Origin: Isoetes taiwanensis
Taxonomy: Eukaryota > Streptophyta > Lycopodiopsida > Isoetales > Isoetaceae
Length of the DNA: 64,000 bases
Direction: 5' to 3'
Assembly (NCBI GenBank): GCA_021234155.1
Contig: JAJEKV010000002.1
Span: forward strand, 23,946,942 to 24,010,941
Position 1 is the first letter of the stretch. Every line of letters starts with the position of its first letter. A program made the translations under genes and the position numbers. Shown here in pieces: positions 1-64,000 of this stretch. The notes under the pieces are model-generated. The model saw only the letters and a list, made by a program, of their open reading frames with translations, was not told the DNA's origin and did no database searches.

Positions 1-1179
1 TCTGAATGCAATTTATATTGGAAGGAGGAGATGACTGCCAAAAATAAACGACATATTTTCAGGTATTAAAGGTTTTCTCTATTAGAAAACAACAAAAGAC
101 CATTCTGCTCAGGAACACAACTAGAACGAGGGATACTCCATATGTTGCTCAAGTCTTGCAGCAAAAAAAAGCCCCGCCAACCTCCACATGTAATTCTTAT
201 GAGTGGAAAGCAGCATGCCAAGGCAAGAATTTTGGATTGGGTGACATAAATGCAAGTCATAGACGAGATCAAACTATTATAAACAAGGTGACTATGGAGT
301 TTTCCATTTTAGAACTTGCAGTCAGCATCTAAACTGGCACATACATAGACACCTGAGAAAACAAAGCCTACCATGTTTGCGCTTTATTCAATACAACTTC
401 TATCATAAAATGCAGAGAACGCAGCAAGACTTGCAAAAGTGGAGGGAAGCAACAAACAAACGATAAAGAAATTTCTTACTGGTCGGCTTCAAGATGGGTA
501 TTATTGCTATCTATGCCCTCTTTGGAAGAGTTTTTTCCAAAGGTTTGGCTCCTTTGGCTCAGATAATGATGTTGATACAATGCCTGCAGGAAAGCTCATC
601 CAGTTTGTCTGGCTAAAAAAGTTTTGGAATCCTGCTAAAGGTTGGACATGAGATAAAAGAGGATGAGATAAACAAAGAACCAGACTTTCTTATCCACGTC
701 TAGTTAATTGGGATGAGGCAAGTTTATAAAGACCAGCTTGAAAGCTCTACTTCCAGTGTTCCACAGAGTACAGTGGTACCACCAGAGGACATTCTTGGCC
801 TCACGTGGGCAAGAATGCCTTGGACAAGCTCATGTGGTTATATAATTGATGTGTTACTTTATTTATCATTCAGTGTATCGACTGAATGTAACTCCAAGTC
901 ATAATTAAAGGTTGCTTTAAAAGCCTGTTAGGGCATAGCTTGGAACAAGGACCTTGTCCTTCATGACATGGAGGGCAGATATGATGCAGAACCACAAGGT
1001 GAAGAACATAACTGAGGAGCAAACAAAGATGACTACAAAACGGCTACAAGAGCATTGGGAAACAGAATGGGGAAGTGCAGCAAGAAGATTTATTAATATC
1101 GTGGGTTTAATTTGCATCTTTATTATTACGCACCAATTCGGCAATAAAGAGGAATAGAGAGATGTTATTGGAGACTTAC
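1..1179. other. Unassigned sequence downstream of the TSR gene
   Basis: This stretch lies 3' of the last exon I can place for the minus-strand thrombospondin-repeat gene. It probably holds further introns and 3' exons of that gene. Splice-acceptor-like sites occur on the minus strand (for example near 340), but none continues the reading frame convincingly. Short plus-strand open frames at 439-651 and 954-1157 resemble decayed coding sequence, but I recognise no family. Confidence 0.4.
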
Positions 1180-4100
1180 ATGGTCCATTGAGGAAAGGAG
1201 GAACCATGTGAATGCATTCAAAGATTCCAAATCTGTTGAATAGTTTGTAACGTTTAGATGCAATGTCATATTTGTTGCACAACTTGTACCATCTCCATTG
1301 CATACATGGCAATCATCAAGCATGCCACTCTCACAACATATTCCTTTTTCATCTCGAATTGTAGCACAACATTTACCCCGTGAATCAATTGACCTGTAGA
1401 AGGAACACGACCATCTCAGTGGGAAAATAACATAAATATATCAAAATCAGTAGCACAGGATATCCATTGCACTTTCTTTTGTATAAGGGTCAATGAGCCC
1501 CTTCGAGAAAAGTGAACCTTCCTAGGGAGCATGTAATTTTGCGTTGGTGCATAAGAAAAGTTCCCACTTAGAAAGACATTCAAAAGAAAGGAGTTGACAT
1601 TTTTGTCAGGGTGATGTTAAGTAGAAGGACAATTGCTTGTTAGAAACCTAATCTTTTAGATGCCCTACATGTCCTGCTTTGTATAAAATGCAAAATCCGT
1701 TTCTCTGCTATATGGTGATAGGCAGAGACACATGAAACAATAAGTACAAAAATTGCTGTGCTTATATGTGACTCCGAACTTGGCAATATCATACTTTTAT
1801 CCTTGTTTAAACAATGCCACGAATGCGCCTCATATCCAGTTACTCTGGCAAATACGAGTTGGTTCTTGCAAGTATTCACAACAAGCAAGCTGCCTATTGG
1901 GCGTTGAAGCTGGGTTTGCCTCTGTCAAAAGAAGGTTTATTGACAACTATCTCCATTCTCAATCTGGCATTTGACCTTTGAAATATATGCTTGTTGTATA
2001 AGTTTTTAATGTTGCAAAAATGTCTCAAGTTTGCGTTGCTTTTCCATCGCTAAAATATTGGTCTTACCTTGCTTTTCCATCACACAACCCACATTGGTCA
2101 AGCGTTCCACTTTCACAACAATACCCATCCTGTTACACATAGAAATATCAGCACTTGTAGAAAAAACTAAAGATCCCCAGTAAAGCATTCAAGATGGTAC
2201 CTTATCCAAAACTGCAGACAGGCTACTGCAGCACTGCTGGTGTAGATCCACAAGCTGGCAGCATGAGGTTGTCCCATTGGATAAGTATCCTAGATGTCCA
2301 TTGCAAGATTTTGGACGATCACAGTACATTCCTTGCCAATCATCATAGCAAGAGCACATTTCTTCCTGCAAGAAACAGGAAAACAAACTCCCACACACTT
2401 ATGCACACAATAGCAGAAGAATTTACACTTTATATACTGGCTTTTGTTATTAGACACTAATAATAATGACCATTAGTTAGTCTCCTTAGTTAATCCCCTC
2501 TTTTACAGGGTTAAATTTTATTAGATGCTGAAATCGATGGCCCTTAAATTTCTCCTCCTTGCAAAAAAAAACCCCTTCCACGCAAGCACCGGCTCATAGG
2601 AATCGAGAGTCACTTCATTGGATGGTAAATTTTATCTTAGTTTGCCTCTTATTTTAGTTCTAGAACTGCAGCAGCACTTAAACAAGTTCTCGTAACAGCA
2701 TCCAAGGCAACACCAAAGGCTCAAATTTTGTACCTGGCAGATGCCGTTTCCCAAGCAGCCAATGGATGAGCATCCCGATGTCCAATTTTTGCAGGACATG
2801 TTATTTTTTGGCTTCACTCCATTGCACATATCTTCAGAGCTTTCAATCCCCAAACCGTTGACACACTAGGGATAGATGCATGAGGTAAGGCAAGAGTAGT
2901 AATTAAGAGATAGAATAACAGAGATTATGAGAGACCTGCACAAGCCTATTTGTTGATTCTTGGCGCTCATTTGAACAGTCTTGCCAAGGACCAACAAGCC
3001 ACGCATGTGTTTGACAAGGCTAAGCAGTTTTAATACCAAAGTAAATAAAGAGGTAACAAGCAAACCGAAATGATTGTAGAAAAAATTATTACCTGAGTGT
3101 TACATTCTTCAACTGTAGCTGGCACAATGCTTGAACATGCTGATGCAGCAACCTGAGTACCATTGAGATGACATGTCGGAATTCTTTCTCTCTTTCCACC
3201 GCCACATGCTACATTGCATCTGCTCCACCTTGGAACATCCCAATAAGAGCTGCCACAAGGTTGGGTATTGCAGGGCTGTGTCTCCAAATAGCTCTGGTTT
3301 TTACCACAATTTATTGGATCGACAATGGAACCCAGGTTGTCTAAACAGATAATCTCCCTGTAGCAGAGGCACAAGATGGAACGCTTCAGAAGGCTTTAGA
3401 ATATCACAAGCAGCAACCATCAGGGTAAAAGAGGCACACGGGATGGAATTCTTTTCCTCAAGAAAAAATATTTTGCAGGGCCATATTTTGCTTAAATAGT
3501 TTTTTAAAACCGTGTGGCATGTTTTTTCTTTTCAATTGAACTAAAATAATTAACTATTCATTCAGTCTGGAACTTAAAAGACAACCACAGAGGCAACTCA
3601 TCTCATCAGCAGAAGCCCTAAAACCATTATTTGTGTAGAAAAGGGGTCATGCTGCAAGTAAGACAAGGACTCGCACACAAAAGCCAAGTGCCCCTGGAAC
3701 AGATGGAGAAACCATCAAAGTGAATAAGACCCAAAGAGGCCTTGCCAAAACCTCCCCAAGAGTTGAAAAGGCAAACTCAAGCTCCAAGACCAGCCAAATG
3801 GATTCTGATTCCAGGACGTGGCAATAGGCCCCTTTCCACTACCTCGATGGTTGTCGCATGTAATGTTTGGACGTAAAATCGGATCCTTGGTGGATGAGCT
3901 AACTTAAACATCCTTATTCTACGATGATAGGGACGCTTCAAATATCAACTCTCTTAAATAAACCAAAAATCAAACGACTGTATGCTTGGGTGGTAACTGT
4001 CCTTGCAAGTTGGAAGGCAGAGAGAGATGACAAGGACAAGCAGATACTTTTATCTCTTTTCATGCCGCAATTTGCTACGAAAATTTGATTGACAGTAAAG

Positions 4101-4915
4101 AGGGCTATGTGTGGATACCTTTGTGTCACTAAAACCTTTGGTTCTGTATGTCACTAACAATTAAGACCCCCTAAGAGATGATTGATCCGACCCTTAAACA
4201 ACAGAAAAACTTCATGAGAAAATCAGAAATTCTTGGCTTTTCTTTGATCAAAGGATAAACTTTCACCTTGTCTGATTTCCTGTTCCACATGTTTTGCTAC
4301 ATTCGCTCCAAGGAAGTTTGTGTGAACTATAGCTTGGACAAAAACCAATGTTGCATGGCTGGAAAATAAAAACATGAAAAAATCAAGTAAACCTATAAAT
4401 GGTTAAACTTAATGGACAATTCATTTGCCAAAGATCTACAGATCACATGTCATGCCTGCTCTATCTCAGGTGACTGAAGATGTCCACAGTCTGAGTACTC
4501 TGTCCTGACAAATCCAGTAGTAAAACATTCCACTATTGCAACCTGAACACGATCAACTCATATTAAGACAAAAAGATTTGACATGCAAAAGTAATTCCAA
4601 AAAAGTGGCTGATAGTATATAATGATGTTTCAAAATTATAAGCTGGCAACTTTTTAAAACAATATGTCTGCAGTTAAGATTTCAATCCTCCCACCCTGGT
4701 ATGGAGAGCTGTAATTACCTGCAACCCTCCTCCACAGTTCTCACTGCAGGGACCCCAAGATGTTGGAGCCCAAAAGTATAAAGATGAATAATTAACCAGA
4801 GGCAATGCTGGTGCCAATGGTCTGCAAGAGACCGAATTCCAAATCGTACACACTTCACCAATAATAGATACAGTTTTAGAAGATTCTGCAGCTGCTCTCC
4901 TATGTAGATGGAACT
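1180..4915 (-). CDS. Multi-exon gene for a thrombospondin type-1 repeat / EGF-like Cys-rich protein (partial)
   Basis: Ten exons can be joined in frame on the minus strand: 4915-~4852, 4821-4719, 4542-4456, 4358-4267, 3357-3093, 3019-2936, 2865-2734, 2365-2201, 2129-2068 and 1393-1180. Introns are GT-AG except the one after 4456, which starts GC. The joined product has four thrombospondin type-1 repeats. Visible signatures include TSWGPCSENCGGG, LPWSECSKTCGTG, VPRWSRCNVACGGG and VGPWQDCS, each followed by spaced cysteines and Q-PCN-type ends. Next come an EGF-like module split across two exons (CLGNGICQ / CSCYDDWQGMYCD) and Cys-rich repeats (CCESG-LDQCGLC, CCESGMLDDCHVCNGDG). In known families such modules are extracellular and disulphide-bonded, so a secreted or cell-surface protein is inferred. 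No signal peptide, start codon or stop codon was found; both gene ends are missing. Frame continuity across nine junctions makes decay unlikely. The first exon's 3' boundary is uncertain. Confidence 0.85.
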
Positions 4916-5139
4916 CTGAAATGTTGATAAAATATCAATTAGTTCTTCTGAAGAATCAAGAATTTACGTGCTTAACCCTATAAAAAGCAACTTCTTTCGA
5001 CATAAAAATTCAGATAAATTTTCAAAGTATAATTTAAAGGAATTGGGAAGAGACTATTGTGCCCCAGACCTGAATCTCTTCATTATATTATTCTCCCCCT
5101 CTAATTTTTTTATTTTTCTTCTCCTCGTGTTAATTATCT

Positions 5140-5790
5140 ACATTAATTGCACCAGCTTGGGTCCTTGTAGCAGGCTCAATGCAGACTTCCATGAAATTCC
5201 ATACATGACGACATGGGTAACTCCAAGTGACCTTCCCACCAAGATGCAATTTTACAAAGATCACTTCCTTGAGATCAATGAAAATGGTTTCATCCAGCAA
5301 CCAGGCTATTTGAATATTCACCTAGCACATAAAGTGAGACATGCTATTGGTCAGCTCAGGGCCTCATCTCATCAGTTTGAGATTGAGGCTGGCCGTGCCA
5401 GTAGACCTAAGGTCGAGTGCTGAAGATGATCTGCAGATTGTGTCATTTGAATGTAATTGAGTCGTCTAAGTACCTCCCTTTCAAACATCAGATATGAGGA
5501 CCACAAATGCATACTCCTATTCCTTCACCAAATGAGTGTTCATAGAAGAAATCCACTGAAGGAGTAGGCTGGGGGAGAACTGGACAGGAAGATGACCCTA
5601 GACAAAGGCAGATTATTCTCTTTCTTATTGGAGGTGATAATAATAATAAATGGAAGTCAGGTCCTCTTCCTGGGCCATCTAATCCGATCCCAAAGGTAAC
5701 CATGAAAGTGTCAAGAAGAACAAAGCGGGCAGCAAGAAAAAAACATAAGCAGTCCTTTAAAGGAGAAAACAAGTCTGACATCACCTCATA
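5140..5790 (+). mobile_element. Degraded LINE C-terminal fragment
   Basis: The plus-strand frame at 5140-5423 reads a segment ending HQFEIEAGRAS followed by Cys-rich sequence. This matches the conserved tail of plant non-LTR retrotransposon ORF2 proteins (pattern R-x-S-x-H-x-L/F-x-I-E-x-G-R, then a CxxC zinc motif). Beyond the stop at 5423, frameshifted continuation resembles the rest of that tail (E-x-S-x-x-L-x-F and D-x-x-L-x-x-F-L-x-E-V patterns) to about 5780. It lies upstream of the TSR gene exons on the opposite strand, probably inside an intron or promoter region. It is non-functional. The family call rests on motif spacing only. Confidence 0.5.
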
Positions 5791-5799
5791 CTTTGAGCC

Positions 5800-7250
5800 A
5801 GTGCCTATTAGAAAGACAAAAGTTTACTAATTTCAACGTTTCAGATTTCCTGTTTTCTTTTTCATGCAACATATCTAGGAGGCTGCAATGCGCCCCTAGC
5901 TGTACATGATTGTTGTAATAATTGGTCTCATAGACCCAAGTGGTCTCTTGTAGACATTAATGTAATATGTCTTTCTACTCCTCCATTTCTCATTTCATTA
6001 GGGTCATGTATCCTCCTACTTCCTGTTCCCCAACTCTTAAGTTTTATTATCTTCATACAAAATACTGCTATTTTTAGATAAAATTCCAAAGCATTGCAGA
6101 ACGTGTTCCTCCACTTCATTTTTCTACCTCATATGGCAGGTTCTTTACTCTAGTTTTCTCAAAGCTCTAAACCAGTTTAGCAATGAACAAAGAAATTAAG
6201 ATCCCCGTGCCATCAGATCAGTCCCAGCTTTCATATGTATTATCCATTTACTCAATATACATATCAGCTTGTGTCTTTGTTAGTATGGAATCTCTATGTG
6301 TATACATGTACATGTACATGTACATATATTTGCAGTGTACAAATACGTGTACAGGTGAGTTCCTATTTATGCTGTAGCACATCATTTATCAAGTGAACCA
6401 GTTCGTCCCATTTCTCTCTTCTCATTCGTCCTCTCTATTCCTCTATTTTATCAGTCTTAACATCATAAAGGGTATGAATTCAAGTGAAATACCACTATTC
6501 GTATCCAATATGAACAAGTATTTGGAATTATCCAACACCTGCAGAAGTGAAAGCTCTTATCAAAGAATCTCCTACAAACTATAATAAACTATGTCTCCTA
6601 ACAGACAGCCTTGTCAAAGAGATATACAGTCAAGAATTGGCACTTCATGATCATTTATGCATATCCACTTCTACTACAAAGAGGTATAGACATGTCTCTA
6701 GCTGAATGTTCTACAATACGCTAAAATTGTTCTTTAGAGGATGATAAAACTACTTCGCGGAACTGGTATTTTTACTCTTCTTCCTTGACACCAACTCACC
6801 AGGACGCGCAGTGCAGCTTGCAACAGATACAATGAAGGGCAGATTGTTCTGATAAGATAGTGAATGCCAGAATTGTTTATTCTTCTTCTCTAGTCTTAGA
6901 ATAACTGGATCTTACTATCTTTCATAAGCAGAAAACACTAACAACAGAGGGCGGGCATGTAAAAGGAATTCTGAGAAGAGCGTTTTAAATAGGCCCCTTC
7001 TTTCTATTTATAACATGTTGATACCAACCAAATACTAGGCATAATATAAGTTTCTGTACAATCAGCATTCTAAAACAACCTTTTGTTACATGTAATTATC
7101 ACCGAAAGGAAACAACTAACATCTTTTACTTTACCTGCCAAAGAGTCAAGCAGAGTAGCCCTGTGACACCTAAAAGAGCCCATAAGTGTCGAGCTGAGCC
7201 CTGGCATTAAATGACAAACTAATACATTTAATAAAGTTTGCAGTAACTCG
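5800..7250. other. AT-rich stretch with no recognisable gene
   Basis: I see no coding signature here on either strand. The only local structure is a short repeat of the six-base unit TACATG at about 6304-6326. The stretch is probably an intron or intergenic DNA next to the TSR gene. Confidence 0.5.
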
Positions 7251-7260
7251 AATGACGTCT

Positions 7261-7740
7261 TTAACAGGAGGAAGAGAAAAGAGATTGTACAGCTTTACGA
7301 GTATAAATTTTCAACACTTCGGGTTTTGATACACCAACTTCATATTCCATCTTGCTTCCTTGCACAATATGTCTATAATCGAAGATGTCAAAACGAAGAC
7401 CTCGCAGATTTATCGCAAAATGTTTATTAGGATCCTCACCTGTGTTAGAAGGAACCATTATCTTGACTAAGGCATATATTCAGAGTTCACCGTCTCTTCG
7501 TATTCTAGCCCCATTGCAGCATTTTCGACAGACTAACTTCCCAACACGTCAATACATTCTGGCTTGTGCTTCTGCATTGAGAGATCTTGGACGTTAAAAT
7601 TGATTTCCGCCCTTCAACTTTTGTCGACTTTCCGCCAAAAAGAATACCAACTACATAACCATATAATGGCCATTTTCTATTGAACCCACGACCTTGGGTA
7701 CCACCGTTTAACAATACAAGAAATTTATCGCCGTGGCTTG
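7261..7740 (-). pseudogene. Unrecognised coding-like segment with frame breaks
   Basis: Two minus-strand open stretches, 7714-7505 and 7458-7261, read as ordinary protein-like sequence. In one frame the second extends upstream through a single in-frame stop near 7480, giving about 80 residues with a mix of charged and aromatic positions. A GTGAGG donor-like site lies at about 7440, so part of it may be spliced. I do not recognise a family. It could be a relic of a transposon or of 5' exons of the TSR gene. Confidence 0.25.
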
Positions 7741-8639
7741 AAAAGAAAAAATATCATGTTGTTTCCAGATGCATACACCGAAATAAATGTCTGCAATGAG
7801 CACGTATCCTCTACCATAATGAGAATCTACTTCAACAAATCGATTAGAACACAAGTTTTCTAAGTGTACATCAACATAGGTTCATGAGACATCAAAGTGG
7901 AGATGCTGACTACTGTTGAGAATTTGCTATCAACTTCAAATGTTTGAAGGTTGAACCTGGCTAAATCTAGTATTTCTATCAGCTTGAAACGTTTGAAGGT
8001 TGAGCCTAGTATTAAGGTCCATGGTTGAAAATGCACGATAAGCTAAGTATGAAATACATTGGATGTAAAAAATATTTCGCATAAACATTATTTCCAAGAT
8101 TACATATACTAGTGACAGTGCCCAGCATTGCTGGGCATAAGTTGAAAGCCTTTAAATGTTTTGACCGCAATGAGAAAAGCATGCAGTAAATTATGATATT
8201 AAGCGTTGTTGAGCATTACTTAGAAGCATGTAGATGATGCACAGTTGGGCTTTACTTAGAAACATGCAGATCATATGCACGCATGCGTTGTTGGACTTTA
8301 CTTAGAAACATGTAGATGGTACACATGCATGCTCCTACTGTCCACACCGCACACACCTAAAGTTGTAGTGAACCTCAACCTTAAGCCTAGCATGGAATCT
8401 TGGCCATCTTGCAACATCAATTTTCGACCATTAAATCGCATTCATTGAAGACACGCAACGTCGAATATTTCCTGAAAAAAGATGTGCAAAATAGGGAGTT
8501 CCTTGATACCAAAGAACTTACATTTAGAACCATTTTTTGCAAAGTGTAAAGAATACGATATTCGATATTCGTGTACTATACCTTGTATTTCCATCAGTTC
8601 AAAACACTTCAATGCTTCTGAGCATGATTCACATTAATA

Positions 8640-9400
8640 ATATTGCAGCCCAAAAGACTGCACCCCAAAATGGTACTTTATCAAATACTTCTTTCCTCCC
8701 TCCAACCGAGCCACATTTAATATATACATACAAATTAATAAGATTCAAATTTTAAACTAAATAGCTAAGATATTATTACCATGCCCAACGGCTCTAACAT
8801 TTGCTTTACACAGCTCCGCACAAATTAATGCTAGCATTTTAGGAATATATATTGCTTAATATCGACAACAAAATGCAATGTAAAGGATAGATAATGTTTG
8901 ACATGCATGAACATATTTCAATGAAATGCAATCTTTGCCAGAGATTAAACAAATTCTAGTTCCTTTCGCATGAAGGTAAAAAAAATATGCTTTGGGCATT
9001 GTTTTTCAATTTCTTGGAATGATCCACATGAATTGATAAAAAGAAAAACATCTAAATATGGTTTTGGCCATTTTCACTCTGCTGGAAACGGCAACATGGC
9101 CAGAATAAGGATAGTGTTAATATAATATCCTGAAATTGTTGTAGCTCAAAAGACTGCATCCCAAACTGGTTCTTTATCAAGTACTTCTTTTCTCCTTCCA
9201 ACCGAGCCACACATTTGACATATACATACAAATTAATAATATTTCGAACATAAAGATCCTCCTTGAGAATAATAATTTGCATTTTTGTTCTACATTGGCT
9301 ACAAATATTGAACTGAGTAGCTAAGATATTTTTACCATGGATTCATCCAGTGCCTCTAACATTTGCTTCACACGACCCTGCACAAATTAATGCCAATATG
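8640..9400. repeat. Diverged direct repeat pair with exon-like content
   Basis: About 200-260 bp at 8640-8845 recur in diverged form at 9135-9400. Both contain the minus-strand coding-like motif KKYLIK...FG.QSF. In the 9.1-9.4 kb copy a neat 42-nt exon-like block (GRVKQMLEALDESM) lies between an ...TTTGTGCAG acceptor and a GTAAAA donor at about 9340-9382. In the 8.6-8.8 kb copy the block is broken by a stop. This looks like a tandem duplication of two small exons or of a repeat. I do not recognise the protein. Confidence 0.4.
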
Positions 9401-9527
9401 TTATCCGTCATAGAATTTTTTTATATGTTTGCGTGTATTAGATAGTAAGAAGCACACATACAATTTTTAATGGTATGGCACTATGTCTTCTAGTTTAAAA
9501 CTGCGATGTGGCACTAATTTAGTACCC

Positions 9528-9528
<1 letters not shown>

Positions 9529-9562
<34 letters not shown>
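9529..9562 (+). repeat. Poly(A) run
   Basis: An uninterrupted run of 34 adenines. No clear target duplication or retroposon body is attached to it, so it may be a simple homopolymer or the tail of a decayed retroposon. Confidence 0.9.
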
Positions 9563-9564
<2 letters not shown>

Positions 9565-9923
9565 TTCCTTTTGGCAGCTTGTTTCTTCTTACCAACCAAC
9601 TTTTTTAATTGTGAGTTTCATTTTTTATGCCAATTTTGAAAAAGTAGTACTTGTTTTGTGGTCTTTGTAGCTTTGATGGAAATGCTACATGGCGCTATTA
9701 TATGTATACTAGGATGATTTTTGAACCAGATAAGAAAGCCCATCAATCTCAAAAACAAGTTATGCAAGTTGTTGGGATAATGGGTGGACAAAAATTGTAA
9801 TTCTATAACACATATAATGGAATTTTTTTTTTGTTATGATGTTCCATTTGCAAAACTCATTGGAGGTGCCAAAGAAAAAGATAATAACTATGTAAAGTTT
9901 CTTCATTAGATTTATATGATATC

Positions 9924-11464
9924 GTGCTATATTGTGAAATATACCCGAAAGCCTCACAGAGACCATGTTGGAAGGCGGTTGATGAGCATCCAAAGAAATG
10001 GCGCCACGTGTTTCATAAAAGGCAACCCTACAAAAGGATTATAAGTGAGAGGTGTATGCTGGGGGATAAAAGAAGGGAAGCAACCAAAGAAAACATAGAA
10101 GCAGTTAGGGGACAGAACTATTGCAATCTCGATTGCACTATTTAGTATAGTGTATGACCTAGTTGAAACAACGTCTCAATACATTGGGCAACTTCAGAAG
10201 AAGAGGATTAGTTTCATCTACTGCTTGTTTCAAAATTTCTATTATGATGATGTAACAGGGTTATTGCTTTATTAGTTGAAGGGCCTAGGGGTATATATAA
10301 GAGCATTAAGATTGGTCCTTAGCATGCCCAAGACATCAATTTACAGATACTAGGAACAAGTCAGAGGAGGAGCAAAGGTGTTCACTCATGGCAATGCATG
10401 CACTTTGAAAACTATAGCAAACTCTTTGCAGGCCATTGCAGTCTTTGAAAGCTTTGTGAGATATATATCTCAATCTATGCCCTATAAGTCCAAAATGAAC
10501 GAGCATGGTGTTAGAATAGTCCAAAGTGTATTGCCACAATATTATATCCAGACGGGATGCCTGAACGAGTAAATGCAATTTTAGAAGCCACCAGGGAGTA
10601 GGCTCTTTCTTAATCAACTTTCAATAGGTTATAGAAAAGTCAATTTGCTGATGTGTGTGTTTTGCAACAAATACCTTTCTAAAAGTGCAACATTTGTATT
10701 GAATCGAAGGATATACTTGCATCAACTGCAATTGAGAAGGAAAGGATGGCAATCAGGGAGCAGTTTGCGGATCATCAGTCAGACCAAATATCATGTAGGC
10801 AGCTATATTAGCAATGGAGAACATTTTCCCAAATGCAGCCTAATAGATATTTGTATTTGATTCATGATAAGATAGATCAACACAAGACTTTCTTTCCAAA
10901 GTTAGATCCTTTGCTCAAGCGTTGTCAAAATGATTTTCAAATGATAGTAAAGTTAGCAGGAGTTTTACACATGGGCATGGCATTGGCACCTATGGACATT
11001 TTGTGCCTGATCTTGCAAGGACGATTTGAATTTCCATGTGAGCTCGATTTTCAAGTGCTTGAGAACACTTTAGAGAGGAACTATATAAGGGAGAAGGTAC
11101 TTTCCCTCAGCCCCTATTTTTTATGCTTTGTTGGATGATCAACCACTTAACTGTCAGAAGGCAGATAAGAGAGCTTACATCAAAGGTGTCCAAAGAAACA
11201 AAGAGGGCATGGGATGAGTTTTCAATATATAGAAAACAATTGCCTAAGGAACTTTATGTTCAACTTGATAACTATTGGAAAGAAAACAAGAATAGATGGA
11301 TGTTTGGGGCAATATCATACTTAACAATAGTAGCAGTCTTTAAGATTGTGAAGATGGGGTTTATGATGGTTGGGCATACACATGATGATATCAAAGATAT
11401 CCTAAAGGATGTGCTCAAGTGTCTCCCATGGAAAAATAAAGCTCAATCCCCTCATACACAATAA
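9924..11464 (+). pseudogene. DUF7869-type transposon protein, decayed
   Basis: Plus-strand pieces at 9924-10145, 10378-10572, 10645-10860, 10833-11138 and 11123-11464 fit one protein broken by several frameshifts and stops. The last piece carries the hallmark MVGHTHDDI preceded by QLDNYWKENKNRW. Upstream is a segment with DKIDQHKTFFPKL. These correspond to the conserved D-K-x-D-x-x-K-T, Q-x-D-N-x-x-x-E-N-K and F-x-x-V-G-H-T-H-E-D-I-D blocks of DUF7869 proteins, a transposon-associated family of plants, algae and animals. Family membership is recalled from motif order. The copy is non-functional. Its 3' end coincides with the start of the segmental duplication that recurs at 48.8 kb. Confidence 0.6.
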
Positions 11465-13377
11465 CTTGTAACTGGTGCAACAGAAGGCGCTATCGATACA
11501 AGTGATGAACAGAAAATTTATCACTCCTCCCAACAAATACCACAGCAAGCAAAAGGAAAATAGACAAAGACAAGGCTACAGATCCAAGCTGTGCTACAGT
11601 GCAAGGCTTTCACTTCTTAACTTAGAACTCAGGAACGGAAATGCCGCATCTGTATAAGCCAAAAAAATACCAGTGTTGGTGATGAATGCCAACTCAAGTT
11701 TAGCGATGCCAAGAGCTACAGCATAGCCAAAGACACGGCAAGCAAAAGGGAAATAGACGCAGAAGCTAAATCCATCGAAAAAGAAAAAGGCAGAAGGAAG
11801 CAATCCATCTGCATAAGCAGTCAAACAGAATTAGAAGGCATGTGCACCAATGCCAACTCCTTGCATCCCCTAAAAGATAGGACCTAATGCTCAGGCAAAA
11901 CCTGCGTACATGAAGAATACCCCTTATGTTTCATATATTGGGATATACAAATATCTATAAAAACCTTGCAAAATCATATGTAACAAATATATGATTCTTT
12001 ATTTCTGACACATCAATCAATCATCCAATATAAATGGAAGCCATCTAACAAGTTGTGGATGCCTATGCAAGGCATTGAGTTATGGCAAAGGGGCCCTAAG
12101 AGCAAAATACTTCTCCCTGCAGGTGATCCAAAACCAATTCCACCTTTCAAAAATGTCAAAGAATTTAGCCAACTTGTGAAGGGCATCTGGACTACATAAC
12201 ACACTGGGAGGATGTTCCAGAGGGAAGGCACACATCAACACCTAAGCAAAATCACATAGAGTCCCAAATCAATTATTGGGGAAAAGTTGTGAGGGCCCCT
12301 AGCCTGGATCTTGAGGCAATTACCTATGTTGGAAATGATGGTCTGGACCTCCAAGTCACTGGTGGGCAGTGACTACACCCAAAGCATCCTTTGAGCAGCT
12401 AGTTGATATGGTAGCATTGAGGTTTTGAGAAGCAGAAGGAAATTGTTTCAAGAAGAATGGTTAAAGTTTAGCAATTTGGAGAAAGGGTCACTCTTTCAGT
12501 AAGAATAGCGAGAAGGTGTTGGATAGATGTAGGTCTCCTTTTTTTCTTTTCTTTTCCTGGAAATAGAGGGACTATGTCGGATAAAAATTCAATACGTGGA
12601 TAGGCTAGGAAATAGACAAATCGAAATGGTGCAGATACAACATATAAAGAGTGGATAATATGTCTTCTTTTTTCGTATGAAATATAGGTGAATCAACAAC
12701 TTTGGTCACGTTCTAAGCAAGATATGTAACAAAACAATATGTTTTTTTTTACTTTGGATGGAATAACAAAAAACTACTTCACTTTGTAAGCAAGGCAATT
12801 CTGCAGACAAACAAACAGTAAGATCATAATGCACTTTTAATGCAACAACTATACTTGCATTAATTGGCTCTCCCAATTTATCAATTAGATCATGGAAATT
12901 CTCAAAATACAACCAGATGATGTTCTTAAAACAGCAAGATCTCTCCCTTACAATGAACAATTAGACATAATTTCCGAACTCAAATAGATAATACCAGCTC
13001 CATTTTCCCTATGAGGAAGGAAAAGAAAGTACTCAAGGACGAAATTCTCAGTCTTTGGCGACAACAGCTCCTCAAGAAAACTCTGGGGTCTGCCTGCAGT
13101 GTGGTGTGTCCATTCTTGCTCCTCTTTCCCTTCTTTAAAGCTCCACCAATTCATTGGCCTCTATGCCATTGGCAGATTTGGCATCCATTATAAGTCTGTT
13201 GCAGATCATGCCGAATCCCCATGTATCCAAATGATTCTTCCTGTTCTTTTTCCTCCAGCTCGAATCTTCCTATATGGTTCTTTGCCATATGGGTTTAGAT
13301 CAAGAAAGTGAAAACGAAAATGGAATGTTGGCAAAAAATGGGATATGGATGGTGCAAAAACAAATTGTAGTTCAGAA
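11357..13377. repeat. Segmental duplication, copy 1 (paired with 48834-50874)
   Basis: About 2 kb starting in the DUF7869 tail recurs in the same orientation at 48834-50874, with high identity by eye and small indels. No intact gene was recognised. Both copies keep a hydrophobic minus-strand open stretch (about 11594-11824 here) that I cannot assign. At the right end the copies diverge sharply after a shared CAGAAG. This copy continues toward the Copia insertion at 13605; the other meets the E3 element at 50906. Confidence 0.8.
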
Positions 13378-13604
13378 GAGGGCTTTATTTCTTTCTTTTA
13401 ATTTGCACTCTCTTTCCTTTACTTCATTTCTTGACATCTACGCATCTTGGTTTTTATGGCAATGGCTAGGTGGTGACAAAAAAAGTGGCCTTCCATTCTA
13501 TGGGTAGTGATTAGTGGCAAATGAAGTGGCATTGGGTTTTATGGGACACTGGACAGAAGGTGGCAGAGAAGTAGAATGTGTATACATATAATGGGTGAAA
13601 AGGA

Positions 13605-14255
13605 TGATGATTTTTATTGCACTACAAGCTTTAACTTTCAAGAAGATTGTCACAGCAATTCATTCAACTTCAATTTATTCTAAGGTCATTCAACATAATA
13701 TCTTTCAATGGTCATTAAACCACATAGTCAATAGACCATTGAATACAATTAGAATCAGCTCAATCTATTCATTCAATTCCAGCATCGTTCCCCCTGTGTA
13801 TAGTCGCAACCTCCCAATTCTGGCGCTTGCAAGAGGAGCCAAGATGTGGTCACTCATCCCCTTGTCTTATAGTCACCCAGCTGCAGCTTTCCAATCTCAA
13901 TTCGTCCACTTGTCCAATTGTGCATCTCCTCTATCTAGAAGGTTTATCAACTTGCCTAAAAATTCGGAGTAGATAGACTTGCTGTCCTTAAATTTCGGCC
14001 CTACTTTGACTAGTCAACCAAAACCCTAAGTGGCGGGCAGGGGGTGTCTGATGATTTCTAGCGAGCCTAGCAACACCCGGGTACCACTAGCCCGCCACCT
14101 TTGACTTTTACCTTAAAAGTTGACCTACTGCATCGCCACTGCTTCTCATAGGTCAGCACTTTATATGACTCATGCACATTCTAATCTACTGCCACTGCTT
14201 CTCATAGATTAGATATGGCAAAAATATAATATCACATGACAACTGTATTTTAACA
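13605..14255 (-). repeat. Copia 3' LTR
   Basis: 651 bp, begins TG and ends CA on the plus strand. It differs from the partner at 18719-19346 mainly by a 13-nt segment near 13640 and a few small indels. On the sense (minus) strand it is immediately preceded by a polypurine tract at 14256-14266. Confidence 0.95.
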
Positions 14256-14266
14256 TTCCCCCTTCA
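14256..14266 (-). other. Copia polypurine tract
   Basis: The minus strand reads GAAGGGGGAA directly against the 3' LTR. In LTR elements this purine run primes plus-strand DNA synthesis. Confidence 0.85.
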
Positions 14267-16738
14267 TGTGATATTATTTTGCATTGTAACAATGCCCTTA
14301 TTCTTGAAATCTTGAAATCTGGCGGGGCCTTTGTAAGAATATCGCCATTTGATCTCTTTGTCTTTGACATAAGTTAGATGTACTTGGTTTTTCTTCACCA
14401 TATCTCTAATAAAATGTACTTCTAATTCAATATGTTTTGATCTTTCATGTAGAACTGGGTTTTTTGTCATGGCAATGCAGCTGGTATTGTCACAATATAT
14501 AACTGTTGGTCCTGTTTGTGTAAAATCTAACTCTTTCATAAGTCTTCTTTCCCAAACTAACTCCTTTGTCACCAATGATGCTGAGTTATATTCAGCCTCA
14601 GCACTAGAAAGTGCAATGCTAGATTGCTTTTTGCATTTCCATGCAATTGGAGCTCCACCTAACAATACAACATATCCTGAAGTGGATTTCCGTTTGTCGG
14701 TCTCACCTTGGTCGGCATCACAATAGGCTTGCAATTGCAAGTTAGTATTATTGAATAATATGCCAAATTGTACTGTACCTTTCAAATACTTCAAAATCCT
14801 TTTGGCTGCATTCCAATGTGCTTTCCCAGGATTGTTATTGTATCTGCTAAGTATATTGACTGCAAATGCAATATCCGGTCGAGTACAGTTGGCTACATAT
14901 GACAGACATCCAATCAAACTCCTATAGGGTACCCTTTCCATTTGTATACTTTCCTTTTCAGTTCTTGGACACATTTCACTAGATATTTTGTGACCAGGTA
15001 CCATGGGGTTGGCTGCCACATTGCAATTTTCCATATGAAATCTCTTCAACATATTTTGGATGTGACCTTGCTGACTTAAGACAAGTATTTTCTGATCCCT
15101 GTTTCTGTATACATCAATCCCAAGAAATCTCTTTAATTCACCCAGATCAGTCATCTGGAATCTTCTCTTTAGAATTTCTTTACAATGGTTTAATACTCTA
15201 TTGCTTTTAGCCACCATAATATTGTCATCAACATACAATGCAATGATACACCATTCATCTCCCAGATTAAATCTATATAGATTCCCATCACCATTAAGTT
15301 TTTTGAAACCTTGTTCTAACAAATATCCATCCATGCATTTGTACCATTCTCTAGGAGACTGTTTGAGGCCATACACTGCTCTATTTAGTTTCCAAACTTT
15401 CCCTTTTTCTTCATCAAAGCCAGCTGCAGGTTTCAGATAAATTTCTTCTTCCAATTTGGCATTTAAAAATGCTGTGCTCACATCCATGTGATGTATTTCA
15501 AAACTACATGCATTAGCAATGGCCAGAAGCATTCTTAAACTGTTTATCTTGACTAAAGGTGAAAAAGTTTCATCAAAGTCTTCACCCTTTTTCTGTGTAA
15601 ACCCTTGTGCAACAAGCCTGGCTTTAAATTTCTTTGTTTTTCCATCTACTCCAGGTTTTATTCGATATATCCACTTATTTCCAACTATATTTTTGTCCAA
15701 GGGCATATCTACTACAGTGTATGTACCTGTTCTTTTAAAAGCCTTCATTTCTTCTTCCATTGCATGTCTCCAGTGTTTTGCATTAATATCACTTATGGCT
15801 TCATTATAACTTTGAGGTACTTTATCAGATTCAAGTACTAGTATGTCAAATACTGTATGAATCTCACCTTCAATTGGCTTTAATCTTTTGCTTTTTCCCA
15901 CCTCAGTTCTGCCATGCAGTTCCACATCATGTTTGGCTTCATCTGCTAATATTTGAGCTTCTGTCCTCTTTGCTTTCCTTTTGGGTTTGTCTGGCTTAAT
16001 AACTTCTTCCTCTTCCATTTCAATGCTTTGATTCATCCTAGGTTCAATTTCTGGCTCTGGGGCTATTTCAGACTCATTATCAGAGTCACTCATATCCATC
16101 TGATCTTTAATTCTCTCCTCCTTCTCATTTAGGTTTTGTTTTATTTCTGTCAACTCTTTCAACTCTTCTTCTTTTTTGCATTCAGACATATCTTCTGAAT
16201 TTATCTTAGGAATCTTCCTATAGAATTCTTTCTCATTGAAAACAACATCTCTACTAATTATGATTTTCCTTCTTGCAGGATCATATAATCTGAAAGCCTT
16301 AGAATTTGAGTCATACCCTACGAGATATGCTATGTAGGCTCTATCATCCAATTTTTTTCTTAACTCTTCTGGAACATGCACAAAACACAAACATCCATAA
16401 GCTTTTAAATTTTCATAGGTTGGACACTTACCTGTCCACAGCATATCTGGTATGGCTCCTTTTATGCTTGAAGATGGCAGCAGATTTTGTACATACACTG
16501 TTGTTTTAATAGCTTCATCCCAGAGAAAATTCGGAAGTCCTGAATATTTTAGCATGGATCTTACAGCATCAAGCAATGTCCTGTTCTTCCTTTCTGCAAC
16601 TCCATTTTGTTGTGGTGAATACCTACACGTTAGTTGTCTCTTAATTCCTCTATTTGCACAAAAAGCTCTAAACTCATCTGACACATATTCACCTCCTCTA
16701 TCAGATCTTATACATTTTATCTTCCTTCCTGTTTCCAC
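14264..16738 (-). CDS. Copia polyprotein: integrase catalytic core, reverse transcriptase, RNase H
   Basis: This 824-codon open frame holds the second and third integrase acidic blocks (SDRGGEY and GVAERKNRT), then RT with AFLNAKLEEEIY and the catalytic ALYVDDNIM, then RNase H with TSGYVV, SSAEAEY and the HIELEVHFIRD block. The order is typical of Ty1/Copia. RT catalytic YVDD is intact. The C-terminus leaves the expected frame: a +1 reading of the last about 100 bases gives the family-typical GDILTKAPPDF, so a single-base slip is likely near 14340. The first listed residue lies inside integrase rather than at a natural start; the N-terminal part continues in another frame at 16717-17106. Confidence 0.9.
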   Translation of the reverse strand: METGRKIKCIRSDRGGEYVSDEFRAFCANRGIKRQLTCRYSPQQNGVAERKNRTLLDAVRSMLKYSGLPNFLWDEAIKTTVYVQNLLPSSSIKGAIPDMLWTGKCPTYENLKAYGCLCFVHVPEELRKKLDDRAYIAYLVGYDSNSKAFRLYDPARRKIIISRDVVFNEKEFYRKIPKINSEDMSECKKEEELKELTEIKQNLNEKEERIKDQMDMSDSDNESEIAPEPEIEPRMNQSIEMEEEEVIKPDKPKRKAKRTEAQILADEAKHDVELHGRTEVGKSKRLKPIEGEIHTVFDILVLESDKVPQSYNEAISDINAKHWRHAMEEEMKAFKRTGTYTVVDMPLDKNIVGNKWIYRIKPGVDGKTKKFKARLVAQGFTQKKGEDFDETFSPLVKINSLRMLLAIANACSFEIHHMDVSTAFLNAKLEEEIYLKPAAGFDEEKGKVWKLNRAVYGLKQSPREWYKCMDGYLLEQGFKKLNGDGNLYRFNLGDEWCIIALYVDDNIMVAKSNRVLNHCKEILKRRFQMTDLGELKRFLGIDVYRNRDQKILVLSQQGHIQNMLKRFHMENCNVAANPMVPGHKISSEMCPRTEKESIQMERVPYRSLIGCLSYVANCTRPDIAFAVNILSRYNNNPGKAHWNAAKRILKYLKGTVQFGILFNNTNLQLQAYCDADQGETDKRKSTSGYVVLLGGAPIAWKCKKQSSIALSSAEAEYNSASLVTKELVWERRLMKELDFTQTGPTVIYCDNTSCIAMTKNPVLHERSKHIELEVHFIRDMVKKNQVHLTYVKDKEIKWRYSYKGPARFQDFKNKGIVTMQNNIT

Positions 16739-17106
16739 CTCTGATTCAAGGAGAACAATTTCAAGGCATCAAATGCTTGATCCTTTGTTTTCAATAAATA
16801 GCATTTAGTTCTTCTGCTAAAATCATCTATGAAGCTCATAAAATATTTGTGTCCACTCAAACTTGTAATATTTATTGGACCACATAAATCTGTGTGTATT
16901 AAGTCCAAAATACCCTTTGCCCTTTTATTTGACTTTTTGAATGGTAGTCTTGATTGCTTCCCTAATTGACAACCACCACACATAAATTTTCCTTTCTTTG
17001 GTTTATTAGAGATTAGCCCCTTCTTTCCAAGTGCTTCTATAATGGTAGAATTTGTATGGCAAAGTCCGTTATGCCCAGTTTGGAGGATCTGGATATTCAA
17101 CAACAT
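16717..17106 (-). CDS. Copia GAG-pre-integrase zinc region and integrase N-terminal core
   Basis: The frame shows the HT...CGGCQLGKQ zinc-binding pattern of the GAG-pre-integrase domain, then HTDLCGPI, which contains the first Asp of the integrase catalytic triad, then FIDDFSR. One expected His near the N-terminus appears as Cys in GLCHTNST. It overlaps the downstream polyprotein frame by 22 nt in a different frame, so one frameshift separates two parts of the original integrase. Confidence 0.85.
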   Translation of the reverse strand: MLLNIQILQTGHNGLCHTNSTIIEALGKKGLISNKPKKGKFMCGGCQLGKQSRLPFKKSNKRAKGILDLIHTDLCGPINITSLSGHKYFMSFIDDFSRRTKCYLLKTKDQAFDALKLFSLNQRWKQEGR

Positions 17107-17207
17107 TTATTTCAGGAAGATGCTTAATATCAAGTCCAAATAGATTCCCAACACGTTTTCCAATAAACTTCAATTCACCATCAAAAAACACTTTACATTG
17201 AAGTTGC

Positions 17208-17460
17208 TCAAACAATACTTTGTATCCCAAATCTACCAGTTGACAAAGCGGATATAAGATTTCTCACTAGGCTAGGCACACACAAAACTTCTCTCAATTT
17301 GACACTTTTTCCATTCAAATCAAACAGTTCTAACAAGAGCAACAATACTTTGTATCCCAAATCTACCAGTTGACAAACAGATATAAGATTTCTCACTAGG
17401 CTAGGCACACACAAAACTTCTCTCAATTTGACACTTTTTCCATTCAAATCAAAGCGGTTC
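17208..17460 (-). repeat. 129-bp tandem duplication in the Copia protease/pre-integrase region
   Basis: The block coding for LREVLCVPSLVRNLIS occurs twice back to back (about 17212-17340 and 17341-17460). The copies differ mainly where one has AACAG and the other AAGCGG, and this occurs once in each direction. The AAGCGG variants shift the reading frame. Either a recent tandem duplication inside the element or an assembly artefact would explain this. Confidence 0.7.
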
Positions 17461-17685
17461 TAACACTCCGAGAATCTTCTATTTCCTTAATGCCTCCATC
17501 TCCAAGTTGGACATGTCCTTCTTTCTTTCCTTGGGTCTTTAAGCAAATGCAGATCACACATCACACTTTTCTCTGCTCCTGAATCTATTACAACAAACTT
17601 GTTATTATCCTTTCTTGAAGGCAACGAAATATTACAAGTCAAATGTTTTCTTACCTCCACAGTATCATCTTCTGATTCACCTTCA

Positions 17686-18682
17686 CTACTGGCTTATTTT
17701 TCTACTACATTGATGCTTGCACCACCTCGAAGCTTCCCCTTCCTCTACTACCCCGCCACCTCTGTTTCCACCAGATCTTCCTCTTCCCCTTCCCTTTTTA
17801 GGACTTGGACAGTCTGAGGCAAAATGACCTTTGCCCTCACAATTAAAGCATCTAAATTCTTTTACACTACTATTTGAACATTCACTCCTCAAATGACCAT
17901 ATTGATTACAAGAATAGCAGGGTCCTAGTTTTTTCCTTTTGAAATTTAACAAAACTCCCTTTTTTGGACTTGCCTCAGTATATAACACTTCCGGTTGAAT
18001 GTTCATCTTCCTCCGGCTCCCTCTAGTGCGCTTTCGAACTCGTACGAATCATCGATAGCATGTTCTTTGGATGTAGCTACATTCTGGCGAGTTGCCCGGT
18101 GATGATTATGAGACACGACCAGACCTTGCCAATGCCAATATCCGGTATTGGTCATTTAATATATTCCAGCTCCCTCAAGATGCGCAATAACAGAATCAAA
18201 TCTTTCTAGGAAGTCGGTTAAATTATCTTTTTGGACAACTTCATCTTTCTTAGCTCCTTTTTTCAACATGTCTATTTGTGAAGAGCTTTTTGTTCATAAT
18301 GCTTTATGAGATAATCCCACATCTCCTTGACTTCATGCCTCAAGTTTTAACTTTAAAGGCGGTTCCTACTTTACACATGATTATGGCTTGAGCTTCCATA
18401 ATCTTTGCATCATCACCGCACTTGGAGGACTTCCCCTTTACCGGTTGCACCTTCATTTGCAGAGTCACCATCGGTTTTAGTGCTTGAGCTTGCAGCAGGA
18501 CTAGATACTCCTAAGCTAGATGCCCCTGCACTTACAGTATGTGTGGAGCTGCCCTCAAATAGATACCATAACTTCTCAAATTCTAGTACAGCTCTAATAC
18601 CTTCCTTCCAAATTTGGAATCCTCCATCTCCTTTAAACACTTCAATAGAGTTCAATAGATTTGCCCCGAATCTGGTTGTCAT
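17686..18682 (-). pseudogene. Copia gag with two CCHC zinc knuckles, frameshifted
   Basis: Sense ATG at 18682-18680 starts MTTRFGANLLNSIEVFKGD, a Copia gag N-terminus. The frame holds to about 18413, then breaks. At 18006-17686 it shows two zinc knuckles, CYSCNQYGHLRSEC and CFNCEGKGHFASDC, followed by a Gly/Arg-rich stretch. Gag would coat the RNA genome in virus-like particles. The 400 bp between the two parts contain several frame changes, so this copy cannot make full gag as written. Confidence 0.85.
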
Positions 18683-18705
18683 TATCACAGGACAGGAACT
18701 AGTTA

Positions 18706-18717
18706 GCTCTGATACCA
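18706..18717 (-). other. Copia primer binding site (initiator Met tRNA type)
   Basis: The minus strand reads TGGTATCAGAGC one base after the 5' LTR, the standard plant complement to the 3' end of initiator methionine tRNA. Confidence 0.95.
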
Positions 18718-18718
18718 A

Positions 18719-19346
18719 TGATGATTTTTATTGCACTACAAGCTTTAACTTTCAAGCAATTCATTCAACTTCAATTTATTCTAAGGTCATTCAACATAAT
18801 ATCTTTCAATGGTCATTAAACCACATAGTCAATAAACCATTGAATACAATTAGAATCAGCTCAATCTATTCATTCAATTCCAGCATCGTTCCCCCTGTGT
18901 ATAGTCGCAACCTCCCAATTCTGGCGCTTGCAAGAGGAGCCAAGATGTGGTCACTCATCCCCTTGTCTTATAGTCACCCAGCTGCAGCTTTCCAATCTCA
19001 ATTCGTCCACTTGTCCAATTGTGCATCTCCTCTATCTAGAAGGTTTATCAACTTGCCTAAAAATTCGGAGTAGATAGACTTGCTGTCCTTAAATTTCGGC
19101 CCTACTTTGACTAGTCAACCAAAACCCTAAGTGGCGGGCAGGGGGTGTCTGATGATTTCTAGCGAGCCTAGCAACACCCGGGTACCACTAGCCCGCCACC
19201 TTTGACTTTTACCTTAAAAGTTGACCTACTGCCACTGCTTCTCATAGGTCAGCACTTTATATGAGTCATTTCTAATCTACTGCCACTACTTCTCATAGAT
19301 TAGATATGGCAAAAATATAATATCACATGACAACTGTATTTTAACA
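18719..19346 (-). repeat. Copia 5' LTR
   Basis: 628 bp, partner of 13605-14255. It ends TTTTAACA, followed by the AAGGA target duplication. Confidence 0.95.
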
Positions 19347-19351
19347 AAGGA

Positions 19352-20362
19352 GCAATGGGGTAGTGGTTGTGAAAAGGATACCAAAGTGGAAGTGAATGCT
19401 GATTGAACTTTGTACGAGTCTTCATTAATCCAGAGAACATGAACTTTGAACCAATCTTTAATGACTTAAATCGATGATCCAGTCCATATGGCATGCTGAG
19501 GTGGTACTCTGTAGCCCATAACTTACTCCGCTCACAATTATTCGTTCAACAAAATTGCCCATTTGATCTTTATGCCTGCAACATTTTCTGCAAGCATAGT
19601 TGTTGTGCTCAAATGCATTAACATGCTAGAAGCAAGGAGATGCTATGGTGATGGAGTGTGACAGAGAAATGCACGAACAAATGCAAGTGGGGGTGGTTAT
19701 AATTATGCAAAAATGAGAAATGCCCTAATGAAATGCAATGAAGTTGTTGGCACCAAAAAGGTGGCCAACATTTTGCCCCAAAGGAAGGGTTGCTCCCCTT
19801 AGTCTAAGGCCAATAGGATTTTAGCTGACTGCCATTCACCAGGTTGGGCAAAAAGATGCCATCCAAGGTTTTGAGAGTGTAGCTATGGTGTCCTAATACA
19901 TGTCAACTCTATAGGTCCATCCCAACAAGACACAAACTTCTTCTTAACCTTCTCTCGCACCTTACTCTACTTGAGTACAAGGTACCCTAATTTGAAATAG
20001 ATTGTGGGACCATGCTTCTTTCGAAAGTGAACTTGGTCCATATTCTTCTTCAGCTAAATAGCCAAATGTGCATGGTATCTATGTTCATCAAGCTGCTCCA
20101 ACTCGTCCAGTCTGTCTTGGACATCTGCAACATGCCCCAGCTCTTGCGCAAAAGCAATTCTTAATGAAGGGACCCCCATCTCGTAAGGTAAAACTGCTTC
20201 ATGGCCATAAAACAACTGAAATGGAGTATACCCTGTTGCGCCTTTCTCATGTGTCCTGTACGCCTAAAGGGCAACCTATAAATGTGCATGCCAATTATTA
20301 CCATGCTCAAAAATCATCTAGTGATGATGCTTATCAGTTGCTTGTTGGCACTTTCTGCCTGT
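19352..20362 (-). pseudogene. Old Ty3-type element H0: integrase C-terminal part
   Basis: Minus-strand translation of about 20362-19740 reads an integrase C-terminus with several stops: NKQLISII at the junction, then RLDELEQLDEHRYHAHLAI, HFRKKHGPTIYFKLGYLVLK and a KKKFVSCWDGP block. The protein is continuous with the integrase core at 37500-38054 when E1 and its TCCTGT-edge duplication are removed: the joint recreates the conserved YYPQGNEQAES motif. This shows E1 inserted into H0. The H0 copy is dead. Bases 19352-19740 carry no clear coding signal. Confidence 0.8.
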
Positions 20363-21020
20363 TGATATGGTTTAAGGTTAATATCTAGTAATGAGCTCGG
20401 CGGAGTGGCCAAGGGCAAAATCATATAGAGTTAGTATATATTATGACTGGGAACAAAAGGCAAAGGCAAAGGCAGGCCAAAGAAGGCTAAAGTCGCAGAG
20501 ACTTCTATAAATAGAACCTAAATCTCAATTGGCAATATCGCCGCAACCAGAGTTCCAATTGAGGCAACATTTACTTCATTGGAACCGTCTCAGAGTTTAG
20601 TTTCTGAATTGGAGTAACATTCCCATAACTCGTCCGAATAAGAGAGTTATGGTCGGAAGAGTGATAGGGGGTCAAGAAAGACTGCTCTACTCATTCACTC
20701 TTGAATCTGATTCCTAAAAAGCCATTACCTTTTTCCTAGAGCTTTTTTTGTTCTTGTTTAATACCCTGTTACTATCCTAGAATCTTACTCTTGGTGTATC
20801 GTATTGAGGACTGCTAGCTCGATGAAGGAGCTACAAGAGGAAACTAATTGTCAGATATGCCTCACTGTTATTTATATTCCAGCCTAATATTGCTAGCTGA
20901 GTGGTTCGGTTGGTGGAGAGCTTTGGGCTAAAGGCCTGGTTTTGAGAATCTCTAATGTTTTAGTGTTCATTTACTAGATGTTTGATCTTTTAATTACTAG
21001 CTAACTTTTGGTTCGTAATA
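20363..21020 (+). repeat. E1 5' LTR
   Basis: 658 bp. Compared with the right LTR it has about 196 extra bases (near 20760-20975). The right LTR joins at CTTGTTTGATC, consistent with a deletion there between short GTTT repeats. It contains a TTCTATAAATAGAACC sequence (about 20500-20516), a plausible TATA box. Confidence 0.9.
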
Positions 21021-21022
21021 AG

Positions 21023-21034
21023 TGGTATTAGAGC
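21023..21034 (+). other. E1 primer binding site
   Basis: TGGTATTAGAGC lies two bases after the LTR, one mismatch from the initiator Met-tRNA primer site. Confidence 0.85.
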
Positions 21035-21548
21035 ACGGTTCTGATTTCTCTTGGAGCCTGTGTGTGTTTTTATTTGACCAAATTTAGTTTAGCTATTCTA
21101 TTAGAAGCAGTTTAATATTTCTATAAGCAAAGTTACGAAGTTTAATTCTAAGGAATCAAGAATAAGCCTCAGAAAAAAGGCATTATATCTTTAAAACCCT
21201 AGCCAGTCTCTTGCTGTAGAATCCTTCGTCTTTGAAACCCTAACGCTGCCCTTACAGTTTTATGAAATTTGATGCCTTTAGGGTATTCTTGAAGAAAATC
21301 ATGATGCCTTTAGAATGTATTTAAAACCATTATTTTTGAATTAAAGGATCGTGCCATGGTCTCTCCCGAGGTTGTGATTGATTAAATCTGCATAAGTATC
21401 TGTATTTTATTTGAGCCATTACTTACTTTGAAATAAACTGTTTCAAGCCTTAGAACTTCCTATAATGTTTATTTGGGATGTTGAAAGAAAAATCATCTAA
21501 GGCTATGTTAGCAAAGAACCATACCATTTGGTTTAGTTTGCAGGTTCT

Positions 21549-23157
21549 TGTGACGCTCCCAGAATATATACGACCCCCGGCCGTATACATACGGGGACTT
21601 TCTCCTCCCATGGCAACCAGCTCGCCATGAGCAGGGCCCTCCGTTTGACCCGGGCCATCTACGAAGAGATGCTCGAGTGAAGGACACGGAGGTGTCATTC
21701 GGCCCACGCCTTCGATGGGCTCCTACGTCGCGGAAGCATGAGTACAAGGTTAGCACACAGCATAAATCATATATAAATAACCACCACGAAGGGTGGCGCA
21801 TCCATCCAAGTACCAACGACAAAGAATATACATCTAAACCTAAGAAAAACACCCCAAACCCCAGGTTCTACCCCGGTTCCGACTCCTGTGAGGATGGACT
21901 GACGGCTCGGTCTCAAGAGATGAGCAGACAGAGGTATAACCTGGCGTTGGCTGGCATAGAATATCGGCTAGGGTTGTCCACTCCATCCGCCCCTCCTGTG
22001 CACACTTTGCAGATGGGTCGATCCACGCTATGGCTTCGCTATAGCCTTCCGGAGACGCAGACTCAAGGTATCACCCTTTGAGTCTACTCCAGGGTTCATG
22101 ACGCCCCGGTCCGATGAGGCAGGTCAGGGAGGCGTCCCCTTCCAGGATCACAGTGGTTCCATGGGTGAGCTAGAGAATACGTGCCACATCAGCGACCCCC
22201 GCATCCGTACACGACTTACTCACCCTAAATCTACTCAAAGTGCAAGATGCTCCATACGGATCACACCTCTACACCCAGGGAGTGTCAGACCCATACCCGG
22301 CCCTCTACGTGACCGGCTATCAGGCCTAGCCCACTGTAGGAGTCTCAGGAGCCTTTTATGTTCGTGCAAGACCCCACCCCCACTTCACCACTGCGTCCCT
22401 TCTCTGGTGCTAAGCCAGACCATAGTGTCTACGACCCGGTGGTCTCTTGTACACAGGCCGCAACTAATGGGAACATTACAGGGCCCTATCTAGGAACATA
22501 CTATCATACATGAGCTCAGAGGTCTCTACCCCCCCTTTAAACCCCTGTTTAATGGAAGCTATCGAAATACTTCATAGATACATCGATCATTCCTTAACAG
22601 AGCACCATTCATAATTGAAATGTAATCCTACTTACCACAGAAGGGTTAATCTCAACAAAGGCAATCAGAAAAGAAGTACTATCCTACAATTCACAAGCTA
22701 AACTACTACTAACCCGTGTTTCGGCTGGAACCATTATCGTGGGGTGCTTCCATATTGCTGTAACTAGGGTGACAGCGACATCTAGTGGTTGTTCAGCGAT
22801 TTGGGGGAGTCAGCAACAGTCCTTGGGCGCTCAACTGATCCTTGGGCGCTCTGCTGAGTCGATTATGGTTGATATGGGGGTGGTGATCCACCTTAATGGT
22901 TCCAATTAGTATTCACCATGCTGGCCAATCGAGTTTGGCCAGGTGGCGCCTTCCCAAACCATAATTAGCTTAATTATCCTTCTTAAATATTAATTCCTTA
23001 ATTATAGGTTATTATCCTTAATGATTAAACTAGCTTAGCTAATTTAATCCCTTTTAGGACAACCCCCTAGGTTACCATACCCCATGGTGGCATATCTATA
23101 CTGGGTGACGTGTCAATGTATTTATACGTATACCGTATAAATACTTGGAACGTCACA
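21549..23157 (-). repeat. E2 3' LTR
   Basis: 1,609 bp with 7-bp terminal inverted repeat TGTGACG/CGTCACA. Near its sense 5' edge (23118-23144) is an 11-bp-arm palindrome that includes TATAAATA. The open frames inside it are not conserved as proteins. Confidence 0.95.
23118..23144. promoter_or_regulatory. Palindrome with TATA-like arms at the LTR edge
   Basis: Perfect 11-bp arms GTATTTATACG / CGTATAAATAC separated by 5 bp, repeated at 34445-34471 in the other E2 LTR and slightly altered in the E3 left LTR. It lies about 13 bp inside U3, too far upstream to be the core promoter of a long LTR, so a protein-binding site or integrase end signal is possible. Confidence 0.45.
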
Positions 23158-23171
23158 TTCTCCCCTCCTTA
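23158..23171 (-). other. E2 polypurine tract
   Basis: The minus strand reads AAGGAGGGGAGAA directly before the 3' LTR; the same tract occurs in E3 at 52537. Confidence 0.85.
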
Positions 23172-23785
23172 GAATTAATGCTGTCCTCAGCATTGGGGTT
23201 AGATACAAATATAGGACATGACATTATGAAGGAAGGTAATTCTTTATTTTTTTTTGAGGGTAATATATTAAAAAAACTTTTAAAGTTTAAAACAGTTTAA
23301 GCACCGAGGTGCATTTCAAATGATTGTCATAATCAAGAAGTTCAAGGATTGAAGTCCAATATCAACATCAGAGTAACAACAAAACAAGACGTGTAGACAA
23401 AATAGAACTGAAGAAGTCGGGCCATCAGCAACCCTCTAACATGGCAGGTCACGTACTGCTCACTGGCCTGCACATGTCAGTATATCAGTATATATAATTA
23501 GATTGTGGTTGAAGGGACCACCCCCTATAATAAATAAAAGAAAACCCTATCTACCAGGGAACCTATTATGTCTATGGTTTGCAATTCATTGCAGCATAGG
23601 GAATGGTGAAGTTCCCATTATAGCCGAGATGAACGCAGCCTAGTAACTATATGTTCTCCAAGCAAGTCGTGGTCAGGTCAACATTGACAGTACACCACGT
23701 CCTAGAGAACACAAATGTGATCTCATCATCGGTAACTATTATTACTTACGATGCAGCTACCCCTCTAGAGCGCTACTGTTGGCAA

Positions 23786-24370
23786 TCAAGCTTCCAAGCT
23801 TACCGCCGGCTGTGGGGTTGATAGCATCGTTGATGGTGCGGGATAGTGCTTCTCAAGGTCTATCTTCATCACCCAGGTAGCATCCTCAACTGGTAAGTGC
23901 TTCCACTTAACCAAGTATTGCAACATTTGAGTTCTTCTGGTTTGTTTATAAGCCCGATCAAGAAGAGCTTCAGGCACTATCTCGAGCTGCTCCTCTGTCA
24001 TTTCTAGGAGGGTTGGGGTATCCAAAACCTCCTCTGGATCAGGGGTGTGTTGTTTCAGAAGACTCGCGTGAAAGACCTTGTGGATCTTCAAGCGGGGCGG
24101 CAAATCCAAGCGATATGCCTGCTCTCCAACACGCTCAATAATTTTGAATGGCCCAGCCCATCTGGGTGCCAACTTCTTGCAGTTGCCAATCTTAAGCTTG
24201 GCTTGTTTTACCTTAATCTTAAGCCAAACTGATTCGCCCACCTGGAAAACGCGTGGGGTTCTGTGTTTATCGGCTACACTCTTCTGACGACTGCGTGCAG
24301 CTAATAAGTAACCACGAACTTCTTCGACCAGAGCTTGCATCTCCAAGAGGAGTTGTTGAGAAACCTCCAC
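23786..24370 (-). CDS. E2 integrase C-terminus with chromodomain
   Basis: 194 residues. The N-terminal half is the integrase C-terminal domain: [27 protein letters not shown] and KIHKVFHASLLKQ. The C-terminal half has [20 protein letters not shown] and [14 protein letters not shown], a chromodomain (Y-L-V-K-W-K...A-T-W). In chromoviruses this domain directs integration toward methylated-H3 heterochromatin. The near-identical E3 version is at 53141-53863. It is separated from the upstream integrase frame by a frameshift near 24.37-24.42 kb; in E3 that join is open. Confidence 0.9.
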   Translation of the reverse strand: MEVSQQLLLEMQALVEEVRGYLLAARSRQKSVADKHRTPRVFQVGESVWLKIKVKQAKLKIGNCKKLAPRWAGPFKIIERVGEQAYRLDLPPRLKIHKVFHASLLKQHTPDPEEVLDTPTLLEMTEEQLEIVPEALLDRAYKQTRRTQMLQYLVKWKHLPVEDATWVMKIDLEKHYPAPSTMLSTPQPAVSLEA

Positions 24371-25581
24371 TTTAGAAACGGGGTTATGCCATGTGTCTGG
24401 AGTAAGACATGATAACCATAATTTATCATAAAGGGAGACATTCTGGAAGACTCCTGCTTCATGCTGTTGTAAGCAAACTCGACCAGATAAATATAGTCAG
24501 CCCATTGTGATTGCTTACTCCACACATAACTTCGTAGCATATCCTCTATAATGCGATTGGTACGCTCTGTCTGACCATCTATTTGAGGATGATATGTCGT
24601 ACTCATAGCAAGCTTGGTCTGGATGGTGGCAAAGAAATCTTTCCAGAATGCACTTACGAATTTGGGATCCCTGTCAGATATAATGACTCGTGGCATTCCG
24701 TGTAATCTGAAGATCTCCTTGGCAAATAGCAGAGCAGTATTGAAGGCTGTATCCGTGGTACGACATGGCAAGAAATGAGCCATTTTCGACAATTTGTCGA
24801 CCACTACCATTAACGCATCATATCCACGGAGAGTACGTGGAAGGCCCACAATGAAATCCATGGTTATCACTTCCCACTTAGCGTTGGGCACATCCAGAGG
24901 TTGCAACTCGCCTGGAATCCTTAACTGCTCAGCTTTGGTTTGTTGACACACTTGACACTGCTTAATGTACCTGGCAATGTCCTTTTTCATAGAAGGCCAG
25001 AAATAGCTGGAGCGAATCTTAAAGTAGGTCTTCATAAAACCTGCGTGTCTAGCTATAGGGCTGTTGTGTGTGTCATGGAGAATGAGCTTACGTACTCCTG
25101 AAGTCTCAGGTACACACAACTTATCCTTGTAATATAACAAGTTGCCTTCTTTCTTATACGAACGGAAAGCTTCACGCTCCTTATCTGTGCGAGCTTCCTT
25201 AGCCAAACTATCCCAAACATTACGGAACTCGGGATCCGTGGCCAAGGTCTGTTCTATCTGTTTCCCAAACTCACTGGTGAGTGTAGAAATTGCATTACAA
25301 TGGGTTCGGGTTACCAAGGGATGGCGTGACAACGCATCCGCAACCACATTGTGCTTTCCAGGTTTATACATAATCTCAAAATCATACTCCTCCAGAAATT
25401 CCATCCATCTCCTCTGACGGAGGTTGAGATTCGGCTGGGTGGATAAATAACAGAGACTTTGATGATCCGTATCTAACTGGAATCTTCTACCAAGAAGGTA
25501 GTGTCTCCATATCCGCAGAGCACGGACAATGGCTAACAATTCCTGATCATGGGTAGGGTATCGCTGCTCCGTCTCGTTCAT
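24301..25581 (-). CDS. E2 RNase H and integrase
   Basis: The frame begins [20 protein letters not shown] (RNase H), with DTDHQSL and NVVADALSR. It continues with the integrase zinc finger (HDTHNSP...HAGF...CQVCQQTK), then the catalytic core [22 protein letters not shown] and [18 protein letters not shown], supplying D, D and E. The RNase H N-terminus is cut off by a TAA at 25588-25590, where E3 has a Ser codon. The C-terminus loses frame in the YGY block. Confidence 0.9.
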   Translation of the reverse strand: MNETEQRYPTHDQELLAIVRALRIWRHYLLGRRFQLDTDHQSLCYLSTQPNLNLRQRRWMEFLEEYDFEIMYKPGKHNVVADALSRHPLVTRTHCNAISTLTSEFGKQIEQTLATDPEFRNVWDSLAKEARTDKEREAFRSYKKEGNLLYYKDKLCVPETSGVRKLILHDTHNSPIARHAGFMKTYFKIRSSYFWPSMKKDIARYIKQCQVCQQTKAEQLRIPGELQPLDVPNAKWEVITMDFIVGLPRTLRGYDALMVVVDKLSKMAHFLPCRTTDTAFNTALLFAKEIFRLHGMPRVIISDRDPKFVSAFWKDFFATIQTKLAMSTTYHPQIDGQTERTNRIIEDMLRSYVWSKQSQWADYIYLVEFAYNSMKQESSRMSPFMINYGYHVLLQTHGITPFLKWRFLNNSSWRCKLWSKKFVVTY

Positions 25582-25905
25582 TTTCTTTTAATCATAGGCA
25601 ATAACCCTCCCCTCCTGCATTAGGACTCCACCGGTGGCAATCTTACTGGCATCCCTTGCCACTAATTTATCTTTCTCAGGATCAGGCAATGTGAGAACTG
25701 GTGCTGACGTTAAGGCATCTTTAAGCTGCTGGAAACTCCCCTAAACCTTTGCCTTCCAGTGCTCCATCCAATCCTTCACCTTTTCATGCTTTGTAAGATT
25801 TGTAAGAGGTGCTGCAATCTTTGCAAAATCCTTTACAAATTTCCGATAATATCCTGCTAACCCCAAGAAACTTCGGACCTCGGAAACATTACCTGGGATA
25901 GGTCA
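25582..25905 (-). pseudogene. E2 RT thumb / RNase H start with three stop codons
   Basis: Stops TGA at 25905-25903, TAG at 25743-25741 and TAA at 25590-25588 interrupt a stretch that is open in E3. Two of the three are G-to-A or C-to-T type changes, as expected from cytosine deamination in a methylated element. Confidence 0.85.
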
Positions 25906-27375
25906 GTCCCTCACTGCCTCTATCTTTGCCGGATCTGTAGCAATTCCCTCTGCAGAAATGACATAGCCCAAATAATCGACCTTCGGAGTGGCAAACTTGC
26001 ACTTAGAGAACTTGGCAAAGAGCTGATGACGTCTTAGCTTTTGTAGGGCCAATCTAAGATGTTCCTCATGCTCTTCCAGAGTCTTACTGTAGATGAAAAT
26101 GTCGTCGAAGAAAATAACAACAAAATCATCTAAGTATTGTCGGAAGACATCATTCATCAATCGCATGAAAGTTGCTGGGGCATTAGTGAATCCAAAAGGC
26201 ATAACGGTAAACTCATAATGCCCATATCTAGTGCGAAAAGCAGATTTATGGATGTCCTCCTCTTTAATCCTTATCTGATGGTATCCGGAGCGTAGATCAA
26301 TCTTTGAGAAATACTTGGCCCCTTGCAACTGGTCCATTAGATCATCTGCTCTAGGCAAAGCATAGCGATTCTTGATGGTATGCTTGTTGAGTTGCCGATA
26401 ATCAATACACATCCTCAAGGAGCCATCCTTTTTCTTAACAAAAAGAATAGGAGCGCCAAAGGGCGAAACACTAGGTCGAATGAAACCTAGGTTTAGTAAC
26501 TCCTGAAGTTGCTTCTTAAGCTCTGCCAACTCTGGGGGACTCATACGGTACGGGGCCTTGCTGGTAGGCTTAGTACCTGGCTCTAAAGCTATTTCACATT
26601 CTACCCCTCTAAAAGGAGGAAGCTTCTGGATCTCATCTGGGAAAAGATCACCAAATTCTCGGAGAAGATTAGCAATCCCTTCTGGTAAGGTATCGATTAC
26701 TTGCTTCTGTTTAGCATCTGACTCAATGGAGGCAAGTCTAATGACGCAGAGGAGCTTTTCCTTGCGTATAGCTTTATCTAACTGCCTGATGGACATAGAC
26801 TGCACAATAGGGTTGAATGGTTCACCTTTTATAGTCACGCGGGCTCCATTAGCTGCGTTGAAGGTAACTTCCCGTTTCTTGCAGTCTATGTTGGCCTTTG
26901 CAGATGCCAAGAATTCCATGCCAACAATGAGGTCGTATTTGCCAATATCCATTAACTCGGCACCCAAAGCAACTGGTGCACCTGGCAACTGCATCTTGAG
27001 ATTGATGCGACGGCCATAAGTATGTCTGATCTTACCACTGGCTAAAGTGACAGGCTTCGGTCGGGACCTCAAGGTTTCAAGCTGCAATACATTGGCCATT
27101 CTAGGAGAAGCAAAATTATGTGTACTTCCCGTATCCATAAGAATTACAAAAGGCTTACTGTCTACTTGACCTATGGTGGAAATGACAGCAGGCTGACTTT
27201 CAGCATTGCCGATTTCTATAGCTGCAAGGATATGAGACGCACCGTGAATGTACTCAGGAGCCTCCTCCTCGACAGGTAATGTTGACTCAAGATCGTCCCA
27301 ATCGAGGTCGGCCATGGCCAGCTGGGCAGTCTGCGTGACATAAGGACAATTCTGCATGAAGTGCCCGGGCCGCAT
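25903..27375 (-). CDS. E2 zinc knuckle, aspartic protease and reverse transcriptase
   Basis: Just upstream of and into the frame is a CCHC knuckle ([14 protein letters not shown]). Protease follows with [14 protein letters not shown], a retropepsin-type D-T-G site, and VGMEFL. RT follows with [52 protein letters not shown] and the catalytic FFDDIFIYS, then [17 protein letters not shown]. Both catalytic Asp residues remain; the first aromatic of the Y-x-D-D box is Phe, as is common in Ty3 elements. The frame ends at a premature TGA. Confidence 0.93.
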
Positions 27376-27411
27376 GCACCTGTAGCATGCCTTATCTCGG
27401 CGGAGCTGTTC

Positions 27412-27966
27412 TCAAGCCTCTTTGGGAATAGACTGTAAGAGGTTCCGAACTTCTTTACCGACATTGTTCGGTTTATCGGGCGTGCTGAAGGTGACTTTCT
27501 TTTCCTGGCGGCCGTAAGAGTTCTGCTGAGAGGGCCCCGGACTTGGTGAGCTGGGTTTGTAGGGTGTGGACGGCCGTGGCTGCGAGTAAGGAGCAGGACG
27601 CGGATACTGGTTCCTTGGTGTGTCCTCTTCGAGGCTCAGTGCCTTAGCCTCAGCCTCTGCAACTGATTTCAGGTCTATAGCCTTAACCATTCGTTTAATT
27701 GATGGGGCCAACCCTTCAATGTAGCCCTCCACCGCCCTCTTTTCATTCATACCTGGTATATACAGCCTCAAGCGCATAAATTCATCAGTGTAAGCCTGAA
27801 CCGACATACCCTTCTGCTCTAACCTGTAGAAGGTCTGGATTTGTTGGCATTTGTGCGCACAAGGCACATAATGCGACTTAAAGGCTTTGGCAAACTTCTT
27901 AAACTTGCACCTGCTTCTATCCAGATGCTTGGCTCTGGCATAGCCCTTCCACCACAACATATACAA
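27412..27966 (-). CDS. E2 gag, C-terminal part
   Basis: From WWKGYARAKHLDRSRCKFKK this matches E3 gag almost residue for residue through FYRLEQ.MSVQAYTDEFMRL, YIEGLAPSIKRMV and the proline-rich tail. The N-terminal part of gag does not precede it on this strand: it lies inverted at 27957-28385. The apparent start codons upstream of LWWKG come from the inverted DNA. Confidence 0.88.
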   Translation of the reverse strand: MYMLWWKGYARAKHLDRSRCKFKKFAKAFKSHYVPCAHKCQQIQTFYRLEQKGMSVQAYTDEFMRLRLYIPGMNEKRAVEGYIEGLAPSIKRMVKAIDLKSVAEAEAKALSLEEDTPRNQYPRPAPYSQPRPSTPYKPSSPSPGPSQQNSYGRQEKKVTFSTPDKPNNVGKEVRNLLQSIPKEA

Positions 27967-28385
27967 GAAGACGGACCGGAGTTACCTCCGCTACCGCCTA
28001 GTCCACCTACACAGCAGCCATCTCCACCTGAAACCAGCCCTGTACTTGCACAGAGGAGACCCCGTTCTAAACGTCGTCGGAGTTCCTCTAGGGATAGCGC
28101 CACCTCCTCACAATCAGCTACTTCTGTGTCCTCTGAGTCGTCGGTATCAGCTAGTGACCATGCAAAGCGCCGGGATAAGGAGTACCGCAAGACGGTTGAT
28201 ACAGCCATAACTAGTATATGGAAGAATAGGAAACTGGCCCAGTTTGATGGGAAATCTAGAGGCGGACTGAATGCAGAGTCCTGGTTGGACGAAATGAAGG
28301 AGTTTGGGAAGTCCTATGGCATGACAGAAAAGGATACAGGAAAGGTTGCCACCACAAACCTTACAGGAACTGCCCGTATTTGGAA
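27957..28385 (+). pseudogene. E2 gag N-terminal segment, inverted
   Basis: The plus strand reads the gag segment from PPQHIQEDGPEL through the Ser/Arg-rich stretch and FDGKSRGGLNAESWLDEM to LTGTARIW. In E3 the same segment reads on the minus strand in line with the rest of gag. The inverted block is bounded by CCACCA at one end and the inverted TGGTGG/TTGG at the other, short inverted repeats that are also present in E3. The first about 45 codons of gag found in E3 are absent. Confidence 0.9.
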
Positions 28386-28571
28386 TACAAGAAAAAGTAC
28401 AATGGCAAAGATCCTTATTACAAGTGAAAACTGTCATTTCATTAAGGTTCAGTACATTGGTAGTGACAAAAGTTGACACAAGGATATAATACAAGGATAA
28501 GTATTATACATTAGACATTTGAAGTTCAACTCACATATAGCATGAAAAGAACAAAACTGAGGAGACCGGGC

Positions 28572-29037
28572 CTAGGGGTTCGCAAATGGGTACAAGATGG
28601 AGTAGCGAACACTTTCACGTACAGCCCTGACGAGCTTGTATCGTGCCCAGGCCTGGACAATAACAGGTTGGTAGTCTAGCATTGGGCTAATAATAAGGAG
28701 ATTAAAGAGCCTCCTTAATGCATAGAAGATCTGCCACAAGTGATCGTTGGCATCCTCGAAAGCTTCGTGCCTTGACATGTCCCAATAGTCCCATGTGCGG
28801 CGAAGAGTTTGCTTCAGGTCCTCAAAGGCCCGTTCTCTGAGAATGTTAACTACCTCCATCCCCTTGGCTGGATCATAGGGCTCCCCTGGTGGTGCGGGTT
28901 CCCCTACCTCGTAACCTTCGTCCCATTCCGGGTACTCCCCATACCTTTGGCCATAATCCTGGTCGGGCGGCCCTGGGTCATCCCTCCTTATCTAATCGGT
29001 AATTCTCTCTTCATATTCTTCGAGTGTCTCGTCTGCA
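28572..29037 (-). CDS. E2 ORF-d, unknown accessory protein (internal stop)
   Basis: The homologue of E3 ORF-d (58154-58690). It reads DETLEEYEERITD, a TAG where E3 has Gln, then an acidic/proline segment, then the best-conserved part: RRTWDYWDMSRHEAFEDAND and LWQIFYALRRLFNLLIISP, ending YPFANP. I recognise no domain. Composition suggests a soluble alpha-helical protein. It lies immediately 5' of gag. Both copies have ...TTGCAG just before DETLEE/EETLEE, so a spliced exon boundary is possible there. Confidence 0.6.
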
Positions 29038-29340
29038 AGATGATAGAAATGAATATAGGATATTGAACAATTTCGTTATACTCTAAACTCCAATAGATAG
29101 AAGAACGCATCATGGAAGAGAACAATTTTAATTGTATTCATTGAGACAGTAGTCACAATTGATAAGAAGATGGTATATCATACTATAAAATGGCTAAAGA
29201 AAATGCCAAACCAAAATTCTACAACTATACGCAATACAAAATGCGTAATACAATTATCTAAGAGCTAGGTCCCCCCTCTTCATCCATAGGCCGAGGAGGT
29301 GGTGGCGGCGGTCGGTGTCGTAGCAGGGTCACCCCTGGGT

Positions 29341-30657
29341 CTACTGTGGCAGCGCAATGGAGGCAGCCTCTGGCGGATAGGCAACAACCAATGGGGCCGC
29401 TGTAAGGAGCTTCATACTCATCCAGGGTGCAATGTCCTGTCCCAAGGCCGCCAGGGCGAGATCCCGTCGTACGAGTACATAAGTAAACGTACGATAGGGA
29501 AGCTTATTGTGCCCGGCCAATGTGGAAAGAGCACAGAGAGTCCACCATGAAGCTTCGGCCTCCGGCCCTAAGTCTCGGGCTATAAAAAGAACTTGCCCCT
29601 GTCGAAAAGCTGATAAGAAGAAGCGAGTAAGGTGGTTTCCCAATACCTTCCCTTGCGGGGTCTCTGACGTGGCCACCTCCTTGTCCAAGTCCATAGGGAC
29701 TTCTTCTTCCTTGAGTTCTTGCTGCTCTTCCTTCAAATGAGCAGGATTATGGTATAGATCCTCTCCCTCTTCATCCGAACCGGAGGGAATCTCGACCATA
29801 TTAATATTTGGGACATGAGGTCCCATAGCTGTAAAGGCATCCGGTGAAGGCTGAGAGGGCGGATCCTGCATCACCAGTTCCCGAAGCCGTAGCAAAGTCT
29901 CAGCTGGCTCTAAGGTCTCCTGGTGGAATTGGAGTAGCTGCTGCACCTCCTGAGGAAGCTCAATAGGAGCAAAGTCGATGAAGTCATCCATACAATACTC
30001 CGCTAATTCATAAAGTACATGGTCCTTGCGCCGGCGCTTAAACCCGGCCACCATGTGATAGGTGCAGATGATATCATCCAAGAGAAGATATTCTTGCCCT
30101 TGGTGATACACAACTGGAAGGGCGTCTAGCCCTGACAAGCGTGCAGCTTGTTCCCGGCGTGGTGGCATCTCCTCTGCCAACTGCTTCCAACGGGCGAAGT
30201 CACCCATACCTATATGCTCATCTTCTTCCTCCTCGGAAGATTCAGGAAGTTTGCCTTTCTCTGCCGGTAATATCTCATCCTCAACATACTGATCCATGAG
30301 GATGGCTAGGGCAAAGGCAACTTCAAGATATTGTCGCCTCTGATGCTGCACAACGGGCAGGTGCTTGCCCCATCTAAGCTTCCCTTTCAACACATCATAC
30401 GCGTGGGTGTCACCCCCTAGCATATCCCGGACCACATCCCGTTCTAGATACAACTGGGGAGGATCCCCAAGAGGAATACACAAAGGAAGCATCTCCTCTG
30501 TATAAAACTCTAAAAATCCGGCATAATCTGGGTGCCGCTGCATATTGGTGATGAGGTCAAGGCGCTGACATAGCAAGGGCCGTAACAGGTCGAAGGGCAC
30601 TTGCGGATCCCAATGCTCTCCATCCTGGTACCATGCAAGTAGGTCGGTGGCTGCCAT
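29341..30657 (-). CDS. E2 ORF-c, unknown 438-residue accessory protein
   Basis: An intact frame from ATG at 30657 to TAG. N-terminus: LLAWYQDGEHWDPQVPFDLL and LITNMQRHPDYAGF. Mid-protein acidic runs (SSEEEEDEH, PSGSDEEGEDLY and a Glu/Lys-rich stretch) flank a block ending DDFIDFAPIE. The C-terminal third has LTRFFLSAFRQGQVLFIARD, EASWWTLCALSTLAGHNK and VRRDLALAALG. E3 encodes a clear homologue of 462 residues with the same block order but many substitutions. I know no family with these motifs. The acidic tracts would suit binding to basic proteins such as histones, which is speculation. No signal peptide or membrane segment is evident. Confidence 0.75.
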   Translation of the reverse strand: MAATDLLAWYQDGEHWDPQVPFDLLRPLLCQRLDLITNMQRHPDYAGFLEFYTEEMLPLCIPLGDPPQLYLERDVVRDMLGGDTHAYDVLKGKLRWGKHLPVVQHQRRQYLEVAFALAILMDQYVEDEILPAEKGKLPESSEEEEDEHIGMGDFARWKQLAEEMPPRREQAARLSGLDALPVVYHQGQEYLLLDDIICTYHMVAGFKRRRKDHVLYELAEYCMDDFIDFAPIELPQEVQQLLQFHQETLEPAETLLRLRELVMQDPPSQPSPDAFTAMGPHVPNINMVEIPSGSDEEGEDLYHNPAHLKEEQQELKEEEVPMDLDKEVATSETPQGKVLGNHLTRFFLSAFRQGQVLFIARDLGPEAEASWWTLCALSTLAGHNKLPYRTFTYVLVRRDLALAALGQDIAPWMSMKLLTAAPLVVAYPPEAASIALPQ

Positions 30658-30835
30658 GGGCGCTGGAAGGGAGGAGGAAGGAAGAAAAACAAATGTAACA
30701 AATGAAATGAAACTTTGAAGATCCTTTTTAACCCCTTATGCTGACGTCAGCATTTTCGTACTTATTACAAAATAAAAGGTAAGTTTTTATTAAATATCAA
30801 GAAATATTTACAATGCAAATACCCTGCAAAATTTG

Positions 30836-31504
30836 CTAAGGATGCTCTCCCCGAATCCTGCGGGCGAGGGCTAAATCCTTTGGCATTATGGTGACCCTCT
30901 TTGCGTGGATCGTGCAAAGATTGGCATCACCAAAGAGTGCCACCAGGTAGGCTTCCGCAGCCTCTTGGAGCGCCAAGATGGCAAAAGTCTGGAAGCGGAG
31001 GTCGGTTTTAAACTCTTGGGCGATCTCCCGAACCAACCTCTGGAAGGGGAGCTTCCGTATCAGAAGTTGCGTGGACTTCTGAAACTTGCGGATCTCCCGT
31101 AAGGCAATAGTGCCGGGTCGGTACCGGTGGGGTTTCCTTTGTGGAGCAGGGTTGGGAGGCGGCCCCCTTTGTGCAGGTACAGTCTTGGCTCCAACAACTG
31201 GTCGGGACGCATCCACCCGCTCCTGCCTCCGACTGGAGCTCACGTTCTTCCCAAAAGCCCCGACAGCCCTCAACTTTTCCTTGTACTGGCTGCCGGACTT
31301 TCGGGCTACGGATTTCCTCCGGTGCTTAACGGTCTTATGCTCCGTTGGGGTTGGGCCCTGCCCACTCCCTGATCCCCCATCGCCCTGCTGATCCGGCTGC
31401 TCTTGCCGAGCCTTCTCCTCCTTTTCCCGTTGGATCCTCTCCCTCTTCCTTGAACTCCTAAGCTCTCCTAAGGTCTTCCTCGACCTTTCTATACCGACGC
31501 TCTA
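30836..31504 (-). CDS. E2 histone H3 homologue encoded in the retrotransposon
   Basis: The frame is open from a TAG at about 31507 to the TAG at 30836. The last about 100 residues form a complete H3 core: [90 protein letters not shown]. It aligns with canonical plant H3 without gaps, and loop 1 is of canonical length, so it is not CENH3-like. The N-terminal region is long and diverged but has a VARKSGSQ piece reminiscent of the H3 K9/S10 context. No ATG lies in frame upstream of the core; the only Met is in IMPKD. The frame overlaps the 3' end of ORF-a by about 47 nt. Expression may therefore need frameshifting, splicing or a non-AUG start. E3 keeps a homologue at the same place. Confidence 0.93.
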
Positions 31505-32093
31505 CAATGCGGCGAAGGAGTTCTGCATGGTATCGATCGGGCCGCTGGCTCATATCCATCTGAATCGTCGTTAAATAATCTATGCTGATGTCGGGGATCT
31601 CTCCCCACGTGAAGCTCTGGGAAGCTTCATGCCATTGGTATGGGGGAATCTCGATGGCCCTGCCATCTATGACGGCGACCCCATCCCCCAGGTACCGGTA
31701 CTCCCTACCTCGAGCCGCCGTATCGGCTCGTTCTATCTCTCTGTGGTCATCCTCCCTGGCCAAGTTTCTGATACGGTCGGCCTCTTTCCTTATGTCCTCC
31801 TCCTCGGTGTGTCCTTCACATTCGGGAGGGTAGAACTTAATCAACATCATGACCAAGTCAGGTTGCTCGGCCATGGTGTAAGGAAGCTGTCGGAGATTGA
31901 GCCTGACCAAGAACGGCTCCGAGTAATGATAAATGGGATAGGGGATCCTATCATTGTTCTCGAATCGGTTTACCAACTCGTCCAAAAGTATATCAATGAA
32001 GGCAGGGTCAGTAGCCATATGCTGGGCGATCAAAGCATAAATCTCTGCTATAGTGAGGGTAGTGGGGTCCACAGTACTCTTGGTGTTGGCCAT
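31458..32093 (-). CDS. E2 ORF-a, unknown 211-residue accessory protein
   Basis: First ORF after the 5' LTR, ATG at 32093, TAG at 31458. The N-terminal half has [20 protein letters not shown] and [20 protein letters not shown]. The middle is charged ([20 protein letters not shown]), and the C-terminal half has [12 protein letters not shown] and [15 protein letters not shown], ending in a basic helix [19 protein letters not shown]3 has a diverged homologue at 61096-61771 sharing the FPYPIFHF-type and FSWNED-type blocks. No known domain recognised. Its 3' end overlaps the histone H3 frame in the +1 phase, so it may supply the start for an ORF-a/H3 fusion by frameshift. Confidence 0.75.
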
Positions 32094-32370
32094 AGCTATG
32101 GCGCTGAGGTCTAGGGGAACAGGCGGTAGGGCGCTTGCGGCTAGGGAAGTGGTAGTGAAGGCGCTAGGGTTAACGAAGAACCAGGGTGGAAGAACAGGGT
32201 CAGGTCCGGCGGCTATGGCAGGCGTGGGATCTAGCGGGCGGAGGCGCTTTAAGGCAGGGAGGAAGCAAAAAGTTAACGGCCTTTAACCCTAAAAAGTTTT
32301 AAAAGTTTGCTTATTAATTTTTTTATTTTTTTTTTTTAAACATTATGCGGCGGAAAATACGCGCGGAAAT

Positions 32371-32562
32371 ACGGTTGGGCGCCGACGGCATTCTACGCAC
32401 TCCCACCGCGACTGGGGGTCGACGAAAGGCAAGGGGCGCCCGGGTTGACTTTCGGGCGCGGGTTGACTCGCGACGGTACGGTCGGGCGCCGACAGCATTT
32501 TAGGCTCTCCCACCGCGACTGCAAGGCGACGAAATTCAAGCGGCGCCCGAGTTGACTTTCGG
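32371..32562. repeat. GC-rich tandem repeat in the E2 leader
   Basis: A unit of about 106 bp spacing, containing GGGCGCCGAC, CTCCCACCGCGACTG and GTTGACTTTCGGGC, occurs twice (about 32377-32458 and 32483-32562) between the PBS and ORF-a. It is much richer in GC than its surroundings. A structured leader with packaging or translation control roles is possible. Confidence 0.7.
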
Positions 32563-32857
32563 GCCTTTCCGTGACCATTTTTCCGCCAACGACGACTGTC
32601 CTAGGGTATTTGGGGTACGCCCGATCCAATGGAACCATTTTCTCCTTCATCTAAACTACCTACAAAAATTTATAACCCCTCCAAACTTGGGCCTCCAGTT
32701 GCCCTAAACTTATTAAGACTTACACCTACTACATCAACCTAGCACAGAATCAAACATCAGAGAGCTAAACAATCACACTAGCGTAACTTCTACCTAACTA
32801 CCGAACTAACGAGTTAGGGTTTGGTCAGTGCTATGATTTCGAGCAATCGAAATCACG

Positions 32858-32869
32858 GCTCTGATACCA
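32858..32869 (-). other. E2 primer binding site
   Basis: The minus strand reads TGGTATCAGAGC one base from the 5' LTR, the initiator Met-tRNA primer site. Confidence 0.95.
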
Positions 32870-32870
32870 C

Positions 32871-34484
32871 TGTGACGCTCCCAGAATATATACGACCCCC
32901 GGCCGTATACATACGGGGACTTTCCCCTCCCATGGCAACCAGCTCGCCATGAGCAGGGCCCTCCGTTTGACCCGGGCCATCTACGAAGAGATGCTCGAGT
33001 GAAGGACACGGAGGTGTCATTCGGCCCACGCCTTCGATGGGCTCCTACGTCGCGGAAGCATGAGTACAAGGTTAGCACACAACATAAATCATATATAAAT
33101 AACCACCACGAAGGGTGGCGCATCCATCCAAGTACCAACGACAAAGAATATACATCTAAACCTAAGAAAAACACCCCAAACCCCAGGTTCTACCCCGGTT
33201 CCGACTCCTGTGAGGATGGACTGACGGCTCGGTCTCAAGAGATTAGCAGACAGAGGTATAACCTGGCGTTGGCTGGCATAGAATATCGGCTAGGGTTGTC
33301 CACTCCATCCGCCCCTCCTGTGCACACTTTGCAGATGAATCGATCCACGCTATGGCTTCGCTATAGCCTTCCGGAGACGCAGACTCAAGGTATCACCCTT
33401 TGAGTCTACTCCAGGGTTCATGACGCCCCGGTCCGATGAGGCAGGTCAGGGAGGCGTCCCCTTCCAGGATCACAGTGGTTCCATGGGTGAGCTAGAGAAT
33501 ACGTGCCACATCAGCGACCCCCCGCATCCATTACCCGACTTACTCACCCTAAATCTACTCAAAGTGCAAGATGCTCCATACGGATCACACCTCTACACCT
33601 GGGGAGTGTCGGACCCATACCCGCCCTCACGTGACCAGGGCCATCGGGCCTAGCCCCATTGTAGGAGTCTCGGGAGCCTTTTATGTTCGTGCAAGACCCC
33701 ACCCCCACTTCACCACCCTGCGTCCCTTCTCTGGTGCTAAGCCAAACCATAGCGTCTACGACCCGGTGGTCTCTTGTACACAGGCCGCAACTAATGGGAA
33801 CATTACAGGGCCCTATCTAGGAACATACTATCATACATGAGCTCAGAGGTCTCTACCCCCTTTTAACCCCCCGTTTAATGGAAGCTACCAAATACTTCAT
33901 AGATACATCGATCATTCCTTAACAGAGCACTATTCATAATTGAAATGTAATCCTACTTACCACAGAAGGGTTAATCTCAACAAAGGCAATCAGAAAAGAA
34001 GTACTATCCTACAATCACAAGCTAAACTACTACTAACCCATGTTTCGGCTGGAACCATTATCGTGGGGTGCTTCCATATTGCTGTAACTAGGGTGGCAAA
34101 TGACGCCTAGTGGTTGTTCAAATGATTTTGGGGAGTCGAAAGAATGATCCTTGGGCGCCAATCGCTCCTTGGGCGCTCTGCTGGGTCGATTATGGTTGAT
34201 ATGGGGGTGATGATCCACCTTAATGGTTCCAATTAGTATTCACCATGCTGGCCAATCGAGTTTGGCCAGGTGGCGCCTTCCCAAACCATAATTAGCTTAA
34301 TTATCCTTCTTAAATATTAATTCCTTAATTATAGGTTATTATCCTTAATGATTAAACTAGCTTAGCTAATTAAATCCCTTTTAGGACAACCCCCTAGGTT
34401 ACCATACCCCATGGTGGCGTATCTATACTGGGTGACGTGTCAATGTATTTATACGTATACCGTATAAATACTTGAAACGTCACA
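32871..34484 (-). repeat. E2 5' LTR
   Basis: 1,614 bp, nearly identical to 21549-23157 for most of its length. Differences cluster at about 33525-33720 and 34090-34170, mostly at CAG/CTG sites. Confidence 0.95.
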
Positions 34485-34722
34485 GTTCTAATGTCAATAT
34501 TGAGTTTTTCGCATGACATAGAAATTGTCATGCAGGGAATTATTTTGGGTGATATTCTTACCTTCTTATTGGCACATAAGCAACCTAAGTTTTAGGCATT
34601 TGCGGCTATGAGGTAAACGGATATTTGAGTTACATTTGCCTTAAGAGAAGTATAAGGTATTCTTTTCTTTGTGTGTATAGTAAATCTTGAGACAACTAAT
34701 ATGTCTATAGCATAGTTGGACG

Positions 34723-34989
34723 AAAATTTTTAGCCTAAAGGGCTGGACTGGGAAAACTTTTAGCCAAAAGTGCTGGACTTGGAAAACTTTTAGCCTAAAG
34801 GGCTAGACTTGGAAAATTTTTAGCCTAAAGGGCTGGACTTGGAAATTTTTAGCCTGAAGGGCTGGACTTGAAAATTTTTAGCCTGAAGGGCTGGACTTGA
34901 AATTTTTTAGCCTAAAGGGCTGGACTTGGAAAATTTTTTAGCCTAAAGGGCCGGACTTGGAAAATTTTAACCAAAAGGGTTGGATTTGA
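34723..34989 (+). repeat. E1 internal 30-bp tandem array
   Basis: Nine head-to-tail units of 29-31 bp built on TTTTTAGCCTAAAGGGCTGG followed by ACTTGGAAAA. Middle units are almost identical and edge units are diverged, the usual pattern of array growth by slippage. It lies in the non-coding interior of E1. Confidence 0.95.
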
Positions 34990-35913
34990 CTATTTATGAC
35001 ATATTTAGCAAAATTTGGACTTATTCAAATCTAAATGCCATGATAATATTATATGTATTTTTAGCTCTTATTAATTTTAATAATTTGTTTTGTTCAGATA
35101 AAAAATATGATACTTACTAAAGTTTAAAGTTGTTTTCTAAACTAATTCTCAGTTTCGTCTATTTAAAATAAATTTTTTATCTAAAATAACTCTATATAAT
35201 TAAAATGTTATTTTTTTCTAAACTAATTCTCAGTTTCGTCTATTTAGAATTAAATTTTTGCCTGAAATAACTCTGTATAATTAAAATGTTATTTTTTTCA
35301 AAATATTTAAAGAAAGTTTTAGATTGAAATTAATTAAATGATTATGTTTATGTGTAATAAAAAAGTGAGTAGTTTATTATTAATTAAATGTCAATATTCT
35401 TTGTTTCATCAATAATAAATTATTCAATAGTTATTATTAAACCAATAACTTTTATCATTTAATTAATTTTAACCTAAAACATTTCTTAAAGTATTTTTAA
35501 AAGTATAAAAGTTTGTAAATTGTGAAATTCTCATAATAGTTTTAAGTAAATCGCTTATCAAACCATCGGATTTCATTTAAAGATATTATGATTGCCAAAT
35601 TTTGAATCTGTTAAATCACTGAAAATTGAAATTTTTATATTCTTGGCATGTCTAATTCTAAATAGATTCAAATGAAAATTAGTTTGGAAATCAAGTTTAT
35701 TCTTTGATAACCATTATAGTTTTAATTTAAAGATAAACTTATATGATTAAAACTTATAAAAATTATAACAATCAAGAAGAATCAAACAATACATATATTC
35801 TTATAATGACATTCTTGAAGTGCTATCTATCAAATTTGAATAAGTCCAAATTTTGTTGAATATGTCATAATACAGACAAGATCTCCATATCTATTTTGAG
35901 CTACTTGAACTAA

Positions 35914-36185
35914 TCACATATTACCCAATAACAAGCAATTTATCTCTTCTTGAGTTATGCCAATATTTATGGTTCCACTATCGAATACCTTTGGCTTTGG
36001 AGCATCGGATGATGCCATACTACCTGACGTTGAACCCATCTTATCACGAAGATGGCGGACTGCGCGTTGCACAGCTGCAGAAAATATAGGACAACGTGTT
36101 AAATATATAATCAAACAAACCATTTAGAATTACAGACATGACCTTGGGATACAACCGGAGTCTTAGGATCTGCCGGTGAAGGCAT
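35914..36185 (-). CDS. Two-exon mini-gene inside E1 (67 residues, unknown)
   Basis: ATG at 36185, exon 1 36185-36143, intron 36142-36075 (GT...TTTCTGCAG), exon 2 36074-35914, stop TGA. The spliced product starts MPSPADPKTPVVSQAVQRAV, has a Ser/Gly linker and ends with an I-T-Q-E-E-I-N-C-L-L-L-G-N-M tail. A TATA box (CCTATATATACA) lies about 70 bp upstream. I recognise no family. Intron, TATA box and frame together suggest a captured host gene or gene fragment, antisense to the element's own transcript. The frame is undamaged, so capture is recent or the protein is used. Confidence 0.6.
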
Positions 36186-36249
36186 TGTTCAGAGTAACAA
36201 CCATGTACTCAGAGGAATGAAGCATGCATTCAATTTTAACGAGCTAAAT

Positions 36250-36261
36250 GTATATATAGGA
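36250..36261 (-). promoter_or_regulatory. TATA box of the E1 mini-gene
   Basis: The minus strand reads CCTATATATACA about 65-75 bp before the ATG, leaving a 5' UTR of roughly 40 nt at standard TATA spacing. Confidence 0.55.
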
Positions 36262-37032
36262 AAATAGGCACTACAATAAGCAGTGCATAGTGCATGTGCA
36301 TGTGAAGTGACATGTGGCATCAAATGATATTCCCTGCACTAAATATGAATTGTGAAACTCCTGATTGAATTCCAAAGAAGGGCCAGCTTAAGCTCAGACG
36401 CCATTCAATGATGTCGGCATTGAGTTGTGGCTTATAGAATGAAATTCTATTGTTTCTTTTCTATTCCGATCCTATTGAATCAAATTCTATTGTTTCTTTT
36501 CTGTTTCGATCTTGCATGAGAAGCGCTAATTAATTTTAACCTAAAACATTTCTTAAAGTATTTTTAAAAGTATAAAAGTTTGTAAATTGTGAAATTCTCA
36601 TAATAGTTTTAAGTAAATCGCTTATCAAACCATCGGATTTCATTTAAAGATATCATGATTGCCAAATTTTGAATCTGTTAAATCACTGAAAATTGAAATT
36701 TTTATATTCTTGGCATGTCTAATTCTAAATAGATTCAAATGAAAATTAGTTTGGAAATCAAATTTATTCTTTGGTAACCATTATAGTTTTAATTTAAAGA
36801 TAAACTTATATGATTAAAACTTATAAAAATTATAACAATCAAGAAGAATCAAACAATACATATATTCTTATAATAACATTCTTGAAGTGCTATCTATTAA
36901 ATTTGAATAAGTCCAAATTTTGTTGAATATGTCATATTTCTGATTGTGCATGTTGTAGCCATAAATTTGGTTATGCTAATTTTCCATATAATTTCTTGAT
37001 CGTGAACGATCAATCCCAAGAAGGGGAGGAAT

Positions 37033-37494
37033 TGATATGGTTTAAGGTTAATATCTAGTAATGAGCTCGGGGGAGTGGCCAATATGATTATGCATTGGGC
37101 GAAATCATATAGAATTAGTATATATTATGGTTGGGAACAAAAGGCAAAGGCAAAGACAAAGGCAAAGGCAGGCGCCAAAGAAGGCTAAAGTTGCAGAGAC
37201 TTCTATAAATAGAACCTAAATTTCAATTGGCAATAGCTCCGCAACTAGAGTTCTGATTGAGGCAGTATTTACTTCATTGGAACCTGTCAGAGTCTAGTTT
37301 CTGAATTGCGGTGGCACTTCCCATAACTCGCCCGAATAAGAGGGTTATGGTCGGAAGAGTGATAGGGGGTCAAGAAAGACTGCTCTACTCATTCACTCTT
37401 GAATCTGACTCCTAAAAAGCCATTATCTTTTTCCTAGAGCTTTTGTTGTTCTTGTTTGATCTTTTGATTACTAGCTAACCTTTGGTTCGTAACA
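37033..37494 (+). repeat. E1 3' LTR with internal deletion
   Basis: 462 bp, preceded by the polypurine tract AAGAAGGGGAGGAAT at 37018-37032. It lacks about 196 bp present in the left LTR. The sequence otherwise matches closely. Confidence 0.9.
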
Positions 37495-37499
37495 CCTGT

Positions 37500-38054
37500 T
37501 CATTGCCTTGGGGGTAATAAGAGCTTGAGAAGACATGTCTCAGTTTGAACTTGTTGGTTAATTCCTGCATCAGCTCGTTCATAAAATGAGAACCCCTATC
37601 ATTAATCAATAAAAGAGGGATACTAACCTGCAACATATTTGTTGATACACAAAAGTGCAAATCAATTGAGTTGTTGCAGCCTTTGCTGGAATTGCCTCCG
37701 CCCACTTAGTGAAGTAATCCGTGGCCATAAGGATGTACTGGTGTCCGAAGGATGACGTGGAGATTGGGCCTATGAAATCTAGCCCCCAACCATTGAAGGG
37801 TCCAAAAATAGGAACAGTGGCTAAATCTGCAAAGTTGGCTGGCAGGCTTGGCATCTTAGGGTATGATTATGGGCATCCTTGAATAAGGTGGGCCAATAAT
37901 AGCTTGCTCGCAAGATTCTCTTGGCTGTAGCTTGCCCGACGAAGTGACCTGAACAAGCAACATTATGACACATCTCCAACACGTATTGTTGTTCCTCTTC
38001 GATTAAACACCTCTGGAGTACCCCATCAGCACTTCTATGACAATACCATCAATA
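37500..38054 (-). pseudogene. Old Ty3-type element H0: integrase zinc finger and core
   Basis: Sense (minus) order: IEEEQQYVLEMCHN and GHFVGQATAKRILR, SYYWPTLFKDAH (H2C2 zinc-binding domain), then WGLDFIGPI (first catalytic Asp), DYFTKWAEAIPA, LLINDRGSHFMNE (second) and HVFSSSYYPQGNEQ (before the catalytic Glu). E1 entered right after YYPQGNEQ. Frame breaks are present. H0 is the oldest layer of this nest. Confidence 0.85.
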
Positions 38055-38067
38055 AGCAAGAATATGT

Positions 38068-39175
38068 TTTTTTTTTTTTTTGAGAGAACGAAATTTTTGT
38101 ATTTATATATAAGGAAAGTACAATGCTTCAGCACAATAAGAGAATTACTACAGGAATACTCAACATCTTCATTCTCTTATGTGTAGAAACTTATTTACTG
38201 CTCTGCTCTGATAGCTGATAATAAACATTAGGCATAAAAAATCTCTCCACATCGAAACCAAGGTTTACCAGATGATCCAAAGAGCAACAGTCTTCCAAAA
38301 TGAATCTTGCTTCGAACAACACACTGATAACCTGAATCACTGAAGATATACGGAAGTTGCATAACTCCTGGTCTATATGACAGCATCCAAGTAGAATAAA
38401 TCAGGCATATCAGTACCTGATGAAGCATTGCGCTCAAACATGGCAGTATTTGAGCAAAGATATTTTGGCATCAGTACCAAAATATCACTCAATTTTCAGT
38501 AACTTGAGTGGCATTCTCAAGCATAATAGTACTTGAAAATGCAACCAAGATGCTTCAAAGATAGTGCTCAAGCTTCAGTGCTAGAGCATTTAGTCTATAT
38601 TGAATGCTGTCATACATCCTATTGTCTCTACTGCTTCAGCATAAGATTAATAATTCAAGACTCACCTGTATATTTCCTCTAACAAGAATCTTTCTGATCA
38701 TCGCTTGTAAAAGCTGGATCTTTCTGCTAGTAAGAAAGAGTGGAAAGAGATAGGCCATAGACGGATCGCATTTTCAAAAATCAGATTAAAATATCCCCTG
38801 TAGATGGAATAACAGAAACTTCTCTACCTGATCTTGCAGATTTCGTCTTCACCTTATAGGTCGGCATCCATTCTGGATCTACCATTTCGGTGTGTCTAAA
38901 TCCAAAGAAGTAGCCATAGTGCAAAGGCACCAAAGATAAAAACCACGTTAGTGGATACCTTAGCAAGATTTGCCGCCGAAAAGAAGAATCGTTATGACAT
39001 CCATCAGATCTTGTGTTCCAAATCTGAAAAGTGTAACCAGCATGCCCTGCTAGCATCAGATCCTAATCGATTTTCCTCAAGGAGTTCCGCTGTGATGGCC
39101 TAGGCAAGAAAGCAGGGCGGCCGCTGCCCTAGCCCGCCAAGAACAGCGCCTGCGCCAACGGCATTTTTTCTACTT
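38068..39175 (-). mobile_element. 1.1-kb poly(A) retroposon with 13-bp target duplication
   Basis: Flanked by AGCAAGAATATGT at 38055-38067 and 39176-39188. The plus strand begins with a run of about 15 T, i.e. a poly(A) tail on the minus strand, and the sense 5' end is GC-rich. These are marks of LINE-driven retroposition of an RNA. The sense strand has a 91-codon open frame (39056-38781) containing HYGYFFGFRHTEMVDPEWMP, but no RT, so it is a processed retrocopy or a long SINE-like unit rather than a LINE. I do not recognise the source gene. It inserted into H0 DNA. Confidence 0.8.
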
Positions 39176-39335
39176 AGCAAGAATATGTAGCATAATAACA
39201 GGGGGTTTTCTTTGTGTTTTTGTACGCTTTTCACTAAGGTTTTCCTATGATTTCGTGATGTATTCAAATAGATGTACTAATGCGTACATCTAGAGTGCAC
39301 CATTTCTGAGCCATTGATTTTAGCCCTTTTTTTTT

Positions 39336-39438
39336 CAATGGTCAACAACCAATGACTCACAACAAAAGCCCTTTTTTTGTGCGTGTGGTGCATAATGGTC
39401 AACAACCAATGGCTCACAACAAAAGCCCTCTTTTTGTG
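39336..39438 (+). repeat. 46-bp imperfect tandem duplication
   Basis: The unit with AATGGTCAACAACCAATG, CTCACAACAAAAGCCC and a T-run followed by GTG occurs twice, separated by about 10 bp. Function unknown. Confidence 0.85.
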
Positions 39439-39629
39439 GGCTTGAAGGGCGCATGTAGTGCAGTTTCCCCGCCGGCAGCACATTTCTTATCATAACTTTT
39501 GATCCAGAGCTCTGTTTGAGATGATTTTTATTGTGTTGGAAAGCTCTCTCTGAGATCTTTTTAAAGGTGTATGATATGGATATGTTTGGTTAAGTTATCT
39601 ATGCTAAAACAACAATTTCTTGGCCGGGT

Positions 39630-40910
39630 TTGGTAGGCTTTCACATCCTACCAGCTGATGAAGACTTAAACAAGGTCACTTTGAAGGATCATTATCCCTT
39701 ACTGTTCCAAGAAGAGATACTTTATCAAGCGGCTACACATGAGGTATTCTCATTCATGGATGGCTTTAGCGGTTTTAACCAAATCTCTGTTTGTCCGAAA
39801 GATAGGCCAAAAACTGCATTCATCACGCCTTGGGGCACCTACGCCATGAATGTGATGCCTTTTGGCTTAATGAACGCCCCTGCCACATTTCAGAGCTGTA
39901 TGACAGTGGCATATCACAACATGCTCCAGCAAGGTTTAGGCATCCTTCTTGATGATTTATGCTTGGCTAACAAATGTGCAGATCACTTAAAACAGTTGGA
40001 GGAAGTGCTGATCTTAAGCAGAGCATTCCAAGTGTGTGTTAATCCAGCTAAGTGCCAGTTCTTTTATGATGGAGGAGTGCTTTTGGGGCACTATGTTTCA
40101 ACCAGAGGGATACAAATTTCAAGTGAGGAGATCGAAATCAATCATAAGCTACATGTGCCCAAAACAGTGAAAGAGGTAAGGAAGCTGATTGGGATGTGTT
40201 CTTTTATACGGATACATATTCCAAATTTTTCACATTTAATGGGTCCAATTACCAAGCTCACCCGTGTTGGGAAGCTCTTAAAGGGGCAAAGTAAAAGTAC
40301 ACCTGTGCATTGGACAGAAGAATGCCAAACTGCTTTTGATAAGTTACTGCAGATCATGACAGGTGGTACAGTTTTAGTGCCATCACAAGACGGTCGTCCT
40401 TACAATGCATTTATCACTGTAACTAAGTGGGCCATCGGGGTTGCTTTATGTCAAAAGAATGAGACGAAGGGATATGATATAATTTGCTATTCCGGGAGGC
40501 AACTTACAGATGTGGAGAACAAATATCCTGTACTAGAAAGGTACGCTTGTGCATTGGTGTTCTTATTTCATAGGCATGAGCACCTTCTACTTAAGGAGCA
40601 CACTGAAGTCATCATGAAAAAGAATCCCATGCCACTCATATCAGGCAAAAGCCTTAAGAAAGCTAAGCATCAAAAATGGATGTCTTACCTGGCACAATTT
40701 GCCTTTGCAAAATCAGCTCACACTCTCAGCAATCCAAGTGGGTATTTGCCGTATGCTCTCATGGAGGAGAACATCTCTCCAGAAGAGGTGGTTGAAGGCT
40801 CAGCTTGCATATTCATCCAAGGCTCATGGATGTTGCCCTACATATACTTATTACAAGGATTCGACTTGCCAGATCATTTCACAGGCCCAGAGCAGAGAAG
40901 AATAAAGTAG
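39630..40910 (+). pseudogene. Ty3-type RT-RNase H relic with a long open frame
   Basis: 426 codons open without stops: YPLLFQEEILYQA, FMDGFSGFNQISV, TAFITPWGTYAMNVMPFGLM, NAPATFQ, GILLDDLCLAN (RT catalytic D-D present, Leu in the usual aromatic position), then the connection and RNase H with NAFITVTKWAIGVALCQKNE, where the family has Asp and here Lys stands. Loss of that catalytic Asp argues against activity. It continues into a jumbled C-terminus. The first codon is TTG inside the RT, so the true start is missing. It lies on the opposite strand to H0 and may be the same element inverted or a separate insertion. Confidence 0.8.
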
Positions 40911-40919
40911 ACATAACTA

Positions 40920-41438
40920 CCAACACATAACAACCATTGACATTAACAACCAACACATAACTACCATTGACATTAATTAACACAACCATTGGGTCCAACA
41001 CATTTAAATTAAAATTCCCCTTAAACCCCCTTTGGTTTGGGTGCATATTCACACGAGGGGTGACGTAGGGCAGCGAGAGCCCTCATAATTGTATTTTGCA
41101 TGTACAAAATCAACACCATATAGTATTCCGCTTGAAATCTTATAGTATTTTGCGAATCTTGTTATACAGTATAGCAAATTTTGTACTTGCATACCCCACA
41201 AACGAAGAATTTTATGTACGGTGTAGATTAAGGAATAAGGGGTGAATATGCCTATCCAACAGCTCTCGTTGCCCGGAGTCACCCCCCGTGTGAATATGCA
41301 CCCAAACCAAAGGGGGTTTAAGGGGAATTTTAATTTAAATGTGTTGGACCCAATGGTTGTGTTAATTAATGTCAATGGTAGTTATATGTTGGTTGTTAAT
41401 GTCAATGGTTATTATGTGTTGGTTGTTATGTGTTGGGG
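40920..41438. repeat. Foldback element: about 165-bp inverted repeats around a 180-bp core
   Basis: Left arm about 40920-41081 and right arm about 41262-41438 are reverse complements with few mismatches, including AATTCCCCTTAAACCCCC and GTGCATATTCACACG. The outer parts of both arms contain short internal repeats of CCATTGACATTAA next to CCAACACATAA. No transposase is present. This is a MITE-like or foldback element whose transcript would form a long hairpin. Confidence 0.85.
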
Positions 41439-42290
41439 GATTTAATTTTTATATGTTGGATGTTAATGGTTTGTGTTGCAAAAAAAATTTTACAAAATAC
41501 TTGCTAGGATCTCATCTAGCAAATACAATACTCCAAAAACTAAACCTAGTTAGAATTTGAGACGTGGTCTGCCCTGGTTTTACCCAGGCCCAAAACTCAA
41601 ACTGGCAGAAGGAAATACTTGGGCAAAGTGACCCAGGTACTGTGTATTTGCACCCATTGAGAGGATGTTCCAAGTAGGGAGCTGAGATTCCAAGCCCCAA
41701 TACCATGCAACACCAACTTAATGGTTAAAAAGGATCCATTATTTTCTAATACAAATTTTTGTATTTATCCACCACGGTCTCAAGTATAAGAAGGCAGAAA
41801 ATTTTACCTCAAAATAATTGTTCCCAAGGTGGAATAAGTCATGAAAATTTATAATAAATAATAAATAATAAATAAGATCAGACAACTGTAGTTATGTAGT
41901 TATGGCCAAACAAAAGCAGACCAAATCTAAAAGAGCAAGGAAACTCACTCGTCTATCAAAGGTTACCCAGTGGTGTTAATTAAGTAAAATGTTTTTAGTG
42001 TAGGCAGTACCGGATCAAAAGTCCATAAGTCTTGTTAATGAGAAATATTTCCAAGTGTGTAAGGCTATGCTAATAAAGGTCTGGGATTTGGGCCTGTACG
42101 CTGTCCAATTGAAATAACACAAATTCCTAAAACAGTGCAACCAAAATGCACTCTTTATTCGGGAAAAGATGTCTTAGAGAAGCAACTAGTTAGTAGCCCA
42201 ATTAAGAAATGAGTGCGTACTCTATAATAAACAGAGTCTATTCATAACTAATAAGTCTGAGACAAGAGCAATTACCAAGCTGTTCAAAGA
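41439..42290. other. No gene recognised
   Basis: AT-rich DNA with an (AATAAAT)-type simple run near 41850-41875. I see no coding, RNA or element signature. Confidence 0.5.
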
Positions 42291-42539
42291 CTCAGACAAA
42301 TAAGGAGAGAATCAGCCACCTTTTCAGAGCTAGACCTTTTTTCCAAAATGGTTTTTCATTTTTTATTTTTTCATTTTGAGACATGCTGTAAAGGACCAAT
42401 GTCTTTGTCCCTTGTTTTTCAGCAGAACCTAATATACTAGGGCCATGTAGGTAATACAAGAGTGGTGTTCTTTTCTGTTTCACACCATTAAACAGTATAA
42501 TCCTACACTTGAAATAGAAAATATTTAGCAATATAAGCA

Positions 42540-42830
42540 TGAAAAAAGAGAGTTTCCGGAGGCAGTGTATCAGATCTGCTCCCCATTTTTGAATCGCTCC
42601 ATTAGTTTGCACAACCCAAACATCCTAAAGGTAGGTTTGATGTGTTACCTCATTGTGTTCGTCTCCAGTGTTAAATGACAGCTCCGGGTGCGGATCCAAA
42701 TCAGTCAAAGCTGGATTATTGTACATAGGTTCATTGTTCTCCAGATTAGCAACTCTCATAGTAGCATTACGAATCAAACATCTCTTGATGATGCTAGCTG
42801 CTTGGGAGTTTCTATTCTGCCCAGGTGGTG
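42540..42830 (-). pseudogene. Possible two-exon gene fragment, unrecognised
   Basis: The minus strand has an open block reading IKRCLIRNATMRVANLENNE and DLDPHPELSFNTGDE, then a GTAACA donor-like site (about 42648). After a short gap, a CTACCTTTAG acceptor (about 42630) leads into DVWVVQTNGAIQKWGADLIH. The two would join in frame across a very small intron. I do not know the protein. It could be a transposon-derived exon pair. Confidence 0.3.
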
Positions 42831-42911
42831 CCGGTAATCTTAGCCCAAGTGGAGTTTCTATTCTGCCCAGGTGGTGCCGGTAATCTTAGCCCAAGTGCCG
42901 GTAATCTTAGC
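42805..42911 (+). repeat. 46-bp perfect tandem repeat, two and a third copies
   Basis: The unit from GGAGTTTCTATTCTGCCCAG to CTTAGCCCAAGT occurs at 42805-42850 and 42851-42896, followed by a partial GCCGGTAATCTTAGC. The exactness suggests very recent duplication. Confidence 0.9.
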
Positions 42912-44181
42912 TGCTTCGGGGCCTTAGGGACGCCCCCCCCGGTGTGACAAAAAATCAAACCAGAAAAAAGGACATACTCTGATCTTCTTGTTCTTTTTTA
43001 GCACATGGACAATATATGTTGAAACATCGGTTGTGGAAATTGTTCTTTATCTGTTACAAAAAGTACGATAATGAATGAGGCATAACCGGGAAAAAAGGCG
43101 GGAAAAACGGAGGCCATGCAATTACTTCAATTTTTATGAAATAGTATCATAATAGCATTGAATCTGAGTAGGGACTACCTGAACTACGTAGTATAGTCGC
43201 GAGCAGATTTGTAGGAAGGATAGTTAAGCAGATAAAAATTACAGTTTAACAACAACAAAGCGACGAACCTCAAAAAGCCAGCGGGCTTTGGACACGGCGA
43301 CAAAACTAAAAACCAGCTACGGGCTAAAATCATCAGAACAAGCGTGGACAACATGGTGAGGCGTGACACTGAATATGAAGGTGGCGAATACAGGAGGAAC
43401 CTAATTCGATAGAATAAGATAGGCGAAGATGGGGATAGCTTAAGAGATATACAGACGGGGAAATAAAGGGGCACATAAGCGACAAAATAGGGAATGCAGC
43501 AGAGACTGGGACTGTACAGGAAAGGTAAGATCATATGAGTAAAAAGTGGACAGAATAAGTTACGGGACACTGGACAGAGAGGCTCAGCCTCCGCCGTACA
43601 CCAGGATAGCGAGGGCTGGACTCACCAACTGGTAATCTGGACCACTATAAACTCAAAATTATCTATAAGAACAACAAAATTTGACCACCATAGAGCACCG
43701 ACCAGCATGAAAGGATACAATATATATGAATATAAATGTATTATAGTAAAAAAGGAGACTGGGATACGCTATGGACTGAGGGATCTAACCCCTGCCGCAG
43801 GCCAGGATAGCGAGGGCACAACCCTCCAATTGGTTTCCGGATCACCAAAATGACTGAATAAAGGCATATATAAATGTTATTCCAGTAGCCAACTACCGAA
43901 TCTTGAATTGGCACAGAGAGGGCCACCCCCGGTCAATCAACGGGAATGGAAAGACGACGAGATCTAAAGGGTGAATCGGATAATAAGTAGTGGTGGGCAG
44001 AATAATTAATGGGTATGGCTATTTCAAAATTCAAAATCAGAGTTAACGGTGATTTTTGAATAAGAGACCGTTTAGAGACAGAACATATATACTTTACGGA
44101 AGTAGTGCAGCTACCTTACCAGAAGAATTCCATTGCAATAACCCAAACGAGAATCACCGCTGCATATTGCGCCCAGGAGCG

Positions 44182-44933
44182 ATGGCGGAAAGCACCGGCC
44201 TCAGCCAACAAAAGAAAACAGATATGGCAAGAGCAACAGTAAGCCAACAGGATCTCAAAGATTTTCTGGCTCAAATGAACAAGCAGCTGGAGTCTAGAAT
44301 CCCGAGCATGGATGCACTCAACACGTTGGCGGAGACGGCCAACCGCAACAAAATAACCATCTCCAGCATGGACATAAGGATAGGAGGGGTCGAGAGGACA
44401 AGCGAGGAGGTGCAGCGCATGATAGACGAGATTGAAGAAGAAAAAGCTAAGATCATGCAGAGGTTGGTTGAGTTAGAAAAACAAATGTTGAGTTAGATGC
44501 ATGGGAATCATTTGATAGAATAAAGCCGCATATCATGGAATTTGAGGAGCGGAATAGAATTAAGCATGACGTTAGGCTGATAGGGGTAGCAGAGAAACCT
44601 AATGAAGATACATATTGAGTGACTGCAATAGAGACAGTCTTCAAAGAACACCGGAGCATCATCGTCAAAGCAGTGCGGTCAGGCCAATGGAGAGGGAGGT
44701 CGAGGCACATAAACCTGACACTCAGGGACCTGACAGCCAAGGAGAGGATACTGCGCATGGGATCCAGGCTAAGGAACGAGATCAAGGTACAGGAAGCTCT
44801 AACGGTCATGCAACGTCAGGGGCTACACAGAGAACTGGCTAGGGATAGGGAACTGGATCAGGCAGGGATACATGCGGGAGTCAGGAATGGCAAAGTGTAC
44901 CTACACAAGAGGGTCAGGAGCAAACAATCCTAG
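44182..44933 (+). pseudogene. LINE ORF1 (RNA-binding protein), frameshifted
   Basis: Begins MAESTGLSQQKKTDMARATV. A coiled-coil-like stretch (SQQDLKDFLAQMNKQLESRI and VQRMIDEIEEEKAKIMQRLV) is followed, after stop codons at about 44494 and 44617, by an RRM-like segment with HDVRLIGVAEKPNED, RHINLTLRDLTAKERIL and a basic C-terminus. This is the L1 ORF1p layout: trimerising coiled coil, RRM, C-terminal domain. Confidence 0.7.
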
Positions 44934-45239
44934 GACAAGAACAGAATATGGAGTCCACAAAGTCAACAGAAGTGGAGAAGGAGAATATCAATCCCTTGGT
45001 GGTTATGCCACAAGGGCAGGAAAGCAGAACCTCGGGGGGAGGGGGGGGGCACCGAAGGCGATAGCCTGAGAAGTGATTCAGCCCAGAGGAGCAGAAAGAA
45101 GCAGAAACGAGGTCAGCGAAGACCGAACGCCCCAAGCCGGAATCATGGGCCCAACCTCGATCAAAAGACAAGAGAACGACCGAGAAGAGTAGGCAACGGA
45201 GCAGAACATACAGAAACCCCGAAGGAACAGCCTCGAGGG

Positions 45240-46330
45240 AAGAGACGCTGACAATATGGTACTGGAATTGTACTAGATACCCCTGGGATGATGGAGAGAG
45301 ACTCGAGGGAGCCGATAGCTGCGACATAATATGTCTGGTAGAGACATGGAAACACAATATCATGCGGCTGCCAAAGGAAGAGGGGTACCAGCTATTCACA
45401 TGCTGGAAAGACAAGGATTTTAAGATAGAAAGAGGGAGCGCAGGCCTAGCCTGTTATGTGAAAGAGAGTGTAGCAAATAGTGCATGTATTTTACATTCGG
45501 ATATCAATAAAAGATACATTATACTAAGTATTCAATTGCAAAACAAAAAGACTTAATCTTGATCATAGCATATTACCCGCCAAACAGTGACAAATTAGAA
45601 TTGCTAGACTTGGGGGAGAGTATGATGAAGTGGAAGGAACAGGGGGCAATGATTCTAATAGGGGATCTAAACGCCAGAACATGTCAGGAACAAGCACAAA
45701 ACACAAGCATGGACGAACTGAATGGACAGTGGATACATACTGCAAGATCACAGGATTGGAAAAGAAGTACAGAAGACAAGACAGAGATCAATGCCAAAGG
45801 CGAATTACTCCTTGAAGTGTGCACGGCGATAGGGGTCATTAGAGTTAATGGGGTACAAAAATGAGGAGGATCGGGGAATTTTACGAGTCAGAATGCACAC
45901 GGGAGAAGCATAGTCGATTATGTGATAATGAACGACCAAGCAGTGAAAAACGTCTCAAGCTTCGTGCTACTAGAATGGCCGACTGGGAAAAGGGAAAGCC
46001 ACAGACCCATACAGTTAACATTCAAAGGGGGTGAGCAGACTCAAAATGATAACACACAGGTAAAAGAGAAAGAGAAGGCGAAAATGAGGATACAATTTCA
46101 GGAGAAGTACGCAGATATATTCATACACTCTATCAGAGCAGAAATGGGAAAGTGGGAATGGGAAGAGCATAGAGCAGACGAGAATGGGAATGTGCTTAAT
46201 GACATAATGGTGAAGGTGGCAACAGAGATCTTCGGAAAACGAAAGAGACCTAGGAGGAACAATGCTTTAAGGCCTCTGTGTGGTATGATGAGGAATGCAG
46301 GGAACAAAAAAGAAGAGTCAGAGCGCATAT
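45240..46330 (+). pseudogene. LINE ORF2 endonuclease domain, frameshifted
   Basis: An apurinic-endonuclease-type fold is recognisable from WYWNCTRYPW near the start, CDIICLVETWKH, ILIIAYYPPNSD, AMILIGDLNAR (catalytic D-x-N), GRSIVDYVI and SHRPIQL (terminal His block). One frame break lies near 45555 and one at 45864. The domain nicks target DNA to prime reverse transcription. Confidence 0.75.
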
Positions 46331-47490
46331 AGGCAGAGAGACATATCAAGCAGAAAGAGCGGCATACCTAAGAATGCTGAAGTCAAAACGAAACAAAAAT
46401 TTGGTACAACATCAATGGGGTCTGGTTAAAATACTGAAAAGACAACCCCGAAATTTCTGGAAGGGATTTAAAGGGAAGGGAAGGGAAATAGGAAAACTGA
46501 GAACACACAAGGTAGCATCGGAGCAACCGGATGGGAGAAATACCTTGAGAAACTATATAAGACGGGGGCATCCCCACTTCCAATACCCGCATTACAAGAG
46601 ATGGATAAGCCGTGCTTCAGCATACAGGAAGTAATGATAGCACTAAACAGGATGGCTAATAACAAAGCCCCAGATCTCTATGGGCTGACTGTGGAATTAC
46701 TAAAACGTGCGGATACAGCAATAGGGAAACAGGTTACTGACATTTTTAATGGCATAATACATATGGGCCTCCCAGACAGATGGGCATACAACAGGGTCAT
46801 ACCTCTACACAAAGGGGGGAGCAGAGAGGAACCGGGGAACTATAGGACAATAATGGTGAGCTCTATCTTCGCAAAGTGGTTTGGGAAAGTTTTGGACAAT
46901 AAATTAAAACAGTGGACAGAAACAGGAAACTTGAGGGCTTCAGGCCGGAATACTCAACCACCGATCATCTAGTAACCCTACGGATACTAATAGAGCAGAA
47001 CAGAGCTCAGGGAAAGAAAATAGTATGCTGCTTTGTGGACTTTAGAAAGGCATTCGACACAGTCCCGAGGGAAAAGCTCCTACAAAGACTGATAGATATG
47101 CAGGCACCGAGAGATATGGTAGGAGCAATTGCAAGGCTATACTACAGGGTATATGCAAAAATGGAAAAGGAAGGGCAGGCAATAAATTGCGATACAGGAG
47201 TCAAACAGGGGTGCCCACTATCCCCGACATTGTTCAGAATATACATAGATGCATTGCAAGGGTTCATAGCAGAACAACGACACAGACGCCCCTACATTAT
47301 GAGACACCAAGGTACCTATTATGTTATATGCTGATGACTTGAGCATGATGGCCACAAAGAATAAGGGAATGCACAAATTACTAAAGGTAATAGAGACCTG
47401 CAAAAGAACAGGGTTAACAGTAAACCTTGCAAAAACCAAAATAGTCATTTTCGGTCACAGGAACAGGCACAGACCTTTCAGATATATGGG
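46278..47490 (+). pseudogene. LINE ORF2 reverse transcriptase, frameshifted and truncated
   Basis: RT blocks in order: IALNRMANNKAPDLYGLTVE, GNYRTIMVSSIFAKWFGKVL, FRPEYSTTDHLVTLRILIEQ, CCFVDFRKAFDTVPREKLLQ (first Asp), GVKQGCPLSPTLF and MLYADDLSMMA (catalytic D-D). Frame changes lie near 46600, 46930 and 47320. The catalytic residues survive, but the protein cannot be made as written. Confidence 0.85.
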
Positions 47491-48369
47491 GACAGTGAAC
47501 AGGGGTATGCTGTGGAGATTGAGGTTGAGAACAATGACGACACACAGGGGGAGACCCCGGTCGAGAATGAGCACGAGGGGTAGGAGGTGCCGACTGAGCT
47601 CGTGAGCGGATACGACCTCCCTCAATGTCATAAGCAGTGTCATACATATCCCGAACAGCCTCGCGTCGTTGATGGCGCTCCAGTCGAGCCGCTGTTTGGC
47701 AAAGAAGTTCTTCAGGAGTGAAACCTCGAGCCGACATGATGGAAGGAAAAGAAAGTTCAGACCCCGCAACGGCGACAGTGTTTGGGGTCTGGGTTTGGGA
47801 ACTCCTGCAAGACAGCCCTCTGTGAGGACCCTTGGATCTAACAGGAGAATCCGGGAGCTATGTCACGCGGGATTTGCAGGAAAGAACAAGAAAAAAGAAA
47901 AGGAAACTACAAGAACAATGAGATCACAACAATAAGCTTCCTTGATGTCAATGAAGATACATGAACTCTCGCAATCGAGAGGAAACTGAACTGAGACAAG
48001 ACTCAAAAACTCATCTAAAAACTCATGTGCTAGCTCTACTCATATATATAGTACAATGGCCTTTGGCCCAATATAGACACTCTGACTGATTTCGGTGCCG
48101 ACTCCTGGAAGGAGGCCTGATTTGCAGGAATGCTAGCGGTGCCTCTTGAAAAGCCTGAAATCACGCTGACGCTGACGCGGGCGGTGACGGGCCGTCACTT
48201 GTCTGAGCGCCGCCTCTTGTTGACGCCAGGCGTGGTCTTTGTCTGCGTGGTCTGCTTGGTCTTCTGCTGAGCCTTTGACGACTGACCCGCGCCTGATTGT
48301 GGATCCTTGGCCTTGACCTGGTCCGTCGTATGCATGAATAGTCCTGTACCATGAGGCACAGGACTAACA
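47491..48369 (-). mobile_element. 5' end of an LTR retrotransposon: LTR, primer site and gag start
   Basis: The minus strand begins with a 549-bp LTR (48369-47821, TGTTAG...CCTCACA) with a TATA-like CTATATATATGAG near 48040. Leader DNA at about 47780-47765 reads TGTCGCCGTTGCGGGGTC, resembling the leader common after plant Ty3 primer sites. A gag-like frame then starts at 47737: MSARGFTPEELLCQTAARLE. The frame runs into LINE sequence at about 47490, so the rest of the element is missing. Confidence 0.65.
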
Positions 48370-48377
48370 AAGATGGG

Positions 48378-48833
48378 TGTTGAACCACAAGAAGTTCAAC
48401 ATGTTTTTGTAGGCCAACATATTTGGGGCATATTGTAATGGTTGATTTTAAAGGTTGGGATTAAGTGGTGGAAGTTGAAGGTTAAGATGAAGAGGCGAAA
48501 TGGAAGATTATGATGAAGAGGTGGGATATAATGGTTGGCTAAGATTTATTGGAAAAAGCTTAAATGTGTTGAGGAGATACTATCTCCTCCTCTTCCTTCG
48601 ATGCATTTTTAGGAGCATGGTGGCAATGCTCTAAGAGAAGGGTGGCAGCCTCCTCTTCATTAGATTGAAGGCCCTTGCAAGGGGATTTCTGTTGTATTTT
48701 GATCATGTTTTATTGAAGAAAATATTTATCTCTCCGCAAATTTTGAAGTCTCATTCAATCGATATTCAATTGATCTTTTCTTGAGATGAGATTTTATGTG
48801 TGTTAGCCTGGATTTGGGGAACTAGGTTCAACA
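48378..48833. mobile_element. Solo LTR with perfect ends and target duplication ATGGG
   Basis: 456 bp starting TGTTGAACC and ending GGTTCAACA, a perfect 9-bp terminal inverted repeat, flanked by ATGGG at 48373-48377 and 48834-48838. No internal region is present, so the element was lost by recombination between its LTRs. It sits at the left breakpoint of segmental duplication copy 2. Confidence 0.9.
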
Positions 48834-50874
48834 ATGGGTTTTATGATGGTTGGGCATACACATGATGATGATATCAAAGGTATCCTAGTGGTCTCCCATG
48901 GCAAAATAAAGCTCAATCCCCTCATACAGAATAATTTGTACCTGGTGCAACAGAAGGCACTGCCGATACAAGTGATGAACAGAAAATTTATCACTCCTCC
49001 CAACAAATACCACATCAAGCAAAAGGAAAATAGACAAAGACGAGGCTGCAGATCCAAGCTGTGCTACAGTGCAAGGCTTTCGCTTCTTAAGTTAGAACTC
49101 AGGAACGGAGATGCCGCATCTGTATAAGCTAAAAAAATGCCAGTGTTGGTGATGAATGCCACATCCGAGTAAGCCAGGGGATTCCAACTAGACTCAAAAA
49201 TTTAGCGGTGCCAAGAGCTAAAGCATAGCCAAAGACACGGCAAGCAAAGGGGAAATACACACAGAAGCTAAATCCGTCGAAAAAGAAAAAGGCAGAAGGA
49301 AGCAATCCATCTACATAAGCAGGCAAACAGAATTAGAAGGCATATGCACCAATGCCAACTCCCTTGCATCCCCTAAAAAATAGGACCTAATGCTCTGGCA
49401 AAACCTGCGTACCTGAAGAATACCCCTTCTGTTTCATATATTGGGATATACAAATACCTATAAAAACCTTTCCAAATCATATGTAACAAATATACAATTC
49501 CTAATTTTGGACACATTACTCAATCATCCAATATAAATGGAAGCCATCTGACAAGTTGTGGATGCCTATGCAAGGCATTGAGTTACGGCAAAAAGGCCCT
49601 AAGAGCGAAATACTTCTCCCTGGAGGTGAACCGAAACCAGTTCCTCCTTTCAAAAATGTTAAAGAATTTAGCCAACTTGTGAAGGGCATCTGGACTACAT
49701 AACACACTGGAAGGATGTTCCAGAGGGAAGGCACACATCAACACTTAAGCAAAATCACATGGATTCCCAAATCAATTATTGGAAAAAAGTTGTGATGGCC
49801 TCTAGCCTGGATCTTGACGCAATCACCTATGTTGGAAACGATGGTCTGGACCTCCAAGTCACTGATGGGCAGTGACTACACCCAGAGCATCCTTTGAGCA
49901 GCTAGTTGATATGGTAGCATTGAGGTTTTGAGAAGCAGAAGAAAATTGTTTCAAGAAGAATGGTTAAAGTTCAGCAATTTGGAGAAAGGGTCACTCTTTC
50001 AGTAAGAATAGCAAGAAGGTAATGTTAGATAGATGTAGGTCTCCTTTTTTTTTCCCTAGAAATAGAGGGACTATGCCGGATAAAAATTCAATATGTGGAT
50101 AAGCCAGGAGATAGACAAATCGAAATGGTGCAGATACAACAGATAAAGAGTGGATAATATATCTTCTTTTTTCGTATGAAATATAGGTGAATCAACAGCT
50201 TTGGTCACGTTTTAAGCAAGGTATGTAACAAAACAACATGTTTTTTTTACTTTGGATGGAATAACAAAGAACTACTTCACTTTGTAAGCAAGGCAATTCT
50301 ACATAAAAAACTACAACAAACAGTAAGATCATAATGCATTTTTGATGCCACAACAACTATACTTGCATTAATCGGCTCTCCCAATTTATCAATTAGATCA
50401 TGGGAATTCTCAAAATACAACCAAATAATGTTCTTAAAACAGCAAGATCTCTCCCTTACAATGAACAAATAGACATAATTTATGAACTCAAATAGATAAT
50501 ACTAGCTCCATTTTCCCTATGAGGAAGGAAAAGAAAGTACTCAAGGACAAAATTCTCAGTCTTTGGCGACAACAGCTCCTCAAGAAAACTCTGCGGGTCT
50601 GCTCTGCAGCATGGTGTGTCCATTCTTGCCCCTCTTTCCCTTCTTTAAAGCTCCACCAGTTCGTTGGGCTCTATGATGTTGGTGGATTTGGCATCCATTA
50701 TAAGTTTGTTGCATATCACGCCGAATCCCCATGTATCCAAATGATTCTTCTTGTTCTTTTCCCTCCAGCTCGAATCTTCCTATATGGTCCTTTGCCATAT
50801 GGATTTAAAACGAAAATGGAATGTTGGCAATAATGGATATGGATGGTGCAAAAACAAACTGCAATTCAGAAGAT
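48834..50874. repeat. Segmental duplication, copy 2 (paired with 11357-13377)
   Basis: Begins within the DUF7869 motif stretch MVGHTHDD and follows copy 1 to a shared CAGAAG. It carries a short extra segment near 49160-49200. No functional gene was recognised. The unrelated 31 bp 50875-50905 separate it from E3. Confidence 0.8.
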
Positions 50875-50905
50875 GTAACGGGCCTATGGTAGACTGCTCG
50901 AGTAT

Positions 50906-52536
50906 TGTGACGCTCCCTGAACATATACGACCCTCGGACGTATACATACGGGGACTTTCCCCTCCCATGGCGACCAATTCGCCACGAGCAGGGCCCTCCG
51001 TCTAACTCGGGCCATCTATAATAAGACGCTCAAGTGAAGGACACAGAGGGGTCATTCGGCCCACGCCTTCAATGGGCTCCTACGTCGCGGAAGCATGAAT
51101 ACAAGGGTTAGCACACAGCATAACTCACATATAAATAACCACCACGAAGGGTGGCACATCCATCCAAGTACCAACGGCAAAGAATATGCATCTAAACCTA
51201 AGAAAACACCCCAAACCCCGGTTCTACCCCGGCTCAGACTCCAGTGAGGATCGACTGACGGCTGGGCCTCAAGAGATCAGCAGACCGAGTCTTGGCATGG
51301 CGTTGGCTGGCATAGAACATCGGCTAGGGTTGTCCACTCCATCCGCCCCTCCTGTGCACACTTTGCAGATGGGTCGAGTCACGCTATGGCTTCGCTATAG
51401 CCTTCCGGAGACGCAGGCTCGAGGTATCACCCTGCTGAGCCTACTCCAGGGTTCATGACGCCCCGGTCCGATGAGGCAGGTCAGGGAAGCGTCCCCTTCC
51501 AGGATCACAGTGGTTCCATGGGTGAGCTAGAGGAATACGTGCCGCATCAGCGACCCCCGCATCCATACCCGACTTACTCACCCTAAATCTACTCAAAGTG
51601 CAAGGTGCCCCATACGGGTCACACCTCTACACCCAGGGAGTGTCAGACCCATACCCGGCCCTCTACGTGACCGGCTATCGGGCCTAGCCCACTGTAGGAG
51701 TCTCAGGAGCCTTTTATGTTCGTGCAAGACCCCACCCCCACTTCACCACTGTGTCCCTTCTCTGGTGCTAAGCCAGACCATAGCATCTACGACCCGGTGG
51801 TCTCTTGTACACAGGCCGCATTATTGGGATAATACAGGGCTCTATCTAGGAGCATACTACAACATATGGGCTCAGAGGTCTCTACCCTCCCCGTAATCCC
51901 CCATCTCGAGAGTGCTAACTAAGCAGAGAACTATCATTCCATCCTTCGAGAGCAAAACCAGAATCAATATATAAAGAGAACTTACCTTTTCAACCAAGGG
52001 TTAGTTCCTACGAATAAAAGCACAGAGAGAACAGACAAGACAACACACAAGTGCCCAAAAGGGGCGCTACCCTAGAATTCTCAACTACACTAACCACCCA
52101 CCTGTATTCCTGCTCGACCCGTTATCGTTTGGTGCCTCCATCCCTCTGAAACTCGATGCTCAGCTCTGATCACACAGGTGCAAGTACTTGGGCAAGTTGG
52201 CGCTCAGCTCAATCACAAGGTAGGCGCTCAGCTCAGGTCGATTATGGTGGATATGGGGGTGGTGATCCACCTTATTGGTCCAAAATAGCATTCACCATGC
52301 TGGCCAATCGGGTTTGGTTAGGTGGCGCCTTCCCAAGGGGTATTTAGCTTAATTATCCTTTATTAATAATAATCCCTTAAATGTAGGTTATTATCTTTAA
52401 CAATTAAATTAGCATAGCTAATTTAATCCTTTTTAGGTCAACCCCCTAGGTTACCATACCCCATGGTAGCGTATCTATACTGGGTGACATGTCAATATAT
52501 TTATACGTATACCATATAAATACTTGGAACGTCACA
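50906..52536 (-). repeat. E3 3' LTR
   Basis: 1,631 bp, TGTGACG...CGTCACA, clearly the same LTR family as E2. It is followed by the TTCTCCCCTCCTT polypurine complement. The 50874-51900 portion aligns with E2 LTRs; the segment about 51890-52260 is more diverged. Confidence 0.95.
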
Positions 52537-53140
52537 TTCTCCCCTCCTTAGAATTAATGCTGTCCTCAGCATTGAGTTAGATATAGATATATTAAAAAAA
52601 CACATTATAAAGGGAGATAATTCCTTATTTCCAAAAGTAATATATTAAAACTTTAAAGTTTCAAACAGTTCAAGCACTGAAGTGCATTTCAGATGATCAT
52701 CATAATCAAAAGTTCAAGGACCAAGGTCCAATATCAACATTAGAGTAGCAACAAAAGAAGACGTGTAGACAAAATAAAACTTGAAGAGTTCGGGTCATCA
52801 GCAACCCTCTAACATTTGCGGTGTCACGCATCTTCAATCGGCCCGCACATGTCAGTATATCAGTATATATAATTAGATTGTGGTTGAAGGGACCACCCCC
52901 TTATAGTAAAAAAAAATAAACTCTATCTACCAGGGGACCTAACATGTCTATGGTTTGCAGTTCATTGTAGCATAGGGAATGGTCAAGTTCCCATTGTAGC
53001 CGAGATGAACGCAGCCTATGACCTATATGGTCTCATAGCAAATCGTGGTCAGGTCAACATTGACGGTACACCACGTCCTAGAGAACACAAAGGTGATCTC
53101 ATCATCGGTAAGGATTATTACTTACGATGCATCTACCCCT

Positions 53141-55738
53141 CTAGAGCCTACTCTTGGCAATTAAGCTTCCAAGCTTACCGCCGGGTGCGGGGTTGATAGC
53201 ATCGTTGATGGTGCGGCCTTGAGATTCCCGCATGAAGTCCGGATAGTGCTTGTCAAGGTCTATCTTCATCACCCAAGTAGCATCCTCAACTGGTAAGTGC
53301 TTCCACTTAACCAAGTATTGCAACATTTGAGTTCTTCTGGTTTGTTTGTAAGCTCGATCAAGAAGAGCTTCAGGCACTATCTCCAGGTGCTCCTCTGTCA
53401 TTTCTAGGAGGGTTGGGGTATCCAAAACCTCCTCTGGATCAGGGGTGTGTTGCTTCAGAAGACTCACGTGAAAGACCTTGTGGATCTTCAAGCGGGGCGG
53501 CAAATCCAAGCGATATGCCTGCTCTCCAACACGCTCAGTAATTTTGAACGGTCCAGCCCATCTGGGTGCCAACTTCTTGCAGTTGCCAATCTTAAGCTTG
53601 GCTTGTTTTACCTTAATCTTAAGCCAAACTGATTCACCGACCTGGAAAACGCGTGGGGTTCTGTGCTTATCAGCTACACTCTTCTGACGACTACGTGCAG
53701 CTAATAAATACCCACGAACTTCTTCGACTAGGGCTTGCATCTCCAAGAGGAGTTGTTGAGAAACCTCCACTTTAGAAACGGGGTTATGCCATGTGTCTGG
53801 AGTAAGACATTGATAACCATAGTTGATCATAAAGGGAGACATCTTGGAAGATTCCTGCTTCATGCTGTTGTAGGCGAACTCGACCAGATAAATATAGTCA
53901 GCCCATTGTGATTGCTTACTCTACACATAACTGCGTAGCATATCCTCTATAATACGATTGGTATGTTCTGTCTGACCATCCGTCTGAGGATGATATGCTG
54001 TGCTCATAGCAAGCTTGGTCTGGATGGTGGCGAAGAAATCTTTCCAGAATGCACTTACAAATTTGGGATCCCTGTCAGATACAATAACTCTTGGCATTCC
54101 GTGCAACCTGAAGATTTCCTTTGCAAATAGCAGGGCGGTGTCGAAGGCTGTGTCGGTGGTACGACATGGCAAGAAATGAGCCATTTTCGACAATTTGTCG
54201 ACCACCACCATCAATGCATCATATCCACGGAGAGTACGTGGAAGGCCCACAATGAAATCCATGGTTATTACTTCCCACTTTGCGTTGGGCACATCCAGAG
54301 GTTGCAACTCTCCTGGAACTCTTAATTGCTCAGCCTTGGTTTGTTGGCACACCTGACACTGCTTAATGTATCTAGCAATATCCTTCTTCATCGAAGGCCA
54401 AAAATAACTGGAGCGGATCTTAAAGTAGGTCTTCATAAAACCTGCATGTCCAGCTATAGGGCTGTTGTGTGTGTCATGGAGAATCAGCTTACGTACTCCT
54501 GAAGTCTGAGGTACACACAACTTATCCTTGTAATATAATAAGTTGCCCTCTTTCTTATAGGAACGGAAAGCTTCGCGTTCTTTATCTGTACGGGCTTCCT
54601 TATTCAAGCTATCCCACACATCACAGAACTCGGGATCTGTGGCCAAGGTGTGCTCTATTTGCTTTCCAAACTCACTGGTGAGCGTGGAGATTGCGTTACA
54701 ATGGGTTCGGGTTATCAAGGGATGGCGTGACAACGCATCCGCAACCACATTGTGCTTCCCAGGCTTATACATAATCTCGAAGTCATATTCTTCCAGAAAT
54801 TCCATCCATCTTCTCTGACTGAGATTGAGATTTGGCTGGGTGGATAAATAACGGAGACTCTGATGATCCGTATCCAACTGAAATCTTCTACTAAGAAGAT
54901 AGTGTCTCCATATCCGCAGAGCACGGACAACGGCTAACAGTTCCTGATCATGGGTAGGGTATCGCTGTTCAGTGTCGTTCATTTTCTTTGAATCATAAGC
55001 AATAACCCTCCCCTCCTGCATTAGGACTCCACCGGTAGCAATCTTACTAGCATCCGTTGCCACTAGCTTATCCTTTTCAGGATCAGGTAATGTAAGGACT
55101 GGTGCAGACGTTAAGGCATCCTTAAGCTTCTGAAAACTTATCTGGACTTTTGCTTTCCAATATTCTATCCAATCCTTCACCTTCTCGTGCTTTGTGAGAT
55201 CAGTAAGAGGTGCGGCCATTGTTGCAAAATCCTTAACAAATTTGCGATAATATCCTGCTAGTCCCAAGAAACTCCGGACTTCCGAAACATTACCCGGAAT
55301 AGGCCAATCCCTTACTGCTTCTATTTTCGCTGGATCTGTGGCAATTCCCTCTGCTGCCACCTTGGGAGTGGCAAACTTGCACTTAGAGAACTTGGCAAAA
55401 AGTTGGTGACGCCTTAACTTTTGTAGAGCCAACCTAAGATGTTGCTCATGCTCCTTCAAAGTTTTACTATAGATGAGAATGTCGTCGAAGAAAATAACAA
55501 CAAAATCATCCAAATATTGGCGAAAGACGTCATTCATCAACCGCATGAAAGTTGCAGGGGCATTAGTTAATCCAAAAGGCATAACGGTAAACTCATAATG
55601 CCCATATCTAGTGCGAAAAGCAGACTTATGGATATCCTCCTCCTTTATCCTTATCTGATGGTATTCGGAGCGTAAATCAATCTTTGAGAAATATTTGGCC
55701 CCTTGCAACTGGTCCATTAGATCATCCGCCCTAGGCAA
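53141..55738 (-). CDS. E3 reverse transcriptase, RNase H, integrase and chromodomain
   Basis: 605 codons (55738-53921) then, after a single TAG at 53923-53921 where E2 has Trp, about 255 more codons in the same frame. [26 protein letters not shown] and the catalytic FFDDILIYS. Just after RT an in-frame loss of about eight residues removes the DYLGYVIS block. RNase [17 protein letters not shown] with catalytic Asp, [16 protein letters not shown]. Integrase: HHCC finger, [40 protein letters not shown]-terminal chromodomain [15 protein letters not shown]. It is the better preserved pol of the two copies. Confidence 0.93.
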
Positions 55739-56862
55739 AGCATAGCGATTCTTGATGGTATGCTTATTGAGCTGCCTAAAAAATCAACACATCCTCAAGG
55801 AGCCATCCTTTTTCTTAACAAAAGGATAGGGGCAAAAAGGCTAAAACACTAGGTCGAATGAAACCTAGGTTTAGTAACTCCCGAGTTGTTTCTTAAGCTC
55901 GCCAACTCGAGGACTCATACCTGCACGGGGCCTTACCGGGTAGGCTTAGTACCGGTTCTAGAGCGATCTCACATTCCACCCCTCCTAAAGGAGGAAGCCA
56001 CGAATCTCATCCGAAAAAGATCGCTAAATTTCTGGGAGAAGGTTAGCAATCCCTTCCGCAAGGTGTCAACTACTTGTTTCGTTTTAACATCCGACTCAAC
56101 GGAAGCAAGTACGATAACGCAGAGGAGCTTTTGCTTCATGTGATAGCTTTATCTAGTTGCCGGGTGGACATAGACCGCATGATAGGGTTGAATGGTTCAC
56201 CTTTTATCGTTACGCGGGCTCCATTAGCTGCGTTGAAGGTAACTTCTCTCTTCTCGCAATCTATATTGGCTTTTGCAGATGCCAAGAATTCCATACCAAC
56301 AATGAGGTCGATTTGCCAATATCCATTAATTCGCACCCATAGCCACCGGTGCGCCGTGCAATCCTGATCTTAAGGTTGATGCGGCGACCATGAGTATGTC
56401 TAACCTTACCAATCGGGCTAAGGTGACAGCCCTGGTCGTGATCTTAGGGTTTCCGGTTTGTAGGGACTGGGCCATTCGAGGAGAAGCAAAATTATGTGTA
56501 CTCCCGTGATCCATAAGAATTACAAAAGGCTTACCTTGCCTACTTGGCCTATGGTGGAAATGACAAAGGTGACTTTTCAAAGATTGCCGGTTTCTATAGC
56601 CGCAAGGATATGAGACGACCGTGAATGTACTCGGGAGCGCCCTCATCGCCAGGTAGTGTTGACTCAAGATCGCCCCAATCGAGGCTCGCCATGGCTAGCC
56701 GGGCAGTCCGGGTAACATATGGACAATTCTCGCATGAAGTGTCCAGCCTCATACACTGTAGCATGCCTTATCTCGACGGAGCTGTTCTCTCGCCTCTTTA
56801 GGAATGGATCAGAAGAGGTTCCAACCTCCTTACCGGCATTGTTCTCGCTTTATCCGGGCGTG
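55739..56862 (-). pseudogene. E3 zinc knuckle, protease and RT N-terminus, heavily frame-broken
   Basis: The equivalent of the open E2 frame at 26300-27400, but broken by many 1-2 base indels. Recognisable islands remain: the protease-adjacent [20 protein letters not shown] at 56136-56336 and a [10 protein letters not shown] piece near 56500. The breaks concentrate at positions where E2 has CTG or CAG. Consensus error is at least as likely as real decay. Confidence 0.75.
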
Positions 56863-57906
56863 CTAAAGGCTTACTTTCTTCTCCTGGGACAGCCGCAGAC
56901 GAAGTTCTTGGCTGGGAGGGCCCCGACTTGGCTTAACGGGTTTATAAGGTATGGACGGCCGTAGCTGCGAATAAGGAGCAGGACGCGAATACTGATTCCT
57001 TGGTGTGTCCTCCTCGAGGCTCAATGCTTTAGCCTTGGCTTCTGCAACTGATTTCGGGTCGATGGCCTTAACCATCCGTTTGATCGATGGTGCCAAACCC
57101 TCAATATAGCCTTCCACTGCCCTTTTCTCATTCATACCAGGTACATACAGCCTCAGGCGCATAAACTCATCCGTGTAAGCCTGTACGGACATACTCTTCT
57201 GCTCCAACCTGTAGAAAGTCTGGATCTGTTGGCATTTACGTGCACGGGGCACATAATGCGATTTGAAGGCCTTGGCAAACTTTCTGAAGTTGCATCTACT
57301 CCTGTCCAGATGTTTGGCTCTGGCATAGCCCTTCCACCAAATACGGGCAGCTCCGGTAAGGTTTGTGGTGGCAACCTTTCCTGTATCCTTCTCTGTCATG
57401 CCATAGGACCTCCCGAACTCCTTCATTTCGTCCAACCAGGATTCGGCATTCAATCCGCCTCTAGATTTCCCATCAAACTGGGCCAATTTCCTATTCTTCC
57501 ATATACTAGTTATGGCTGTATCAACTGTCTTGCGGTACTCCTTATCTCGGCGCTTTGCATGGCCACCAGATGATGCGGACGATTCAGATGACACTGAAGT
57601 GGCAGACTTTGAGGAGGTGGCACTGTCTCTAGAGGAGCTCCGTCGGCGTTTAGACTGGGGCCTCTTTTGCGCAGGTACAGGGCTGGTTTGTGGTGGGGAC
57701 GGCTGCTGTGTAGGTGGACTAGGCGGCAACGGAGGTAACTCCGGTCCGTCTTCTTGTACATGTTGTGGTGGGTTAGCATGCAACACATAGGCCTGTAACT
57801 CGCCTAGCTGTCTTTTCATTAGCATCAATTCTTGTTCGGGTGTTAACCGACTGGCGTTTGAGGGTGTCTGCCAGGCGGCATTGCGTGCACCGTCTATATT
57901 AAACAT
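56863..57906 (-). CDS. E3 gag, essentially complete
   Basis: ATG at 57906. N-terminus MFNIDGARNAAWQTPSNASR, then a helical stretch TPEQELMLMKRQLGELQAYV, a proline-rich linker, a Ser/Arg-rich basic segment, and the capsid-like core FDGKSRGGLNAESWLDEM, WWKGYARAKHL, FYRLEQKSMSVQAYTDEFMR and YIEGLAPSIKRMVKAI. The zinc knuckle expected next lies in the broken region downstream. This copy gives the correct order and strand for gag and shows E2 gag to be rearranged. Confidence 0.92.
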   Translation of the reverse strand: MFNIDGARNAAWQTPSNASRLTPEQELMLMKRQLGELQAYVLHANPPQHVQEDGPELPPLPPSPPTQQPSPPQTSPVPAQKRPQSKRRRSSSRDSATSSKSATSVSSESSASSGGHAKRRDKEYRKTVDTAITSIWKNRKLAQFDGKSRGGLNAESWLDEMKEFGRSYGMTEKDTGKVATTNLTGAARIWWKGYARAKHLDRSRCNFRKFAKAFKSHYVPRARKCQQIQTFYRLEQKSMSVQAYTDEFMRLRLYVPGMNEKRAVEGYIEGLAPSIKRMVKAIDPKSVAEAKAKALSLEEDTPRNQYSRPAPYSQLRPSIPYKPVKPSRGPPSQELRLRLSQEKKVSL

Positions 57907-58153
57907 ACGATGATGTAAGAAAAAGTACCATAACAGTAAGTGTCACAACAAGGTCATTTTAGGTAGTATCGAGAAACACAAAGTGAACACGAAAAAGGAC
58001 GGAAGATTCAAATTACAAGCGAAGTAACGGTTACATTAAAGAAGTTCATACTGAACACAGTTATAAACTTATAGTTATATAATACATAAAACCTGATACA
58101 GGCCATTTCCTTATTTCATACTGAACATAGGAACACAAACTGGAGGATCCGGC

Positions 58154-58690
58154 TTAGGGGTTTGCAAAGGGATACATGACGGAATAGCGCACACTCTCAC
58201 GCACAGCTCGGACGAGCTTGTAACGTGCCCAAGCCTGGATGATAACGGGTTGATAATCCCAAGTGGGGCTAATGATGAGAAGGTTGAAAAGCCTCCGTAG
58301 CGCGTAGAAGATTTGCCAGAGGTGGTCATTGGCATCCTCAAAAGCTTCATGTCTGGACATATTCCAGTAGTCCCATGTGCGGCAGAGGGTCCATTTCAGA
58401 TCATCAAAAGCCCGTTCTCGGAGGAGGGTAACTATCGCCATCCCCTTGTCCGGATCATATGGTTCTTCTGGCTCTGCAGCTTCCGCCATCTCTTCTCCAC
58501 TTTCTCGCTCCGGATACTCGCCGTACCTTTGCCCGTAATCTTGTTCAGGAGGTCCTTGGTCATCCCTCAATATCTGGTCTGTGATCCTCTCTTCGTACTC
58601 CTCTAGTGTTTCTTCTGCAAAACGGCGCAATGAGCATATAGTACCAAAGAATTCGAAGAGATATAATGACGCATCATGGAAGAGATCCAT
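58154..58690 (-). CDS. E3 ORF-d, unknown 178-residue accessory protein
   Basis: ATG at 58690, intact to the stop. Segments: LFHDASLYLFEFFGTICSLR, EETLEEYEERITDQILRDD, an acidic mid-part, then TWDYWNMSRHEAFEDANDHL, WQIFYALRRLFNLLIISPTW and a basic end RYKLVRAVRESVRYSVMYPF. It is very similar to E2 ORF-d over the last 95 residues. No known domain; rich in aromatic and helix-forming residues. Located between ORF-c and gag on the sense strand. Confidence 0.75.
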   Translation of the reverse strand: MDLFHDASLYLFEFFGTICSLRRFAEETLEEYEERITDQILRDDQGPPEQDYGQRYGEYPERESGEEMAEAAEPEEPYDPDKGMAIVTLLRERAFDDLKWTLCRTWDYWNMSRHEAFEDANDHLWQIFYALRRLFNLLIISPTWDYQPVIIQAWARYKLVRAVRESVRYSVMYPFANP

Positions 58691-58837
58691 TCAAAACTAT
58701 ATTGGCATTACGTATTGATTGATACAATAGACAGTAATCATAAAGGATAACACATCACGAGTGATAACCATGGCTTAAGACATTGCCAATGAAAATTTTA
58801 TAGTGATTTCAGAATGCAAAATACATAATACAATCAT

Positions 58838-60226
58838 CTAGGAGCTGGGTCCCTCGTCTTCGTCCATTGGCTGAGGAGGTGGACGGTAGCGCATCAAAGT
58901 GGCGCTGGGGCTAGCAGAGAGGGCGGCTCGAGCTGCTGCCTCTGGTGGCAAGCAAGTAGCCAAAGGTGCCGCCACAAGGAGGCGCATGTTGGCGCAGCCC
59001 GCCACGTCCCCCAATGCTGCTATAGCCAAATCCCTACGGACCAAAGTAATGGTGGTGACGTGATAGTCAATCTTCTTATGGCCCGCTGAAGTGGATATGG
59101 CTCGGAGCGCCCACCAAGAAGCTTCAGAGGAAGGCCCTAGGTTCTTGGAGAAAAATAGCACCTCTCCTTGGCGGAAGGCCGAGAGAAAGAATCGGGCCAC
59201 ATGGTTCCCCATTGCCCTAACCTGAGGGTCGGTGGAGGTCTCCGCTTCTTTCTCCAAGTTGATGGGAAGCTTCTCCTCCTCTTCCTCTTCCTTGTCCTCC
59301 TTAAGGCTGACCTTGGTGTCCCAAAGGTCTTCCTCGTCTTGATCCACCTCTCCCATGGTGATTTGCAAAGGCAGGTCCGAAAGAGTAGGCCGTATCTGGG
59401 CCGAAAAATGCTCTTCTGGAGGCTGGGGTGTTTCACTTAACAAGAACTGGCGAAGTGACAAAAGAGTCTCAACGGGTTCTTGCTCTTCAGCCTGATATGC
59501 CAATAGGTTCTCTACTTGTGCGGGTTGCACAACCGGTGTGGTGAAGTCGATGAAGTCATCTTGGCAATACTCCGCAAGATCATAGAGAATCTCTATCTTC
59601 TTGCGGCAGATCCCCGTAAGAACGCGGTAGGCCCACATGATATCCTCAAAAATCAGGTACTCTTGGTCATTCAAGAGTACGGTAGGAAGAAGGTTTAACC
59701 CTTCGAGCTTGAGGCCTTTCTGTCGGCTGGCAGGGGCTTCTGTGGCAAGTTCCTTCCACCTTACAAAATCCTGCTCGTTGACGACTTCGTCATCTTCTGG
59801 GTCAGGAGGTAGGGGCGTAGAAGAATGCTCAGCAGGAATCTCCTCATCCTCTATGTACTGGTCCATAATGATGGCCAGTGCGAATCGGGCCTCAAAACAA
59901 GTTTCCCGATCTATTGTGACAATAGGGAGGTCGGTCCCTCGCCTTCTGATGCCTTTGATGACATTGCGGCCATGCTCATCACCCCCTAACATCTGGTGCA
60001 GGGTATGGAAGTCAAGGTAGAGCTGCTCGTCGTCTTCGTTGTAAACGCATGCAGGTACAATCTCCTCACAATAAAACTGAAGAAAAGCGGCATAATCTGG
60101 ATGGCCCTGCATGTTGGAGATGAGATCTACCTGCTGGAGCAGGTAGGGGTGAAGAAGATCAAAGGGAACCGCAGGGTCCCAATGCTCTCCGTCCAAATAC
60201 CACTGCTGCAAAGTTGGGCGAGCCAT
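58838..60226 (-). CDS. E3 ORF-c, unknown 462-residue accessory protein
   Basis: I choose ATG at 60226 because MARPTLQQWYLDGEHWDPAV aligns with the E2 start. Blocks shared with E2: DLISNMQGHPDYAAFLQFYC, MLGGDEHG, ALAIIMDQYIEDEEIPAE, LYDLAEYCQDDFIDF, HVARFFLSAFRQGEVLFFSK, SEASWWALRAISTSAGHKK and VRRDLAIAALG. Acidic tracts EDDEVVNEQDF and a run of Glu/Lys/Asp near residue 310 match in position. The C-terminus has an extra Ala/Pro-rich tail. Conservation of length, block order and acidic tracts despite many substitutions indicates a maintained protein. Confidence 0.78.
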   Translation of the reverse strand: MARPTLQQWYLDGEHWDPAVPFDLLHPYLLQQVDLISNMQGHPDYAAFLQFYCEEIVPACVYNEDDEQLYLDFHTLHQMLGGDEHGRNVIKGIRRRGTDLPIVTIDRETCFEARFALAIIMDQYIEDEEIPAEHSSTPLPPDPEDDEVVNEQDFVRWKELATEAPASRQKGLKLEGLNLLPTVLLNDQEYLIFEDIMWAYRVLTGICRKKIEILYDLAEYCQDDFIDFTTPVVQPAQVENLLAYQAEEQEPVETLLSLRQFLLSETPQPPEEHFSAQIRPTLSDLPLQITMGEVDQDEEDLWDTKVSLKEDKEEEEEEKLPINLEKEAETSTDPQVRAMGNHVARFFLSAFRQGEVLFFSKNLGPSSEASWWALRAISTSAGHKKIDYHVTTITLVRRDLAIAALGDVAGCANMRLLVAAPLATCLPPEAAARAALSASPSATLMRYRPPPQPMDEDEGPSS

Positions 60227-60470
60227 GAGGGTTGAAGGCGCGAAGGGGGAGGAAAGGAGGCGCTGAAGCAAGAAAGAAAAATGAAACCCTAATGGCCAAA
60301 AAGGGGTTTTATACTTTTTGGCACGTTTCCCAAAATTATTATTAAAATTATTATGTACTTAATAATCTATTTCCACAAAAAAAATTACTTTTATATTCAC
60401 AACCCAAAAATGGGACTAGTACATGGATAAGTTACAAAAATTTTTACAACAGAAAAAGACGGTCGTTTCA

Positions 60471-60945
60471 TCACCTAAAATCCCCTCGGATCCTTCGTGC
60501 CAGCTGGAGGTCCTTGGGCATGATGGTGACCCACTTTGCGTGTATGGCGCAAAGGTTAGCGTCACTGAAAAGCTCGACGAGGTAAGCCTCGATAGCCTCC
60601 TGGAGAGCGAGGATCGCAAAAGCTTGGAACCTTAGGTCGGTTTTAAATTCGGGCGCATCTCCCGCAAGCCGGAAGGGGGAGCCGACGAATCAATGGCTCG
60701 GTAGACTGATACTTACGTATCTCCCGAAGTGCTACCGTGCCCGGTCGAAACCTATGGGGCTTCCGCGGCTTAAGGGTCGCCTTAAGCGACGGAATGGATT
60801 TCCCGCCGGTTGAAGGATGCTTTGTCCGCTGAACGATCTGGTCCCGTCTCTGAGCCGATGCCTTCTTGGCGATTGTTGCATCCTGCTGCAGTCGGGTCTT
60901 ATAGTGCACCCCACTCTTAACAGGTTTGGACTTCGTTCTCTTCAA
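60471..60945 (-). CDS. E3 histone H3 homologue (frame break in a CTG/CAG-altered patch)
   Basis: The first frame reads a basic tail with [17 protein letters not shown], then [19 protein letters not shown] and LIRRLP. After a break at about 60655-60680 the core continues in another frame: [55 protein letters not shown], stop. The break falls where the expected [10 protein letters not shown] should be and where CAG-containing codons are altered. A Lys codon is also missing after KYQ. The true genomic sequence may be intact. Like E2 it shows no ATG at the start of the tail. Confidence 0.88.
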
Positions 60946-61095
60946 TCTCCGATTACCCCGCCAGACGGGCGGGCTGTGGGTTTGCCGGGCTGGTTCACGT
61001 TGACAGGGTTTTCCTGGGGGTTAACGTTTTGGGCAACACCTAGGTCCTGCTGGTCAACCTGCTGGTGTCTTGCTGGCCCCCTCTTGATTCCCCCC

Positions 61096-61771
61096 TCATT
61101 GGCTATGAAGGTCCTTCCCTTCCTCTTGAGCCGCCTCGCTTTCTTCATCCCCGGCCTCTTTGTCCGTGACGCATTTGTATCGCGCCGAAAGCAATCTCAA
61201 GATGGTATTCGTCCCGGCCGGTGCTCGCATGTCCTCCTGCACGGATTCCAGGTGGCCTTGACTAAACCTCGGCGGGACATTCTCAAAGATGAAGCTGTTA
61301 AGGTCTTCATTCCAAGAGAAGGTAGGAAGATTAAAGTATTCTCGGTACGTAAGTATACGACCTTTCCCCAAGTAATAAAAACGTTCCATTCTTATGTCCG
61401 GTGGAGCAATCCGGCTATCCGGGTGCAAGTCTTCCACTCGCAAGATGCATGATCCTCGGGCTTCATTCAACAAGCTCGGCAGGTCGCCATCCGGTCCTCG
61501 CGAGGGGTAAAAACTTAACCACGCCCCCATGCGCGTCCCTACGCTCCACGAGGGTATAGGCCTGATCGGCTTCATTCAGCTTGATGAGAAAGCGCTCGTT
61601 GAAGTGGAATATAGGGTAAGGGACTCTTCGGCCCTCGACAAAATGCTTGACGAAGAGATCAAGAATGGTATCTATCAAAGGGTCTTCGTCGACAAGATGC
61701 TCGACTAGCGCGGCAAATAGCTGGAATACGCTTAACTTCTTCAAGTCCACGGTTAGCTTGAAGCGCGGCAT
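61096..61771 (-). CDS. E3 ORF-a, unknown accessory protein (frame change inside)
   Basis: ATG at 61771: MPRFKLTVDLKKLSVFQLFA, then LVEHLVDEDPLIDTILDLFV and RRVPYPIFHFNERFLIKLNE, similar to E2 ORF-a residues 15-75. The frame changes near 61540. The second part reads MERFYYLGKGRILTYREYFN, LPTFSWNEDLNSFIFENVP and an acidic C-terminus. It is clearly a diverged homologue of E2 ORF-a. Confidence 0.7.
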
Positions 61772-62492
61772 GGCTATACTAACAAAGAACAGCAAGGGAG
61801 GAGGAAGGTGAGGCGCTCAGGCAAGGCGGGACGGCGCTAAGGAGTAAGTAAGGGCACCGAGGTGTAGGGCAGATGCAAGGGAGGCGTGGAGGTCAGCTAT
61901 GGCGAATTTGGAGCTTAAGTCCGGCGGCTATGGCGGAAAAGGGCGCTCAGAGGAAGCACACGTCCGAAAATATAGTTCAAAATTCAAATTTCAACTTTTA
62001 ACTTTTTATAAAAAATTTCAAAAAAAATATTAATTTTTTTTATAAAAATTTTTAAACAAAGGCCAGATAAAAATACTACGACCGATCAGATGGGGGCTAT
62101 TGCGTTGTTTATACGCCGCGTTTTATTTTTCAAAAGAAACACCTCTGAGTACAAAGAAGTTCCCTTTTCATTTTTTCGCGGCCCTGTTGTCCTTTTAACC
62201 CGGGAGACGACGGCCCCTAGGGTAATTGAGAGGTGCCCGATCCATTGGAGCCATTTTCGCCTTCATCCGAGCTATCTACAAAAAGTTATAGCTCTTCGAA
62301 ACTTGGGTCTTCCAGCCGGCCCAGACTTCTTAAGGAATTACGCCTATTACATTAACCTAGCACTAAATCAAACATCAAAGACTTAAACAATCACTCTTGC
62401 TTAACTCTCTCTCCTAACTACCGAACTAGCGAAGTTAGGGTTTAGTCGGTGCTATGATTTCGAAAGTATCCCAAATCACGGCTCGATACCAC

Positions 62493-64000
62493 CGTGGACG
62501 CCCTCGAACATATAATGACTTCTGACGTATACATACGGGACTTTCCCTCCCATGGCGACCAATTCGCCACGAAGGTGGCCCTCCGCCTAACTCGGCCATC
62601 TATAATAAGACGCCAAGTGAAGGACACAGAGGGGTCATTCAGCCCACGCTTCAATGGGCTCCTACGCCGCTGAAGCATGAATACAAGGGTTAGCACACAA
62701 AGATAAATCACATATAAATAACCACCAACGAAGGGTGGCACATCCATCCAAGTACCAACGGCAAAGAATATGCATCTAAACCTAAGAAAACACCCCAAAC
62801 CCCGGTTCTACCCCTGCTCGGACTCCAGTGAGGATCGACCGACTACCGGGCCTCAAGAGATCAAGAAACCGAAGTCTTGGCATGGCGCTATCGGGCATAG
62901 AACATCGGCTAGGGTTGTCCACTCCATCCGCGACGCTATGGTTTCGCTTATAGCCTTCCGGAGACGCAGGGGCTCGAGGTATCACCCTCGCCGAGCCTAC
63001 TCCGTGGTTCATGACGCCTGGTCCGGATGAGGCAGGTCGTGGAAGCGCCCCTTCCGTGATCACTGATGGTTCCATGGGTGAGCTAGAGGAATACGTGCAC
63101 CCCCGCGATCCATACCCCACTTACTCACCCTAAATCTACTCAAAGTGCAAGGTGCCCCATACGGGTCACACCTCTACACCTGTGGAGTGTCGGATCCATA
63201 CCCGCCCTCACGTGGATCGGCTATCGGGCCTAGCCCATCAGAGGAGTCTCGGGGAGCCTTTTATGTTCGCGGCAAGACCCCACCCCCACTTCACCACCGC
63301 GGTCCCTTCTCGGTGCTAAGCCGCACCATAGCATCTACGACCGGTGGTCTCTTGTACACAGCCGCATTATTGGGATAATACAGGGGCTCTATCTAGGAGC
63401 ATACTACAACATATGGGCTCAGAGGTCTCTACCCTCCCCGTAATCCCCATCTCGAGAGTGCTAACTAAGCAGAGAACTATCATTCCATCCTTCGAGAGCA
63501 AAACCAGAATCAATATATAAAGAGAACTTACCTTTTCAACCAAGGGTTAGTTCCTACCTAATAAAAGCACGTAGAGAACAGACAAGACAACACACAAGTG
63601 CCCAAAAGGGGCGCTACCCTAGAATTCTCAACTACACTAACCACCCACCAGATTCCCTGCGCCGACCAAGCTATCGCTTGGTGCCTCCATCCCTCCAAAA
63701 CTCGATGCTCACTCCCGATCACACAGGTGCAAGTACTTGGGCAAGTTGGCCGCCACCAATCACAAGGTAGGCCACCAGTCGATTATGGTGGATATGGGGG
63801 TGGTGATCCACCTTATTGGTCCAAAATAGCATTCACCATGCTGGCCAATCGGGTTTGGCTAGGTGGCGCCTTCCCAAGGGGTATTTAGCTTAATTATCCT
63901 TTATTAATAATAATCCCTTAAATGTACTAATTTAATCCTTTTTAGGTCAACCCCCTAGGTTACCATACCCCATGGTAGCGTATCTATACTGGGTGACGTG
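62493..64000 (-). repeat. E3 5' LTR, cut by window end
   Basis: Aligns throughout with 50906-52490, but with dense small differences at CTG, CAG and neighbouring sites; even the terminal TGTGACG reads CGTGGACG. The preceding primer site is similarly altered (GCTCGATACC instead of GCTCTGATACC). Confidence 0.9.

Follow-up and report, generated by a model that had tools for sequence, protein, structure and literature searches.

Plant Ty3/gypsy retrotransposons can carry captured accessory domains, such as the AlkB-type 2-ODD of Phalaenopsis and the plant mobile domain. In the part of the survey available to us, 15 non-canonical domains passed the filter in 121 angiosperm genomes, and no histone is among those named (PMC9289625). 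Histones of non-cellular genomes are known from elsewhere. The bracovirus protein CpBV-H4 has been reported to join host nucleosomes and to act through its tail (PMC5423620), and further histones are encoded by giant DNA viruses such as Marseilleviridae, reviewed in a main text in which the words 'retrotransposon' and 'retrovirus' have 0 occurrences (PMC9145170). We found no retrotransposon-encoded core histone in the literature searched, subscription papers and preprints lying outside it, and the main text of the Isoetes taiwanensis genome paper uses 'histone' 0 times (PMC8566536).

We analyzed a window of 64,000 nucleotides of I. taiwanensis DNA (the window being the whole stretch of DNA that was analyzed). 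The sequences of the copies examined demonstrate that a chromovirus lineage represented there carries a plant histone H3 as the C-terminal part of a predicted fusion with an orphan protein, ORF-A. So far as the available parts of the sources describe them, the known systems resemble this one in different respects. Like the plant Ty3/gypsy elements with captured domains, it is an LTR family to which a conserved gene of host origin has been added, but the domain captured here belongs to a core histone, which is joined to an orphan protein and accompanied by two further orphan genes (PMC9289625). CpBV-H4 is also a histone from a mobile or viral genome; it is, however, an H4 of a wasp polydnavirus, whereas the Isoetes protein is an H3 of a plant retrotransposon, with an N-terminal fusion and an undetectable canonical tail (PMC5423620). 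The histones of giant viruses are likewise non-cellular, but these viruses are not retroelements, and the Isoetes element has H3 only, close to the H3 of its host (PMC9145170). With chromoviruses such as the Tcn1-like elements it has in common the reverse transcriptase, an integrase with C-terminal chromodomain, the LTRs and the primer site, and it differs from them by ORF-A::H3, ORF-B and ORF-C, which lie between primer site and gag (PMC2864245, PMC3350952). With this family, a core histone joins the genes known to be captured by retroelements.

The first copy, E1, is a complete LTR chromovirus of 12,936 bp (21549..34484; the features of E1 and of the second copy, E3, are on the minus strand unless stated otherwise), with TG..CA ends, reverse transcriptase, integrase and chromodomain. 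An earlier note on this DNA had placed an H3 inside a complete LTR element, and this is borne out by LTRs 96.3% alike in BLAST (5' LTR at 32871..34484, 3' LTR at 21549..23157, for which the BLAST alignment was extended 4 bases beyond; K2P 0.035), by the 5-bp target duplication GTTCT and by the chromodomain. The primer binding site TGGTATCAGAGC (32858..32869), read from the sequence, is presumably of the plant initiator-Met tRNA type. In minus-strand orientation, the order of E1 from its 5' end is LTR, primer site, ORF-A, H3, ORF-B, ORF-C, gag-pol, chromodomain and LTR. Its pol region comprises protease and reverse transcriptase (25906..27375; PF08284, PF00078), RNase H and integrase core (24304..25581; PF17917, PF17921, PF00665) and the integrase C-terminus with the chromodomain (23789..24370; PF24626, PF00385). 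The assignment of the element to the chromoviruses holds as well: reverse transcriptase, integrase and chromodomain were identified by Pfam in the order PR-RT-RH-INT followed by the chromodomain, all between the LTRs, and the chromodomain match (PF00385, E 6.2e-8) exceeds the Pfam cut-off. Relatives of the E1 pol are 46-55% identical among the matches listed; several bear PITA labels, which we take to denote Pinus taeda, and others are from angiosperms. E1 is damaged. The 3', capsid part of its gag (27415..27966; PF19259, PF03732) lies on the minus strand, but 435 bases of the 5' part (27949..28383, plus strand, with 90% complementary arms) are inverted relative to E3, and ORF-A and H3 lie in separate frames. 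Some 200 bases beyond the 5' end of E1 is a tandem repeat of about 30 bases (34692-35008).

The H3 frame of E1 (30839..31501, with the stop codon at 30836-30838) is made up of a linker or tail (31501-31136) and a core of 99 residues (31135-30839) at the end of the open frame. The Pfam Histone domain PF00125 matches it with E 3.2e-41, and among solved structures the best match is to an H3.3, with E 9e-53 across 112 residues, in agreement with the C-terminal H3 core of about 100 residues that had been read from the letters. The core is identical to a plant H3.3 core at 84 of 99 positions, and to the commonest animal core in the comparison set at 81 of 99. No ATG is found in this frame ahead of the core.

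ORF-A (31461..32093) is an N-terminal orphan module of 211 aa that is continuous with H3 in a single frame in other copies. Among the 150 best genome matches to the E1 H3, 60 place it within a frame that stays open for 400 aa or longer, the match itself being free of stops in 52 of these, and the commonest length of the surrounding open frame is 420 aa (10/150). The long frames in the fetched copies read ORF-A, then a linker, then H3; a frame of at least 400 aa is present in 18 of 20 long stretches, picked with open frames favored, and in 8 of 16 short stretches. Because ORF-A and H3 are found in one frame in many copies, the predicted product is ORF-A::H3 and the split in E1, with its missing ATG, would be a lesion. 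The claim that the element encodes its own H3 therefore stands for the core, which is kept, and falls for a free H3, since the predicted product is a fusion. A programmed +1 frameshift linking ORF-A to H3, which E1 and E3 had suggested, was dropped as many genome copies hold both in one frame.

Two further orphan frames follow. ORF-B (29344..30657) has 438 aa from its ATG, within an open frame of 464 aa in E1 and of 448-582 aa in other matches, and ORF-C (28575..28991, 139 codons) is conserved between E1 and E3. Neither ORF-A nor ORF-B has a match beyond chance in Pfam and PDB, an ORF-B search of 5.8 billion proteins gave no relative among the 7,998 candidates that were scored, and no relatives were found in viral contigs and prokaryote contigs. 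The predicted folds of ORF-A (pLDDT 45.8) and ORF-B (pLDDT 31.7) are too weak to use, and to call ORF-A an 'adaptor' would be a guess. In the protein search with the H3 (best 120 of 7,983 scored), the tail was unmatched, with a best E of 4.4, and 116 of the 120 matches listed contain at least two H3 copies.

The I. taiwanensis assembly is described in the genome paper as 1658.30 Mb in 204 scaffolds and 909 contigs (PMC8566536), and our searches covered 1,658,258,908 bases in 1110 contigs. The E1 H3 query gave 9,551 loose candidates, of which the best 150 were scored, every one with E <=9.4e-75. A canonical H3 query (best 150 of 9,031 candidates) retrieved 15 canonical genes at E <=3.4e-79, followed by a wide gap down to E 1.6e-54, beneath which lie the other 135 of the 150 scored matches. 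We read these 135 as putative element copies because all 16 that were fetched carry the residues of the element H3. The corresponding search for H4 yielded 69 loose candidates; there were 43 matches, of which 16 span the full length at 99-100%. H4 is thus not amplified (69 versus 9,031 candidates), which argues that the surplus of H3 is not a general duplication of histones, H2A and H2B being outside the search. A pool of H3-like genes of this size in a lycophyte matters for H3 annotation and for chromatin studies there.

The earlier note had proposed looking genome-wide for H3 cores near chromovirus LTRs and had named family members lacking H3 as evidence against its claim. We fetched 20 stretches of about 10 kb each (L021-L040) from the H3-ranked lists, with open frames favored. 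All 20 have ORF-A on the upstream side of H3 and ORF-B on its downstream side, and LTR sequence is found in 19, ORF-C in 16, gag in 16 and reverse transcriptase in 13. ORF-B is open for more than 480 aa in just 3 of these H3-selected stretches, so they are not to be taken as functional or whole elements. A query with ORF-B itself (best 96 of 7,681 candidates scored, 63 without internal stop) provided 10 copies missing from both H3 lists, for which the expected H3 site was fetched. H3 core sequence is present in all 10, so that no member without H3 was met in either sample, but nine are damaged in H3 by a frame change, a gap or truncation, the most truncated retaining 18 H3 codons in the 431 bases fetched; a single copy, L061, has a full-length and clean H3. 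The concern that all copies derive from one chance insertion is answered by their presence on many contigs and by distinct lineages inside one clade.

E3, the second copy in the window (50906..63926, by BLAST), has the same gene order as E1. Its 5' LTR match ends at base 63926 and probably extends past the window end; the 3' LTR alone lies entirely inside, and the LTR K2P of 0.093 applies to the portion within the window. The ORF-B (60226-58841) and ORF-C (58690-58157) of E3 are conserved relative to E1. The H3 homologue reported for E3 is indeed at the matching position (about 60480..60939, from comparison with E1), but frame changes break it. The two copies align over 22845-32870 and 52223-62500, and their divergence climbs steeply from the chromodomain to ORF-A: dS is 0.16 in the chromodomain, 0.4 in RH-INT, 0.6 in PR-RT, 0.9 in gag and 2.9 in ORF-C, and is saturated in ORF-B, H3 and ORF-A. 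This gradient fits a history in which recombination homogenized the 3' halves, and the 5' halves would be older. A dispersed 2-kb repeat, about 91% alike in its two copies (11354-13379 and 48834-50873), stops in one of them about 30 bases before the E3 LTR.

The claim that the family captured an H3 gene is upheld by a tree in which 27 element H3 rows, including that of E3, form one clade on one side of a 99/96 branch, with bootstrap values not fully settled, and the six outside rows (host, plant, algal and animal H3) lie on the other. Four derived residues, T86, I89, A107 and L124, are fixed in every one of the 35 distinct element cores and absent from all 11 distinct host cores. The single clade and these residues together establish, on sequence grounds and within the copies examined, that H3 was captured once, and they rule out independent captures by E1 and E3. 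Other positions are shared with the host. L90, which like H87 is a residue of the plant H3.3-type gene, occurs in 35/35 element and 11/11 host cores. E77, found in 11/11 host and 25/35 element cores and absent from other H3 in the comparison set, was dropped as an element-derived residue since host H3 genes carry it too, and its presence in both fits a capture that took place inside this plant lineage. At position 87, F87 is found in 29/35 element cores and in E3, and H87 in the other 6/35; among the fetched host genes, H87 is seen in the one nearest plant H3.3 (L009; 1/11 cores). Counting H87 as an H3.3-type trait, we infer that the source was probably an H3.3-type gene of the host lineage.

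In the core, synonymous change between E1 and E3 has reached saturation (pS 0.81) at a pN of 0.13, and the differences at codon positions 1, 2 and 3 number 20, 9 and 56. A codon model rejects omega 1 (2dlnL 124, p 8.3e-29), omega itself being unmeasurable for this pair because the distance runs to infinity; neutrality is also rejected for the tail (p 2.4e-6), ORF-A and ORF-B. Pairwise comparison of the 35 distinct element cores (595 pairs from the H3-ranked sample, 168 with infinite dS) gives median omega values of 0.02-0.05 in each of six finite-dS bins. Within L021-L040, where ranking by H3 similarity and favoring open frames bias omega downward, the median is lowest for the core (0.029, 20 copies), followed by ORF-C (0.054, 13), reverse transcriptase (0.059, 11), ORF-B (0.088, 19), ORF-A (0.094, 20), gag (0.107, 12) and the tail (0.232, 20). 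The 10 ORF-B-selected copies together with E1 have a median omega of 0.13 and a pooled pN/pS of 0.225, decay after insertion included. Hence dN/dS across the copies examined is not near 1, as it would be had the core not been retained; these rates demonstrate purifying selection on the H3 core while the family moved, with decay in copies that appear dead.

We picked 28 core positions as structural, DNA or histone contacts, which we take to be contacts with DNA, with H4, between H3 and H3, or structural, and each is kept in 33-35 of the 35 element cores. They include R63, K64, R69, R72, R83, K115 and T118, presumably DNA contacts, and C110, H113, R116, D123, L126, I130, K56 and K79. Elsewhere the core has changed: E59 to Q or D in 26/35, E105 to G or S in 35/35, G102 to A in 33/35 and Y54 to F in 29/35. 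Together with the fixed residues at 86-89 and 107, these changes may alter contacts with H4 or chaperones. The tail is different. It is strongly basic (net +17 over 122 aa) and its QYK motif is kept in 28 of 29 element tails, but a canonical H3 N-tail is undetectable: for a profile of 11 element tails, 3,354 of 20,000 shuffles reach the score of the canonical tail. Conserved mimicry of K4 or K9 was rejected, as 1,062 of 5,000 and 631 of 5,000 shuffles score as high, and an ARKS context is present in just 15 of 29 tails.

Taken together, the kept DNA-wrapping and H4-binding residues, the lack of a free modifiable tail and the fused module make a fusion built into nucleosomes the best reading. 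According to this reading, ORF-A::H3 would enter the nucleus and pair with H4 of the host, the putative partner since H4 is not amplified in the genome. Host H3 chaperones would then build it into nucleosomes, thereby placing the ORF-A module on chromatin, and such nucleosomes would contain an H3 with neither a free N-terminus nor a conserved K4/K9/K27 context. Transposon silencing works largely via marks on the H3 tail. The most likely uses, both drawn from general knowledge, would be that normal repressive H3 marks become impossible so that new copies stay transcribable, or that the fusion offers a docking platform to the integration complex of the element, which itself bears a chromodomain. 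We give about even chances to this explanation as a whole, a captured and conserved ORF-A::H3 built into host nucleosomes with an anti-silencing or docking use. That a large family would create an element-specific type of nucleosome lacking a modifiable H3 tail, and so shift where or whether the host silences the element, is a more tentative proposal that we consider possible but doubtful. A building block of host chromatin could come from a mobile element, as the fused H3 with its conserved core suggests. An element with its own H3 minus that tail, kept over the time needed for synonymous saturation, makes the rewriting of chromatin by a transposon through its own histone directly testable.

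Alternatively, the protein may act as a decoy or dominant negative that titrates away H4 or the H3 chaperones of the host and so loosens host silencing. The kept core is compatible with such a role, as are the derived and fixed positions 86 and 89, which adjoin the chaperone-selecting patch. A pure sink, however, would have no need of the seven presumed DNA contacts, each kept in 33-35 of 35 cores, and we consider the decoy unlikely. Somewhat less likely again is that the fusion packages or shields the RNA or cDNA of the element in the particle or the pre-integration complex, with ORF-A as the particle-binding part. Here the position of the H3 gene upstream of gag, beside other orphan genes, and the strongly basic tail are set against the fact that H3 by itself does not make nucleosomes and the finding that H4 is not amplified in the genome (H2A and H2B being outside the search); the residues kept at the presumed H4 and H3 interfaces likewise point to work with H4 of the host.

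It is very improbable that H3 is a functionless captured passenger carried by chance: the damage in nine of the 10 copies selected through ORF-B is what any old element family would display, but the core is kept between E1 and E3 despite saturated synonymous sites, omega is low at all finite distances (in a biased sample) and has a median of 0.13 in the ORF-B-selected sample, and H3 is kept in every copy examined. Equally remote is a CENH3-like histone steering the element to centromeres, for although the element is a chromovirus and A107 and the T111 of E1 resemble CENP-A (residues that we assume to be CENP-A-like), T111 is not fixed among element cores, and the core, 84/99 identical to plant H3.3, aligns to H3 with no insertion in loop 1, while we take a longer loop 1 and a divergent core to be the hallmarks of CENH3. 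The preferred reading thus remains an ORF-A::H3 that would be built into host nucleosomes.

The window contains several other repeats and coding traces. A Copia-type element at 13604-19346 has two LTRs that are 96% alike and is flanked by a short target duplication, and LINE-like open frames at 45511-47331 have a reverse transcriptase match and a weak endonuclease match. A 410-base direct repeat (35460-35869 and 36527-36936; 98.8% alike, 1,067 apart) may be a short non-coding LTR element, and an inverted repeat (40911-41080 and 41262-41431) has arms of 170 bases that are 95% complementary. Finally, an ADAMTS-type Thrombospondin type 1 domain, which would be unusual for a plant, is found on the minus strand at 3033-3395 and may be an exon of a host gene.
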